From Pseudomonadota bacterium (GTDB taxonomy: Bacteria; Pseudomonadota; Gammaproteobacteria; Burkholderiales; JAKAFK01), in the NCBI GenBank assembly GCA_021817985.1, contig JAKAFK010000023.1, forward strand, positions 1 to 44,646: DNA of 44,646 bases. Reading direction: 5' to 3'. The notes under the pieces were generated by a model, which was given only the letters and a program-made list of their open reading frames with translations, was not told the DNA's origin and ran no database searches. The position numbers were made by a program, and so were the translations under genes. Below, one piece after another: positions 1 through 44,646 of this stretch (within the stretch, counting starts at the first letter, position 1; the number at the start of each line of letters is the position of its first letter).

Positions 1-1
1 C

Positions 2-778
2 CACCTCAACCTGCCGCTCAAGCGCGGCCCGGTCCACTTCGCGCATTACCTGCCCGACGGCGTCATCACCTGCGGAGATGCCATGAAGCGGCGCCTCGTC
101 GAGGAAAACGGGTTTCCGGCGCAACACGTCACGAGCATTCCCACCGGCATCGATTTCAGCGCGTTCAGACCCGTGCGCCCGCGCGAGGCGGTGCGCGGCG
201 AACTCGGGCTCGCGCCTTCGGATTTCGTCATCCTGATGGCCGCCGTGCTGCGCCGCGTGAAGCGGCACGCGCTCGCCCTCGAAGCCTTTGCCGACCTGGC
301 GCACTCGCTGCCCAACGCCCGGCTGGTCCTCGCCGGCAACGGCCCGCTGCGGCAGGAAACGGAACGTTGCGCCGAGGCGCTCGGCATCGCCCAACGGGTG
401 CATTTCCTCGGCCACCGCGATGATGTGGCCGACCTCATGCAGGCCGCCGACGTGTGCCTGCTGACCTCCCGCTCGGAAGGGGTGCCGCAGGCGCTGACCC
501 AGGCCATGGGCCTCGGCGTGCCGGTGGTCGCCACCGCGGTGGGCGGCGTCCCCGAGCTTATCATGCACGAGCGCACCGGCCTGCTGGTGCCCCCCGAGAA
601 CGCGCCAGCCATCGCGGCCGCCCTCAAGCGGACCGCGGAGAACCCCGCCTGGAGCAACGCCATGGCTGAACAAGGACAGTCCAAGGTGCTTTCGGAATTC
701 AGCCTCGAAGCGATGCTCGCGAAGACCGACTCGCTTTTTCGCACGCTGCTCGCCGCCAAGGCCCGGAGCGCCTCGTGA
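2..778 (+). CDS. Glycosyltransferase family 4, 5' end outside window
   Basis: This is the C-terminal 258 residues of a GT-B fold retaining glycosyltransferase (GT4/GT1 domain). The reading frame is open to the left edge, and the residues before the first internal ATG (position 83) read as normal GT4 sequence (DGVITCGDAMKRRL), so the gene starts upstream of the window. The nucleotide-sugar-binding part is visible: SRSEGVPQALTQAMG around nt 466-510, then PVVATAVGGVPELI. The usual E-x7-E pair has Gln in the second position, a variation I recognise from some GT4 enzymes. It overlaps the next gene by 1 nt (TGATG), so the two are probably co-translated. The donor sugar cannot be told. Its neighbours suggest LPS core or O-chain assembly at the inner membrane. 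Confidence 0.85.
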   Translation, partial: HLNLPLKRGPVHFAHYLPDGVITCGDAMKRRLVEENGFPAQHVTSIPTGIDFSAFRPVRPREAVRGELGLAPSDFVILMAAVLRRVKRHALALEAFADLAHSLPNARLVLAGNGPLRQETERCAEALGIAQRVHFLGHRDDVADLMQAADVCLLTSRSEGVPQALTQAMGLGVPVVATAVGGVPELIMHERTGLLVPPENAPAIAAALKRTAENPAWSNAMAEQGQSKVLSEFSLEAMLAKTDSLFRTLLAAKARSAS

Positions 779-1593
779 TGCGCGCAGCCCAAGCCGTTCC
801 GGTGCTCATGTATCATCATGTGAGCCCCGCCCCTGGCCTGGTCACCGTCTCCCCCGAATCCTTCCAAAGCCAGATGGCCTATCTGGCCCGCGCGGGCTAC
901 ACCACCCTCACCGCCGACCAGTTCCTGGGTTTTCTGGAAGGAAACTACGCCGCCCCGCGCAAGAGCGTGCTCATCACCTTCGACGACGGCTATCTGGACA
1001 ACTACGTGTTCGCGTTCCCGATTTTGAAGGCGCTGGGGTTGCGCGCAACCATCTTTGCCGTGACGGGCTGGCTGGGCGAGGGCCCCGCCCGCCACGAGCG
1101 GCTCGACGCCGGATGGCCCGATTGCCCCAACCACCGGGCGTGCATGGAGGCGATCGCCGGGGCCCAAGCCGACCGCGTCATGCTCCGGTGGTCGGAAATC
1201 GAAGCAATGCAGGGCGTCGTCGAAGTGCACTCCCATACCCACACCCATACGCGCTGGGACAAGACCGTGGCCTCCGAGCCGGCGCGCGACGCAGCGCTCG
1301 CCGAGGATCTGTCCACCTCCCGGGAAGCCTTGCGCGCCCGCCTGGGCCACTCCAGCGGGCATCTGTGCTGGCCGCAAGGCTATTTCGATGCCCGCTACCA
1401 GACCATCGCGCGCGAGTTGGGCTTCCGGGCCCTCTACACCACCGACAAGCACGTCAATACCGGGGCCACGCCGCCCGAGAACGTCGGGCGCATCGTGATC
1501 AAGGACCGCCGCGACGCCTGGTTCGCACGGCGCATGTGGATCTACTCGCATGCGCGCTGGGGGCGCCTCTACACGGCGCTGCGCGGTAAATGA
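778..1593 (+). CDS. Polysaccharide deacetylase (NodB domain) family protein
   Basis: This 271-residue protein belongs to the carbohydrate esterase 4/NodB family, whose members remove N- or O-acetyl groups from glycans using a metal. Visible motifs are VLMYHH near the N-terminus, TFDDGY at about residues 67-72 (catalytic Asp and metal-binding Asp), and a His-rich metal motif HSHTHTHT at about 151-158. No signal peptide is evident, so it probably acts in the cytoplasm on a lipid-linked or nucleotide-linked substrate. I chose ATG at 778, which overlaps the upstream stop. A GTG at 775 would add one residue. It overlaps the next glycosyltransferase by 4 bp (ATGA), which suggests translational coupling within an LPS-type operon. 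The substrate is unknown. Confidence 0.85.
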   Translation: MRAAQAVPVLMYHHVSPAPGLVTVSPESFQSQMAYLARAGYTTLTADQFLGFLEGNYAAPRKSVLITFDDGYLDNYVFAFPILKALGLRATIFAVTGWLGEGPARHERLDAGWPDCPNHRACMEAIAGAQADRVMLRWSEIEAMQGVVEVHSHTHTHTRWDKTVASEPARDAALAEDLSTSREALRARLGHSSGHLCWPQGYFDARYQTIARELGFRALYTTDKHVNTGATPPENVGRIVIKDRRDAWFARRMWIYSHARWGRLYTALRGK

Positions 1594-2747
1594 GCGCGCG
1601 GGAACACATGCCCAAGCGCATTGGCCTCCTCTTGGATTCCCTGGTGGGCGGGGGGGCCGAGCGCATCGCGCTCAATTTCGCGGACGCCTTTCGCGCCCTG
1701 GGCCACGATGTCCATGTCTTCATCGTCCGCAACGAGGTGGCGCATGAGACGAACGGCCATCGCATCCACGCGCTCTCCGAAACCGGCGCACTGGCCCGAT
1801 CCCGTCCGCTGAACAAATGGCTGCTGGCGAAAAGGATCCGCCGACTCGTCGCCGACATCGAGTCGGACGGCAAGCCGTTCGACTTCTTCATCTCCAATGC
1901 GGAAGACATGGACCGGATCTCCGGCATGGCGCGCCTGCCGCACGTCTTCATCCGCTACCGCAACTCGATGATGCATTTCCTGGGCGCCAAGATCGGCCGC
2001 GCCACGGGACTCAAGCGCATCGTCCGGCGATACCGCTGGCGGCAGAAATTCCGCCGCATCTACGGTGGCCGGCACATCGTGGCCATCACGGAAGCGATGC
2101 GGCAGGAACTCCTCCATGAGATGGGCATCGTCCCGGCGTCCCTGACCGTCATCTACAACCCCTTCGACTTCGAGAAGCTCCGGACCCTGGCCTCGGAGCC
2201 CGCCCGAGTGCCCGAGGCGCCCTACATCGTCTACTCGGCCAGAATTGGCGTCCGCAAGGATCAGGAGCTCCTGATCCGGGCCTGGCGCGAAGCGGATGTC
2301 CCCCATGGGCTCGTGCTCCTTGGCGGCACGACGGACGAAAAAGAGGAAGCGTACCTGCAGCATCTCAAGTCCCTGGTCAAAGACCTCGGCGTGGAGGGGC
2401 GCGTTCTTTTTGCTGGTTTCCAGAAGAATCCCTACCCGTGGGTCAAGCATGCCGCCTTGTTCGCCATGTCCTCGAGAAGCGAGGGCCTGCCGACCGTCCT
2501 GATCGAGTCGCTCATCCTGGGCACGCCGGTCGTCAGCACCGACTGCCCGACCGGACCGGGCGAGATCCTCACCGGCGAGTTCGCGCGCTTCCTGTCGCCG
2601 GTGGGGAATGTCGCGGCGCTGGCCCGCAACATCCGCGCCGCGCTGGACAGCTACCCGCCGATCACCGACGAAATTCTTGCGAAATTCCATCGCGACTATG
2701 CCATCGGCCGCTACCTCGCCCTCGCGGAAGCCCTCAGGCGCCCCTAA
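1590..2747 (+). CDS. Glycosyltransferase family 4
   Basis: This 385-residue GT-B glycosyltransferase is of normal GT4 length. The N-terminus has the acceptor-side signature GGAERIALNFADAF. The C-terminal half has the donor-binding region SRSEGLPTVLIESLILGTP at about residues 290-308, including the E-x7-E motif of retaining enzymes. This architecture resembles N-acetylgalactosamine or hexose transferases of O-antigen and capsule loci, but the sugar cannot be assigned. ATG at 1590 overlaps the deacetylase stop. A second ATG at 1608 (MPKRIGLLLDS) would also give a complete domain and may be the true start. It is followed by a 42-bp gap carrying promoter-like bases before the GT9 gene. Confidence 0.87.
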   Translation: MSAREHMPKRIGLLLDSLVGGGAERIALNFADAFRALGHDVHVFIVRNEVAHETNGHRIHALSETGALARSRPLNKWLLAKRIRRLVADIESDGKPFDFFISNAEDMDRISGMARLPHVFIRYRNSMMHFLGAKIGRATGLKRIVRRYRWRQKFRRIYGGRHIVAITEAMRQELLHEMGIVPASLTVIYNPFDFEKLRTLASEPARVPEAPYIVYSARIGVRKDQELLIRAWREADVPHGLVLLGGTTDEKEEAYLQHLKSLVKDLGVEGRVLFAGFQKNPYPWVKHAALFAMSSRSEGLPTVLIESLILGTPVVSTDCPTGPGEILTGEFARFLSPVGNVAALARNIRAALDSYPPITDEILAKFHRDYAIGRYLALAEALRRP

Positions 2748-2756
2748 GAGATGGTC

Positions 2757-2783
2757 TTGTCGAGAACAAGTATTTGATATAGT
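2757..2783 (+). promoter_or_regulatory. Possible promoter just before the GT9 gene
   Basis: TTGTCG (2757-2762) and TATAGT (2778-2783) resemble sigma-70 -35 and -10 hexamers with a short 15-bp spacer. CTTGT (2756-2760) and ACAAG (2766-2770) form a small inverted repeat across the spacer. The next start codon is at 2790, so transcription from here would give a leaderless or nearly leaderless message. Weak evidence, by eye only. Confidence 0.25.
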
Positions 2784-2789
2784 AGCCCC

Positions 2790-3827
2790 GTGCCACATCC
2801 AGAACCCATCGCGAAGGCCCTCCACCCGGCCAAGATCCTCGTCATCAACGTGTCCCGCATCGGCGATACGTTGGCCGCCACCCCGGCCATCCACCGCCTG
2901 CACACGCAGTGGCCGGACGCCGAGATCACCGTCGTCGGCGGGCGACGACGGATCGAAGTCATGGAAGGCGCGGCCGGGGTCAGCGCGGTGCGCAGCGCCT
3001 CCAAATGGTCCGTGCCCTTCCGCGGCCGGTTCGGGCGAAAGCCCTATGACCTCGCCCTGGTCTACCATTACGACGAACCGCTCCTCTGGTACGCCCTGCG
3101 CGTCGCCCGGCGCGTGGTCGCCTTCCGGCAGAAGAACCCCGACATCAACAGGCGATTGTTCGTGTGCGTCGAGCCCAACGCCTATCCGACGGTGCACTTC
3201 ACGGAGCAGTTCCTGCGCCTGCCGGCGGCGCTGGGCCTGGCCGGCAACGACGGGCGCATCCGCTATCGCTGCCGGCCGGAGGAGACCGCCGCGGCCGAGG
3301 CGCGGCTGCTATCGCTGGGCTTCGCGGACAAGCGCCCGCTCATCGGCCTGCAGATCGCGAGCTTCCCGACCAAGAGCTATCGCGACTGGCCGGAAGAGTC
3401 CTTCGTGGAACTCGCCCGCCGCATCCTGGCGCGGTGGCCCGACGCCGGCTTCCTCATTTACGGCGGTCCACAGGAAAGGCCGCGTACCCTGCGCCTGGCG
3501 GCGCAGTTGAGCCCCCACGCAGCGCACCTGGGCGGCGAGCTGACGCTGCGCCAAACGGCCGCGCTCATGTCGCTCACCGACCTCTACGTCGGCGTGGACA
3601 CCGGTCCGACGCACCTCATGAGCAGCTTCGACATCCCGATCATCGGCCTGTATCACCCCCGCCATCCGGCTTCGGTGTATGGACCGAAGGACCATCCGCT
3701 CGATTTCAGCATCGATCATCCGCATCGCGATGACATCGACGGGGAACCGCGGCCCATGGGGGACATTACCGTGCAATGCGTCTTCGAGCAGGTCGAAAAG
3801 GCGCTGGGGATGCGAGGCCATGCGTGA
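2790..3827 (+). CDS. GT9 heptosyltransferase-like glycosyltransferase
   Basis: This 345-residue protein of the ADP-heptose:LPS heptosyltransferase family (GT9) transfers heptose or a related sugar to the LPS core at the cytoplasmic face of the inner membrane. Family signatures are the N-terminal ILVINVSRIGDTLAATPAIH (about residues 13-32) and the C-terminal donor site VGVDTGPTHLMSSFDIP at about 267-283. The start is a GTG at 2790 with no clear Shine-Dalgarno sequence. No better in-frame ATG precedes the family N-terminus, so the start is plausible but may be leaderless. The gene sits between a GT4 and an O-antigen-ligase-like gene, which supports an LPS role. A second GT9 gene lies at 5288, so the locus has two such enzymes. 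Confidence 0.88.
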   Translation: MPHPEPIAKALHPAKILVINVSRIGDTLAATPAIHRLHTQWPDAEITVVGGRRRIEVMEGAAGVSAVRSASKWSVPFRGRFGRKPYDLALVYHYDEPLLWYALRVARRVVAFRQKNPDINRRLFVCVEPNAYPTVHFTEQFLRLPAALGLAGNDGRIRYRCRPEETAAAEARLLSLGFADKRPLIGLQIASFPTKSYRDWPEESFVELARRILARWPDAGFLIYGGPQERPRTLRLAAQLSPHAAHLGGELTLRQTAALMSLTDLYVGVDTGPTHLMSSFDIPIIGLYHPRHPASVYGPKDHPLDFSIDHPHRDDIDGEPRPMGDITVQCVFEQVEKALGMRGHA

Positions 3828-3908
3828 GGTCAGGGCTGGGCGAGCGGCAGCCGGGCCAGCCCGCGTTGCGGCTCAAGCCTGATCCACGCCGTCCGCCCTT
3901 GTGCAAGG

Positions 3909-3914
3909 TATAAT
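3909..3914 (+). promoter_or_regulatory. Candidate promoter -10 (TATAAT) upstream of the ligase-like gene
   Basis: A perfect TATAAT lies in the 208-bp gap between the GT9 gene and the ligase-like gene, in the context GGTATAAT. The bases 17 bp upstream (ACGCCG) are a poor -35. TTGTGC at 3899-3904 is too close to act as a -35. A transcript would start near 3921, leaving a leader of about 115 nt before the ATG at 4036. I see no gene in the gap. Confidence 0.4.
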
Positions 3915-4035
3915 CACGCTCCGTGCCGGGGCCGCGACCGCGCGGCGCATCGGGCGACGGGCACGGGCAAACCCGCAGGCATTCATGTGGAAAGTGCGCG
4001 CGAGGCGTTAATCGAGATTGTGGAAGACATCACGC

Positions 4036-5310
4036 ATGGTTAAGTTATGGCGCGCATCGCGCTGGGGCGTCGAGGCACCAGCGATCGGTGATGTCGCGCG
4101 GCATGCCTCATTCGTGCTCTTCGCCGTCTACGCATGGCTCCTTCCTATCGAGCATACGATCGCCGCGCGCAATTTGGTCTTTTTCCCGCTCGTCCTGTTG
4201 ACGCTCTGGGCAGGGACACGGCGGGAGGGCATTAGACTGCGCGTGCCATTTGCCTGGGCCTGGATGGTCTATGGGGCGGTCGCCCTGATATCGCTGACCT
4301 ACGCCATCAATCCGGCCTATTCGGCCGGCCAGATCAAGGACCAGATCCTCTACGCCATGCTCGCGTTGCTCGTCTCGGCCGCCTGGGTGAACAGCGTCGC
4401 CGACTTCTCGAAAGCGGTCCTGGTCATCACCGCCGGCGCGACCTTTCTCATCGGCTCGGCGCTGTATCCGGCGTTCGTCAGCGCGCCCTTTTGGGGCCCC
4501 CATGCGCTGGACCACTATGATGCCTTCAACGACGGCATCGGCACCTTCAGCACCTACCTCATCACGACGCTTCCCTTCATCTGGGCCTATCGGCGGCAAC
4601 TCCCTTCGGGGGCGCGGACGAGGCGGATGGCTTTCATGGGGGTACTGGCGGGCGGTCTCGTCGCGCTTTTCCTCACCACGAACCGCATTGGCATTATTGC
4701 GCTGGCGGTCGAGGGGGGGGTTGCGGCGACCCTGTCTTGCGCCGTTCGCCCGACGCGCTGCATCGGCAAGAAGACCGTGGCTGCCAGCGTCCTGATCGCC
4801 CTGGTACTCGTTGCGCTGTTTTTTCGCATCCAGGAGATTCGGCATCTGCCTCTCGGTGCGGATCCCCGGATCCGGGTCATTTGGCCGCTTGCCATCCGGA
4901 ACATCGAGTCGGCGCCCTGGAGCGGCGGAGGCTTTGGAATCGAGGCCTTCACGCTGCGGAACCCTGCCTTCGTCGCGGCGAACACGCAGTTTTTTCATGC
5001 GCACAACATGGTGCTCAACAAGGGGGTCCAGATGGGCATCCCGGGCATGGTGGCGTTCCTGTTGCTTTGGTTCGGAGCGGTTCGCGCCATCTGGCCGTCC
5101 AAGGTCCTGCTCCGTGAGAATAGGAAGGCGTGGGGCTACTTGGTTGCGGGCATCACCATGAGCGCGGGGGTGTTCCTCAAGAACATGACGGACGATTTCT
5201 TTACCAACGATGGGCTTTATCTCTACTTGCTCATCGTGGGCGCCCTGGTAGGGATGAAGTCGGCCACCAGAGACCTAGGAAAGCCTCGTGAAGCAAGCGG
5301 CCAAGGCTAG
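4036..5310 (+). CDS. O-antigen ligase family (WaaL/Wzy_C-like) membrane protein
   Basis: This polytopic inner-membrane protein of about 424 residues has roughly ten or more hydrophobic segments. It is of the O-antigen ligase/polymerase class, which joins undecaprenyl-linked glycan to lipid A-core (WaaL) or polymerises repeat units (Wzy) in the periplasm. The family's large periplasmic loop is visible: SGGGFGIEAF, then HAHNMVLNKGVQMGIPG at about residues 320-336, whose His and GxPG pattern is typical of the Wzy_C domain. A preceding TTNRIG carries a conserved-looking Arg. I chose ATG 4036 because GGAAG lies 9 nt upstream. A TTG at 4018 would add six residues. Being next to GT9 genes favours ligase over polymerase, but sequence alone does not settle it. 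Its end overlaps the next gene by 23 bp. Confidence 0.82.
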   Translation: MVKLWRASRWGVEAPAIGDVARHASFVLFAVYAWLLPIEHTIAARNLVFFPLVLLTLWAGTRREGIRLRVPFAWAWMVYGAVALISLTYAINPAYSAGQIKDQILYAMLALLVSAAWVNSVADFSKAVLVITAGATFLIGSALYPAFVSAPFWGPHALDHYDAFNDGIGTFSTYLITTLPFIWAYRRQLPSGARTRRMAFMGVLAGGLVALFLTTNRIGIIALAVEGGVAATLSCAVRPTRCIGKKTVAASVLIALVLVALFFRIQEIRHLPLGADPRIRVIWPLAIRNIESAPWSGGGFGIEAFTLRNPAFVAANTQFFHAHNMVLNKGVQMGIPGMVAFLLLWFGAVRAIWPSKVLLRENRKAWGYLVAGITMSAGVFLKNMTDDFFTNDGLYLYLLIVGALVGMKSATRDLGKPREASGQG

Positions 5311-6397
5311 CGGCAAGCCCGCCCAACTGAAAATCCTGGTGATCCGCCGCGACAACATCGGCGATCTCGTCTGCACCACGCCGATCTTTCGTGCGCTCAA
5401 GGAACGCCATCCGACGGCCGAGATCTGCGCCTTGGTCAATAGCTACAACGTGGCGGTCCTGGAGAACAACCCGGATGTCGATGCGGTCTACGCCTATACG
5501 AAGGCCAAGCATCGCGCTGCGGGAGAGTCCCTCGTCGGCATCTATTGGGAGCGGCTGAAGCTCTTTGCGGCGCTTCGCCGCAAGCGCTTCGATTTCGCCA
5601 TTCTCGCAGGCCCGCACTTTCTTCCCAAGGCACTGCGCCTGGCTCGATGGGCAAAGCCTAAGCATATCGTGGGATTCACGGAAGCCGGAGAGCCCGCCGC
5701 CCGACACATCGACATCGGCATCCCATACGTCCAGCCGCGCCCCATGCACGAAGCCGAGGACATCTTCCGGCTTTTGCAGCCGCTCGGGATCGAGGGCCCT
5801 CCCCCGCCGATGCGCGTCGTCCCGTCCGGCGACGAAACCGACAAGGCCCAGCGGGCCCTCGCCGCCGTGAGAACACCGGGAACGTCGCTAATCGCGGTCC
5901 ACGTGAGCGCGCGAAAACCCAGCCAGCGGTGGCCCACGCAGCATTTCATCGCGCTCGTGCGATCGCTCCATGAGCGCTACCGGTGTGCATTCTGTCTCTT
6001 CTGGTCGCCGGGTGAGGCGTCCACCCCCCAGCATCCGGGAGACGACGCCAAGGCACGGGACATTCTGGAGGCTTTGCGCGACGTGCCGATAGTCGGCTAC
6101 CCCACCGGACGCTTGAGCGCGCTGATTGCCGGCCTCGCGCAGGCAGACATGATGATTTGCAGCGATGGTGGCGCCATGCACCTGGGTGCCGCGCTGGGGA
6201 AACCGATCCTCTGCTTTTTCGGCCAATCGGACAGCACCCGCTGGTATCCCTGGGGGGTGCCTCATGAACTCTTGCAGCCGGAGACGCGGGAGGTATCGGA
6301 CATCCGTGTCGAAGAGGCGGTGGATGCCCTTGCGCGCCTGAGAGAAAGGGTGAGGCATGCGGGGGCGGACGCATGCGACCCTAGGGGCGACGCTTGA
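5288..6397 (+). CDS. GT9 heptosyltransferase-like glycosyltransferase
   Basis: This 369-residue second GT9 family protein has the N-terminal signature ILVIRRDNIGDLVCTTPIFR (about residues 16-35). Its C-terminal donor site MICSDGGAMHLGAALGKP lies at about residues 288-305 and is followed by CFFGQSD, typical of heptosyltransferases I/II and related core enzymes. The start is a GTG at 5288 inside the ligase-like gene, with AGGAAA a few bases upstream, so the two genes are coupled. It is the last gene of the + strand block, and its stop codon merges with the left arm of a hairpin. Whether it moves heptose or another sugar cannot be decided from sequence. Confidence 0.88.
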   Translation: MKQAAKASGKPAQLKILVIRRDNIGDLVCTTPIFRALKERHPTAEICALVNSYNVAVLENNPDVDAVYAYTKAKHRAAGESLVGIYWERLKLFAALRRKRFDFAILAGPHFLPKALRLARWAKPKHIVGFTEAGEPAARHIDIGIPYVQPRPMHEAEDIFRLLQPLGIEGPPPPMRVVPSGDETDKAQRALAAVRTPGTSLIAVHVSARKPSQRWPTQHFIALVRSLHERYRCAFCLFWSPGEASTPQHPGDDAKARDILEALRDVPIVGYPTGRLSALIAGLAQADMMICSDGGAMHLGAALGKPILCFFGQSDSTRWYPWGVPHELLQPETREVSDIRVEEAVDALARLRERVRHAGADACDPRGDA

Positions 6398-6421
6398 AGC
6401 CTTGGCACGTTCAAAGGCTTC
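6396..6421 (+). terminator. Hairpin at the convergence of + and - operons
   Basis: GAAGCCTT (6396-6403) and AAGGCTTC (6414-6421) form a perfect 8-bp stem with a 10-nt loop. The left arm overlaps the stop codon of the GT9 gene. The bases after it on the + strand are pyrimidine-rich (TTCTGCGCCCGTTTCC) but not a strict T-run, so it may be a modest intrinsic terminator for the + operon. The - strand operon ends at 6470, just beyond it. Confidence 0.5.
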
Positions 6422-6469
6422 TTCTGCGCCCGTTTCCGACGGGAACGACGCCCGACTTCGGCACCCCCC

Positions 6470-8395
6470 TCAGCAGGACCTGCACTGATACGCGGGCAAG
6501 GCGTCAGAAACATTCGACGCGTGGGCGTCGCCCGCACCCGTCGCCACGTCCATCAACAGCGTGCGCGCGGATTGAATGTCCCGCTGGGCCAAATGCCCTT
6601 CCAGCTGCCTGAGCAGATCGGAGATGCAATCCAGGTGAGAAGCTTCGCTGGCCTTCATGATCCGCGGATGCTGCGTCGCCTGCCCGTTGCTCGCTTCGAT
6701 CAACAGTTCCTCGTAGAGCTTTTCACCGGGTCGTAGTCCCGTCACGATGATGTCGATGTCGCCAGAGGGGTTATCGTCGTCTCGAACCGTGCGTCCGGCC
6801 AGTTCGATCATGTTGCGGGCAAGGTCCATGATCTTCACCGGTTCGCCCATATCCAGCAAGAACACCTCGCCACCTTCCGCCATGCTCCCGGCCTGGATCA
6901 CGAGTTCCACCGCCTCGTGAATCGACATGAAATAACGGGTGACCTCGGCATGAGTCACCGTGACTGGCCCGCCCTGGGCGATCTGGTCCCTGAACAATGG
7001 GATGACCGATCCGGAGGACCCCAGCACGTTGCCGAAGCGCACGGCGCAGAATCTCTGGCTGCGGCCATTCTCGGTGGCCTGAAGCGCCGCCTCGTGTACG
7101 GCCAACTCCGCCCAGCGCTTGGTCGCCCCCATCACATTGGTCGGTCGAACCGCCTTGTCGGTCGAAATCAGCACAAAGGTTTCCACCCCCGCCGCGAGGG
7201 ACTCCTGAGCCAGGACCCGGGTACCGAAGACGTTGTTGCGCGCGCCTTCCAGGACGTTGGCCTCGACCAGCGGCACATGCTTGTGCGCCGCCGCATGGTA
7301 GACGGTCTGGATACCCTGTTCGCGCAACACATGGGCCACCAAGCGGCTGTCCGTGACCGAACCCAGACAGGGGATCACCGGGCTTTCCTTCATATCCCAA
7401 AGGGCTCGATCGATCTGATACAAAGCCGGTTCGCTCTGCTCCAGGAGCACCAATTTCGCAGGCTTCAGCGCAATGATCTGGCGACACAGCTCCGATCCGA
7501 TGGATCCACCGGCCCCCGTGACCAGCACGCTCTTCCCGATAACATTTCGCCCAAGCAAATTGCGATCCGCGGCGACGGCGTCGCGGCCGAGCAAATCGCC
7601 AATGTCCACCTCGCGCAACAGGTTCACCAGATGCTTGCCGCTCGCGATGTCGGAGATCGTCGGAAGGATGCGGACTTTGGCGCCATGTTGATCGAGGAAG
7701 GAGACAACTTCCTTACGGCGCGCCTGGGATGCCGAAGGCAAGGTCACGATCACGTCGTGAATATCGAAATTGGCCATCAGGTCCGGCAGCTGAACAGGGG
7801 GATAGACGCGCAAGCCAGCCACATCCGTGCCCTGCAACGCGGCATTGTCATCGAGAAAGCCCGCCGGGAAATAATCCCGTCCCTGGCTCAGCGATGCCGC
7901 CAGCTGCCTGCCTGCGCCGCCCGCGCCATAGATCAGCACTTGCCGCCCTTGGAATTGTTCCCGCACCGGCAGCCAAAGCATCCAACGCGCCACGAAGCGC
8001 ACACCGCCAATGAGAACCAGGGCGAGCAGCCAGTACAGCAGCGGCACGGAGCGGGGTACCCCCGCGCCCCCCGTCATCTGCGTCATGAAGGCCGACACGG
8101 CCCATAGCAACGCGGCCAGGGAGACCGCCTTCACCACCGACCACAAGGCGTGCTCGCCCATGAATCGAATGACCGAGCGGTAAAGGCCCATTTTGACGAA
8201 TACCGGCACCGCCAGGACCGGAGCCATCAGCATGATCAAGACCTGGCTGAGGCTTGGATCATAAGGGACGCCAAAGCGCAAGGAATAAGCGGCCCAAGCG
8301 GCAAACAGCAGCAGGACCGTATCCACCGCAAGCATCAGCATTTGCTTGCGACGGCGGGTCATCTCGATCAAATTCATGCTCAGGCGTCGGCGCAT
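6470..8395 (-). CDS. Membrane nucleotide-sugar 4,6-dehydratase (WbpM/PglF/CapD type)
   Basis: This 641-residue long-form UDP-N-acetylglucosamine 4,6-dehydratase-type enzyme is predicted to make UDP-4-keto-6-deoxy-GlcNAc, the entry to bacillosamine, QuiNAc, FucNAc and related sugars. There are four hydrophobic segments at about residues 20-40, 50-70, 85-105 and 115-135. A first Rossmann motif GAGGAGRQL lies at 157-165, and the catalytic domain begins with VTGAGGSIGSEL at 292-303. The active-site run STDKAVRPTNVMGATK (411-426) has Met-x3-Lys where SDR enzymes usually have Tyr-x3-Lys, as known for WbpM-type enzymes. The ATG at 8395 has AAGG upstream. It is the last gene of the - strand operon and follows the initiating sugar-phosphate transferase. 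Confidence 0.93.
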   Translation of the reverse strand: MRRRLSMNLIEMTRRRKQMLMLAVDTVLLLFAAWAAYSLRFGVPYDPSLSQVLIMLMAPVLAVPVFVKMGLYRSVIRFMGEHALWSVVKAVSLAALLWAVSAFMTQMTGGAGVPRSVPLLYWLLALVLIGGVRFVARWMLWLPVREQFQGRQVLIYGAGGAGRQLAASLSQGRDYFPAGFLDDNAALQGTDVAGLRVYPPVQLPDLMANFDIHDVIVTLPSASQARRKEVVSFLDQHGAKVRILPTISDIASGKHLVNLLREVDIGDLLGRDAVAADRNLLGRNVIGKSVLVTGAGGSIGSELCRQIIALKPAKLVLLEQSEPALYQIDRALWDMKESPVIPCLGSVTDSRLVAHVLREQGIQTVYHAAAHKHVPLVEANVLEGARNNVFGTRVLAQESLAAGVETFVLISTDKAVRPTNVMGATKRWAELAVHEAALQATENGRSQRFCAVRFGNVLGSSGSVIPLFRDQIAQGGPVTVTHAEVTRYFMSIHEAVELVIQAGSMAEGGEVFLLDMGEPVKIMDLARNMIELAGRTVRDDDNPSGDIDIIVTGLRPGEKLYEELLIEASNGQATQHPRIMKASEASHLDCISDLLRQLEGHLAQRDIQSARTLLMDVATGAGDAHASNVSDALPAYQCRSC

Positions 8396-8438
8396 TACTT
8401 GCCTTCTTTCTCAGTCAGTGCGATTGTGCAAGCCCGGA

Positions 8439-8444
8439 ACTATA
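8439..8444 (-). promoter_or_regulatory. Possible -10 element upstream of the 4,6-dehydratase
   Basis: The 101-bp gap between the sugar transferase and the dehydratase contains TATAGT on the - strand, in the context GGGTATAGT, about 44 bases before the start codon. I see no good -35 at 16-18 bp. It could give the dehydratase its own transcript, but the evidence is weak. Confidence 0.2.
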
Positions 8445-8496
8445 CCCTTACGGGACAAAACGGCCTACCGCTCGATATTTGGAACGGTTCGTAGCG

Positions 8497-9057
8497 TCAA
8501 TGCGATACGCCCTCCCGTCTCAGAACCTTGACCAGGGTCTGCCACAAAATTCGCAAATCGAAGCCGAACGAACGCCGCTGCATGTATTCGACGTCGAGGG
8601 CCACCTTCTCCGGAATCGGCAGCTCGTCCCGCCCATTCACCTGGGCCCAGCCGGTCAACCCGGGCACCAACGCATCGACCCCGTATTGCGTACGAAGCGC
8701 GATCAGGTCGTCCTGGTTGAACAAGGCCGGACGGGGACCGACGAAGCTCATGTCGCCGACGAGAATGCTCCAGAGTTGAGGCAGCTCGTCCAGACTGGAC
8801 TTGCGTAAAAACCCCCCGATCGGCGTCAAGAATGCCGCAGGTCCGGTCAGCAGGTGGGTCGCCACGGCCGGCGTCCCGAGGCGCATGGTCCTGAACTTCG
8901 GCATCTTGAAAATCCTGTTGCCGCGGCCGACCCGGTCAGACCAATACAGGGCAGGTCCGGCAGAAGTCAACCGGACCAGCAATCCGACCACCAGAATAGG
9001 CGCCAGCAATATCAGCCCGGCCAACGAAGCCAAGCCAACGTCAAACAGTCGTTTCAT
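8497..9057 (-). CDS. Undecaprenyl-phosphate sugar-1-phosphate transferase (PglC/WcaJ-like)
   Basis: This 186-residue protein of the bacterial sugar transferase family (monotopic phosphoglycosyl transferase) starts glycan synthesis by moving sugar-1-phosphate from a UDP-sugar to undecaprenyl phosphate. The N-terminus has MKRLFDVGLA followed by one hydrophobic membrane-associated segment (about 8-30). KFRTMR is at about 54-59, the catalytic Asp-Glu dyad is in LDELPQLW at 89-96, and VGPRP is at 106-110. It is the short PglC-like form without the extra N-terminal membrane helices of WbaP. I set the start at ATG 9057. The frame is open further upstream but that part is Arg-rich and overlaps the flippase gene. 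A GTG at 9078 is an alternative. A run of nine T residues precedes the ATG. Its partner is probably the dehydratase product of the next gene. Confidence 0.9.
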   Translation of the reverse strand: MKRLFDVGLASLAGLILLAPILVVGLLVRLTSAGPALYWSDRVGRGNRIFKMPKFRTMRLGTPAVATHLLTGPAAFLTPIGGFLRKSSLDELPQLWSILVGDMSFVGPRPALFNQDDLIALRTQYGVDALVPGLTGWAQVNGRDELPIPEKVALDVEYMQRRSFGFDLRILWQTLVKVLRREGVSH

Positions 9058-9211
9058 GAAAAAAAAACCAAAGCCCACACGTCGTCGAGACTTGCCGGCG
9101 GCATGCGGCCCGGAGTCGCCCGCGTTCCCGGTAGGTCCGCCTGCAACGGTCCCCCTGCGGCAACGCCACGCAGGCCTGCGAGCCCCCGCGACGCATCGGC
9201 AGGGAATGCCA

Positions 9212-10729
9212 TCAAGCCACAGGGTGATCCACCATGCCCCGCTTACTTTCCATACTCCAGCCCGCGATGAGGGCTCTCCAGCTGCCAAACGCGAACAGGA
9301 GATAGATCACGCCGAAACCGATGGCTGTTGCCGCCAAGTGGTAATAGATGGTTCCGAACATCAATGCAAACAGGATCCAATTCGCAAAGATGTACAGGCT
9401 CTCCTTCACGGGCAGCTGCTTGAGGCGATTGATATAGGCCACGAGCACCGCCGTAGAGAACATCAGCGCAATCGTCATGGCCAAGGATATGCCGCTTACC
9501 CCCATCTGGCCGATGAACAACCGGCTAAACCAAACCGTAAGGACCAGACCGACCAGGGACGAGACCAGGATGATGCCCGCCCGCTGGTAGGCGGTAATAT
9601 ACTTCACCGCCACCAGGCTGCATGCGAAGAACGGCAACTGTGCGACACCGTACTGGATCGTCCTGATCAACTCTCTGACATCCTGGTTCGTCATGGCACT
9701 GTGCGCGACCATGTGATAGGTTATCGTGGCCGCCAGCAGCCGCAGGACCAAGGCCAGGGGGACGGTAATAAGCGTGGCCAGCAGCAGAAAGAACGAAAGA
9801 TCCGCCTGCGCCTTCAAATGGTACGATTTAGCGGCCAGATTCGAGAAATAGGGTAACAAGACGGTCGTCAATCCGATGCCTATCGTCCCGGTGAAGAACA
9901 TGATGACCTTTATCCCCATTCCGATTATGGCAACGCTGCCTGCCGAGTGGACTTGGCCTGCGATCGTGTTTGCCAGGGGCGCGAATAATGCCGTTGACAG
10001 TGCCGCCACGACCAAAACACCATACTGCCGGATGGGGAAAACGCTCCGCACGAGCTTGAAACTGGGCTTCAGCATCGGCAACAGGAGATTGCGGCCATGA
10101 AGCGCGATCGACACCAACATCAGATTGAGGACCTGCCCCAGCAACATCCCGTACACCGCGGCATAGATGCCGTGAGATGCGCCGAACGCAACGAGCATCA
10201 GCATCACCACGATTGGGACTGCAAGCTGCGCCAATGCGGGAAGAACCAGCCATCCTTCCGCATTAAGCACTGCGTTGGCCACGATGACGACGCCACCAAC
10301 GAGCATGATCACCAAGTAGATATCCATGACCCCGAGTATCGCCGTCAACTCTCCGGCCGGATAATGCAATCCCAGTACGGAGAACACGATGGGCGCACCC
10401 AGATGCAATAAGGCCGCAAGCAGCCCCATGAACACCACCTGGATGACGACGAGGGCGCCCATCAGTTTGGGCGAGGCCGACGGCTCCGCCATGCGAAGCT
10501 CCGAGTAAATGGGAATGAGGGCTGTTCCGACCGGCATGGAAAGAACCGAGACAAAAAACATGGGAACCATGGCGCCGAGGTAGAACGTGTCCATCTGATT
10601 CCCGGCACCGAATGTGCGGACCATAAAAAGGTCGCGCAACAGGAAGCCGAGGTACCCGAGGAGGCTCAGGAAGGAAACGGACAGCGCCGCACCGAGCAGC
10701 CTCTTCTTCGAGCTATCCTCCACCCTCAT
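9212..10729 (-). CDS. MurJ/MviN-like lipid-linked oligosaccharide flippase
   Basis: This 505-residue integral membrane protein has about 12-14 hydrophobic segments and belongs to the MOP superfamily, closest in look to MurJ/MviN. The N-terminal GYLGFLLRDLFMVRTFGAG followed by DTFYLGAMVPMFF matches the pattern of MurJ-like proteins. In glycan loci such proteins serve as Wzx-type flippases that move undecaprenyl-diphosphate-linked repeat units to the periplasm. It lies directly upstream of the initiating transferase in the operon. The start at ATG 10729 has no clear ribosome binding site. The 210 bp before it carry no convincing gene. A second, ABC-type exporter is encoded at 27122-28867. Confidence 0.85.
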   Translation of the reverse strand: MRVEDSSKKRLLGAALSVSFLSLLGYLGFLLRDLFMVRTFGAGNQMDTFYLGAMVPMFFVSVLSMPVGTALIPIYSELRMAEPSASPKLMGALVVIQVVFMGLLAALLHLGAPIVFSVLGLHYPAGELTAILGVMDIYLVIMLVGGVVIVANAVLNAEGWLVLPALAQLAVPIVVMLMLVAFGASHGIYAAVYGMLLGQVLNLMLVSIALHGRNLLLPMLKPSFKLVRSVFPIRQYGVLVVAALSTALFAPLANTIAGQVHSAGSVAIIGMGIKVIMFFTGTIGIGLTTVLLPYFSNLAAKSYHLKAQADLSFFLLLATLITVPLALVLRLLAATITYHMVAHSAMTNQDVRELIRTIQYGVAQLPFFACSLVAVKYITAYQRAGIILVSSLVGLVLTVWFSRLFIGQMGVSGISLAMTIALMFSTAVLVAYINRLKQLPVKESLYIFANWILFALMFGTIYYHLAATAIGFGVIYLLFAFGSWRALIAGWSMESKRGMVDHPVA

Positions 10730-10939
10730 GGCTGGCCCGCCAAATAAGACATAAATCCCATTGTAGATCTTCTAGCGTTTTCTTTTGGGTAAGCCAAGTC
10801 ACCCCCGCGAAGGGATGCTAATCGCGCTGGTGGCTCACCATAGGTCGATTGTTGCGTCTGATGCATCTCGCGGTGCCGGTTGTCGATCTTCCCGACGAGA
10901 TCCCCGGAGAATACGCTCGCCGGCAATTCCGCCGCGGCG

Positions 10940-12358
10940 TTAGGGTTTCCCTGTGCCGATTTTGGCCGGCGCCGGTTCTACCAAATCTCCCTCGCGCGCG
11001 TAACCGAAATGGCTCGTTGCCAAGCCGCCGTCTCGGCTACGATGGCCCAGGAACCACTCGATCCATCCGCCTGCCGCAATACTCATCAACAAAAACTCGT
11101 ACGCATAGCGATAACGGTACAGCGAGCCAATGTTCGGCGTCACGAAGCTGAACACGACGATGAAAAATACTGCGAACAATGCGGTCACGGTCAGTCGGGG
11201 TGAACGACAGCGGTAGAAGGCCAAGAAGATCCCCGGCACGAGAAGATACCAACACATGGTTTCTGCCACCGCGAGCAGCCACGTCACACCTGCCTTTCGC
11301 ATCCAGGTGTCCGGGAACGGCGCAAACAATCCGACTTGAAGCGCTCGCGGCAAATACTCGAGCAATTGGCCAGCGGACTGGGGCGCGGCACCGGCATCGA
11401 TCAACGATCCAGCGCCCACTTTCTGGTTGTAGCTGATCAAACCCGCACGTGTCCTGGCAGCAAGCTCCAGGTTACGATCAACGGAACGCGGCAACCAGGG
11501 CACAGCCTTCCACTCCCAGGATTTATTTGTGGCAGTGCTGATCTTTTTGCCAATAGTGCTTGCCGCATAGACTTTTCCATTCTCGGCTGCGGGCACATAG
11601 GGTTTGACCGCGGTTGCCACCAACGCCATGAACACGCCGGCCAGCATATAAAACGACCAGACCCGGAGCGGTTGCCAACGCTTCATCCAGATCCCTTGCG
11701 CCGCCAGCAAGAGCAGCACCAACGCGATACTGACCAATAAGAGCTTCAAGTAATATGGCTTGACAAACGTAATCAGAAAAACGCCCAGCGCCATCCAAAC
11801 GAACGCCCGCAGCAGATCCTTGCGTTCGCCGACCTCGCGCAACGTCAGTGTATGCGCATACCCAATCATCAAGATGCCTGCAATAGCATAGGTGTCCTTG
11901 AGCGGCTGGCTATACCAGCTCAGCGCCGAAGGGAAAAACACAAACAGGGCAGCGACCAGCAGTCCCGACAAATTTCCGGTTCGGCCCGGCCAGAGCTCCC
12001 GCCCGATCATGAACAGCAGGGCGGCACTCGTCGCATGCAGGAAGGCGTTGACGGGTATGACGAGCGCCGGGTGGGGCGAAAACAGCGCATAAAGCGCCGA
12101 CAGGACCCCGACATTGCCTGTCGTTTCGGTCAGACGTGACCAGGGTGCCCACGCCGACCACCCATGGAGACGGATATTTTCCGCGACCCTGACCGCCGAC
12201 TGATGATAGAAATAGGCATCGTTCTTGAGCAGGCCATGTCCCGCATTCAAAGCCGGCAACAAAGGCAGAACGGCCCTCTGGAAAATCAAAGACACTGCCG
12301 CCGTATAGCAGAAGGCAAACAGCCAGATGGTCCGGGCGCGGAATAGATGTCTAGGCAT
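10940..12358 (-). CDS. Polytopic membrane protein, possible GT-C glycosyltransferase or polymerase
   Basis: This 472-residue protein has about 10-12 predicted membrane segments. After the first segment comes a loop with LKNDAYFYH (residues 44-52), which resembles the acidic motif in the first outer loop of GT-C glycosyltransferases that use polyprenyl-phosphate sugars. A long loop between about residues 255 and 330 is hydrophilic, as in GT-C and Wzy proteins. No family can be named with certainty. Since no other clear Wzy is seen in this operon, it could instead be the repeat-unit polymerase. It is followed after 210 bp by the flippase gene and preceded after 49 bp by a GT4 gene. ATG 12358 has AAGAA upstream. 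Confidence 0.6.
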   Translation of the reverse strand: MPRHLFRARTIWLFAFCYTAAVSLIFQRAVLPLLPALNAGHGLLKNDAYFYHQSAVRVAENIRLHGWSAWAPWSRLTETTGNVGVLSALYALFSPHPALVIPVNAFLHATSAALLFMIGRELWPGRTGNLSGLLVAALFVFFPSALSWYSQPLKDTYAIAGILMIGYAHTLTLREVGERKDLLRAFVWMALGVFLITFVKPYYLKLLLVSIALVLLLLAAQGIWMKRWQPLRVWSFYMLAGVFMALVATAVKPYVPAAENGKVYAASTIGKKISTATNKSWEWKAVPWLPRSVDRNLELAARTRAGLISYNQKVGAGSLIDAGAAPQSAGQLLEYLPRALQVGLFAPFPDTWMRKAGVTWLLAVAETMCWYLLVPGIFLAFYRCRSPRLTVTALFAVFFIVVFSFVTPNIGSLYRYRYAYEFLLMSIAAGGWIEWFLGHRSRDGGLATSHFGYAREGDLVEPAPAKIGTGKP

Positions 12359-12407
12359 AATTGGAATTCTTCGTTAGATCCATGCCAACCCCTCCGAAGG
12401 CACGCGC

Positions 12408-13550
12408 TTACGGAAGGCTCCACAGCGTCTGGTATTCGTCCAGAACGCCTGCATTCACCTTGCGTGAATCGAACAGGTCGACTGCCCGGATCCGCGCGTT
12501 CTGGCCCATACGCCTTCGCTTTTCGTCGTCTCCCAGCAGGTCAGTCAACGCCACCGTGAGTGCATGGACGTCTTTGGGCGGGACGAGAAGCCCTGTTTCC
12601 CCAGCCACGATCGTATCCCTCAGGCCGACAATATCGGTACCGACGGTCGGCACACCCATTGCGGCCGCTTCCACGACCACATTGCCGAATCCCTCCCGAT
12701 AGCTCGGCAAGCAGAACACGTCGGTGATGGCCAGCCAGCGCTCCGGATCCGGCTGGTATCCAAACACATGCACATTGGGCAACCCAGCCAGGGCGTGGCT
12801 GATCCGTTCACCAGGAGCACTCTCTTCAGGGCCAACCAGCAGCAGGGAGCAGGGCACCCCTTTGCCCACCAGTGCCCGGAACGACTCGATGAGCTCGTAT
12901 ATCCCCTTGTCCCGGGTAATCCTGCCGATGAAGGTAACGATCTTATGCCCTGCCGGGATATTCAATTCGCGCAGGAGGGCCTCGTTCATGCGCTCCCGAC
13001 CGCCAGGCGAAAATCTCGCCAGGTCCACCCCGGCCAGGGAACCTGCGCCGACGACGTTGATTTTCTCCTTCGCCGCGACCGCCTGCTCGACGATGAATTC
13101 TCGCTGAGACAAGGCATCCGCATAACACCGCGTGTCCAAGCGCGCAGTCAGCCTGTCGCCCGCCTTCGCCAGCGCGCGCACGATCCCGTGCAGTTCAACC
13201 CAGGCCTGTCCGGTAAAGGTATGCAGCCGCACGGGAACCCGTGCCAGATAGCCCGCTATCGCACAAAGCATGCCCGCCTTCGGGGTACCGGAATGCACGA
13301 TATCGAAACGCTCGCGCCTGAACAGCCAATACAGCTGCCACAACGCCTTGAGGTCCTGCCTGGGCGATATTTTCCGGGGAATCTCGATCTGCACAAACCG
13401 GATGCCGGGCATTTCCTTCAGCCAAGGCACCTCCCGCCCGCCACTCGAGACCAGCACCACCTCGTGGCCGGCGCCGACTGTCGCCGCGATCTGCCCACGC
13501 AGGTGGTTGTACAAGAAAAAAGGCACCGTCGCCACTCGAGCAATTTTCAT
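12408..13550 (-). CDS. Glycosyltransferase family 4
   Basis: This 380-residue GT-B enzyme resembles the WbpH/PglA-type retaining glycosyltransferases of O-antigen operons. The N-terminus has VPFFLYNHLRGQI and GHEVVLVSSGG. HSGTPKAGMLCAIAG is a common signature of this subgroup, where the acceptor is an undecaprenyl-diphosphate sugar. FIGRITRDKGIYELIESF and SYREGFGNVVVEAAAMGVP carry the donor-binding E-x7-E pair at about residues 290-308. PglA-like enzymes add the second sugar after the PglC reaction, which would fit here, but this is inference. A 7-bp gap separates it from the GT2 gene upstream. Confidence 0.88.
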   Translation of the reverse strand: MKIARVATVPFFLYNHLRGQIAATVGAGHEVVLVSSGGREVPWLKEMPGIRFVQIEIPRKISPRQDLKALWQLYWLFRRERFDIVHSGTPKAGMLCAIAGYLARVPVRLHTFTGQAWVELHGIVRALAKAGDRLTARLDTRCYADALSQREFIVEQAVAAKEKINVVGAGSLAGVDLARFSPGGRERMNEALLRELNIPAGHKIVTFIGRITRDKGIYELIESFRALVGKGVPCSLLLVGPEESAPGERISHALAGLPNVHVFGYQPDPERWLAITDVFCLPSYREGFGNVVVEAAAMGVPTVGTDIVGLRDTIVAGETGLLVPPKDVHALTVALTDLLGDDEKRRRMGQNARIRAVDLFDSRKVNAGVLDEYQTLWSLP

Positions 13551-13557
13551 TCTCAGC

Positions 13558-14379
13558 TCAACGCGAGGCCACTCTTCGCAGGCCGCTCCACAAGAGTCGC
13601 CGCACGTACTTCAGCAGGGAAAGGAGCGCGAGGGGAAAGTAGAGCGCCTGCGGAATCAACTTGGCCCGAGATATCCTTCTATAGGTGTCCAATTCGCCCT
13701 GCTCGGCCAGCCACAGCACTCCGCTCAAGCCGCCCACGCCGTACAATGGCTTGTAGCAGTGGGCGAGCACGGCTTCGATTCTCCAGGCCGCATGGCCGGA
13801 GAGCACGATTTGCAGCCAGAGCAGATAATCCTCGGCATGCCGCTTGTCCGGTTCAAAGCGGTGCTTCAGGTCCCGGCGCACCATGACCGAAATCGTGGAA
13901 AACTGGCATGACCACAGCCACGCCAGGCGGCTCGGTCGGCTCACCGGCGTCGCCGCATCCACACCGTCAGCGCCATGTTCCGATGAAACGACATCGATCA
14001 AGTGGCCGCTGATCATCGCCTCCGGGTGCTCGGCCATCCATCGATATTGAATGGCCACCTTCGCCGGATGCCAGCTGTCGTCTGCGTCGAGAAAGGCGAC
14101 ATACGGCTGACCCGCCTCATTCCACCCCGCATTGCGAGCGACGGCCGGGCCGCCGTTTTGTGCCAGCTCGAGCACCTTGATGTCATGCGTCGGATAGCGG
14201 TGCCGCAGGTCATGCAAGGCGGCCAGCGTCTTGCCGCCGTCCGCACTACAATCTTCAACCAGGATAACCTCTTCCGGCGGCAAGGTCTGCTCGACCACCG
14301 AACGCACCGCACGGGCAACCGTATCCCCGCAACGATAGCAGGGAATAATAACACTGATCGGCGCGCGCTGCCTCATCAT
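13558..14379 (-). CDS. Glycosyltransferase family 2
   Basis: This 273-residue GT-A inverting glycosyltransferase has the N-terminal nucleotide-binding strand ISVIIPCYRCGDTVARAV, an EDCSADG motif, NGGPAVARNAGW, and the metal-binding AFLDADDSWHP at about residues 88-98. The C-terminal region (MVRRDLKHRFEPDKRHAEDY) carries the usual ED motif. I set the start at ATG 14379, which overlaps the upstream TGA (ATGATGA arrangement, two adjacent ATG codons). The longer open frame to 14514 lies inside the deacetylase gene and is not family-like. The C-terminus has a hydrophobic stretch that may contact the membrane. The donor is unknown. Confidence 0.87.
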   Translation of the reverse strand: MMRQRAPISVIIPCYRCGDTVARAVRSVVEQTLPPEEVILVEDCSADGGKTLAALHDLRHRYPTHDIKVLELAQNGGPAVARNAGWNEAGQPYVAFLDADDSWHPAKVAIQYRWMAEHPEAMISGHLIDVVSSEHGADGVDAATPVSRPSRLAWLWSCQFSTISVMVRRDLKHRFEPDKRHAEDYLLWLQIVLSGHAAWRIEAVLAHCYKPLYGVGGLSGVLWLAEQGELDTYRRISRAKLIPQALYFPLALLSLLKYVRRLLWSGLRRVASR

Positions 14380-15182
14380 GTCATACCGGTAATCTTGGGC
14401 GTGGAGATCCCAAGCTCTGGATCGTGGTTCTTTCTCCTGTACCAATCCCAATCGCCATGGAGCTTTTGCCGAAACACCCGTACCGAGTCGATCCCCAGGA
14501 TGTCGGTCCGGCACAACAGCAAGGGATCGCGCCCGGGCGCATTGATATCGAAACGGCTACACGCTGCCAGCGTATACCCGGAAGACGCCACGGCGTCACG
14601 CACGCGTCGGTTCACCGCGCCATGCGGGTACGACATGACGGTCACCGGCTTGCCCAGCAGGTCCTCCAGGTAACCCCGGCTGGCTACGAGTTCATGGCGC
14701 AGCGCTTCATCGCCGCACTGGGTCAATGGCACATGGGTCGCCCCATGAGCCCCCAGGGTCACGCCGGGCAAGGCGCCCAGCTCGCGCACTTCTTCGGGAG
14801 AGAGGTAATTCGCGTCGCGATTGCGAACGAACTCGGTCGAGATGAAGACCGTGAAAGGAATACCATGGTCCAGCAAGAGGGGGGCGGCCACATGCAGATT
14901 ATCCTTGTAGCCATCGTCGAACGTGATCGCGATTCGCAGCCCCTCGCCGACCAAACCTTCCCGCAGCCCCGTCAATCGCATCCCAGGATAAGCCACAAGG
15001 GCCGCCACATGCGCCCTGAACAAGGTCGGGGCGATGGTATAGATGCCGAGGTGATCCTCACTGATCCGGGACCCTACCGCATGATACATAAGGACGCGGA
15101 ATCCCGGTGCCGCCGTGCTTGCATGGCGGACGAGCGCATGCATCTCGGAGACGCCGCGGGCGATGGCCCTGCGCCAGTTCAC
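14376..15182 (-). CDS. Polysaccharide deacetylase (NodB domain) family protein
   Basis: This carbohydrate esterase 4 family protein is about 268 residues long and contains VLMYHAVG, then ITFDDGYKDN (metal and catalytic Asp), GAHGATHVPLT (the HxxxH metal motif) and SYPHGAVN. These are all in family order, so the active site appears intact. No signal peptide is evident. The start is probably GTG 15182, which forms a 4-bp GTGA overlap with the stop of the FemAB-like gene. Alternatives are ATG 15143 and ATG 15254, the latter deep in the upstream gene. It may deacetylate a sugar of the repeat unit or of the lipid-linked intermediate. It is one of two NodB proteins in the window. Confidence 0.83.
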   Translation of the reverse strand: MNWRRAIARGVSEMHALVRHASTAAPGFRVLMYHAVGSRISEDHLGIYTIAPTLFRAHVAALVAYPGMRLTGLREGLVGEGLRIAITFDDGYKDNLHVAAPLLLDHGIPFTVFISTEFVRNRDANYLSPEEVRELGALPGVTLGAHGATHVPLTQCGDEALRHELVASRGYLEDLLGKPVTVMSYPHGAVNRRVRDAVASSGYTLAACSRFDINAPGRDPLLLCRTDILGIDSVRVFRQKLHGDWDWYRRKNHDPELGISTPKITGMT

Positions 15183-16219
15183 AGCCGGCCGCCCCGCTTC
15201 CAAAGCGCGAAATTGATGGCCCAGCGCAGTTTCTCCGACGATGCGCATTCCCACTCCCCGAGATATTCCACCAACTGGGCGCCGAACCCACGCTTGAAAT
15301 GGTTCACGCCGGATGCCGCAGACGTCTTGGGATCCAGTCCTGCGAAATCCAGCCGCGTCATGCCCCGCTCCTTCAGCACTCGGAACAATTCATGCACCAT
15401 CGCGTAGGCTGCACTCAGCTCCCGCCCCTTGGCTCCCGTCGCCGCCGAAGCATAAAACCCCCGGTTGCCGAAGCGCTGCACGAGACACGACGTCACCGGC
15501 ACGCCAGCATGATAGCCGTTCAGGATCAGTGCCTGACTCCCCAGTGCGGAAAATATCTTGCGCGTTTCGTCGAGGCCGACCCGAATCGACTCCATGCCCT
15601 TTTCGCGCGTCATCTCCTCGTGCAGCATGGCGAAATCACGCCGAAGTTCATCATCGCCGCCCAGCTTCCAGGTCAGCCCCTGGCCTTGCGCCTGACGCAC
15701 ATAATAGCGGTGCTTGGCCGTCATCCCCTTCTCGAACGCCTCCACGCTCTGGGTCAGGTCGATGAACTGGGAAAAGCCGCTATTCACCTTGAAGAACGGG
15801 CGATGGAATTGGCCGCTGAAGAGATACGCCAGCTCTGGTTCGTTTGGGCTGTGACTGTGCACGCGCAGCCACAGCCTCCGTTGGCTTTCCAGCAGCCCCG
15901 CACGAAGGGTATTGAGGGCCTTGCCTGCCTGCTTGGGGGACCACCCTTTGAATTTCAGCACCGGGCCACCGGCCGCCCACCCCGCGCGAATGCCAAACGG
16001 CAGGCTCTTCAGCAACACTTGAGCCATCATGACCGTCCGTCCGGAGGTGTCGTACACCGTGCACCGCAAAGGCTGCCATCCATGATTCCGCTTGTACTCC
16101 CCCCACTGCCAGGACTGGAAAATCGTCGCGTCATCCGCGCCCGTCAACCGGTCGTCCCACCGGTCCTGCACCAGTCCTGCCGGATTAATTTCATAAGTGA
16201 ATTCGCTGTTCTTTTCCAT
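15179..16219 (-). CDS. FemAB/GNAT-like acyltransferase
   Basis: This 346-residue protein has the double-GNAT look of the FemAB-like family (peptidoglycan bridge enzymes and related N-acyltransferases). Seen features are the N-terminal FQSWQWGEYKRNHGW, then PFGIRAGWAAGGPVLKF, a central MTAKHRYYVRQA with basic residues, and a C-terminal GNAT-like GYHAGVPVTSCLVQRFG followed by YAMVHELFRVLKERGMTRLDFAG. Members transfer aminoacyl or acyl groups to amino groups. In glycan operons they may acylate an amino sugar, which would fit the aminotransferases next to it, but no substrate can be read. ATG 16219 is preceded by GAAG. A 169-bp gap lies upstream. Confidence 0.75.
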   Translation of the reverse strand: MEKNSEFTYEINPAGLVQDRWDDRLTGADDATIFQSWQWGEYKRNHGWQPLRCTVYDTSGRTVMMAQVLLKSLPFGIRAGWAAGGPVLKFKGWSPKQAGKALNTLRAGLLESQRRLWLRVHSHSPNEPELAYLFSGQFHRPFFKVNSGFSQFIDLTQSVEAFEKGMTAKHRYYVRQAQGQGLTWKLGGDDELRRDFAMLHEEMTREKGMESIRVGLDETRKIFSALGSQALILNGYHAGVPVTSCLVQRFGNRGFYASAATGAKGRELSAAYAMVHELFRVLKERGMTRLDFAGLDPKTSAASGVNHFKRGFGAQLVEYLGEWECASSEKLRWAINFALWKRGGRL

Positions 16220-16362
16220 GAAAATCTTCAGGCTGAGGCACTAGCAACTTGCCGGACTATGGCAGACGGAGGGGAAATTCTCTTCCCAGAAAATTCGAAA
16301 GGAGGGCATTGCTGGCGTCTTTCTTTTTCCCGAATGCGCCGTCGATTCCACCCCGGCGAAGT

Positions 16363-16368
16363 AGTATA
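16363..16368 (-). promoter_or_regulatory. Possible -10 element upstream of the FemAB-like gene
   Basis: The 169-bp gap between the DegT-like gene and the FemAB-like gene contains TATACT on the - strand, about 144 bases before the start codon at 16219. The hexamer 17 bp upstream (TAATGT) is a poor -35. It may allow separate expression of the downstream operon half. Low confidence. Confidence 0.2.
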
Positions 16369-16388
16369 GCTGCACGGAGCGAGAGACA

Positions 16389-17444
16389 TTACCAAAGAAA
16401 GTTGACCAAGTGGACCGATTTGTAAGCTTCGCTTGCATTGCCGTCTATTTCGGTCGGCAATTCAGGCCACGGATGAAAGTCGATGTAGCAGCGCTCAAGC
16501 GTCTTCCTGATTGCGGGCACCGTATCCCCGGCGGCCCTAAACGGGAAGCCGTACGGAACAACGTGCTCAGGGAGGTCGGGGAAGAGCGGCGTTCCTCCCA
16601 TTTGCTCCACAGCGTCCTTGATCGCCAAGAAAAGCGTCCTTCTTCTCGCTGCCTCGCAGCGATCATCCAGCGATTCGAGCGCACGCAGGAACCTTGAATC
16701 CGGCTCGGGCGACCCCGGGAGCACGCGCTCCGCCTCCGCCCCCGATTTCACGAATTCCGCTCCGGTGCGCACGACCCTGATTTTTCTGTCAAACCGGACA
16801 AGGCCATAGAGCAGCCCGGTCATGCCGAATCGGGGCAGCCGCCTGAGCAATTTCTTCAGCTTGAACATCGAGGGAACGGGATAGTCGACGAAGGGGATCT
16901 GGCACGGGATCTCGCCCAATTTCTCGGGATTGTTGATCAGCATCCCGCTCCCATTGATCAGGGGGACCGATTTCCTGAAACTGAAGAGCCCGATGTCCCC
17001 TCGGGTGCCCAGAAGCCTCCCTTCCTGATCACGGCTCAGGAACCCGTGCGCATTGTCCTCGACCAGAACGGCGCCGGTCCTCTCGCAATACGCCTGGAAG
17101 ACGGAAAGATCCTGAGGAAACCCGAAGTAATTGACGGCGACGATCGCCTTCGCCTGCGGCAACGCCTCCTCGGCAACGGAACACTCCAGCGCCTCGCCGA
17201 CAGGATAATAGCTAACCTTCGCACCAAGCGCATGGATGGCCGAAAGGGTATCCCGACAAATGTATTCGGGCAGAAGGACCGTGTCGTTCTTTCCGACGCC
17301 CGAGAGAGAAAGTGCGGCAAAAAGCGCTTGGCGACCGTAACTGAAGAAGCGAAATGCCCCTTCCGGAAGCGGAGGGAGGCGATTCTCGATCGGCGGACAT
17401 CCGGAATAGAGGGCCTCCGCGAGCCTTTTCAGCCGATTATCCAT
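16389..17444 (-). CDS. DegT/DnrJ/EryC1-like PLP enzyme, divergent
   Basis: This 351-residue protein has the fold-type I PLP enzyme layout of the DegT family. Visible features are FFSYGRQALFAALSLSGVG with VLLPEYICRDTLSAI, the cofactor region VLVEDNAHGFLS (Asp that contacts the PLP ring), and FSFRKSVPLINGSG at about residues 151-164, whose Lys should carry PLP. The Lys context (RKS, then PLINGSG) differs from the usual (N/S)xKxxTxGEGG, so it may not be a standard nucleotide-sugar C-4 aminotransferase. It overlaps the preceding GT2 by 8 bp. It probably acts on a sugar intermediate made by the CDP-sugar genes upstream in the operon, which is inference. Confidence 0.78.
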   Translation of the reverse strand: MDNRLKRLAEALYSGCPPIENRLPPLPEGAFRFFSYGRQALFAALSLSGVGKNDTVLLPEYICRDTLSAIHALGAKVSYYPVGEALECSVAEEALPQAKAIVAVNYFGFPQDLSVFQAYCERTGAVLVEDNAHGFLSRDQEGRLLGTRGDIGLFSFRKSVPLINGSGMLINNPEKLGEIPCQIPFVDYPVPSMFKLKKLLRRLPRFGMTGLLYGLVRFDRKIRVVRTGAEFVKSGAEAERVLPGSPEPDSRFLRALESLDDRCEAARRRTLFLAIKDAVEQMGGTPLFPDLPEHVVPYGFPFRAAGDTVPAIRKTLERCYIDFHPWPELPTEIDGNASEAYKSVHLVNFLW

Positions 17445-18378
17445 GCTTTCCGAGCGTCGCCGGCAGCACCTCGCCTCGAAGGCGCAGCGCGAGCGTCGCC
17501 AAGGAAGTGGGCCAGCATGCGACCAGCCCCGCCTTGATCAGTCCCGAAACGCCGCCTTTGGCGAAATGCCTGACAAGCGGTCCCTTCCTTCCGCGGATCC
17601 AGGCATTCTTCGCTTCCTCGAGGTCAATCGAATCGAGCAGCTGAGCAATTTCGTCGCCAAATTCGCGATCGAAATTTGCATACCTCTCCCGATAATCGTT
17701 CAGCATCATCTTCGTTTCCTGCCGCAGGAGGTGGGGATACTTGAACGTCCAGCTCGACGCGTGCACGCGCCATTTGGCCAGCGGACGCGGCACGCCCGCC
17801 ACTTTCCAGTCATGGGAAATGCGACGAAAGAGGTCGGCCTCTTCGATCATATTGAAGCGCGGATCGAACCAGGGCGACTGTTTCTCGATCGCCTCCCTGC
17901 GCACGACCACGGTTTCCATCGAAAGGAAATATCTGCCCAGCAAGGTTCTGAAACATTCGCCTTCGCAGGGCAAGGCCCCATTGTAGACGACGCGCTCATG
18001 TCCGAGCTCGTTGAAGAAGATCGTGTCCGAAAAGACCAAGCCGACCTTCGCGTCGTCGAAAAACGGAATCTGGGATGCGAGCTTGTCGGGAAACCAGAGG
18101 TCGTCGCAATCGAGGAACGCGATGAACGCGCCTTTCGATTGCTCTATGGCGAGATTACGGGCTTGCCCAAGGGGCGTGAAGGTTTCGGCCAGAAAATACC
18201 GTATCCTGGGTTCGCCGAAGCTGTGCACGATATCCGCCGTGCCGTCTTCGGACTGGTTATCCCAGAAGACGATTTCCCAGTTCCGGTAGGTCTGGGAAAG
18301 GACCGACTCGATCGCGCTGGCGACATAATCTGCCACGTTGCGGCCGTTCATGATGACACTGACGAGCGCGTCGTTCAT
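17437..18378 (-). CDS. Glycosyltransferase family 2
   Basis: This 313-residue GT-A enzyme begins at once with the family strand LVSVIMNGRNVADYVASAI, then QTYRNWEIVFWDNQSEDGT, LGQARNLAIEQSKG and AFLDCDDLWFPDKL (the DxD-type metal site, about residues 90-103). The ED-type base is visible in FNMIEEADLFRRIS. The first motif has MNGRN where many family members have PxxN, a mild change. ATG 18378 overlaps the stop of the DegT gene by 4 bp (ATGA). It should act on a nucleotide sugar in the cytoplasm and build the repeat unit. The donor is unknown. Confidence 0.87.
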   Translation of the reverse strand: MNDALVSVIMNGRNVADYVASAIESVLSQTYRNWEIVFWDNQSEDGTADIVHSFGEPRIRYFLAETFTPLGQARNLAIEQSKGAFIAFLDCDDLWFPDKLASQIPFFDDAKVGLVFSDTIFFNELGHERVVYNGALPCEGECFRTLLGRYFLSMETVVVRREAIEKQSPWFDPRFNMIEEADLFRRISHDWKVAGVPRPLAKWRVHASSWTFKYPHLLRQETKMMLNDYRERYANFDREFGDEIAQLLDSIDLEEAKNAWIRGRKGPLVRHFAKGGVSGLIKAGLVACWPTSLATLALRLRGEVLPATLGKHG

Positions 18379-19502
18379 GACAGGGCTTGCCCCAGAATCG
18401 AGACCACGTGACCAATGTCGTCGTCCGCCAAATCGGGATGAAGGGGCAAGGTCAGCAATTCCGGATAGACCGATTCGGTCACGGGAAGTGGCGCGCGAGC
18501 ATGCCTGGCGTACAGGCTGAGCGTATGGTTCGGGCGGTAATGCACCCCCGTTTCGACGCCTTGGTCCTTCATCCGGGAACGCAGCCCGTTCCTGTCGGCC
18601 AGTCCATCGATGCGGACCGGAAAGATATGCGGGACGACGGCACCGAAATCCGAGAGAATGGGGCGGATGCGCGGGCTGTTCGAAAGACGGCGAACGTAAG
18701 CGGCCGCGAGTTGCTGTCGGCGGCCCGCCAATTCGGCCCGCCTCGAAAGCTGGGCATGCCCAATGGCGGCCATGAGGTTGCTCATGTGATAACGCCAGCC
18801 CTGGGCGGTGACATCGAAGTCCCAGCTCCTGGCGCCACTGAATCGGGCCAAGGTGTCGTTTTCGACGCCGAGGAGACGCGCGTCGCGGACGCGGCGCAAG
18901 ACCTCCTGATCCGAGGTCACGATGCAGCCGCCTTCGCCGGACGTGATGTTCTTGATGCCATCAAAGCTGAAGCAGGCGATGTCCCCCTTCGCCCCAACGG
19001 GGGATCCCTGGTGGACTGTTCCGAAGGCGTGCGCCGCATCCTCTATCACGCGAAGGCCGTGCCGACCGGCAAATGCGTAGATCTCATCGAGACGCCCAAC
19101 GCCGCCAGCGTAATGGACCGGCATGATCGCCTTCGTGCGAACGGACATCCGCTGCCCGAGATCGGAAGGGTTCAGCGTGCACGAACCGGCGTCAATGTCG
19201 CACGCCACCGGAATGGCGCCAGTCGCCGAAATGGCCTGGAATGAAGCCACATAGGTGAGCGAGGGGACAAGCACCTCGTCTTCTTCGCCGATTCCGGCGG
19301 CCTGCAGGGCGAGCTGCAGCGCAGCGGTTCCGTTCACGACGCACACCGCCGGCCGGCCGAAGTAGGCGCCCAACGCCTCTTCGAATTGCTGCACGGCCGC
19401 TCCCATGCCGAGATGCTCGCGGTCAAGCACTGCCATCACCGCCCGCTTTTCTGCGTCGCCGATACAGGATTTCGACAGCCGGATGAGCCTGGGCCCGGTC
19501 AC
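18375..19502 (-). CDS. DegT/DnrJ/EryC1 sugar aminotransferase
   Basis: This PLP-dependent aminotransferase of about 375 residues is in the nucleotide-sugar class. Its motifs are standard: VVNGTAALQLALQAAGIG, VPSLTYVASFQAI, VIEDAAHAFGTVH and the Lys motif FDGIKNITSGEGG at about residues 178-190. Such enzymes aminate a 4-keto or 3-keto deoxy sugar. It sits directly after rfbF, so the likely substrate is a CDP-linked keto-deoxyhexose made by RfbF and RfbG, or the UDP-4-keto sugar from the dehydratase at 6470. I chose GTG 19502, which makes a GTGA overlap with the rfbF stop. An ATG at 19574 lies inside rfbF and is unlikely. It lacks the iron-sulfur cysteines that would mark RfbH (ddhC), as far as I can see. 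Confidence 0.88.
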   Translation of the reverse strand: MTGPRLIRLSKSCIGDAEKRAVMAVLDREHLGMGAAVQQFEEALGAYFGRPAVCVVNGTAALQLALQAAGIGEEDEVLVPSLTYVASFQAISATGAIPVACDIDAGSCTLNPSDLGQRMSVRTKAIMPVHYAGGVGRLDEIYAFAGRHGLRVIEDAAHAFGTVHQGSPVGAKGDIACFSFDGIKNITSGEGGCIVTSDQEVLRRVRDARLLGVENDTLARFSGARSWDFDVTAQGWRYHMSNLMAAIGHAQLSRRAELAGRRQQLAAAYVRRLSNSPRIRPILSDFGAVVPHIFPVRIDGLADRNGLRSRMKDQGVETGVHYRPNHTLSLYARHARAPLPVTESVYPELLTLPLHPDLADDDIGHVVSILGQALS

Positions 19503-20263
19503 TTCTGCCACGGGGCATCTCCTTGCTGCCACAACGACTCGAGCAAATCCCTGTCCCGCTTGGTATCCATGCACTGCCAGAAGCCCTCGTGCCGGTAGGC
19601 CATCAGTTCACCCATTCCCGCGACACGTTCCATCGGCTCACGCTCGAGCACGGTTTCATCGCCCTCGATCAACTCGAAAAATTCCGGCTCGATCACAAAA
19701 TAGCCACCGTTGATCCAGCCTTGCGCCGTCTGCGGCTTTTCACGGAAGGACGCGACTCTCTCGCCGCTCATCTCCAGTTCGCCGAAGCGGGCACCCGGAT
19801 GCACGGCCGAGACTGTCACCATCTTGCCGTGGCTGCGGTGGAAGGCGACCAGCGCATCGAGATCCACGTCGGCCAAGCCGTCGCCGTATGTCAGCAGAAA
19901 GGTTTCGTTGCCGACAAAGCGCTGGAGCCGTTTCACTCTGCCGCCCGTCATCGACTCGAGTCCCGTATGCACCAGGGTGACCCGCCAGTCGGTATCGTCC
20001 GTTTGGTGCGGCTGGATCGCCCCCGTCGCCAGATCCACCGTGAAATCGGCATTCAGCGAACGGTAGTGCAGGAAGTATTCCTTGATGACTTCGGCCTTGT
20101 AGCCTAAGGCCACGTAGAAATCCTTGTGCCCGAAATGCGCATACGTGCGCATGATGTGCCAGAGGATAGGCCGCCCGCCCACGGTGACCATGGGCTTGGG
20201 TATCGTTTCCGTGTATTCGGACAGCCGGGTGCCATAGCCGCCGGCAAGAATGACGACCTTCAA
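19499..20263 (-). CDS. rfbF: Glucose-1-phosphate cytidylyltransferase
   Basis: This 254-residue enzyme matches the full length of RfbF/DdhA. It makes CDP-glucose from glucose-1-phosphate and CTP. Motifs are VVILAGGYGTRLSEYT at the N-terminus with IPKPMVTVGGRPILWHIM (nucleotide-binding and catalytic Lys), then YGDGLADVDLDALVAFH, and near the C-terminus the family run FWQCMDTKRDRDLLESLW. The start ATG 20263 overlaps the cupin gene stop by 4 bp (ATGA). With rfbG two genes upstream, it provides the CDP-4-keto-6-deoxyglucose branch of the operon. Confidence 0.95.
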   Translation of the reverse strand: MKVVILAGGYGTRLSEYTETIPKPMVTVGGRPILWHIMRTYAHFGHKDFYVALGYKAEVIKEYFLHYRSLNADFTVDLATGAIQPHQTDDTDWRVTLVHTGLESMTGGRVKRLQRFVGNETFLLTYGDGLADVDLDALVAFHRSHGKMVTVSAVHPGARFGELEMSGERVASFREKPQTAQGWINGGYFVIEPEFFELIEGDETVLEREPMERVAGMGELMAYRHEGFWQCMDTKRDRDLLESLWQQGDAPWQK

Positions 20264-20694
20264 GTCCTACTCCCCCAGTCGAAGCGGATGTCGTCCCTGT
20301 CCTTGCGCTCGACCTCCGAGGGGTCGTGCTCTATGTCCGCCACATTCAGCAGCAGGCTCAAAGGCGCGGCAAGGCCCTGAAACCCGAACCAAAGGCCGGG
20401 GGGGACCGTCATCCTGCAGTAGTGGTCTTCGCCGGTTTCGAGTTCGCGGAAACGATGCTCGTCGTCCACGAAAACGAAGCGGACGCGTCCGATGGGGACG
20501 ACAAGATTGAGCGTCATTCTTGTGTGACGCTTCCATGCCTTGACGAAGCCCAGCTCGATCATCGAAAAATAGGCTTCGCCAAAATCGGAGAACCCCGGAT
20601 CGCTGCGCTTGATGGCATGCAGCACGTCGCCTCCCGCCACGGGCACGCGCCTCAATGGGGTCAGCACGATGTCGTCGACGCTCACTTTGCCCAT
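20260..20694 (-). CDS. Cupin, dTDP-4-dehydrorhamnose 3,5-epimerase-like, short
   Basis: This 144-residue protein looks like a shortened RmlC-type cupin (full-length enzymes are about 180). Seen features are LHAIKRSDPGFSDFGEAYFS, then VKAWKRHTRM with His57 where RmlC has the GLHxQ catalytic His, IGRVRFVFVDD, and the second-half motif VPPGLWFGF at 97-105 where RmlC usually has PxGFAHGF. The second-half His is thus Trp/Phe here. It lies between rfbG and rfbF, so the substrate is probably CDP-4-keto-6-deoxyglucose, and the reaction an epimerisation or ketoisomerisation. This is inference from context. ATG 20694 overlaps the rfbG stop by 13 bp. The longer open frame upstream is a shadow of rfbG. 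Confidence 0.78.
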   Translation of the reverse strand: MGKVSVDDIVLTPLRRVPVAGGDVLHAIKRSDPGFSDFGEAYFSMIELGFVKAWKRHTRMTLNLVVPIGRVRFVFVDDEHRFRELETGEDHYCRMTVPPGLWFGFQGLAAPLSLLLNVADIEHDPSEVERKDRDDIRFDWGSRT

Positions 20695-21800
20695 GCCAGC
20701 CCTTGCTCCTGGGCGGATCGGACATAGGCTTCGATCTGCTGCAATGAGAAATCGGCGATCGAACGGTCCGGTTGTTCGTAGTAGCGGCGATACCAGAGCG
20801 CCGTCTCGCGCACAGTGGCTTCGAAGTCCCAAACCGCATGCCAGCGCAGATGATGCAAGGCCTTGTCGCAATTCAATTTCAGCAACCCGGATTCGTAGGG
20901 TCCCCCATGCTGCGCCGAGACGTCTTCCCAGCGCACTTGATCCCAGTGGCGAGCCATCTCGGCAACCAGTTCGCCGACGGTGTAGTTTTGTCGCGCGGGG
21001 GGGCCGAAATTGAAGGGTTCGCCGTGAAGTTCCGGGTCGTCGTTCAATGCCATCGCGAGATCGAGGTAGCCGCTCAAGGGCTCGAGCACATGCTGCCACG
21101 GCCGGGTTGCCGCGGGGTTGCGCAAAGGCACGCTATGTCCGGCCGCCCAGGCTCGCACGCAGTCGGGCACGATCCGGTTCTCGGCCCAGTCCCCCCCGCC
21201 GATCACGTTGCCGGCCCGGCCCACGCCGACGCGAATTTTGCCGTCCTTGGGAAAATAGGAGCGCACATAGGAGCGTATCGCGATCTCCGCCGCGCCTTTC
21301 GACGCGCTGTAAGGGTCCGGCCCGCCCAACTTGTCCGTTTCCCGGTAGCCCCAAACCCATTCGGTATTGTCGTAGCACTTGTCGCTCGTCACGAACACCG
21401 CAGTACAGGGCCTGTCGAGTCCGCGCAACGCCTCCAGCACGTGGATCGTGCCCATCGTGTTGGTTTGCCAGGTTTCGACCGGGTCCGCATAAGAACGCCT
21501 GACCAGCGGCTGAGCCGCCAGGTGAAAGACGAAGTCGGGCTGGATTTGCCCCACCAGGATCTTCAGCGCCGCCGCATCCCGGATGTCGAGTCTTCGGTCA
21601 TCGATCCGGCCCGCGAGCCTCGCCGCCACGAAATGGGAAGGATCGGACGGAACGTCGGCGGAAACGCCGACGACCTTCGCGCCCAGGCTCGCGAGCCAAA
21701 GGCTAAGCCATGAGCCCTTGAAGCCGGTGTGTCCGGTCACCAGAGCCGTCTTCCCGGCGAAACAGCTCCTGAAAATGCTATTCAACGCGCGTCCATGCAT
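20682..21800 (-). CDS. rfbG: CDP-glucose 4,6-dehydratase
   Basis: This extended SDR enzyme of about 372 residues converts CDP-glucose to CDP-4-keto-6-deoxyglucose with bound NAD. Visible motifs are VTGHTGFKGSWLSLWL at about residues 20-35 (the RfbG form of the GxxGxxG site), FHLAAQPLVRRSYADPVET, VFVTSDKCYDN and the active-site YSASKGAAE (YxxxK) at about 165. These runs are characteristic of RfbG/DdhB rather than RmlB. The start could be ATG 21800 (19-bp overlap with the upstream DegT gene), TTG 21785 (TTGA overlap) or ATG 21833. The family N-terminus begins near FAGKTALVTG, so any fits. It is the committed step of the CDP-deoxyhexose branch. Confidence 0.93.
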   Translation of the reverse strand: MHGRALNSIFRSCFAGKTALVTGHTGFKGSWLSLWLASLGAKVVGVSADVPSDPSHFVAARLAGRIDDRRLDIRDAAALKILVGQIQPDFVFHLAAQPLVRRSYADPVETWQTNTMGTIHVLEALRGLDRPCTAVFVTSDKCYDNTEWVWGYRETDKLGGPDPYSASKGAAEIAIRSYVRSYFPKDGKIRVGVGRAGNVIGGGDWAENRIVPDCVRAWAAGHSVPLRNPAATRPWQHVLEPLSGYLDLAMALNDDPELHGEPFNFGPPARQNYTVGELVAEMARHWDQVRWEDVSAQHGGPYESGLLKLNCDKALHHLRWHAVWDFEATVRETALWYRRYYEQPDRSIADFSLQQIEAYVRSAQEQGLAWAK

Positions 21801-23074
21801 TCGGTGAGTGAGGTGACGAGTCGCTCTGCCCATTCTGGCGCTATATTACAGGGAATGTTGATCATGTTTGGCCCCGTCTTTTCCGAAATCGGGCATTGCC
21901 CCTGCCGATAGCCGAAATTTTCGAGGGGTTCGCTGCTGGCGACGATGGGCTGCATGAACCAGGTCCACGGCAGGTCTAGAATCGGCTCCAGCCTGTTGCG
22001 AATCGCCGCGGCATGCTCCGAGGCCCAGGCAAGCCGCAACGGAATAATCTCGCGGGTGCGGTCCCGGTAGACCATGGGCATTTTTTCGCCGTGCCGCTCG
22101 AACAGATCCAGCAAGTTCTGCAATAGCGCCTTCCGCGCGTCTTTCGTTTTTTCCCATCGATCGATTTCCCGGTGGCCAATCTCCGCAAGGAAGGAAGGCA
22201 TGCGCGCCGGATAGGGATAGCTGGCGGAAACGCCCGAGCCGAAGTCTTCGTCGATGAACGGCCTTCCGGCGATGCCGGCGAACGATCGGAACCGGCTGAC
22301 CAGCCTCATTTTACCGTATTGATCGGGCCTGCAGTATTTTCGTTCAAGAATAAGCTGTTGCCAAAGCGCCTGCTGCTTCATTGCGGGCAGTGCGCCGCAG
22401 ATGGCGCGCATCGCTTCGAGGCGTTCGTAAAGGGCCGCGTCGCGGGTGTAAACGAGCCCTCCCGTCATCGTATTCAAAGGCTTGCTGTGATCGGTCGAAA
22501 ACAGGGCGGCATCGCCGAAATTGCCGCAAACGACCCCATTGACTGACGAGCCCAGAGTCAGGGCGCAGTCCTCGACCAGGAAGATGCCTTTTTCGCGGGC
22601 TAGCGCCGCAATGGGCGTAATGCGGCATGGAATGCCGAACGAATGCTGAGCCACGATCACCCGGGTTTTTCTGGACAGCACCCTGCGGATTGCATCGACC
22701 GAGGAACCGAACGTTTCCGGGTCAATGTCGGCATAGACCGGCGTGGCGCCGATCCTGAGAACCGCGTTCGCCATCACGGAGCAGGTGGCGCCCTGGAGAA
22801 TGACCTCGTCTCCTGCCCCGAGATCAAGGAGCTTCATCAGCGCGTAAAATCCCATCCTGCCTGCGGCGAAACTGACTGCACGCCCTTCGCCGATCAACCT
22901 CGCGAATCTTTGCTCGTAGCTTTTGATAGTCTCGGGATCGTCCTGTCCGACGAGTTCCCCGATTCTGCCCACCTCGGCTTCAGAAAGATAGGTGTGGCCT
23001 TGGAGGAAGCCAAATCTCGGCACTTGTCTCCATTGAGCCAGGGCCCTCCAAAGGCCGCGCAGCTTACTGATCAT
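21782..23074 (-). CDS. DegT/DnrJ/EryC1-like PLP enzyme, long divergent form
   Basis: This 430-residue protein has a DegT-type PLP fold but is longer than the usual 360-400. Motifs are AVSFAAGRMGFYALMKLLD, VILQGATCSVMANAVLRIG, FLVEDCALTLGSSV (Asp of the PLP pocket) and FSTDHSKPLNTMTGG at about residues 193-207 with the candidate PLP Lys. The Lys neighbourhood (DHSKPLNTMTGG) is of the type found in some glycan-locus members I cannot place in a characterised group. The family includes both aminotransferases and dehydratases, and the role here is open. It is translated just before rfbG and overlaps the GT4 gene upstream by 11 bp. Confidence 0.8.
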   Translation of the reverse strand: MISKLRGLWRALAQWRQVPRFGFLQGHTYLSEAEVGRIGELVGQDDPETIKSYEQRFARLIGEGRAVSFAAGRMGFYALMKLLDLGAGDEVILQGATCSVMANAVLRIGATPVYADIDPETFGSSVDAIRRVLSRKTRVIVAQHSFGIPCRITPIAALAREKGIFLVEDCALTLGSSVNGVVCGNFGDAALFSTDHSKPLNTMTGGLVYTRDAALYERLEAMRAICGALPAMKQQALWQQLILERKYCRPDQYGKMRLVSRFRSFAGIAGRPFIDEDFGSGVSASYPYPARMPSFLAEIGHREIDRWEKTKDARKALLQNLLDLFERHGEKMPMVYRDRTREIIPLRLAWASEHAAAIRNRLEPILDLPWTWFMQPIVASSEPLENFGYRQGQCPISEKTGPNMINIPCNIAPEWAERLVTSLTECMDAR

Positions 23075-24269
23075 GAAAGAAACGGGTGTAGTGGCCCGTC
23101 ATCACGGACGACTCGAATAGCGTTTCCATGCGAGCTTTGCCTGCCTGTCCCATTCGGACACGCAGATCGGCATCTTCCAACAACCCGGTCAATGCGGAGG
23201 CGAGGGACTGCGCGTCACCTGCTCGAACGATAAGGCCCGTCTCCCCATCGGCGACGACTTCCTTCATCCCGCCGAAGTCCGAACAAATCACCGGAATGCC
23301 CGCACGCATGGCTTCAACGATGACCATGCCGAAGCTCTCGAAGTTGAGCGAAGGGAGCACCAGCACATCGATCCACCGGTAAAGGGTCGGCACATCGTCC
23401 CTGAAACCGAGGAAATGCACGGGGTGTCGGGAACCGGCAGCCGATTCCCTGAGCTCGTCCGTATAGGCTTCGTCACCATTGCCGATCAACACCAGCTCGC
23501 AGGGCATGTCGACGCGCCGGAATGCTTCCATGAGGACATGCACCCCCTTACGCGGATGCAGTTCGCCGACGAAGCCGATCGTAGGGTATTCCTTTTCCCA
23601 GGGCGAGGACCGCACAACGCCGACCGGAGCAGCGGAAGCGATGCCGTTGTATACGACGTCAAGCGGTTTCCCGAAAGGATTTTGCGTCTCCAGGCTTTCC
23701 CGACATGCGTTGGAAACCGTCACGATTCGGGTGGCCGCCCTGCCGACAAGGCAGCTGCTCATGGTATTCATGAGTTTCCTGAGGCGCGACCCGGGCACGA
23801 GCGGGGTGTTGTGAATCACCAGGACCCGATTCGGAACGTTCGCCAGCGCGCCCGCATAGAGCGTCCAACGGTTCAGCATCCCCCCGGGCCACCCGCCGTT
23901 GTGGCTCAGGATCCCGCGAATGTTGTTGGCTTTCATCCATGCTGCCAGCCAAAGCAGCAGCACAACGGATTGCAGCGCAGTGAAGGGGATCAGCATAATG
24001 CGCAAAGCCAGCCTGGACCGGCGGGGCAACCCCATCAGTGCCGTGTTCAACCCATCGTTCATCAACAGTGCCGGCACTCGCCGAAGGGTCAGGTCCGCCC
24101 TGTCGGCGAATTCATGATGAAGGTACTCTCCCGCCCAATGAGAGGGATTCATCAGCACGGTAATGCGATCTCCCCCAGGCCAACGCTGGCACAGTTGCGC
24201 CAGAACGGTCACGACGCCGCTTGGAATCTTGCCCAATTCTTGTGTGACGAAAAGCAGGCGCATGGTCAT
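23064..24269 (-). CDS. Glycosyltransferase family 4
   Basis: This GT-B retaining enzyme of about 401 residues starts with MRLLFVTQELGKIPSGV, has a hydrophobic stretch (about residues 90-115, AFTALQSVVLLLWLAAW region) that may associate with the membrane, then TIGFVGELHPRKGVHVL and LNFESFGMVIVEAMRAGIP carrying E-x7-E in the donor site. Length and motifs are normal for GT4. The start is ATG 24269, which makes an ATGA overlap with the methyltransferase stop. The more distal ATG at 24323 lies within that gene. By hand count its composition (35 of 60 G+C in 23761-23820) is higher than that of the methyltransferase just upstream (26 of 60 in 24301-24360). Confidence 0.88.
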   Translation of the reverse strand: MTMRLLFVTQELGKIPSGVVTVLAQLCQRWPGGDRITVLMNPSHWAGEYLHHEFADRADLTLRRVPALLMNDGLNTALMGLPRRSRLALRIMLIPFTALQSVVLLLWLAAWMKANNIRGILSHNGGWPGGMLNRWTLYAGALANVPNRVLVIHNTPLVPGSRLRKLMNTMSSCLVGRAATRIVTVSNACRESLETQNPFGKPLDVVYNGIASAAPVGVVRSSPWEKEYPTIGFVGELHPRKGVHVLMEAFRRVDMPCELVLIGNGDEAYTDELRESAAGSRHPVHFLGFRDDVPTLYRWIDVLVLPSLNFESFGMVIVEAMRAGIPVICSDFGGMKEVVADGETGLIVRAGDAQSLASALTGLLEDADLRVRMGQAGKARMETLFESSVMTGHYTRFFHDQ

Positions 24270-24985
24270 GCATCCGGCTTTTTGAAAAGGATGGTCAGCC
24301 CTTCCGAAAATTGCGATGGCCACAGATCAATGAGCTTTGCCTTAATTTCCGACGAAAAAGGCAAGAATCGCAGGAGAGGTATGGCGGGAAAATGATGGCT
24401 AAGGTTCGCGATAGTCTGAAAACCTGTCGCTTCCCCTAGCTCAACCAAATCTTCGTACCGAAAAAATCTGATATGCGGTTGCTCCCAGCGCTTGGCATCA
24501 GGGAAATAGCCATAGGTATCAATTTCATTCTGCAGCAGGAACCGGAGCCGTCCGTGAAGGGTAAAGTGGTTAGGTACATGTGCCAGCAGAAATCCGCCTT
24601 TTTGCAACACCCTGAACGCTTCGCTCATGACAAATTCTGGATGCATGAGGTGCTCCAGAAGATCCTTGCACAGACAGAAATCGAACCGTCCAGTCTCGAA
24701 TGGCAGCAGGCTCGTGTTGAAGTCCTCGATCAGTGCAAGAGATTCAAAGCCGATCGCCTTTGCTTGCTGCAGAGCATAATCGCTGCCGTCCACCCCATGA
24801 AGAGCACATCCTGTTCTCGATTTGGCTTCCGCCGAAAAAATGCCATTGCCACAGCCTATGTCCAGCATGTTCTGGAATTCGCCTGTTCTGGCAATCAGTT
24901 CTGCCCATACCGGAGAAAAATAGTTCGCGTTGACGTCGATCTGGGCGATTTCGTCAATGTATTTTGGGGGGAAATGGTCTTGCAT
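24266..24985 (-). CDS. Class I SAM-dependent methyltransferase
   Basis: This 239-residue enzyme has the SAM-binding motif I NMLDIGCGNGIFSAEA at about residues 38-53, the acidic motif GVDGSDYAL, and FDFCLCKDLLEHLMHPE followed by LQKGGFLLAHVPN, the standard order of a Methyltransf_11/Ubie-like domain. It probably methylates a sugar of the glycan or its terminal residue. ATG 24985 has GGAG upstream. Extension to 25129 would run into the hairpin-rich non-coding region. It is the first gene of the overlapping operon read leftwards, so a promoter should lie in 24986-25483, though I cannot point to a convincing one. Its GC content is clearly lower than that of the genes downstream of it. Confidence 0.85.
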   Translation of the reverse strand: MQDHFPPKYIDEIAQIDVNANYFSPVWAELIARTGEFQNMLDIGCGNGIFSAEAKSRTGCALHGVDGSDYALQQAKAIGFESLALIEDFNTSLLPFETGRFDFCLCKDLLEHLMHPEFVMSEAFRVLQKGGFLLAHVPNHFTLHGRLRFLLQNEIDTYGYFPDAKRWEQPHIRFFRYEDLVELGEATGFQTIANLSHHFPAIPLLRFLPFSSEIKAKLIDLWPSQFSEGLTILFKKPDA

Positions 24986-25129
24986 TTCATGACTCCATGT
25001 TGCCTCATGACGCCCCGGCCGCCCTAGGCGGGTCGGCTGTCCGTAAATGACCTGTAGGCGCTCTAGCCGCGACGTCGCAATCACTACTGCACCGGTTCGC
25101 TCTATCCGAGACACTTGCCAAGTAACCAT

Positions 25130-25191
25130 CCCCCGGCAAAGCCGGGGGCTTTCGGGATTGCGGCCCCCTCAAAGGGGGCTTATCGCAATCC
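25130..25191. repeat. Two adjacent GC-rich hairpins (REP/MITE-like)
   Basis: The first hairpin is CCCCCGGC (25130-25137), loop AAA, GCCGGGGG (25141-25148), an 8-bp perfect stem. The second has an outer stem GGATTGCG (25155-25162) with CGCAATCC (25184-25191) and an inner stem GCCCCCT (25163-25169) with AGGGGGC (25173-25179), loop CAA and a 4-nt bulge. These add up to a highly stable structure in DNA or RNA. The pattern looks like a dispersed palindromic element rather than a simple terminator, since there is no T-run. Confidence 0.75.
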
Positions 25192-25286
25192 AAAGTCAAA
25201 AGCCCACCGATACAACCGCTGCGGACATATCGAACGCCGCAACACCCGGAATAGCTACTCCAGAAAATGTCGAACTTCTACTGCCA

Positions 25287-25307
25287 CCCTGGCAGAGCCG
25301 GGGGCTT
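25287..25307. repeat. Second, diverged copy of the GC-rich hairpin
   Basis: CCCTGGC (25287-25293), loop AGA, GCCGGGG (25297-25303) with one G-T wobble, followed by GCTT. It matches the hairpin at 25130 in layout (CCCnGGC, A-rich loop, GCCGGGGGCTT) and lies 157 bp further on in the same orientation, so the two are probably copies of one repeat. Confidence 0.6.
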
Positions 25308-25483
25308 CCCCTGGTAGGCTAGGCGGCGCCGAGTACGTCGCGTCGACAGTTTTGTCGTCGTAGGCGCATCACGTTTCGTCGACCGAACCGTTTTGATCTG
25401 CGCGCACTTGCGAGTCGCTCGATGAGACAGGCTCGTCATACGGGTTTCTTGTTTCCGAGCACATGATCCGAACAGTGCGGTAA

Positions 25484-26101
25484 TCAGAAATCCTTTATAA
25501 CCGGCAGCTGCCGGATGAAGCTTGCGGGATTTCCGCCCACGATGCAATTTGGGGGGACATCCTTGGAGACCACCGAGCCGGCCGCAATTATCGACGCTTT
25601 CCCTATCTTCACACCCTTCAAAATGATCGCCCGCGCGCCTATCCATGCGTCATTCTCTATTGTTATCGAACGGTGTTTCACCACGGACCAGTTCTTTGGC
25701 CTTCCTGCCATGTAATTCTGCAAATCATTCCTGCGAATGTCGGCATCCATGGAATGGCCGTCGTTGTCGAGAAGTAAGCAGTCATAGGAGATCCAGACGT
25801 TGTCGCCGATAACGACCTCGTCGGAGATCATGCACGTGGTTCCGCCGTTGATGGCCGAATTGTGTCCGATTTGTAAGCGGGCACCGGAGCGCTCGAAACA
25901 AAGAGAACCATCAATCAGCGAACCTTCGCCAACGCGAATTTCGCATTGGGATGGATCGACGTCGTCATCGAACGCGATGTTTGCGTTGAACGATGGCAGG
26001 TCAGGCACGGTGCAATTCCCAAGGGCGGCCAATGCGCGCAGACGCCGTCTTCGGCGAAGGACTGCAATCATTTTGGCGGGCAATTCCAGAAAATAGCTCA
26101 T
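25484..26101 (-). CDS. Hexapeptide-repeat (LbH) acyltransferase, WbbJ/maltose acetyltransferase type
   Basis: This 205-residue left-handed beta-helix acyltransferase carries hexapeptide repeats from about residue 55 to 185 (for example [48 protein letters not shown]) and ends [20 protein letters not shown], the common C-terminal cap of CoA-dependent sugar O-acetyltransferases. NDGHSMD in the loop has the catalytic-type His. It probably O-acetylates a sugar residue in the cytoplasm. It lies 6 bp after a sulfotransferase gene, and with the ABC exporter forms a unit of glycan-decorating genes. No upstream neighbour fixes the acceptor. Confidence 0.87.
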
Positions 26102-26107
26102 CCAGTG

Positions 26108-27088
26108 TTACCGATTTTCGTGTTTTCTGTAAATGGCCAGGTCCGGTAGCCGATCGTACTCTTCTGCCAGCCACGCAACGTCTATTTGTGGCAACCTATC
26201 GAAATCAAGTTCGAATCTCCGGTAAGGGTAATACATATCGAGCCGCCTCATCAGTGAAGCCCATCTGAAAATGCCAGTCACCTTCATCCCCATTGCGCCT
26301 AGCAGTCCCTGTTGACGTGAAATGTCGCCGCCTCGCCGACCTGTGTCCGGATGCCTCAATTGATGTAAGCGCAGAAGATCCCCCCGGACGGTAGACGGAT
26401 TCAGCGAGAGTCCAACTGAATTCAATACCCTCTGAAAAGTAAGCGTTGCAGTAACCGCTGTTTTGCTATAGGCGCGATTTGCTTTTTCTGCTAGGAAAAT
26501 GCCCTTATATTCCTCGCGCTCTTGCTCAGAAACGGGGAAAAGCTCTTTTAGAAAATCCATTTTTCCCAAGGATTCGAATTTGGCCACAGTCAACGCATCA
26601 AAGTGGGCCTTGTAAAGGGCAATGATGCGGTTGTAGCTGAAATAATCTATGGCAAATTTGGCACTGGCGAGATGAGGCGAATAAAGCGCATTTTCCAGAA
26701 AGAGATCCTCCGGCGCCTGCACGTTGCCCTGATGAATGCATAACTGGACATATAGAGAAGTCAGATAGCTCTTGGGCTCCCTGATCGTGAGCAGGACATG
26801 ACAGTCAGACCCAAAGAACCGCTGATTTTTTTCTGCGCGATCTTCCCAGAAAAATGGGTCTGTACTGTGGAGGTCCTCGGCGCTGACGAGGTAGCTTTCG
26901 GATGCATCCAGTCCATACGGAATTTCCTTACCCAGGCTGAGACAGCTCGAATAAAGCCGGATGCGCGGATCGTCAACATCGACATACTCCATCCCGCACT
27001 TTTCCGCTATCTTTGGAAAAATGGCCCGCTGGAGCGTAGTCGTCGCTGTCTTTCCGAAACCGACATGAGCGATTTTGCGTGGATACAT
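26108..27088 (-). CDS. Sulfotransferase-like protein
   Basis: This 326-residue protein begins with KIAHVGFGKTATTTLQRA, a P-loop-like PAPS-binding motif, and has VLLTIREPKSYLTSLY at about residues 97-112, matching the 3'-phosphate-binding R-x(7)-S region of sulfotransferases. Members move sulfate from PAPS to a sugar or other hydroxyl group. In a glycan locus the likely acceptor is a nucleotide-linked or lipid-linked saccharide in the cytoplasm, which is inference. The coding region is AT-richer than regions A and B (26 of 60 G+C by hand count in 26461-26520). It lies 33 bp after the ABC exporter gene. A second sulfotransferase-like gene is at 30192. Confidence 0.8.
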   Translation of the reverse strand: MYPRKIAHVGFGKTATTTLQRAIFPKIAEKCGMEYVDVDDPRIRLYSSCLSLGKEIPYGLDASESYLVSAEDLHSTDPFFWEDRAEKNQRFFGSDCHVLLTIREPKSYLTSLYVQLCIHQGNVQAPEDLFLENALYSPHLASAKFAIDYFSYNRIIALYKAHFDALTVAKFESLGKMDFLKELFPVSEQEREEYKGIFLAEKANRAYSKTAVTATLTFQRVLNSVGLSLNPSTVRGDLLRLHQLRHPDTGRRGGDISRQQGLLGAMGMKVTGIFRWASLMRRLDMYYPYRRFELDFDRLPQIDVAWLAEEYDRLPDLAIYRKHENR

Positions 27089-27121
27089 GAGGGATGACGT
27101 ACGAATGGGGGATATGTCCGA

Positions 27122-28867
27122 CTATGTTATAGCTAGAGAACCAGCCTCGCGAACTAGATAGCTCTGAGCCGAGTCCCAGTTCCCCAAGGGCGTGGCCTTG
27201 CCTCCGGCGATTTCGTAGATCTGATCGGCATTTTGAATTGTGGCGTAGCGATGGGCGATGACGATGATGGTGAACTGGCCGCTGGTCTGAAGTTCGCCGA
27301 GCGTTTTCGTGATGACGTGCTCGCTTTCGTTGTCCAATGCGCTTGTTGCCTCGTCGAGGATCAAGATCTCCGGTTTTCTCAGCAATGCTCTAGCCAGCGC
27401 GAGCCGTTGTCGTTGTCCTCCAGAAAGATGGGTCCCTTTGTCGCCTATGACTGAGTCAAGTCCTCCGATCCGGCGAGAGACAAATTCCCATGCACCGGCT
27501 TTTTCGCAGACGAGTTTCAGATCTTCGTCATCGACTCCGTGCTCAAGGCCAATGGTCAGGTTGTTCCGAATGGAGTCGTGAAAAAGCACCGGTTCCTGAG
27601 GTACATATGCGATATGTGCGCGGAACAGCTTCAGATCCAGGTCAGACAGATCCATCTGATCAATGAGCACGCGGCCCCCTTCCGGACGAAGGAGGCCCAA
27701 GATGAGATCGACGAGGGTCGTCTTCCCTGCTCCGGAAGGCCCAACAAGTGCTGTTGTTTTTCCTTTTTCGATTTCCAGGTCCAATCCCTCGAAGATGGGC
27801 TCCCTGTCTCCGTATCGGTAAAACAGATCTTCAATCTTGATCGAGTTCCGGAGAGAATCGAACATCCTGGTGCCACTGGGCTCCTTTGAGCCCTCCGCTT
27901 CTTCAAGCATGGAAAGCACGCGGTTGATGCTGGGACTGCTTGCCTGGAAATCGGCCATCATGCTCGCCGTTCCCTGGACGACCGGAAGGAGCCTAGTGAA
28001 TGCTAGCGCGAACGCACCGAGCAGCGATGCGGAAAGGCCAAAGCGGACGGCAAGCCATATGATGAGGCTGAGGATGATGACGGAGATAGGCTGCACCAGG
28101 ATCCCCAGGCTGTTCGACCAGAAGGCCATCCACTGCCAGTGGTCCCGCACGTCCCTACTGTTCCTTGCGAACATCCCTAATAACGGCGGCGCCCAGTTCA
28201 TCGCGTTCACAAGTTTTTTGGCGTTCAACCCCTCAACGGCCGTGTGCTGCACAGTTTCTAGCGCCTGCGTATAGTCCTTGCCATGTCTGTGCGCAACCCG
28301 CCCGACGTGCCTTATCGCCGGACCGGCGAGAAGTCCCAGAAAAAGCGCTACGGCCGTCAACTTCCAGGAGATCCAGAAGACAAAAATTGTGTAGGCGATG
28401 GCCGTCACGATCTGAGCTACGATCTGAATAAGGATGAACAGCGACTGCCCGGTTCGCACGGTATGTTCGTTCAATACGCTCAGCAAAGTGCCCTGGCGCT
28501 GGCCGCCGACGAACTTAGTCGTCGACAGGAGTAAGCTTCGGAAAAACTGATTGCGGAGACGATCCTGTAGGTCGGCGGCGACCCTTACGCTCAGATAGCG
28601 CAACCATATGGCGAGGCTGCTCTTGAAAAGGAAGAGCAAGCAAAGAAGTATCAGGAACGTCGCTAGAACTGGCGGCAGCCCGATCTGCGCAATGAAAGCA
28701 GACAGTATCCGCGTGATCCCGCGTGTCATCGTTCCTTTGCCCTGGAAGAGATCGATGATGGGAACGAAAAGCGAAAGCCCGATCACTTCCAGAAAGTTGA
28801 CAATGAGGACAAGGACCACCATTCCGATGATCTTTGAAGTGCCGATTCGGCCCAGAAGCTGTTTCAC
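27122..28867 (-). CDS. ABC exporter, fused permease and ATPase (MsbA/PglK-like)
   Basis: This 581-residue half-transporter has about six hydrophobic membrane helices in residues 1-310 and a nucleotide-binding domain in 340-570. The domain has Walker A GPSGAGKTTLVDLILG, Q-loop YVPQEPVLFHDS, signature LSGGQRQRLALARALL, Walker B ILILDEATSALD and switch His in AHRYATIQNAD. This is the architecture of MsbA and of the lipid-linked oligosaccharide flippase PglK, and being beside glycan-decorating genes favours a flippase role. The start is GTG 28867, 4 bp after the preceding gene. No ATG in frame gives a better N-terminus. The window therefore has two candidate flippases of different families. Confidence 0.9.
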   Translation of the reverse strand: MKQLLGRIGTSKIIGMVVLVLIVNFLEVIGLSLFVPIIDLFQGKGTMTRGITRILSAFIAQIGLPPVLATFLILLCLLFLFKSSLAIWLRYLSVRVAADLQDRLRNQFFRSLLLSTTKFVGGQRQGTLLSVLNEHTVRTGQSLFILIQIVAQIVTAIAYTIFVFWISWKLTAVALFLGLLAGPAIRHVGRVAHRHGKDYTQALETVQHTAVEGLNAKKLVNAMNWAPPLLGMFARNSRDVRDHWQWMAFWSNSLGILVQPISVIILSLIIWLAVRFGLSASLLGAFALAFTRLLPVVQGTASMMADFQASSPSINRVLSMLEEAEGSKEPSGTRMFDSLRNSIKIEDLFYRYGDREPIFEGLDLEIEKGKTTALVGPSGAGKTTLVDLILGLLRPEGGRVLIDQMDLSDLDLKLFRAHIAYVPQEPVLFHDSIRNNLTIGLEHGVDDEDLKLVCEKAGAWEFVSRRIGGLDSVIGDKGTHLSGGQRQRLALARALLRKPEILILDEATSALDNESEHVITKTLGELQTSGQFTIIVIAHRYATIQNADQIYEIAGGKATPLGNWDSAQSYLVREAGSLAIT

Positions 28868-28871
28868 TGTT

Positions 28872-29981
28872 CTAGGCCCGCTGGAATTCGGACTTCATGA
28901 TATCGACAAAGCCCGAATCTACTTCTTCTTCTCTCAGATAATCCAAAACAATGCGCCTCATCGTGGCGGTTTCCGGCTGGAGTGCGCGGTCGAAAATGCT
29001 GCGGGTAACTGACGTGACCATGACGGGTTTGGTTACAAAATTCAATAGCGAAGAGGCAAAACCAGAACGCTTGTACGGAGAAAAGGCCGGGTCATCCAGA
29101 ATCAAGACGGGCTTTTCAGATACTAGGCATTGGTCCAGGGCAAGCGATACATGGCCAACCACAAGCTCGGCGCGCTGAATCAGCGACAGCGTCTTCCCAT
29201 AAACCAATTGCCTTCCGGAAAATCTATCGCGGGGGTATTGGTATTTTCCGGACGCCGCGACGACGACCGGAAGGCCGCTCCATTTCTCGATCTGGTCGAG
29301 AAAATGGTTGAGGCGGGCGTAGTACGCATCAGGATCAATGCAAACACTATGACCGAGAAGCTTCGCATCCGGTGCATAATCGATATTTTCGTCCACAAAA
29401 ACAGAATAGCCACCCTCAATAACGGGTCCTGTGGTTTCCCACAGAACCTTGACCGACGGAATGCTTATAAATTTCGCGGATCGGAATATCGCACATGCCT
29501 GCCGCCGCCCCATGCGCCCTGAACCAATCACCGCATGTGGTTTGAGGTATCTATTCAGGAATCGTTGTTTATGCTCCGTGATGAGGCGTCTCACTTTGAT
29601 GGAAAGGCGCGAGGGTTCAATGTTCGTATCGAAGTGCTGGAAGTAATAGCGAATTTTCTTGTCGTGCAACTTGGCAAAAATCCAGTCATCGTCAGTCGTT
29701 TTGAAGAACCGTGAGAGATAGAGCACGCGGTCAGTGGTTACAAGATCTTCCACTGCCTGTTCGACGTCCTGGCGAGCCCTGAAAATTCTGTGGTTCGGGC
29801 CCTCATAGCGGTAAGTTGCCGCGCCCCCGAAATATTGCTCTAGCCTCTCTCCGGAGTAAAAGAGCGGCGAAATGTCCCAAAACTGCACTTCGAACCCGTT
29901 TTCGGCGAACCACCTGGCGTGAACTTTTTCTCCGAAAATCCGAGACACAGGCAATGAGGATACAAATACCAATTTCTGCAT
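28872..29981 (-). CDS. Unrecognised protein, possible GT-B glycosyltransferase
   Basis: I do not recognise this 369-residue soluble-looking protein with certainty. It begins KLVFVSSLPVSRIFGEKVHA, ARWFAENGFEVQFWDI, a Rossmann-like start as in GT-B enzymes. The C-terminal half has QLVYGKTLSLIQRAELVVGH followed by VSLALDQCLVSEKPVLIL at about residues 275-295. That resembles the donor-site part of capsule glycosyltransferases and of bacterial CMP-sialic acid transferases (a conserved His/Ser and a KPV strand). It sits next to the ABC exporter and the legionaminic acid genes, which otherwise lack a clear transferase for the activated sugar. It has no good ribosome binding site, and a hairpin lies 11 nt upstream of its start. 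Confidence 0.55.
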   Translation of the reverse strand: MQKLVFVSSLPVSRIFGEKVHARWFAENGFEVQFWDISPLFYSGERLEQYFGGAATYRYEGPNHRIFRARQDVEQAVEDLVTTDRVLYLSRFFKTTDDDWIFAKLHDKKIRYYFQHFDTNIEPSRLSIKVRRLITEHKQRFLNRYLKPHAVIGSGRMGRRQACAIFRSAKFISIPSVKVLWETTGPVIEGGYSVFVDENIDYAPDAKLLGHSVCIDPDAYYARLNHFLDQIEKWSGLPVVVAASGKYQYPRDRFSGRQLVYGKTLSLIQRAELVVGHVSLALDQCLVSEKPVLILDDPAFSPYKRSGFASSLLNFVTKPVMVTSVTRSIFDRALQPETATMRRIVLDYLREEEVDSGFVDIMKSEFQRA

Positions 29982-29992
29982 AAAATTGTCTC

Positions 29993-30009
29993 AGCCATGC
30001 GTCATGGCT
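29993..30009 (-). promoter_or_regulatory. Perfect hairpin just upstream of the unknown gene
   Basis: AGCCATG (29993-29999), loop CGT, CATGGCT (30003-30009): a 7-bp perfect stem with a 3-nt loop. On the - strand it ends 11 nt before the start codon at 29981, overlapping the place of a ribosome binding site. The sequence between (GAGACAATTTT) has no clear Shine-Dalgarno. It could slow translation or be part of a leftward leader. It is not a typical intrinsic terminator. Confidence 0.45.
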
Positions 30010-30065
30010 AGTCGTGGCGCCACCCCTACCGAAACCAAGATTCAGCGAAACACTCAGGTCGAATC

Positions 30066-30099
30066 AAAAAAATCACGCCACTCGGAACTCGAAGGGCGT
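30066..30099 (-). terminator. Weak terminator candidate after the second sulfotransferase
   Basis: On the - strand GACGCC and GGCGTG contain a 5-bp stem (ACGCC 30075-30079, GGCGT 30095-30099, loop of 15 nt), followed by seven T (30066-30072). The long loop makes the stem weak, but the T-run is good. It would end transcription of the legionaminic acid operon before the unknown gene. The rest of the 210-bp gap shows nothing else recognisable. Confidence 0.3.
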
Positions 30100-30191
30100 C
30101 GGCCAGCCGGCGACGACGTGCCTGAGGTGTGTGAGATCCATTGATCAAGTCCCTTTAACCCACCGTAAGGTTCCCCTTGAAGCGGCCCCTG

Positions 30192-31148
30192 TTACCGATA
30201 TCCGAGTTGCTGGTTAACAAAGAGAAATTTGTCAAGCTCAGAACGGTCCACGTCGGCGAAAAAAGACTCCTGATCAACGTCTCTGCTCATCGAAGGGGGC
30301 GTTATGGTATCTCTTATCAGCGAGTATGTTTGGTCGGTGAAAGCCTGCTTCAGCGTTGCGGCCAAATTCGTCACTTCCTTCAAGGGGTCGCGAAGGATGT
30401 CCTCATACCGAATTGCAATCGTATTGGGCTTGCTGGCGGAATCCCCCATAACGTCCAAAGCCGCTTCCGCATCCTTTCGCCACATGTAACACGCGCGGGT
30501 CGCACCGTTCATCGCATACCACCGGTCGAGCTCGCGATCTTCCACGAAATAGGGAACCCTGACCTGTCCGCAAGCACCGGTCTTGTAGGGCCAATATTCG
30601 CGAAACAGGCTTTCATCGTTCAACCACCCCTTCCTAAGAATGGAGCGCACGACGGGCCTGCCGTCCCGCAATACGATAATGATCCGGGAATCGGCGAACC
30701 CCTCTTTCAGGAATCTGATGGAATCCGCTATGCCAGGCATCTTGACCGCAAGCTGGAGCCGCTTGTTTGCAATCTCATCGATTGCATCCTTCCGGTTGCT
30801 GATGTCACGCCATCTGCGATTCAATTCTTCCCACGAGATCATATTCAAGACACAGCTGTCGTCCTTCGCCCTAAGATTGACCTTTCTTCCATGGACAGAC
30901 TCGACCAAAAGGTCTTCGTATAAATACGCCCGAAGAATATCGGTCGCGGATTCTCTGTCTATGGCGCCCGCTGTCACCATGGCGGTGATCATGTAAAGCA
31001 AAGGCGGCTCGAAGTGATACTCGACCCGATCGAACGAACCGACGTACTTTCCTACAAGTGTCGTGCCTGATCGTGGAGAGCCGGTGATGAAGATGGTGTC
31101 CGACGTTCCTGAGATCTGATCGTCGGACAGATAAACGCGTTTTCGCAT
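30192..31148 (-). CDS. Sulfotransferase family protein
   Basis: This 318-residue protein starts with TIFITGSPRSGTTLVGKYVG, a clear 5'-phosphosulfate binding loop, and has IIIVLRDGRPVVRSILRKGW at about residues 148-167, the 3'-phosphate-binding R-D-x(n)-S element. These two motifs in order define the PAPS-dependent sulfotransferase family. It is 30 bp after the last legionaminic acid gene (ptmA), so it may be co-transcribed and act on the same glycan. The acceptor is not readable. I see no PAPS synthesis genes (cysDN/cysC type) in the window, so the donor would have to come from elsewhere in the cell. Confidence 0.82.
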   Translation of the reverse strand: MRKRVYLSDDQISGTSDTIFITGSPRSGTTLVGKYVGSFDRVEYHFEPPLLYMITAMVTAGAIDRESATDILRAYLYEDLLVESVHGRKVNLRAKDDSCVLNMISWEELNRRWRDISNRKDAIDEIANKRLQLAVKMPGIADSIRFLKEGFADSRIIIVLRDGRPVVRSILRKGWLNDESLFREYWPYKTGACGQVRVPYFVEDRELDRWYAMNGATRACYMWRKDAEAALDVMGDSASKPNTIAIRYEDILRDPLKEVTNLAATLKQAFTDQTYSLIRDTITPPSMSRDVDQESFFADVDRSELDKFLFVNQQLGYR

Positions 31149-31178
31149 GCACTAAACCTAGACTCTTTGGGCGGCCGG

Positions 31179-32006
31179 CTACCAGGCGCTGAGGCCGCCA
31201 TCCACCAGAAAATTCTGCCCCGTCACATAGCTCGACGCGTCGGAGGCAAGATAAATCAACGTCCCCACCATTTCGTTGGGATGTGCCATTCTCCCTAACG
31301 GAATACGTGCAGAGTATCTCGTCTGAAATTGCGCGTTCTGGCCACTTTCCACTCCACCTGGACTGATGCAGTTTACGCGAATGCCCTTGTCCGCCCAATA
31401 CGTGGCAAGGTAGCGTGTCAGACCGATTACCCCCGCTTTTGAAACCGAGTAAACAGCGGGGGTGTTGATCGGGCGACCATTGTATAACGAACCCTCATAA
31501 ATTCTCTGGTCGGGCGCCATGGCGCCATAAATCGACGACGTCTGGATTATGCTCCCTCCTGCTCCCCGATGGACCATTTGTTTTCCGACGGCCTGTGCAA
31601 CCAAAAACATGCCATCGATGTTGACGGACATAATGTTGCGCCATTGGGCAAGCGTATAATCCTCAAACGGAGCAAAAAACGCATCGGGGTCGGAGGACTG
31701 ACCGGCCGCATTGTTGTGCAGAATGTCGATTCGCCCCAGAGCCGCGACAGTCTTTTCCACCATGGCGGATACCATCTGCGGAACGGCAACATCGCAGCCG
31801 ATTCCCACCGCCTTAATGCCATAAGCCTCTTGCAGTTCCTGTGCAAACGAGGTGCAAAGCTGCTCGTCCAGGTCGACGACGGCGACGTTAGCGCCGAATT
31901 CAGCCAGGCCCTTGCAAAAGGGCTTTCCCAAGAGACCGGTACCGCCCGTGACCACCGCGGTCTTTCCCTTGAGGCTGAACCAAGCTGAATCAAATTGGCG
32001 ATCCAT
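31179..32006 (-). CDS. ptmA: SDR family oxidoreductase, PtmA-like
   Basis: This 275-residue classical short-chain dehydrogenase has the NAD(P) site VVTGGTGLLGKPFCKGLAE at about residues 18-36, HNNAAG, the catalytic Ser in IIQTSSIYG and YSVSKAG (YxxxK). It ends SSYVTGQNFLVDGG, as in most SDRs. In Campylobacter jejuni an SDR of this kind (PtmA) sits at the end of the flagellin legionaminic acid locus and has been proposed to help make the GlcN precursor. Here it also follows ptmB/legF directly (17-bp overlap), in the same order. The name is assigned by this context and the motif set, not by a search. Confidence 0.8.
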   Translation of the reverse strand: MDRQFDSAWFSLKGKTAVVTGGTGLLGKPFCKGLAEFGANVAVVDLDEQLCTSFAQELQEAYGIKAVGIGCDVAVPQMVSAMVEKTVAALGRIDILHNNAAGQSSDPDAFFAPFEDYTLAQWRNIMSVNIDGMFLVAQAVGKQMVHRGAGGSIIQTSSIYGAMAPDQRIYEGSLYNGRPINTPAVYSVSKAGVIGLTRYLATYWADKGIRVNCISPGGVESGQNAQFQTRYSARIPLGRMAHPNEMVGTLIYLASDASSYVTGQNFLVDGGLSAW

Positions 32007-32703
32007 TTTCCATCCGCCTTTGCATCACAAATTCAACAAACTGAAAATCAAGCTCGGAATCGATGTCGATTGATCGCTCTTCCGGCATGACGTAGAGTTC
32101 AGTATCCGCATTGAAAATCGTTTTGCTCGAAAAAAACGTGTCTCGTCGCCAAACATAAATGGAAGCATTCATGTCGAAGCACTTTGGAGCATCCTGCCTC
32201 CGAAGTATCGGCTTCTTAGGCGGCTTGGACAGCACAACGACGCCCTGCTCGTTGAGCTCGACGAGGTTGAAGTAAGGCGATCGGCGTGATGGCATCGCGG
32301 TAATGAGATTTCCCGCCCCGGTCTTCTCCAGCTGGTTCACCGCATGGCGTATATCGTCAATGATGCGCAGAGGCGACGTCGCATCCAGATCCACCATGAC
32401 TTGGAACGTATGGCCGGTGAGTTTTTCCACTTCGGATACGCAATGCAGGATGGCAGGCAATTTTCCCGCTTCGTCCGTTGCCATTTCGTCCGGCCGTTTG
32501 ATTGCGAAGTCCACTCCGGCGTCCCGGGCAATTTCCAGGATCTGGTCAGAATCGCTGCTCACTGCCACCACATCGAACATTTCAGACGCTTTTGCCTGTT
32601 CGATGGTATAGACAATCAGAGGCTTCCCGAGCAGAGGCCGAACGTTTTTCCCCTTGACCCCTTTAGATCCGCCCCTCGCGCATATCGAGCAAATTCTCTT
32701 CAT
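31990..32703 (-). CDS. legF: CMP-nonulosonic acid (legionaminic acid) cytidylyltransferase
   Basis: This 237-residue enzyme of the CMP-sialic acid synthetase family activates a nonulosonic acid with CTP before transfer. The signature ICARGGSKGVKGKNVRPLLG (residues 7-26) holds the CTP-binding R-GGSKG-GKN motif. VSSDSDQILEIARDAG and VDLDATSPLR (central Asp for metal) follow, and CFDMNASIYVWRR is in the C-terminal half. It is the PtmB/LegF place in the operon. ATG 32703 overlaps the ptmF-like gene by 4 bp. The activated substrate is inferred to be legionaminic acid or a relative, because the pathway genes for that sugar surround it. Confidence 0.9.
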   Translation of the reverse strand: MKRICSICARGGSKGVKGKNVRPLLGKPLIVYTIEQAKASEMFDVVAVSSDSDQILEIARDAGVDFAIKRPDEMATDEAGKLPAILHCVSEVEKLTGHTFQVMVDLDATSPLRIIDDIRHAVNQLEKTGAGNLITAMPSRRSPYFNLVELNEQGVVVLSKPPKKPILRRQDAPKCFDMNASIYVWRRDTFFSSKTIFNADTELYVMPEERSIDIDSELDFQFVEFVMQRRMENGSPI

Positions 32704-33611
32704 CTATTCACCCATTCCCGGCGCTTCGCCGATTCTTCCGCCGCATCGATAAGCCGCAACGTTTCGAGACCCTCTTGCAGCGAACAAACGACGCTCGTGT
32801 CGTCGCTTATCAGTGCTTCGTGCATCTTGCGGTACGTATGATCGCGGTCAACTGAAAACACTTCAGGCGTTTTGTCGACCTCAAGGGTTCCGGCCACGAG
32901 ATCGGCAGTGTATGTATGTTCCACGGTATTAATGATCAGCAGCCTGCGCCCCTTCCGGTCAAGATAATTGATTTGCAGCGAAACGACGGGACAGGCAGGA
33001 GTAACCAACATCAGAGAGTATACGTCGTCGCTGTTGATTTCCAGAGGACTGTAATGTCCACCGACGGCGGCGACGTGACGCCAGCCGCCCAGGATCCATA
33101 ACAGATAGTCAAGCTCATGGCTGAGGTCGCGGAGCACGCCCCCTCCGAGCTCAGCGCGCGCCGAGTAGCAGGTCCGGTAATCCGTGGAAGGCCGCCACTC
33201 TGGAAGGTATTGACCGACATAGCCCTGCACTGACAAAATCGTCTGCCCCTCCAGGGCGTTCCGGAGCCGCTGGATGATCGGGTGGAACCTCAAGTTGTAG
33301 GCGACGAACACATTTTGGAAAGGATACGGCGGGAACTCCTGGAAATGCCCGAAAAGTGGTTTTTCCACCAGGACGGTACCAGTAAAGCCCGTAGCGGCCA
33401 GCTCAGTCAGTGTCTCGTAATGGCCGCTTGTTTCGTTGGAGAGCACCACATATTCTGGCGACTCGGATTGGATCGCATCCCTCAAGCTGGCATAACGAAT
33501 GGGGAAATTGACCTCACGCTTGCTGACCACTGCGGTACGGCAGCCGAGATCCGTCAGCAATCGTGCATGCCTTGTGCCGATGGAACCGTAACCCACGACG
33601 AGCGACTTCAT
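32700..33611 (-). CDS. ptmF: Gfo/Idh/MocA family oxidoreductase, PtmF-like
   Basis: This 303-residue NAD(P)-binding oxidoreductase starts SLVVGYGSIGTRHARLLTDLG, a GxGxxG Rossmann motif, then VLVEKPLFG (the EKP motif of this family), YNLRFHPIIQRL and GGGVLRDLSHELDYLLWILG with the conserved D-x(3)-H of the active site. In C. jejuni a gene of this type (ptmF) stands between ptmE and ptmB, as here, and it is proposed to contribute to the precursor for GDP-sugar formation. Its overlaps (4 bp on each side) tie it into the operon. The exact reaction is not settled by what I can see. Confidence 0.8.
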   Translation of the reverse strand: MKSLVVGYGSIGTRHARLLTDLGCRTAVVSKREVNFPIRYASLRDAIQSESPEYVVLSNETSGHYETLTELAATGFTGTVLVEKPLFGHFQEFPPYPFQNVFVAYNLRFHPIIQRLRNALEGQTILSVQGYVGQYLPEWRPSTDYRTCYSARAELGGGVLRDLSHELDYLLWILGGWRHVAAVGGHYSPLEINSDDVYSLMLVTPACPVVSLQINYLDRKGRRLLIINTVEHTYTADLVAGTLEVDKTPEVFSVDRDHTYRKMHEALISDDTSVVCSLQEGLETLRLIDAAEESAKRREWVNR

Positions 33612-34657
33612 GAAAAGATATCTCCATAGTCCCCTTTGGCACGGTCATAATCGGCCAGGTGGCCGATGTCCAACCAATATTCCCTAATGGGGAAGGCCGA
33701 AACGCCCATGCCCGCGCCGATCAGTTTTTCGAAAAGCGTGGGCATATCGAAATACGTGTTCTTGGGGATGAAATCCAAGGCCTCTGGCTCAAGGACATAG
33801 ATCCCGGCATTGACAAAGAATTTTTGTATCGGCTTTTCATCGATGCCGATGATGCGATGGTTATCGATCCTCACAACGCCATAGGGAACCTGGAAATCAT
33901 ATTCCCGGATGCACATGGTGGCCTTCGCATCGTGGCTCTTGTGAAAATCGAGCAATTGGCCAAAATTGACTTTGGTCAGCAAATCTCCGTTCATGACGAG
34001 AAGCGGCGCAGACGGCCTATTTCGAAGTAGGCTTAAAGCCCCCGCCGTACCAAGCTTTTCCGATTCGTGCAGATAGTCGATCGTGACGCCCCACTTCGAT
34101 CCGTCGCCGAAATGATCCGTGATGATTTCCGACTTATAGTTAACTGAGAAATAGAACGTCTCGAAACCAGACTCCATGAAATTGAGCAAAATAGTTTCCA
34201 GTATGGGGCGCCCGCCGATTTTCAACATGGGCTTGGGGCAGTCTTCTGTGAGCGGGCGCAGCCTGACCCCTAACCCGCCCGCCATCAGAATCACTGCGTT
34301 ATCGCGAGCTTGAGGCGCCAGGAATTCATCGAGGAACTCCAATCCTAAGAGAACGCCGCGGTCATCCACCACCGGGATGTGGTGAAGACCTTTCGCTTTC
34401 ATGCGCGTCAGCAAGCTTTCTCTGTCATCGTCGGGGCGGCACACTGTCGGGCGACAGTTCATCACCTCCCTCACCGCACCGTCGAGCGGGATGCCCTTCA
34501 GAATTCCCCGTCGAATATCCCCATCCGTCACCGTTCCGACAAGGCGACCGCTGTCGTCCACCACCAGCGCGATTTGCATGGCGCTCGCGTCAATGATCTC
34601 GATGGTTCTTCGGATGGGCGTATCGACTGCGACCTGAATGTTCCGGAAATTTCTCAT
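33608..34657 (-). CDS. ptmE: Nucleotidyltransferase with two CBS domains, PtmE-like
   Basis: This 349-residue fusion has two CBS domains in the N-terminal 120 residues (for example IALVVDDSGRLVGTVTDGDI and GLHHIPVVDDRGVLLG), followed by a sugar nucleotidyltransferase domain with ILMAGGLGVRLRPLTEDCPK, MLKIGGRPILETIL, LLVMNGDLLTKVNFGQLL and NAGIYVLEP. PtmE of the legionaminic acid pathway has this architecture and makes GDP-GlcN (GDP-GlcNAc route), which distinguishes legionaminic from pseudaminic acid synthesis, where UDP-sugars are used. The CBS part may sense an adenylate or other ligand. The start at ATG 34657 has a 30-bp gap behind the PIG-L gene. Confidence 0.87.
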   Translation of the reverse strand: MRNFRNIQVAVDTPIRRTIEIIDASAMQIALVVDDSGRLVGTVTDGDIRRGILKGIPLDGAVREVMNCRPTVCRPDDDRESLLTRMKAKGLHHIPVVDDRGVLLGLEFLDEFLAPQARDNAVILMAGGLGVRLRPLTEDCPKPMLKIGGRPILETILLNFMESGFETFYFSVNYKSEIITDHFGDGSKWGVTIDYLHESEKLGTAGALSLLRNRPSAPLLVMNGDLLTKVNFGQLLDFHKSHDAKATMCIREYDFQVPYGVVRIDNHRIIGIDEKPIQKFFVNAGIYVLEPEALDFIPKNTYFDMPTLFEKLIGAGMGVSAFPIREYWLDIGHLADYDRAKGDYGDIFS

Positions 34658-34687
34658 TCTTAAAACCTGGCTCAGGCTGATTGGAGT

Positions 34688-35356
34688 TCAGGACACTTCC
34701 CGAATCAGCATAAAGGCTTCTGCGTAATCAACGCCGATGCTCGCTCCCCTATACCGGGCCAACGCGCGGATCGCGGAAGGGCCCCGAGGAAAGGGATCGT
34801 CTTGAACTTCGGTCGAATACATCGCCATGATTTCAATTTTCCGCTCGATATGGTTGCTGACATCCACGTATATGTTCGGAATAAAAGTGCGATGCGGCTG
34901 AGGTGGAGCGGCTTCAGTGGAAGAGAGGGTTTCACAGGAAAGGACCCGCTTGACCCCCAGAGCCTTCATGTAAAACGTCTTGAGTACAGACATCGCCGCC
35001 GTAAAAACGGCTAGGTGATCCGAGTGCACGTCGCCACTGTGAACCAGGTAGACGACGTCAGGTTGGACGGCCGCAATCACTTGGCGCATACGGTCTATCA
35101 GTTCGGCTTGTGGCACGGTGTCCAAGCGAATAGTCGGAAAACCGAGCTTGACTATGCTAGCCATCCCAAAAGCCTTGCCTACCGCTTGGACCTCTTGCGC
35201 TTTTCGTTCGATATAATCGGACGTCCATTGAGGCACCTGAGCTTCGGTGATGATCAACCAGTGAATTTCGTGACCTTCCGATTTGTGCCGTAGCAAGGTA
35301 CCGCCGCAACCGAGGGTCTCATCGTCGGGATGGGGGGAGATGGCGAGTATCTTCAT
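34688..35356 (-). CDS. PIG-L family deacetylase
   Basis: This 222-residue LmbE/PIG-L family zinc-dependent N-deacetylase has the zinc motif SPHPDDETLGCGGTL at residues 7-21 and the matching HSGDVHSDHLAVF at about 107-119, so the metal site is complete. Family members remove N-acetyl groups from GlcNAc-type or other amide substrates. It is placed between legG and ptmE, where the C. jejuni locus has no such gene. It might deacetylate a legionaminic acid intermediate so that another acyl group can be put on, or act on another glycan. Gaps of 21 and 30 bp suggest it belongs to the same transcript. Confidence 0.87.
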   Translation of the reverse strand: MKILAISPHPDDETLGCGGTLLRHKSEGHEIHWLIITEAQVPQWTSDYIERKAQEVQAVGKAFGMASIVKLGFPTIRLDTVPQAELIDRMRQVIAAVQPDVVYLVHSGDVHSDHLAVFTAAMSVLKTFYMKALGVKRVLSCETLSSTEAAPPQPHRTFIPNIYVDVSNHIERKIEIMAMYSTEVQDDPFPRGPSAIRALARYRGASIGVDYAEAFMLIREVS

Positions 35357-35377
35357 GACAACTTATTCCGGGAAACC

Positions 35378-36538
35378 TTAATAGGTGATTGTTTTTCGCA
35401 ACACCGCTTTGTCAAGAGAGACTTCCGACAATATTTTCGCGATGCGCGGAGCCGCGTACCCATCGCCATAGAGGCTTGGGCATTGTTTGACTTGGTCAAG
35501 GTAGGTCTCATCCCCCAGGGCGCGCTCGCACGCACTGCGTACCTTGCTTTCCGACGCTGCCACGCGCAATACGTTGGGCCCCACCTCTCGCAAGTCTTGG
35601 CGGGGTCCCACGAGGATGCCCGGGACCTTCAAGAATCCGGATTCGATCACGATCGACGAAGAGTTGCCGACGATGGCTGCACAGCGACGATACAGCGCCA
35701 CGAACTGATTGCGCGGGAGATTGTGATACACGATCAGGTTGGGATACTGCGCCTTTGCCTCATCGATTGCTTGTCGGATCGCGATATTGCCCGGATCAAA
35801 GTTCGGATAACTGCACAAAACAGGATGTCCTAGGGATAGAATTCCTCTTAAGATCCCAGCCGTCTCGGCAGCCGGATCTTCCGCGCTCAGCAAAGGCGAG
35901 GGATGCTGTATGAGCAGGAAAAACGGCTCTCGAACATTTATGCCGAATTCTCGGTTTAGTTCCTCGTCAGACACGTCGGGTTCGGTTCTCAGTCTGTCCA
36001 ATCCGGTTCCACCGGTCACCCAAATCTGATCGGGCGGTTCGCCCATTCGAATGAGCCGATCCCGGTGGCCTTCAGTCGCCGTGAAATGGAAGTGCGCGAG
36101 TTTCGAAATCGCTGGACGCAGGACCTCGTCCAACTCGGATGCGATGCACCGATCGCCCCCATCAAGATGGGCCACATGGATCCCGAGGAAATTAGCGACG
36201 ATCGCGCCAGCAAATGCTTCCTCTCTGTCTCCGGCCACAAACAGCAAATCCGGCTGATTGGAGCCCAGAAAACGGGTGAGCCCCTCAACCAAATTGGAAA
36301 ATGATAAGGCACGTCCTTCCCATGTCTCGGAGCACAGCAGCGACGGGATTTTCGCAACAACCGGAAACCCGTCTTGCTCAATGACCCTCACATTCAGTCC
36401 GTGGAACGGAGACAGCTGCCCGGCAGATGCGATGATTCCTGGCACCAGATTGGCCGCCTGGGAGGTAGCCTCTATGACAGGATGCAAAATATCGTATTCA
36501 GATCGCGCTCCGGTCAAAAAGAATATAGATCTCTTCAT
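35378..36538 (-). CDS. legG: Hydrolysing nucleotide-sugar 2-epimerase (LegG/NeuC-type)
   Basis: This 386-residue enzyme is of the NeuC/UDP-GlcNAc 2-epimerase family. It removes the nucleotide from a GDP- or UDP-linked 2,4-diacylamino-trideoxyhexose and inverts C-2. Seen features are FLTGARSEYDILHPVIEAT at the start, FVAGDREEAFAGAIVANFLG, HVAHLDGGD (the catalytic-region His and Asp), FTATEGHRDRLIRMGE, and the GNSSSIVIESGFLKVPGILVG run near residue 300 that binds the nucleotide. It lies in the same place as neuC2 (Cj1328-like) in the legionaminic acid order, but after four inserted genes. ATG 36538 overlaps the methyltransferase by 4 bp. Confidence 0.92.
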   Translation of the reverse strand: MKRSIFFLTGARSEYDILHPVIEATSQAANLVPGIIASAGQLSPFHGLNVRVIEQDGFPVVAKIPSLLCSETWEGRALSFSNLVEGLTRFLGSNQPDLLFVAGDREEAFAGAIVANFLGIHVAHLDGGDRCIASELDEVLRPAISKLAHFHFTATEGHRDRLIRMGEPPDQIWVTGGTGLDRLRTEPDVSDEELNREFGINVREPFFLLIQHPSPLLSAEDPAAETAGILRGILSLGHPVLCSYPNFDPGNIAIRQAIDEAKAQYPNLIVYHNLPRNQFVALYRRCAAIVGNSSSIVIESGFLKVPGILVGPRQDLREVGPNVLRVAASESKVRSACERALGDETYLDQVKQCPSLYGDGYAAPRIAKILSEVSLDKAVLRKTITY

Positions 36539-37200
36539 GCCCTCAGACTGTCCAACAGATCTTTGCGAGTGTCAATTAATGGCTCATGATAAAGGATGAC
36601 GCTGAAGTCGTGGGGCAGGTAGTCATGACGCAATAGCACATAAGGAGTGATATCGAGCGCCAATTCCAGCACCTCTTCGGCGCGCCATGCCTGCATGTGC
36701 GGTGCAAATTTCTCGTACCGATCAGTCAAAATGCTGACGTGAGCGGCAACGGAACACAGATCGAATTGCTTTTTGGTGATCGCCTTTAACAGGCCTTTAT
36801 TATGCTCCGTCCGAACATTATTGTGAATTCCCACCGCGACAGCGTAATCAAATCTTCGCGTTGGTTCCCAGTCTAAGAAATTGCCCGATTCAAACGTTGC
36901 ATTAGGGAATCGTTCGTTGCATCTTGCGACCATTACCGGAGATATGTCGAATCCCGTGTAATCCGTGTCGATGTGTTTTGCCTGCAAATAGGCAAACAAA
37001 TCGCCGACCCCGCACCCTACGTCCAGGACACTTTTCCCTGATAACGGGTGCAGTTGCAAAAACGCCTCAAACCGCATAAGTTGCGACCGCTTACTTGAGT
37101 CCACCTTTTCGCAATCGTCGGCGAAGGATCCGGCGCGCGTATCCCAATAGGTTTGAATCGACTGCAGGTCTTTATCAAGATCTTTATCTTTCATGATCAC
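36535..37200 (-). CDS. Class I SAM-dependent methyltransferase
   Basis: This 221-residue methyltransferase has a DVGCGVGDLFAYLQAK SAM motif I at about residues 60-75, then TDYTGFDISPVMVARCNERF and FDYAVAVGIHNNV, in normal order. The start is GTG 37200, which makes a GTGA overlap with the DegT gene stop. An in-frame ATG at 37194 is an equally good start. It is unlike the methyltransferase at 24266 in sequence, so the window has two. It may place an N- or O-methyl group on the nonulosonic acid or on the product of the neighbouring DegT enzyme. The local composition is AT-richer than region A (26 of 60 G+C, hand count in 36541-36600). Confidence 0.85.
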   Translation of the reverse strand: MIMKDKDLDKDLQSIQTYWDTRAGSFADDCEKVDSSKRSQLMRFEAFLQLHPLSGKSVLDVGCGVGDLFAYLQAKHIDTDYTGFDISPVMVARCNERFPNATFESGNFLDWEPTRRFDYAVAVGIHNNVRTEHNKGLLKAITKKQFDLCSVAAHVSILTDRYEKFAPHMQAWRAEEVLELALDITPYVLLRHDYLPHDFSVILYHEPLIDTRKDLLDSLRA

Positions 37201-38282
37201 GAAGGCCTAAGGAGTTTGGAGAGGTTGTCGGCAACGTAGTACGCTTCCTCGTCGGTCATTGATGCATTTATGGGCAAGGACAGCAAATGAGCTCGCCAAT
37301 ACCCGGCATTGCGGAGGCTTCCGCGCGCGGACTCATGCCCCACAAGCGCATCGAGCCACGGATTGACGGCCGACCTGGCGTCGATACCCTTAGATTGCAA
37401 AAGAGCGGCAATATTTCCGCTGGAATCCCGTGTTCGCACGATGTAGCGATAATATGAATGTCCGGCAATGTTGGCGGGAACCGATAGCCCGGGAACGTCA
37501 CACAGCTCTTGAGAGTAAATCGCTGCAATGGAACGTCGCCGTTGTAGAAACGATGGCATCTTCTTGAATTGCTCGAGGGCGATCGCGGCATTGACATCCG
37601 AGAGCCGGCCCGGAAACCCCGATGGCCGTCCGTTCTGCCACGCGCCAACCTGCGATGAGCTGTCAGAGTCGAGAAGGCCATGGATCTTGTCGGCGAGGTC
37701 GGGGTCGTTCGTTAACAACATGCCCCCGGTTCCGGCAGTGATATATTTCGTGCTGTTGAAGGAAAACACCGCTAGCGTTCCCCACGACCCGGCAGGGCGT
37801 GCTTTGGCATAGGTTGCCGGTGAGGTCGCACAGTCTTCGATCCAAGGGAGTCCCAGTTGCTCAATCGCATCGATATCGAGTGGCGCACCATAGGCATGGG
37901 GAGCAATAATTGCTTGAGTGCCCGCAGACAGGGACGAAGCTTCCAGCGTCAAGTCTTCGCGTGAAATATCCCCAAGCCCGGGCCTATGTCCCGCGCCCTC
38001 GACGGCATCAATCAGGGAGGGACAGGTTAGTACCGGCAGGGAAACCAGGCTGCATTTTGGCAGATCCAGTGCCCTAATGCCCAACGAAAGCGCGTGAAAT
38101 CCGGACGCAACCGCAAATCCAAACCGCTTACCCGTGCGTATGCAGAACACCGATTCAAGTTTTTGCGCGATCTCGCCGTAGCCGACATAATTGCCCTTGA
38201 GGACAGCTTCCACGGCTTGAATCTCGTCTGTACCGACGCTCGGCCGCGAGTGAGGAAGACAGCTATTGGACCGGGCGTTCAA
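37197..38282 (-). CDS. DegT/DnrJ/EryC1 aminotransferase inserted in the legionaminic acid operon
   Basis: This 361-residue PLP enzyme has the DegT layout: AVASGFHALSLGIRALDL (substrate/PLP phosphate region), LPVLTCPSLIDAVEGAG, WIEDCATSPATYAK (PLP-ring Asp) and FSFNSTKYITAGTGGMLL at about residues 173-190, where the Lys holds PLP. It is not the LegC of the pathway, which is at 40691, and it differs strongly from it, so it probably aminates another substrate. It overlaps the WbqC gene by 4 bp and the methyltransferase by 4 bp, so the three form a coupled set. No N-terminal signal or membrane segment. Confidence 0.85.
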   Translation of the reverse strand: MNARSNSCLPHSRPSVGTDEIQAVEAVLKGNYVGYGEIAQKLESVFCIRTGKRFGFAVASGFHALSLGIRALDLPKCSLVSLPVLTCPSLIDAVEGAGHRPGLGDISREDLTLEASSLSAGTQAIIAPHAYGAPLDIDAIEQLGLPWIEDCATSPATYAKARPAGSWGTLAVFSFNSTKYITAGTGGMLLTNDPDLADKIHGLLDSDSSSQVGAWQNGRPSGFPGRLSDVNAAIALEQFKKMPSFLQRRRSIAAIYSQELCDVPGLSVPANIAGHSYYRYIVRTRDSSGNIAALLQSKGIDARSAVNPWLDALVGHESARGSLRNAGYWRAHLLSLPINASMTDEEAYYVADNLSKLLRPS

Positions 38283-38977
38283 AGGTAGTCCCTTGCCTTG
38301 TCTCCGGCATTCAAAATCAGATCCACGGTTGAAAGGGCGCGGTCAAAGCCAGTCTTTGGAAAACACTGAGGGTATTCTTTGAATTGATAATCCTGGTAGT
38401 GCAAGTCGATGCCATTTTTGTCGAAAAGCCTTTCGTCCTGATATGCTTTCGCGCCCTGGCCGGACAGATAAACGGTAGCTCCCACCTCTTGACAGATAGC
38501 CAGGACCAGATCGTTCCTGCTGCCGTTCACGGAGAGTTCCGAGGCACGCACTCGAGTACATGTCACGCCTAACCGTTTGAAAATCCATTCCGACAATGCA
38601 ATGTTAAGATCGGCAAGATAGGTCCATTCCGTTTCGATCAAGGCTCGCAGCCCTTGATCGATAAGCTGCTTAAACGGTGCCCGTGCGTAGGCCATGTTAA
38701 TGCTGCGCAAATGTTTCTGTCGCCAATGTTGTGTGTTGTCAATGGGCGTTTGCTGAATCGTCGTCTCGAGCGAGGCATGCACTGGCACGGTCAGCCAAGC
38801 GGGTCCTTGTGCCGTCTTAATCTGATTTCGATTTTGGACCCCGTTTTTTTGATACTGTACGTTGTCGAGATAGACAAAAATATCCGAGGCAGCCGCCTTG
38901 GCCACATAAGGCAGCCACGGAATGTATTGGGGTTGGTGGATAGCAACGGTCGTCATGGATACGTTGAGTAGCGTCAT
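38279..38977 (-). CDS. WbqC family protein
   Basis: This 232-residue protein has the family start VAIHQPQYIPWLPYVAKAA (about residues 11-29), DIFVYLDNVQYQKNGVQNRN and LYVSGQ-like VYLSGQGAKAYQDERLFDKN further on. The WbqC-like family is common in O-antigen and nonulosonic acid clusters, and I know of no settled biochemical role. ATG 38977 overlaps the NeuD-like gene by 4 bp, and another ATG at 38956 (MTTVAIHQP) is possible. Fixed position between an acyltransferase and an aminotransferase hints at a role in attaching or making an acyl group, but that is a guess. Confidence 0.85.
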   Translation of the reverse strand: MTLLNVSMTTVAIHQPQYIPWLPYVAKAAASDIFVYLDNVQYQKNGVQNRNQIKTAQGPAWLTVPVHASLETTIQQTPIDNTQHWRQKHLRSINMAYARAPFKQLIDQGLRALIETEWTYLADLNIALSEWIFKRLGVTCTRVRASELSVNGSRNDLVLAICQEVGATVYLSGQGAKAYQDERLFDKNGIDLHYQDYQFKEYPQCFPKTGFDRALSTVDLILNAGDKARDYL

Positions 38978-39612
38978 TTATTCAACGTTCGGGCGGGAAC
39001 ACCAGCAACCGTCCTGCCATCGGGAACGTCCTCGATGACGACTGCACCAGCCGCAACCAGGCAGCCAGCCCCGATCCGAATGCCCTGAATTATCGTTGCG
39101 CCCGTGCCGATGTGACTTCCTTCGCCAATCGTCACTTCGCCGGAGAGAGTGGTTCCGGGTGCGATATGGACATGCTCGCCAATTTGGCAATCATGATCGA
39201 CCAAGGCACCGGTATTGATAATGGTATTGCTGCCGACGAGGCATCCCGTCTGCACTATCGCTCCCGCCATCACCTGCACGCCGGCCGACAATTCAGCGGT
39301 TCTCGAGATGAATGCCGAGGGGTGGACGACACCTGCGAAATGATAGCCCATGCCCTTGAATCTCGCATATATATCGCCGCGCAATATCGGCGCTCTCACG
39401 CTTCCAATTCCATTCACCAAGCTTACGGTGTCCGGGGAGTGCCGCAAGATCTCCTGGTCGTTACCGAGGATCGGGACGCCCAGCACATTACCGCCATGTT
39501 TGCCCGAGGCTGCGTCGGTGGCACCCAATATTTTTACCGGAAGCAACAGAAGAGTGTCGATCAGAACCTTCGCATGCCCGCCGGCACCTATAATTATCAA
39601 TGGGTTGTCCAC
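38974..39612 (-). CDS. legH: NeuD/PglD-type sugar acetyltransferase, LegH candidate
   Basis: This 212-residue acetyltransferase has the two-part NeuD/PglD fold. Its N-terminal Rossmann-like half carries LIIIGAGGHAKVLIDTL (residues 5-21), and a left-handed beta-helix of hexapeptide repeats runs from about residue 105 to 195 (VQVMAGAIVQTGCLVG, IGEHVHIAPGTTLSGEVTIG, IGTGATIIQGIRIG), ending VPDGRTVAGVPAR. HDCQIGEHVHIAPG has the His of acetyl transfer. In the pathway order this gene would N-acetylate the 4-amino group (LegH) or O-acetylate the acid (NeuD). The order alone favours LegH. The GTG start at 39612 shares one base with the legI stop (TAGTG). Confidence 0.83.
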   Translation of the reverse strand: MDNPLIIIGAGGHAKVLIDTLLLLPVKILGATDAASGKHGGNVLGVPILGNDQEILRHSPDTVSLVNGIGSVRAPILRGDIYARFKGMGYHFAGVVHPSAFISRTAELSAGVQVMAGAIVQTGCLVGSNTIINTGALVDHDCQIGEHVHIAPGTTLSGEVTIGEGSHIGTGATIIQGIRIGAGCLVAAGAVVIEDVPDGRTVAGVPARTLNK

Positions 39613-40694
39613 TATTGAATCTGTTCATCCTGAAGAAAATCCCGGTCCGCAGTCTTGCCAAGCCACTCCCAGTACCGCATAGGGCTAATGCCATCTCCCG
39701 GGCGTTTCAGCGCCAGATTTTCGGCGGTAAAGAGTTCCCCTTTGTGGATGTCACGGGACGCCACTAGGCTTTTCCGCCCCGCCGGTCTATTTTCAATTTC
39801 CGATGGTGCTATTTTCTTGAGCGGGGAACCCAAGGCAGCTTCCACTTCCCTTATCCCTGCGACCATCATTTTCAATTCATCAGGTTCGAGGCTCGCCTTG
39901 TGGTCTGGCCCCGGGAGATTCCTGTCTAGCGTAAAGTGCTTTTCAATCACCTTCGCTCCGAGTGCCGCAGCGGCAATTGGGACAGAAATTCCCGTCGTAT
40001 GATCCGAATACCCGACGGGCAGACCAAAGGCGCAGGCCATCGAATTCATGGCATCGAGGTTGACATCTTCAAATGGCGCGGGGTATTCGGTGGTGCAATG
40101 CAACAAGGTTACATGCTTTTCCAGCGCAGCCTGCCCAGCGCTTGAATTATATGCGGCAACAAATGCATCGACAGACGGCATGGCTTCTTCCGGCGTCAAA
40201 TACCCAAAGGCAAGTGCGCTCAGAGCTCCCTCAATTTCCGCAAGAGTACTCATTCCCGTCGACAGAATGATCGGCTTACCTGTTCTTGCGATGTCGAGCA
40301 AGAACGGAGCATTCGTTATATCCCCCGACGAAATTTTGATACAGGGCAGATCAAGCCTGACTAGCAGATCAAGACTTTCAGTGTCGAACGGTGTCGAAAG
40401 GAAACCTATCCCTCTGCTTGCGCTGTGACTCATCAGCACACCGTGCGCGGCCTCGTCCAGTTCGAGTTTTCGCAGCATCGCCAACTGGGAATCGTCTTCA
40501 CCCGTATTCCGCACCTGATAGGCGGCCTTGTTAGCCAGTCTGCTAGCAAGCTTTGCGGCTTTGAATGTCTGAAATTTCACCGCATCGGCCCCCGCTTCCG
40601 CAGCAGCATCGATTAACCGGATCGCCATCTCGACCGAGCCGTTATGGTTCACGCCCGCCTCGGCGATGATAAAAACGTGTGTTGTCGGGTTCAT
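39612..40694 (-). CDS. legI: Legionaminic acid synthase (NeuB family)
   Basis: This 360-residue enzyme condenses a 2,4-diacetamido-2,4,6-trideoxymannose with phosphoenolpyruvate to give the nine-carbon nonulosonic acid. It has FIIAEAGVNHNGSVEMAIRL (metal/PEP site with Glu and His), GADAVKFQTFKA, ISSGDITNAPFL, LSTGMSTLAEIE, LLHCTTEYPAPFEDVNL, GYSDHTTG and EKHFTLDRNLPGPDH, all NeuB-family motifs. A C-terminal SAF antifreeze-like domain (about residues 295-355) has RDIHKGELFTAENLALKRPG. ATG 40694 overlaps the legC stop by 4 bp. The Leg assignment (instead of Neu or Pse) comes from the legB/legC/ptmE context. Confidence 0.94.
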   Translation of the reverse strand: MNPTTHVFIIAEAGVNHNGSVEMAIRLIDAAAEAGADAVKFQTFKAAKLASRLANKAAYQVRNTGEDDSQLAMLRKLELDEAAHGVLMSHSASRGIGFLSTPFDTESLDLLVRLDLPCIKISSGDITNAPFLLDIARTGKPIILSTGMSTLAEIEGALSALAFGYLTPEEAMPSVDAFVAAYNSSAGQAALEKHVTLLHCTTEYPAPFEDVNLDAMNSMACAFGLPVGYSDHTTGISVPIAAAALGAKVIEKHFTLDRNLPGPDHKASLEPDELKMMVAGIREVEAALGSPLKKIAPSEIENRPAGRKSLVASRDIHKGELFTAENLALKRPGDGISPMRYWEWLGKTADRDFLQDEQIQ

Positions 40695-41884
40695 CCTGTG
40701 TGGCCAGTAAAAGGGCTGAAACTATCGACCAGAGAAGCACTGCTCGGTATGTTGATTAGGCGCCGCTCGATGCTTTCGGCGATGCCGAGGTCTGACATCT
40801 TCGGGCAGGCCTCGTACATTTCGAGACGGTGCATGAGTGTCCATGCCGGCCTCGTCATGATCCCTGCTTCGTTCGTCGCGTCCAACAACCCGTCGCGGAA
40901 TCGCTCGTTTCCGGGTTCAAGAATCAGCGCATTGAGCCAGTAGTTGCTCCTCGCGAAGGAGGGTTCGGCAAAGAACCGAATTCCCCCAAGGCCGGCGAAC
41001 GCGGCCTTGTATTTTTCGGCGAGACCGCGCTTTCTTTCCACGAATCCCGGCAATGCCTCCAGTTGGGCGCATCCGAGCGCCGCATTGATATTGGGTAGAC
41101 GATAGTTGTAGCCAATCTTGTCGTGCGTGAAAGACCACCTGTGAGGTATCTTCGCGGTCGTCGTGAGATGCTTTGCGAGCCTCGCAAGTTCCGCGTCGTT
41201 GGTCAGTATCGCCCCCCCGCCACCCGTCGTGACGATCTTGTTGCCGTTGAAGCTCAACGCCGACAATTTTCCGAGGGTGCCGGTGTGTCTTCCCTTATAG
41301 AATGACCCCAGGGACTCGGCAGCATCCTCAACGAGGGTGATTCCGAACCGCCGGCAGATTTCCAACAACGGATCAAGGTCGGCAGGGTGCCCGAACGTAT
41401 GCATGACCACCAGCGCCCTGATGCGCCGCCCGGTCGCCCGGTTGAAGCAAGTGCCGTCACGGATCTCGACCGTGTCTTCAAGATACGCCTTCAGCTTATC
41501 GGGATCCACGCCCAACGTGATCTCGCTGCTGTCGACAAAATGGGGGACGGCTCCGCAATAGCTGACCGCGTTCGCCGTGGCGACGAAGGTCAGCGTGGGG
41601 ATCAGGACTTCATCGTCGCGCTCGACGCCGGCGAGCCTCAGGCAAACATGGAGTGCTGCCGTGCCGTTGACCGTGGCGATCGCGTGCTTCGCCCCTGTGT
41701 ATTCGGCAAGCTGCGCTTCGAAGCGGTCAACGAATTTGCCTACCGAGGAGACCCACCCCGTGTCCAGGCATTCCTTCACATACGTCCATTCGTTACCCGA
41801 GAATTTGGGCTCATGCAGCGCCACCGTGCCTTCAGGAAGGACGTTTTTCAGGATTTCCGTTATGGTGCGTGCGAGATCGATCAT
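40691..41884 (-). CDS. legC: LegC family sugar aminotransferase
   Basis: This 397-residue PLP-dependent aminotransferase has the long N-terminal part typical of LegC (HEPKFSGNEWTYVKECLDTG, WVSSVGKFVDRFE), then IATVNGTAALHVCLRLAGV, IPTLTFVATANAVSYCG, TLVEDAAESLGSFYKG and SFNGNKIVTTGGGG at about residues 210-223 with the PLP Lys. It should aminate C-4 of the keto sugar made by LegB. The gene is GC-rich (39 of 60 in 41641-41700, by hand), unlike the pathway genes after it, which may mean mixed origin. It starts 3 bp after legB ends. Confidence 0.93.
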   Translation of the reverse strand: MIDLARTITEILKNVLPEGTVALHEPKFSGNEWTYVKECLDTGWVSSVGKFVDRFEAQLAEYTGAKHAIATVNGTAALHVCLRLAGVERDDEVLIPTLTFVATANAVSYCGAVPHFVDSSEITLGVDPDKLKAYLEDTVEIRDGTCFNRATGRRIRALVVMHTFGHPADLDPLLEICRRFGITLVEDAAESLGSFYKGRHTGTLGKLSALSFNGNKIVTTGGGGAILTNDAELARLAKHLTTTAKIPHRWSFTHDKIGYNYRLPNINAALGCAQLEALPGFVERKRGLAEKYKAAFAGLGGIRFFAEPSFARSNYWLNALILEPGNERFRDGLLDATNEAGIMTRPAWTLMHRLEMYEACPKMSDLGIAESIERRLINIPSSASLVDSFSPFTGHTG

Positions 41885-41887
41885 GCT

Positions 41888-42886
41888 TCAGAGGTTATAG
41901 ATGTCCGCCTTGTAGCGGCTAAGGTTCTCCGGATCGGAAAACCACGCGACCGTTTCTGCGATCCCTCTCTCGAATCCTTCCATTCCCCCATAGGCGGGGC
42001 TCCATCCGGTAAGCGCCTTGGCCTTCGCATTCTCAGCCCACAGACGCTCCACCTCGCTCTTCTGCGGACGCAGGCGAATTTCGTCCGTTTCGATTTCGAC
42101 ATCCTGCGCCATGACCTTCGCGATCACGCGAACCGTCTCGCCTATGGAGACCTCGAAATTGCTGCCGATGTTGACCACTTCACCCACTGTTTTCTCGGAT
42201 TCGGCAATAGCCATGAAGCCGCTCACCGTGTCCGAAACGAAGTTGAAATCCCTCGTTGGGCTCAACGCGCCGAGCTTGAGTTTTCTCCTGCCGCTGGCAA
42301 TTTGCGTGATGACGGTTGGGATCACCGCCCTCGCGGACTGGCGGGGACCGTAGGTGTTGAACGGCCGAATAATCGAAACGGGGGTACCGAAGGCATTATA
42401 AAAGGACATGGCGATCTGGTCGGCGCCGATCTTGGTTGCGGAATAGGGAGACTGCCCCTGCAGCGGATGGTCTTCATCGATCGGAACATATTTCGCAGTG
42501 CCGTATACTTCGCTCGTCGAAGTGTGCACCACCCTCTTCAACTCCAGTTCCCTCGCGGCCTGCACGACATTCAGTGTGCCCTTGATGTTCGTGTCAACAT
42601 AGGTGTCCGGCGAATGGTAGGAGTAGGGTATGGCGATGAGGGCCGCCAGATGCATCACGGTATCGCAACCTCTCATCGCGGTTTTGACACCGTGTGGGTC
42701 GCGTACGTCTCCTGCAAAGACATCGAACTTGCCCCTCACATCCTTGCCGCAATTGTCCAGCCATCCCCATGAATTGAAGGAATTGTAAAGGACAAAAGCG
42801 CGGACTTCGTGGCCCCGCCTCACCAGTGCTTCGGTAAGATGGGAGCCGATGAATCCGTCGGCCCCTGTCACCAAAATACTAGACAT
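41888..42886 (-). CDS. legB: NAD-dependent nucleotide-sugar 4,6-dehydratase, LegB
   Basis: This 332-residue extended SDR has ILVTGADGFIGSHLTEALVR (GxxGxxG), MHLAALIAIPYSYHSPDTY, NIKGTLNVVQAARE, TSTSEVYGTAKY and YSATKIGADQIA (YxxxK), then FNTYGPRQSARAVIPTVI. AALIAIPYSYHSP and the following PRQSARAVIP are as I expect of LegB (UDP/GDP-GlcNAc 4,6-dehydratase). This sets it apart from the WbpM-type dehydratase at 6470. It is the first gene of the legionaminic acid operon. ATG 42886 has AGGA 9-10 nt upstream. The promoter should be in 42887-43251, where I see no convincing sigma-70 pair. Confidence 0.93.
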   Translation of the reverse strand: MSSILVTGADGFIGSHLTEALVRRGHEVRAFVLYNSFNSWGWLDNCGKDVRGKFDVFAGDVRDPHGVKTAMRGCDTVMHLAALIAIPYSYHSPDTYVDTNIKGTLNVVQAARELELKRVVHTSTSEVYGTAKYVPIDEDHPLQGQSPYSATKIGADQIAMSFYNAFGTPVSIIRPFNTYGPRQSARAVIPTVITQIASGRRKLKLGALSPTRDFNFVSDTVSGFMAIAESEKTVGEVVNIGSNFEVSIGETVRVIAKVMAQDVEIETDEIRLRPQKSEVERLWAENAKAKALTGWSPAYGGMEGFERGIAETVAWFSDPENLSRYKADIYNL

Positions 42887-43251
42887 GGATCGTCATCCTA
42901 TCATTAAGCTGGAAATATTATTCGCGTCCCCGAAATGCGAGATGCCAGGTTCCAAATATATGAGGCATTTTACTTGCAGGACTTTGCGTCAGGAGTTTTT
43001 GTGCGCGATTTTAACGTGACAAAAGAATCTTGGGGTGGGCTCACATGGTCTGTCACCGATGCGAGACGGGCCGCACATTTCCATGCCGACTAACCTGCTC
43101 CGCGAACATATCGACGCCGCGTGCCGCGTCATTCTGCGCGCACGGGGCCATGCCTTGGCGCCATTATATCGTACGCGGAGCCCCCAGAAGCGCGAGTGGT
43201 TCCGGATGTGGAGGGGCCTCCGCTGCGGCCTCCCCCTCCCAAGATATAGGA
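42887..43251. other. Non-coding stretch upstream of legB
   Basis: A 365-bp gap between legB and the pfpI-type gene, both transcribed leftward. It should hold the promoter of the legionaminic acid operon. AT-rich patches near 42925 (TAATAT on the - strand) and 42960 (TATATT on the - strand) are candidate -10 elements, but neither has a good -35. Its right end contains the hairpin at 43210-43239. I see no gene here. Confidence 0.5.
43210..43239 (-). terminator. Strong GC hairpin after the PfpI gene
   Basis: GGAGGGG (43210-43216) pairs with CCCCTCC (43233-43239), a 7-bp stem with a smaller CCG-CGG stem in the loop. On the - strand it begins 12 bp after the stop codon at 43252, the expected place for a terminator. 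There is no T-run behind it, so it may be Rho-assisted or only an mRNA-end structure. Confidence 0.5.
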
Positions 43252-43755
43252 CTATCGTTCGATACGCTTCATCATCTCGCGAAGGAACGCCGGCAGGTCG
43301 GCGGGCGAGCGCGAGGTGACGAGATTGCCGTCAACCACCACTTCCCGATCCTCATAGACAGCCCCCGCGTCTTTCAGCTCGCTCGAAACCGAGGCATAGC
43401 AGGTGGCATGGCGCCCCTTGAGAAGGTCCGCGGAAACGAGGATCTGCGGCCCGTGGCAGATGGCGGCCACCGGCTTGTTGTCGGCGAAGAATGCGCGCGC
43501 GATGGCCAGTGCGGCCGGCTCCTTGCGAACGGCCGCCGGCGCCCCTCCCCCAGGGAGGACGAGGAGATCGTACTCGTCGGCCTTGACCTCCCCGAACGAC
43601 TTGTTCGCCTCCACCTCATAGCCGTGCTTCCCAGTGATCTTCCCCACCCCGGCGGAGGCGACATCCACGTCGACGCCCGCTTCCTTCAGGCGATAATAAG
43701 GGACCAGCAGTTCGGTATCCTCGAAGTGATCAGCGCTCAAGAACAAGGCCTTCAT
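43252..43755 (-). CDS. DJ-1/PfpI family protein (type 1 glutamine amidotransferase-like)
   Basis: This 167-residue protein has MKALFLSADHFEDTEL at the N-terminus, LLVLPGGGAPAAVRKEP, and the nucleophile elbow PVAAICHGPQIL (Cys at about residue 104, His next to it), followed by VTSRSPADLPAFLREM. The family includes PfpI-type proteases, YhbO/YajL deglycases and chaperones that act under stress in the cytoplasm. ATG 43755 has GGGAGA upstream, so I reject the longer frame to 43833. It does not belong to glycan synthesis by function and has gaps on both sides, so it looks like a separate transcription unit between two glycan gene groups. Confidence 0.93.
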   Translation of the reverse strand: MKALFLSADHFEDTELLVPYYRLKEAGVDVDVASAGVGKITGKHGYEVEANKSFGEVKADEYDLLVLPGGGAPAAVRKEPAALAIARAFFADNKPVAAICHGPQILVSADLLKGRHATCYASVSSELKDAGAVYEDREVVVDGNLVTSRSPADLPAFLREMMKRIER

Positions 43756-44069
43756 CGCAAATCTCCCGGTAGGCAATTGATCGCATGCGTCCCGTTGACA
43801 GGAGGCATCCCACAACACTTCTTTATAACCCATGGACCGGCCGATGCGCCAAACAGGCGACAGTCGGCATCAGCGCTCCGGACCCTTGGGGACGTGCGGG
43901 CACCCCTGCCGTGGCAATCGACTCGAGCGCGGAGTCCGGCATCATTTGTGCTTGCGGGAGGATCGGCGCGTGTTCGGAAGGTCGGGTTGAGGTCGACGAG
44001 GGGAACGCGCACGCTCCCCTCGCGGAAGCCCATAGGCGAGGCGGGTGCCCGACGAGGCTCCTCTTTGCG
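43756..44069. other. Non-coding stretch between pfpI and the epimerase
   Basis: A 314-bp gap. Short frames exist, but none with family-like sequence. TTATAA near 43831 could be part of a promoter for the PfpI gene on the - strand, without a good -35. Its left part also holds the ribosome binding site of that gene, and its right part a hairpin described separately. Confidence 0.5.
43997..44022 (-). terminator. Hairpin after the epimerase gene
   Basis: CGAGGGGA (43997-44004) pairs perfectly with TCCCCTCG (44015-44022), loop of 10 nt. On the - strand it lies 47 bp after the epimerase stop (44070). No T-run follows. A likely 3'-end structure or weak terminator. Confidence 0.45.
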
Positions 44070-44646
44070 TCAGGCCTTGCCGTAGTATTCCTCGTACCAG
44101 CGAACGAAGGCGCCGATCCCAAGCGCCAGCGGCGTCTTCGGCTCGAAGCCCACCGCTTGGCGCAAGTCCTCGACGTCCGCATAGGTCGCGGCCACATCGC
44201 CCGGCTGCATCGGCAGCATGTTCTTGCGGGCGGGCCGGCCGATGGCCCGTTCGATCGTCTCGATGAAGGCCATCAGCGCCACCGGCTCATGGTTGCCGAT
44301 GTTGTAGAGGCGATAGGGCGCATAGCTGCTCGAGGAGTCCGGATTCGCCGCATCGAAGGCGGCATTGGGCGTCGCCGTCCGGTCGAGCACGCGCACCGTC
44401 CCCTCGGCGATGTCGTCGATGTAGGTGAAGTCGCGCTGCATGCGCCCTTCGTTGAAGACGTCGATCGCCTCCCCCCGGAGGATCGCCCCGGCAAAGAGCG
44501 AGGGCGACATGTCGGGGCGTCCCCACGGGCCGTACACCGTGAAGTAGCGCAGCCCCGTCGTCGGCAACCCGTAGAGGTGGCTGTAGGTGTGCGCCATGAG
44601 CTCGTTGGCCTTCTTGGTGGCCGCGTACAGGCTCACCGGATGATCG
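44070..44646 (-). CDS. NAD-dependent nucleotide-sugar epimerase (UDP-glucuronate 4-epimerase type), 5' end outside window
   Basis: This is the C-terminal 192 residues of an extended SDR sugar epimerase. The frame is open to the right edge, reading DHPVSLYAATKKANELMAH, where YAATK is the YxxxK active site, followed by YGLPTTGLRYFTVYGPWGRP, MQRDFTYIDDIAEGTVRVL and the C-terminal LRQAVGFEPKTPLALGIGAF. This combination is characteristic of UDP-glucuronate 4-epimerases used for capsule or LPS sugars such as galacturonate. The start shown by internal codons (GTG at 44636) is not real because the conserved part continues upstream. It probably belongs to the next part of the glycan locus. Confidence 0.88.
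   Translation of the reverse strand, partial: DHPVSLYAATKKANELMAHTYSHLYGLPTTGLRYFTVYGPWGRPDMSPSLFAGAILRGEAIDVFNEGRMQRDFTYIDDIAEGTVRVLDRTATPNAAFDAANPDSSSSYAPYRLYNIGNHEPVALMAFIETIERAIGRPARKNMLPMQPGDVAATYADVEDLRQAVGFEPKTPLALGIGAFVRWYEEYYGKA

Follow-up and report, generated by a model that had tools for sequence, protein, structure and literature searches.

A legionaminic-type acid operon with interspersed WbqC, DegT, methyltransferase, and PIG-L genes and their tentative role in N-acyl exchange

Organization of the operon

The window, that is, the whole 44,646-nt stretch of DNA analyzed here, carries at positions 42886-31179 of the minus strand a PtmE-type legionaminic acid operon comprising 13 ORFs (Table 1), with the transcribed order legB-legC-legI-legH-wbqC-degT2-mt-legG-pigL-ptmE-ptmF-legF-ptmA. 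The ORF positions are those noted in a preliminary description of this DNA, whose placement of all the named genes in one direction was confirmed, with their families now assigned by curated models. That description had further read the operon as legionaminic rather than pseudaminic, and the homology search bears this out: the LegB and LegC equivalogs score over their cut-offs, and the presence of a NeuB-family synthase, a 2-epimerase, and a PtmE-type CBS-CBS nucleotidyltransferase supports a legionaminic-type, PtmE-containing operon. A pseudaminic acid operon was rejected, the PseB (75.6 of 407.75 bits) and PseC (226.6 of 423.5 bits) models both falling below cut-off. In a tree of DegT proteins, LegC groups with DegTs from other LegB-containing loci. 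LegF is identified to the level of the cytidylyltransferase family, its best model, PseF, being below cut-off.

Table 1. Genes of the operon in transcribed order
Gene	Predicted product	Position	Strand	Basis
legB	NAD-dependent 4,6-dehydratase	41888..42886	-	TIGR04180 537 bits, cut-off 475
legC	4-Aminotransferase	40691..41884	-	TIGR04181 549 bits, cut-off 420
legI	Nonulosonic acid synthase, NeuB family + SAF domain	39612..40694	-	TIGR03569 492 bits, cut-off 400; PF03102 + PF08666
legH/neuD	N-Acetyltransferase, PglD_N + hexapeptide	38974..39612	-	TIGR03570 231 bits, cut-off 161
wbqC	Fold predicted to resemble BshC/class I aaRS; putative (amino)acyl ligase	38279..38977	-	PF08889 237.4 bits, gathering cut-off 21.3; model
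degT2	PLP aminotransferase of WbqC/PIG-L-linked group, TTG start	37197..38282	-	PF01041 189.9 bits; tree group
mt	Class I SAM-dependent methyltransferase	36535..37200	-	Methyltransf_25, PF13649 50.7 bits
legG	Hydrolyzing 2-epimerase, NeuC family	35378..36538	-	TIGR03568 309 bits, cut-off 236
pigL	N-Deacetylase, PIG-L/BshB superfamily	34688..35356	-	PF02585 88.8 bits, cut-off 28.2
ptmE	CBS-CBS-nucleotidyltransferase (GDP-sugar route)	33608..34657	-	PF00571 twice + PF00483
ptmF	Gfo/Idh-like oxidoreductase	32700..33611	-	Weak inositol dehydrogenase match, 26 bits; operon position
legF	CMP-nonulosonate cytidylyltransferase	31990..32703	-	Best model PseF 133 bits, under cut-off 206
ptmA	Short-chain dehydrogenase	31179..32006	-	SDR models, <=194 bits

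In the Campylobacter jejuni flagellin locus, according to the preliminary description, the order is legI-legG-ptmE-ptmF-ptmB-ptmA. The operon described here additionally carries genes for WbqC, a second DegT, a methyltransferase, and PIG-L between legH and ptmE; these had been described as a four-gene insertion, but they are split 3 + 1 around legG, with wbqC-degT2-mt preceding it and pigL following. Seven 4-bp overlaps (starts at 40694, 38977, 38282, 37200, 36538, 33611, and 32703) follow exactly from the coordinates and couple wbqC, degT2, and mt, which sit overlapped between legH and legG. Hence, the earlier suggestion that the extra genes are kept in step with the pathway holds for these three but not for pigL, which is spaced 21 bp from legG and 30 bp from ptmE.

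The DegT2 and PIG-L proteins

DegT2 is recognizable as a PLP-dependent DegT enzyme by its PF01041 match and its PLP lysine, K179. In the tree it belongs to a group of 14 DegT rows (support 95/86), every one of which comes from a locus with PIG-L and WbqC (one row being stand-alone by Pfam), and K179 is kept in all 14. The same 14 rows also share H11, C87, and R279, each of which occurs in at most one-fourth of the 49 other DegTs (C87 in 3/49). PigL combines a PF02585 match with conserved H-x-D-D and D-H residues, which we take to be the metal site; these residues (H9, D11, D12, D113, and H114) are invariant in 24/24 rows. The best NCBIfam model for PigL was BshB1, an assignment that was rejected with 78.4 bits against a cut-off of 182.5; that BshB1 comes out best says little in itself because NCBIfam has few models of the PIG-L superfamily.

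Predicted fold of WbqC

The WbqC protein matches its family profile far above the gathering cut-off (Table 1), and the Pfam scan returned PF08889 only and not PF10079, so that it was not classified as a member of the BshC family. Two predicted WbqC structures, which are not independent because they were built on the same 13 sequences, both rank BshC first: BshC (4wbd) matches the model of the protein from the window (pLDDT 95.6) with Z 14.6 over 221/232 residues and the second model (pLDDT 91.2) with Z 14.8 over 223/237 residues. The class I lysyl-tRNA synthetase (LysRS-I) is second for both (Z 12.1 and 12.2), and the next rows follow at Z 8.5 and 7.6, leaving margins of 6.1 and 7.2 Z units for BshC and of 3.6 and 4.6 for LysRS-I; further down, the lists include cytidylyltransferases, PPAT, and pantothenate synthetase. 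These structural matches represent a second look at the candidates of Foldseek, which by itself matched neither model to any structure at E <= 0.001. Likewise, profile-profile comparison of WbqC and BshC with hhalign detected no relationship (probability of 0.6% with 13 sequences and 0.4% with 74 sequences), an unrelated control, NeuB, scoring higher at 5.1%. Taking these findings together, the overall fold of WbqC is predicted to be of the BshC/class I aaRS (HIGH) type, whereas homology between WbqC and BshC is not supported by Foldseek or by profile-profile comparison.

Recurrence of the PIG-L/WbqC module

WbqC was found in 79 of the 299 sampled genomes of the phylum. Among 30 over-cut-off PIG-L matches in 39 WbqC genomes, 14 are no more than 1 kb away from WbqC, and that of the window is no more than 4 kb away; by naive expectation, only about 0.08 of the 30 would lie within 4 kb. 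These 14 matches span six families, with 8 of them coming from one family. Searches of 40 sampled WbqC loci with a profile of our own recovered PIG-L in 13, always adjacent with a gap of at most 32 bases, and did not find it in the remaining 27 within about 9 kb or up to the contig end (26/40 if a contig-edge fragment adjoining the WbqC of genome G239 is counted as PIG-L). NeuB is present in only 4 of the 40. Approached from the NeuB side, PIG-L is seen in 10/14 NeuB loci with WbqC versus 6/40 without it (Fisher p 1.9e-4), or in 9/13 with the window left out (p 4.7e-4). The NeuB loci from the WbqC survey alone give 2/5 (p 0.21, not significant), or 3/6 with the window added (p 0.08). PIG-L was not found in four NeuB loci with WbqC: L169, L174, and, on contigs of 9.4 and 6.4 kb, respectively, L044 and L220.

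Nine further clusters with NeuB, drawn from different hosts and viral contigs, also hold both WbqC and PIG-L (L012, L023, L025, L149, L158, L178, L094, L095, and L097); the modified nonulosonic acid earlier suggested as the product is accordingly likely. Further, the module is found off chromosomes, on the plasmids L178 and L176 (the latter with overlapping ORFs for PIG-L and WbqC), in the phage L175, and on the viral contigs L094, L095, and L097, and the mt subfamily sometimes adjoins WbqC in other loci. DegT/PIG-L/WbqC thus constitutes a recurrent module. In two loci, L147 and L143, the DegT-PIG-L-WbqC trio stands among housekeeping genes without nonulosonic acid genes, and hence the extra genes are not confined to nonulosonic acid pathways. 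In the neighborhood comparison proposed in the preliminary description, Leg- and Pse-type clusters with these genes turn up repeatedly, alongside these stand-alone cases. The latter come close to the unrelated contexts that it had named as speaking against its reading, although the Leg/Pse co-occurrence speaks otherwise.

Operons lacking the extra genes also exist. With our own profiles, L181 reads legB-legC-formyltransferase-legI-legG-ptmE-(unassigned stretch)-ptmF-legF-ptmA, and L190 reads legB-legC-legG-legI-formyltransferase-ptmE-ptmF-legF-ptmA. A formyltransferase is found together with a methyltransferase and WbqC in five loci (L012, L023, L025, L013, and L029). Among the 40 NeuB loci lacking WbqC, a strong formyltransferase match occurs in 2/6 with PIG-L versus 2/34 without, which is only a hint that it could be an alternative partner of PIG-L.

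A proposed acyl-exchange pathway

We tentatively propose that the operon directs synthesis of a legionaminic-type acid along the GDP-sugar route and that the added portable module alters its N-acyl decoration by a bacillithiol-like logic; for the module, we infer every step, the step order, and the substrate. PtmE, LegB, LegC, LegH, LegG, LegI, and LegF would yield the legionaminic-type acid. PIG-L might de-N-acetylate one of its two amide positions, on the sugar or on a precursor, and WbqC might attach another carboxylic acid to the amine so exposed, an amino acid or a hydroxy acid being the likeliest candidate. The methyltransferase could methylate the new group or the amine, and DegT2 could add a further amino group to some substrate. 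The module would thereby apply the logic of the BshB deacetylase, the BshC ligase, and the NmbA N-methyltransferase to a nonulosonic acid.

A more doubtful extension is that the WbqC family as a whole comprises compact BshC-like sugar-amine (amino)acyl ligases, which with PIG-L, and often with a DegT aminotransferase dedicated to it, form a portable deacetylation/reacylation cassette serving legionaminic, pseudaminic, and other glycan pathways in bacteria, plasmids, and phages. The window would then hold a legionaminic example with an added methyltransferase, its product being an undescribed aminoacyl or N-methyl-aminoacyl nonulosonic acid. We found no described function for the WbqC family in the literature searched; this large family (PF08889) would gain a testable reaction and is linked both to one particular aminotransferase group and to a deacetylase. 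It could also offer a small stand-in for BshC, a cysteine ligase whose activity, according to the part of the source available to us, had not yet been demonstrated in vitro by 2015 (PMC4360819). Gene content could likewise predict which Leg/Pse clusters, including phage-borne ones, yield sialic-acid-like sugars bearing uncommon N-substituents, which are relevant to surface recognition.

Alternatively, the extra genes might make another amino sugar for the same surface glycan, distinct from the nonulosonic acid and leaving the latter untouched, with co-transcription keeping the supplies in step. The stand-alone trios of L147 and L143, the rarity of NeuB in the sampled WbqC loci, the DegT2 residues that differ from most other DegTs, and the further DegT enzymes and 4,6-dehydratase-like gene elsewhere in the window are all consistent with such a sugar. 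We nevertheless regard it as unlikely, given the overlapped position of wbqC, degT2, and mt between legH and legG, the nine other NeuB clusters of varied hosts and viral contigs with PIG-L and WbqC, and the greater frequency of PIG-L in NeuB loci with WbqC than in those without. It is also unlikely that WbqC is instead a HIGH-superfamily nucleotidyl- or acyltransferase whose role is to transfer a simple acyl group (formyl or hydroxyacyl) or to activate a small molecule, and not an amino acid ligase, with PIG-L still freeing the amine: BshC and LysRS-I stand clear of the next structural matches, even though the cytidylyltransferases, PPAT, and pantothenate synthetase lower in the lists would suit it, and the formyltransferase in the five loci that combine it with a methyltransferase and WbqC, while suggestive of formylation, would already account for it. 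Finally, that the extra genes are mere passengers of a lower-GC island (about 53-57% across the operon versus 57-68% across the leftmost 23 kb of the window), as the uninserted operons might suggest, is very hard to reconcile with the overlapping reading frames, the conserved catalytic residues of PigL and DegT2, and the recurrence of the same partners across loci.

Comparison with known systems

The proposed acyl-exchange pathway finds several parallels. The Campylobacter ptm/leg pathway to CMP-legionaminic acid via GDP-linked precursors shares LegB, LegC, LegH, LegI, LegG, LegF, PtmE, PtmF, and PtmA with the operon, which adds wbqC, degT2, mt, and pigL and has no GlmU-type gene among its 13; for Plesiomonas shigelloides, another bacterium with this pathway, the portion of the source available to us tabulates at least GlmU, PtmA, LegF, PtmF, PtmE, LegH, LegI, and LegB (PMC4481668). 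In bacillithiol synthesis, as stated in the accessible parts of the sources, BshB deacetylates, BshC adds Cys, and NmbA N-methylates (PMC6282198, PMC12719100). The operon resembles bacillithiol and N-methyl-bacillithiol synthesis in combining a deacetylase of the PIG-L superfamily with a SAM methyltransferase and a protein predicted to fold like BshC; it differs in that none of the 13 genes encodes a BshA-type glycosyltransferase and WbqC belongs to PF08889, with no sequence-profile relation to BshC (PF10079). NmbA was absent among the 60 of 129 PDB matches listed for the methyltransferase profile. The literature credits Vibrio vulnificus CMCP6 with a legionaminic acid that carries alanine, Leg5Ac7AcAla, an aminoacyl substituent of the kind proposed here, and the legionaminic cluster of Aliivibrio wodanis has, like the operon, a second aminotransferase; the term WbqC is absent from that paper, in which we found no enzyme named as adding the alanine (PMC7371886).

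Pse-type clusters with PIG-L and WbqC (L012, L023, L025, L149, and L178, the last on a Mariluticola halotolerans plasmid) share the NeuB-family synthase with the operon; L012 and L149 also carry a DegT of the DegT2 group, and L012, L023, and L025 carry a methyltransferase. They differ in having PseC and PseG in place of LegB/LegC/LegG and, in L012, L023, and L025, a formyltransferase. In Nod factor N-modification, the NodB deacetylase, the NodS methyltransferase, and the NodA acyltransferase likewise deacetylate, methylate, and acylate an amino sugar, with deacetylase and acyltransferase families that are, to our knowledge, unrelated to those of the module; NodS itself is a weak match of the methyltransferase profile (E 2e-6).

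A legionaminic acid operon with additional genes

The window (C8:1-44646), part of a 3.97-Mb genome of 184 contigs, carries 13 same-direction ORFs in the order legB, legC, legI, legH, wbqC, degT2, mt, legG, pigL, ptmE, ptmF, legF, and ptmA, among which wbqC, degT2 (a second DegT aminotransferase), mt (a SAM-dependent methyltransferase, MT), and pigL (a PIG-L N-deacetylase) are the extra genes. LegB, LegC, LegI (NeuB family), LegH (NeuD), and LegG (NeuC) pass curated cutoffs, and the PseB and PseC models score under their own cutoffs on the operon proteins. PtmE combines a nucleotidyltransferase with two CBS domains, LegF is a cytidylyltransferase whose top model, PseF, remains under its cutoff, ptmF encodes an oxidoreductase-like protein, and ptmA encodes an SDR. 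The operon itself is of a known kind; relatives lacking the inserted genes are found in the comparison loci L181 (legB-legC-formyltransferase-legI-legG-ptmE, an unassigned stretch, and ptmF-legF-ptmA) and L190. GC content is ~53 to 57% across the operon versus 57 to 68% in the left 23 kb of the window. The seven overlaps reported in the preliminary description are exactly 4 bp at seven junctions; its view of the extra genes as one translationally coupled block has to be amended, as legG sits between mt and pigL, and pigL is separated from its neighbors by 21 bp on one side and 30 bp on the other.

The sulfotransferase-family gene and the ABC exporter downstream of the operon raise the possibility that its sugar is built into a glycan that is sulfated and exported. 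The same genome has a second NeuB gene (L017), whose neighbors are an ORF resembling a cytidylyltransferase-HAD fusion, SDR genes, an ABC exporter, and an ORF that by eye resembles an aminotransferase; neither WbqC nor PIG-L gave a match in that stretch.

Coordinates of the operon and of features in the comparison loci
Locus	Positions	Feature
Window	42886-31179 (minus strand)	Operon of 13 ORFs
Window	26108-31148	Stretch downstream of the operon
Window	30192-31148	Sulfotransferase-family gene
Window	28872-29981	ORF lacking a Pfam hit (threshold, 1e-6)
Window	27122-28867	ABC exporter, HepA/MsbA-like
L017 (G000:C52:18000-29912)	~3-11 kb	Second NeuB gene and neighbors
L180	6092-6751	PIG-L adjoining formyltransferase
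L186	9934-10599	PIG-L adjoining formyltransferase
L145	7148-9482	MT near WbqC
L175 (Vibrio phage vB_VpS_PG28)	5333-6747	PIG-L and WbqC ORFs
L176 (Streptomyces sp. NBC_00239 plasmid)	5270-9520	PIG-L-WbqC-GT4 glycosyltransferase-class II aminoacyl-tRNA-synthetase-like gene
L094 (IMGVR_UViG_3300029893_000200)	2413-8798	PIG-L, NeuB, hexapeptide acetyltransferase-like ORF, WbqC, PseB-like, PseC-like, second NeuB, cytidylyltransferase
L094	11593-12978	Terminase-like ORF (by eye)

WbqC and PIG-L as genomic neighbors

WbqC was sampled independently of nonulosonic acid context. PF08889, the sole Pfam match of the protein, is present in 79 of 299 genomes of the phylum (the window's counted), and 40 of the 83 places listed in these 79 genomes, mostly one per genus, were taken as loci. 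With our own profiles (30 bits, ORFs of at least 100 aa), which also served for the NeuB controls and comparison, DegT was found near WbqC in 33 of the 40 loci, PIG-L in 13, MT in 5, and NeuB in 4, and the PIG-L-WbqC gap is at most 32 bases in all 13 loci having both. Across 39 WbqC genomes, 14 of the 30 PIG-L matches over the cutoff are no more than 1 kb from WbqC, and a naive count gives a chance expectation of ~0.08 of the 30 within 4 kb; the window's own PIG-L falls within 4 kb in this comparison. The 14 genomes with PIG-L within 1 kb represent six families besides the window's, and eight belong to one family, so they are not 14 independent events. The association also exists as a stand-alone DegT-PIG-L-WbqC operon flanked by housekeeping genes (L147; all three genes confirmed by Pfam), and in L143 the same set adjoins a putative polyprenyl-phosphate sugar-phosphate transferase (by eye). 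The parts of the open-access literature consulted, including those of PMC7848895 and PMC5532660, give no account of WbqC function or of the PIG-L/WbqC pair, and neither the module inside such an operon nor its link to WbqC, PIG-L, and a single DegT group is described in that literature.

Among loci with a NeuB gene, PIG-L is found in 10 of 14 with WbqC versus 6 of 40 controls (Fisher P = 1.9e-4; 4.7e-4 with the window removed); for loci of the WbqC survey only, it is found in 2 of 5 (P = 0.21), or in 3 of 6 with the window added (P = 0.08). The 14 are loci met by all routes, namely, the window, L012 (MT search), L023, L025, and L044 (MT scan), the plasmid locus L178, L149, L158, L169, and L174 (WbqC survey), the viral contigs L094, L095, and L097, and L220, which was chosen since match lists showed NeuB and WbqC side by side; the viral contig L096, with no NeuB, stands outside the set. 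PIG-L is missing from L169, L174, L044, and L220, the last two of which are on short contigs. The controls, one locus each from 40 of 116 NeuB genomes, were hand-picked and omit the places known to be near WbqC (in genomes G000, G106, G322, G344, and G350) and also G327; hence, the absence of WbqC from all 40 is partly by construction, and only their PIG-L rate counts as a result. Formyltransferase matches of at least 100 bits are found in 2 of the 6 controls with PIG-L (L180 and L186, adjacent in both) versus 2 of the 34 without (L181 and L190), and weaker matches are found in 3 and 4 of these, respectively. Taking the WbqC and formyltransferase counts together, we propose that the PIG-L of nonulosonic acid pathways may frequently have a partner capable of putting another group on the amine, with the caveat of small numbers. 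L180 and L186 are NeuC/NeuB-type clusters without WbqC, and their pairing of PIG-L with a formyltransferase hints at N-formyl nonulosonic acids.

The second DegT enzyme and the predicted fold of WbqC

By sequence alone, no close relatives of DegT2 were recovered among 99 other genomes at 1e-40, among 397 other genomes at 1e-50, or in plasmids at 1e-40, and its link to other loci comes instead from a tree of 63 DegT proteins. There, DegT2 falls in a group of 14 (support, 95/86), all from loci with PIG-L and WbqC and 10 of them close kin, and LegC falls among DegTs from other LegB-containing loci; the tree has long branches, including that of DegT2 (best identity, 29%), and several open forks. 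The DegT of the viral locus L097 is linked to PIG-L and WbqC yet lies outside the group. The PLP lysine is present in all 14 members, as are H11, C87, and R279 (window numbering), each of which is found in at most a quarter of the 49 other DegTs. This conservation suggests that DegT2 is an aminotransferase with a substrate of its own.

WbqC has no sequence match among solved structures, and its residues Q15, D32, D38, R50, and Y170 are invariant. AlphaFold2 models of the window WbqC (pLDDT, 95.6; pTM, 0.91) and of its counterpart in L025 (91.2 and 0.87), built from the same 13 sequences in differing order, gave no Foldseek match to solved structures at an E value of ≤0.001. In a second-look aligner, BshC, the ligase of bacillithiol synthesis (4wbd), was the top match for both (Z, 14.6 over 221 of 232 residues at 3.6 Å for the window; Z, 14.8 over 223 of 237 residues at 3.4 Å for L025), followed by class I LysRS (Z, 12.1 and 12.2). 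The next rows have Z values of 8.5 and 7.6, which the aligner describes as roughly typical of models lacking a clear match in Foldseek. Homology of WbqC and BshC in sequence was unsupported in two profile-profile comparisons, where an unrelated control scored above it; hence, WbqC is better said to work like a BshC than to be one. A likeness to pantothenate synthetase, guessed from an N-terminal motif of WbqC, appeared only as a weak structural row (Z, ~6.5).

A proposed pathway

The best explanation, to which we tentatively give not quite an even chance, is that a legionaminic acid operon has been joined by a module that would alter N-acyl decoration. From established family roles, PtmE would supply a GDP-activated amino sugar, which LegB would dehydrate, LegC would aminate at C4, LegH would acetylate, LegG would epimerize and hydrolyze, LegI would condense with PEP, and LegF would convert to the CMP sugar. 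In the module, PIG-L might free one amine on the sugar or a precursor, to which WbqC might ligate an amino or hydroxy acid, with MT possibly contributing a methylation and DegT2 possibly adding an amino group at some position. In its logic, the PIG-L/WbqC/MT set most closely resembles N-methyl-bacillithiol synthesis, in which, according to PMC6282198 and PMC12719100, BshB deacetylates, BshC adds cysteine, and NmbA N-methylates. For Vibrio vulnificus CMCP6, PMC7371886 names Leg5Ac7AcAla, a legionaminic acid with an aminoacyl group; the product class is thus real, with WbqC as a putative maker.

The MT query matched 5 of 273 other genomes of the class. One match led to L012, a pseudaminic-type cluster from another family with PIG-L, DegT, MT, and WbqC, and in three others (L014 to L016) MT alone matched the query set. 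An MT alignment scan of named genomes gave 76 loci, eight with WbqC nearby (L023, L025, L029, L032, L036, L044, L045, and L051). Those from a gammaproteobacterial MAG (L023) and a member of the Phycisphaerales (L025) are pseudaminic-type clusters with PIG-L, formyltransferase, MT, and WbqC, and that from Rhodobacteraceae (L044) has a NeuB-family synthase, WbqC, and MT, with no PIG-L within its 9.4 kb; L013, L029, and L032 have MT and WbqC but no NeuB match. PDB profile matches of MT mix N-, O-, and C-methyltransferases, so no acceptor can be named. Of the five sampled WbqC loci with the MT subfamily, NeuB occurs in one (L169), and the other four (L145, L135, L136, and L170) are without PIG-L or NeuB; association with MT may reflect a second and distinct role of WbqC.

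Plasmids and phages

Four of 35 plasmid WbqC matches (H2, H3, H5, and H15) and one of two phage matches (H37) were examined; H15 and H37 were chosen for annotations already naming a deacetylase and are therefore examples, not counts. In the Vibrio phage, the two ORFs overlap by one base, and the pair might act on DNA, on a nucleotide, or on a glycan. The Streptomyces plasmid locus resembles a natural-product cluster equipped with a PIG-L/WbqC pair and also holds a TauD dioxygenase and genes of the cytidine deaminase type. The plasmid of Mariluticola halotolerans (L178), a bacterium from sea sediment, carries pseB-pseC-pseF-PIG-L-pseG-NeuB-hypothetical-WbqC, and no PIG-L is listed in the plasmid loci from Azospirillum (L177) and Solidesulfovibrio (L179). 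NeuB and PIG-L are both present on three of four viral WbqC contigs (L094, L095, and L097); on L096, a candidate PIG-L at 46 bits with our own profile is doubtful and is not confirmed by Pfam. L094, from a viral collection, has its terminase-like ORF downstream of a gene set that is a nearly complete pseudaminic acid pathway.
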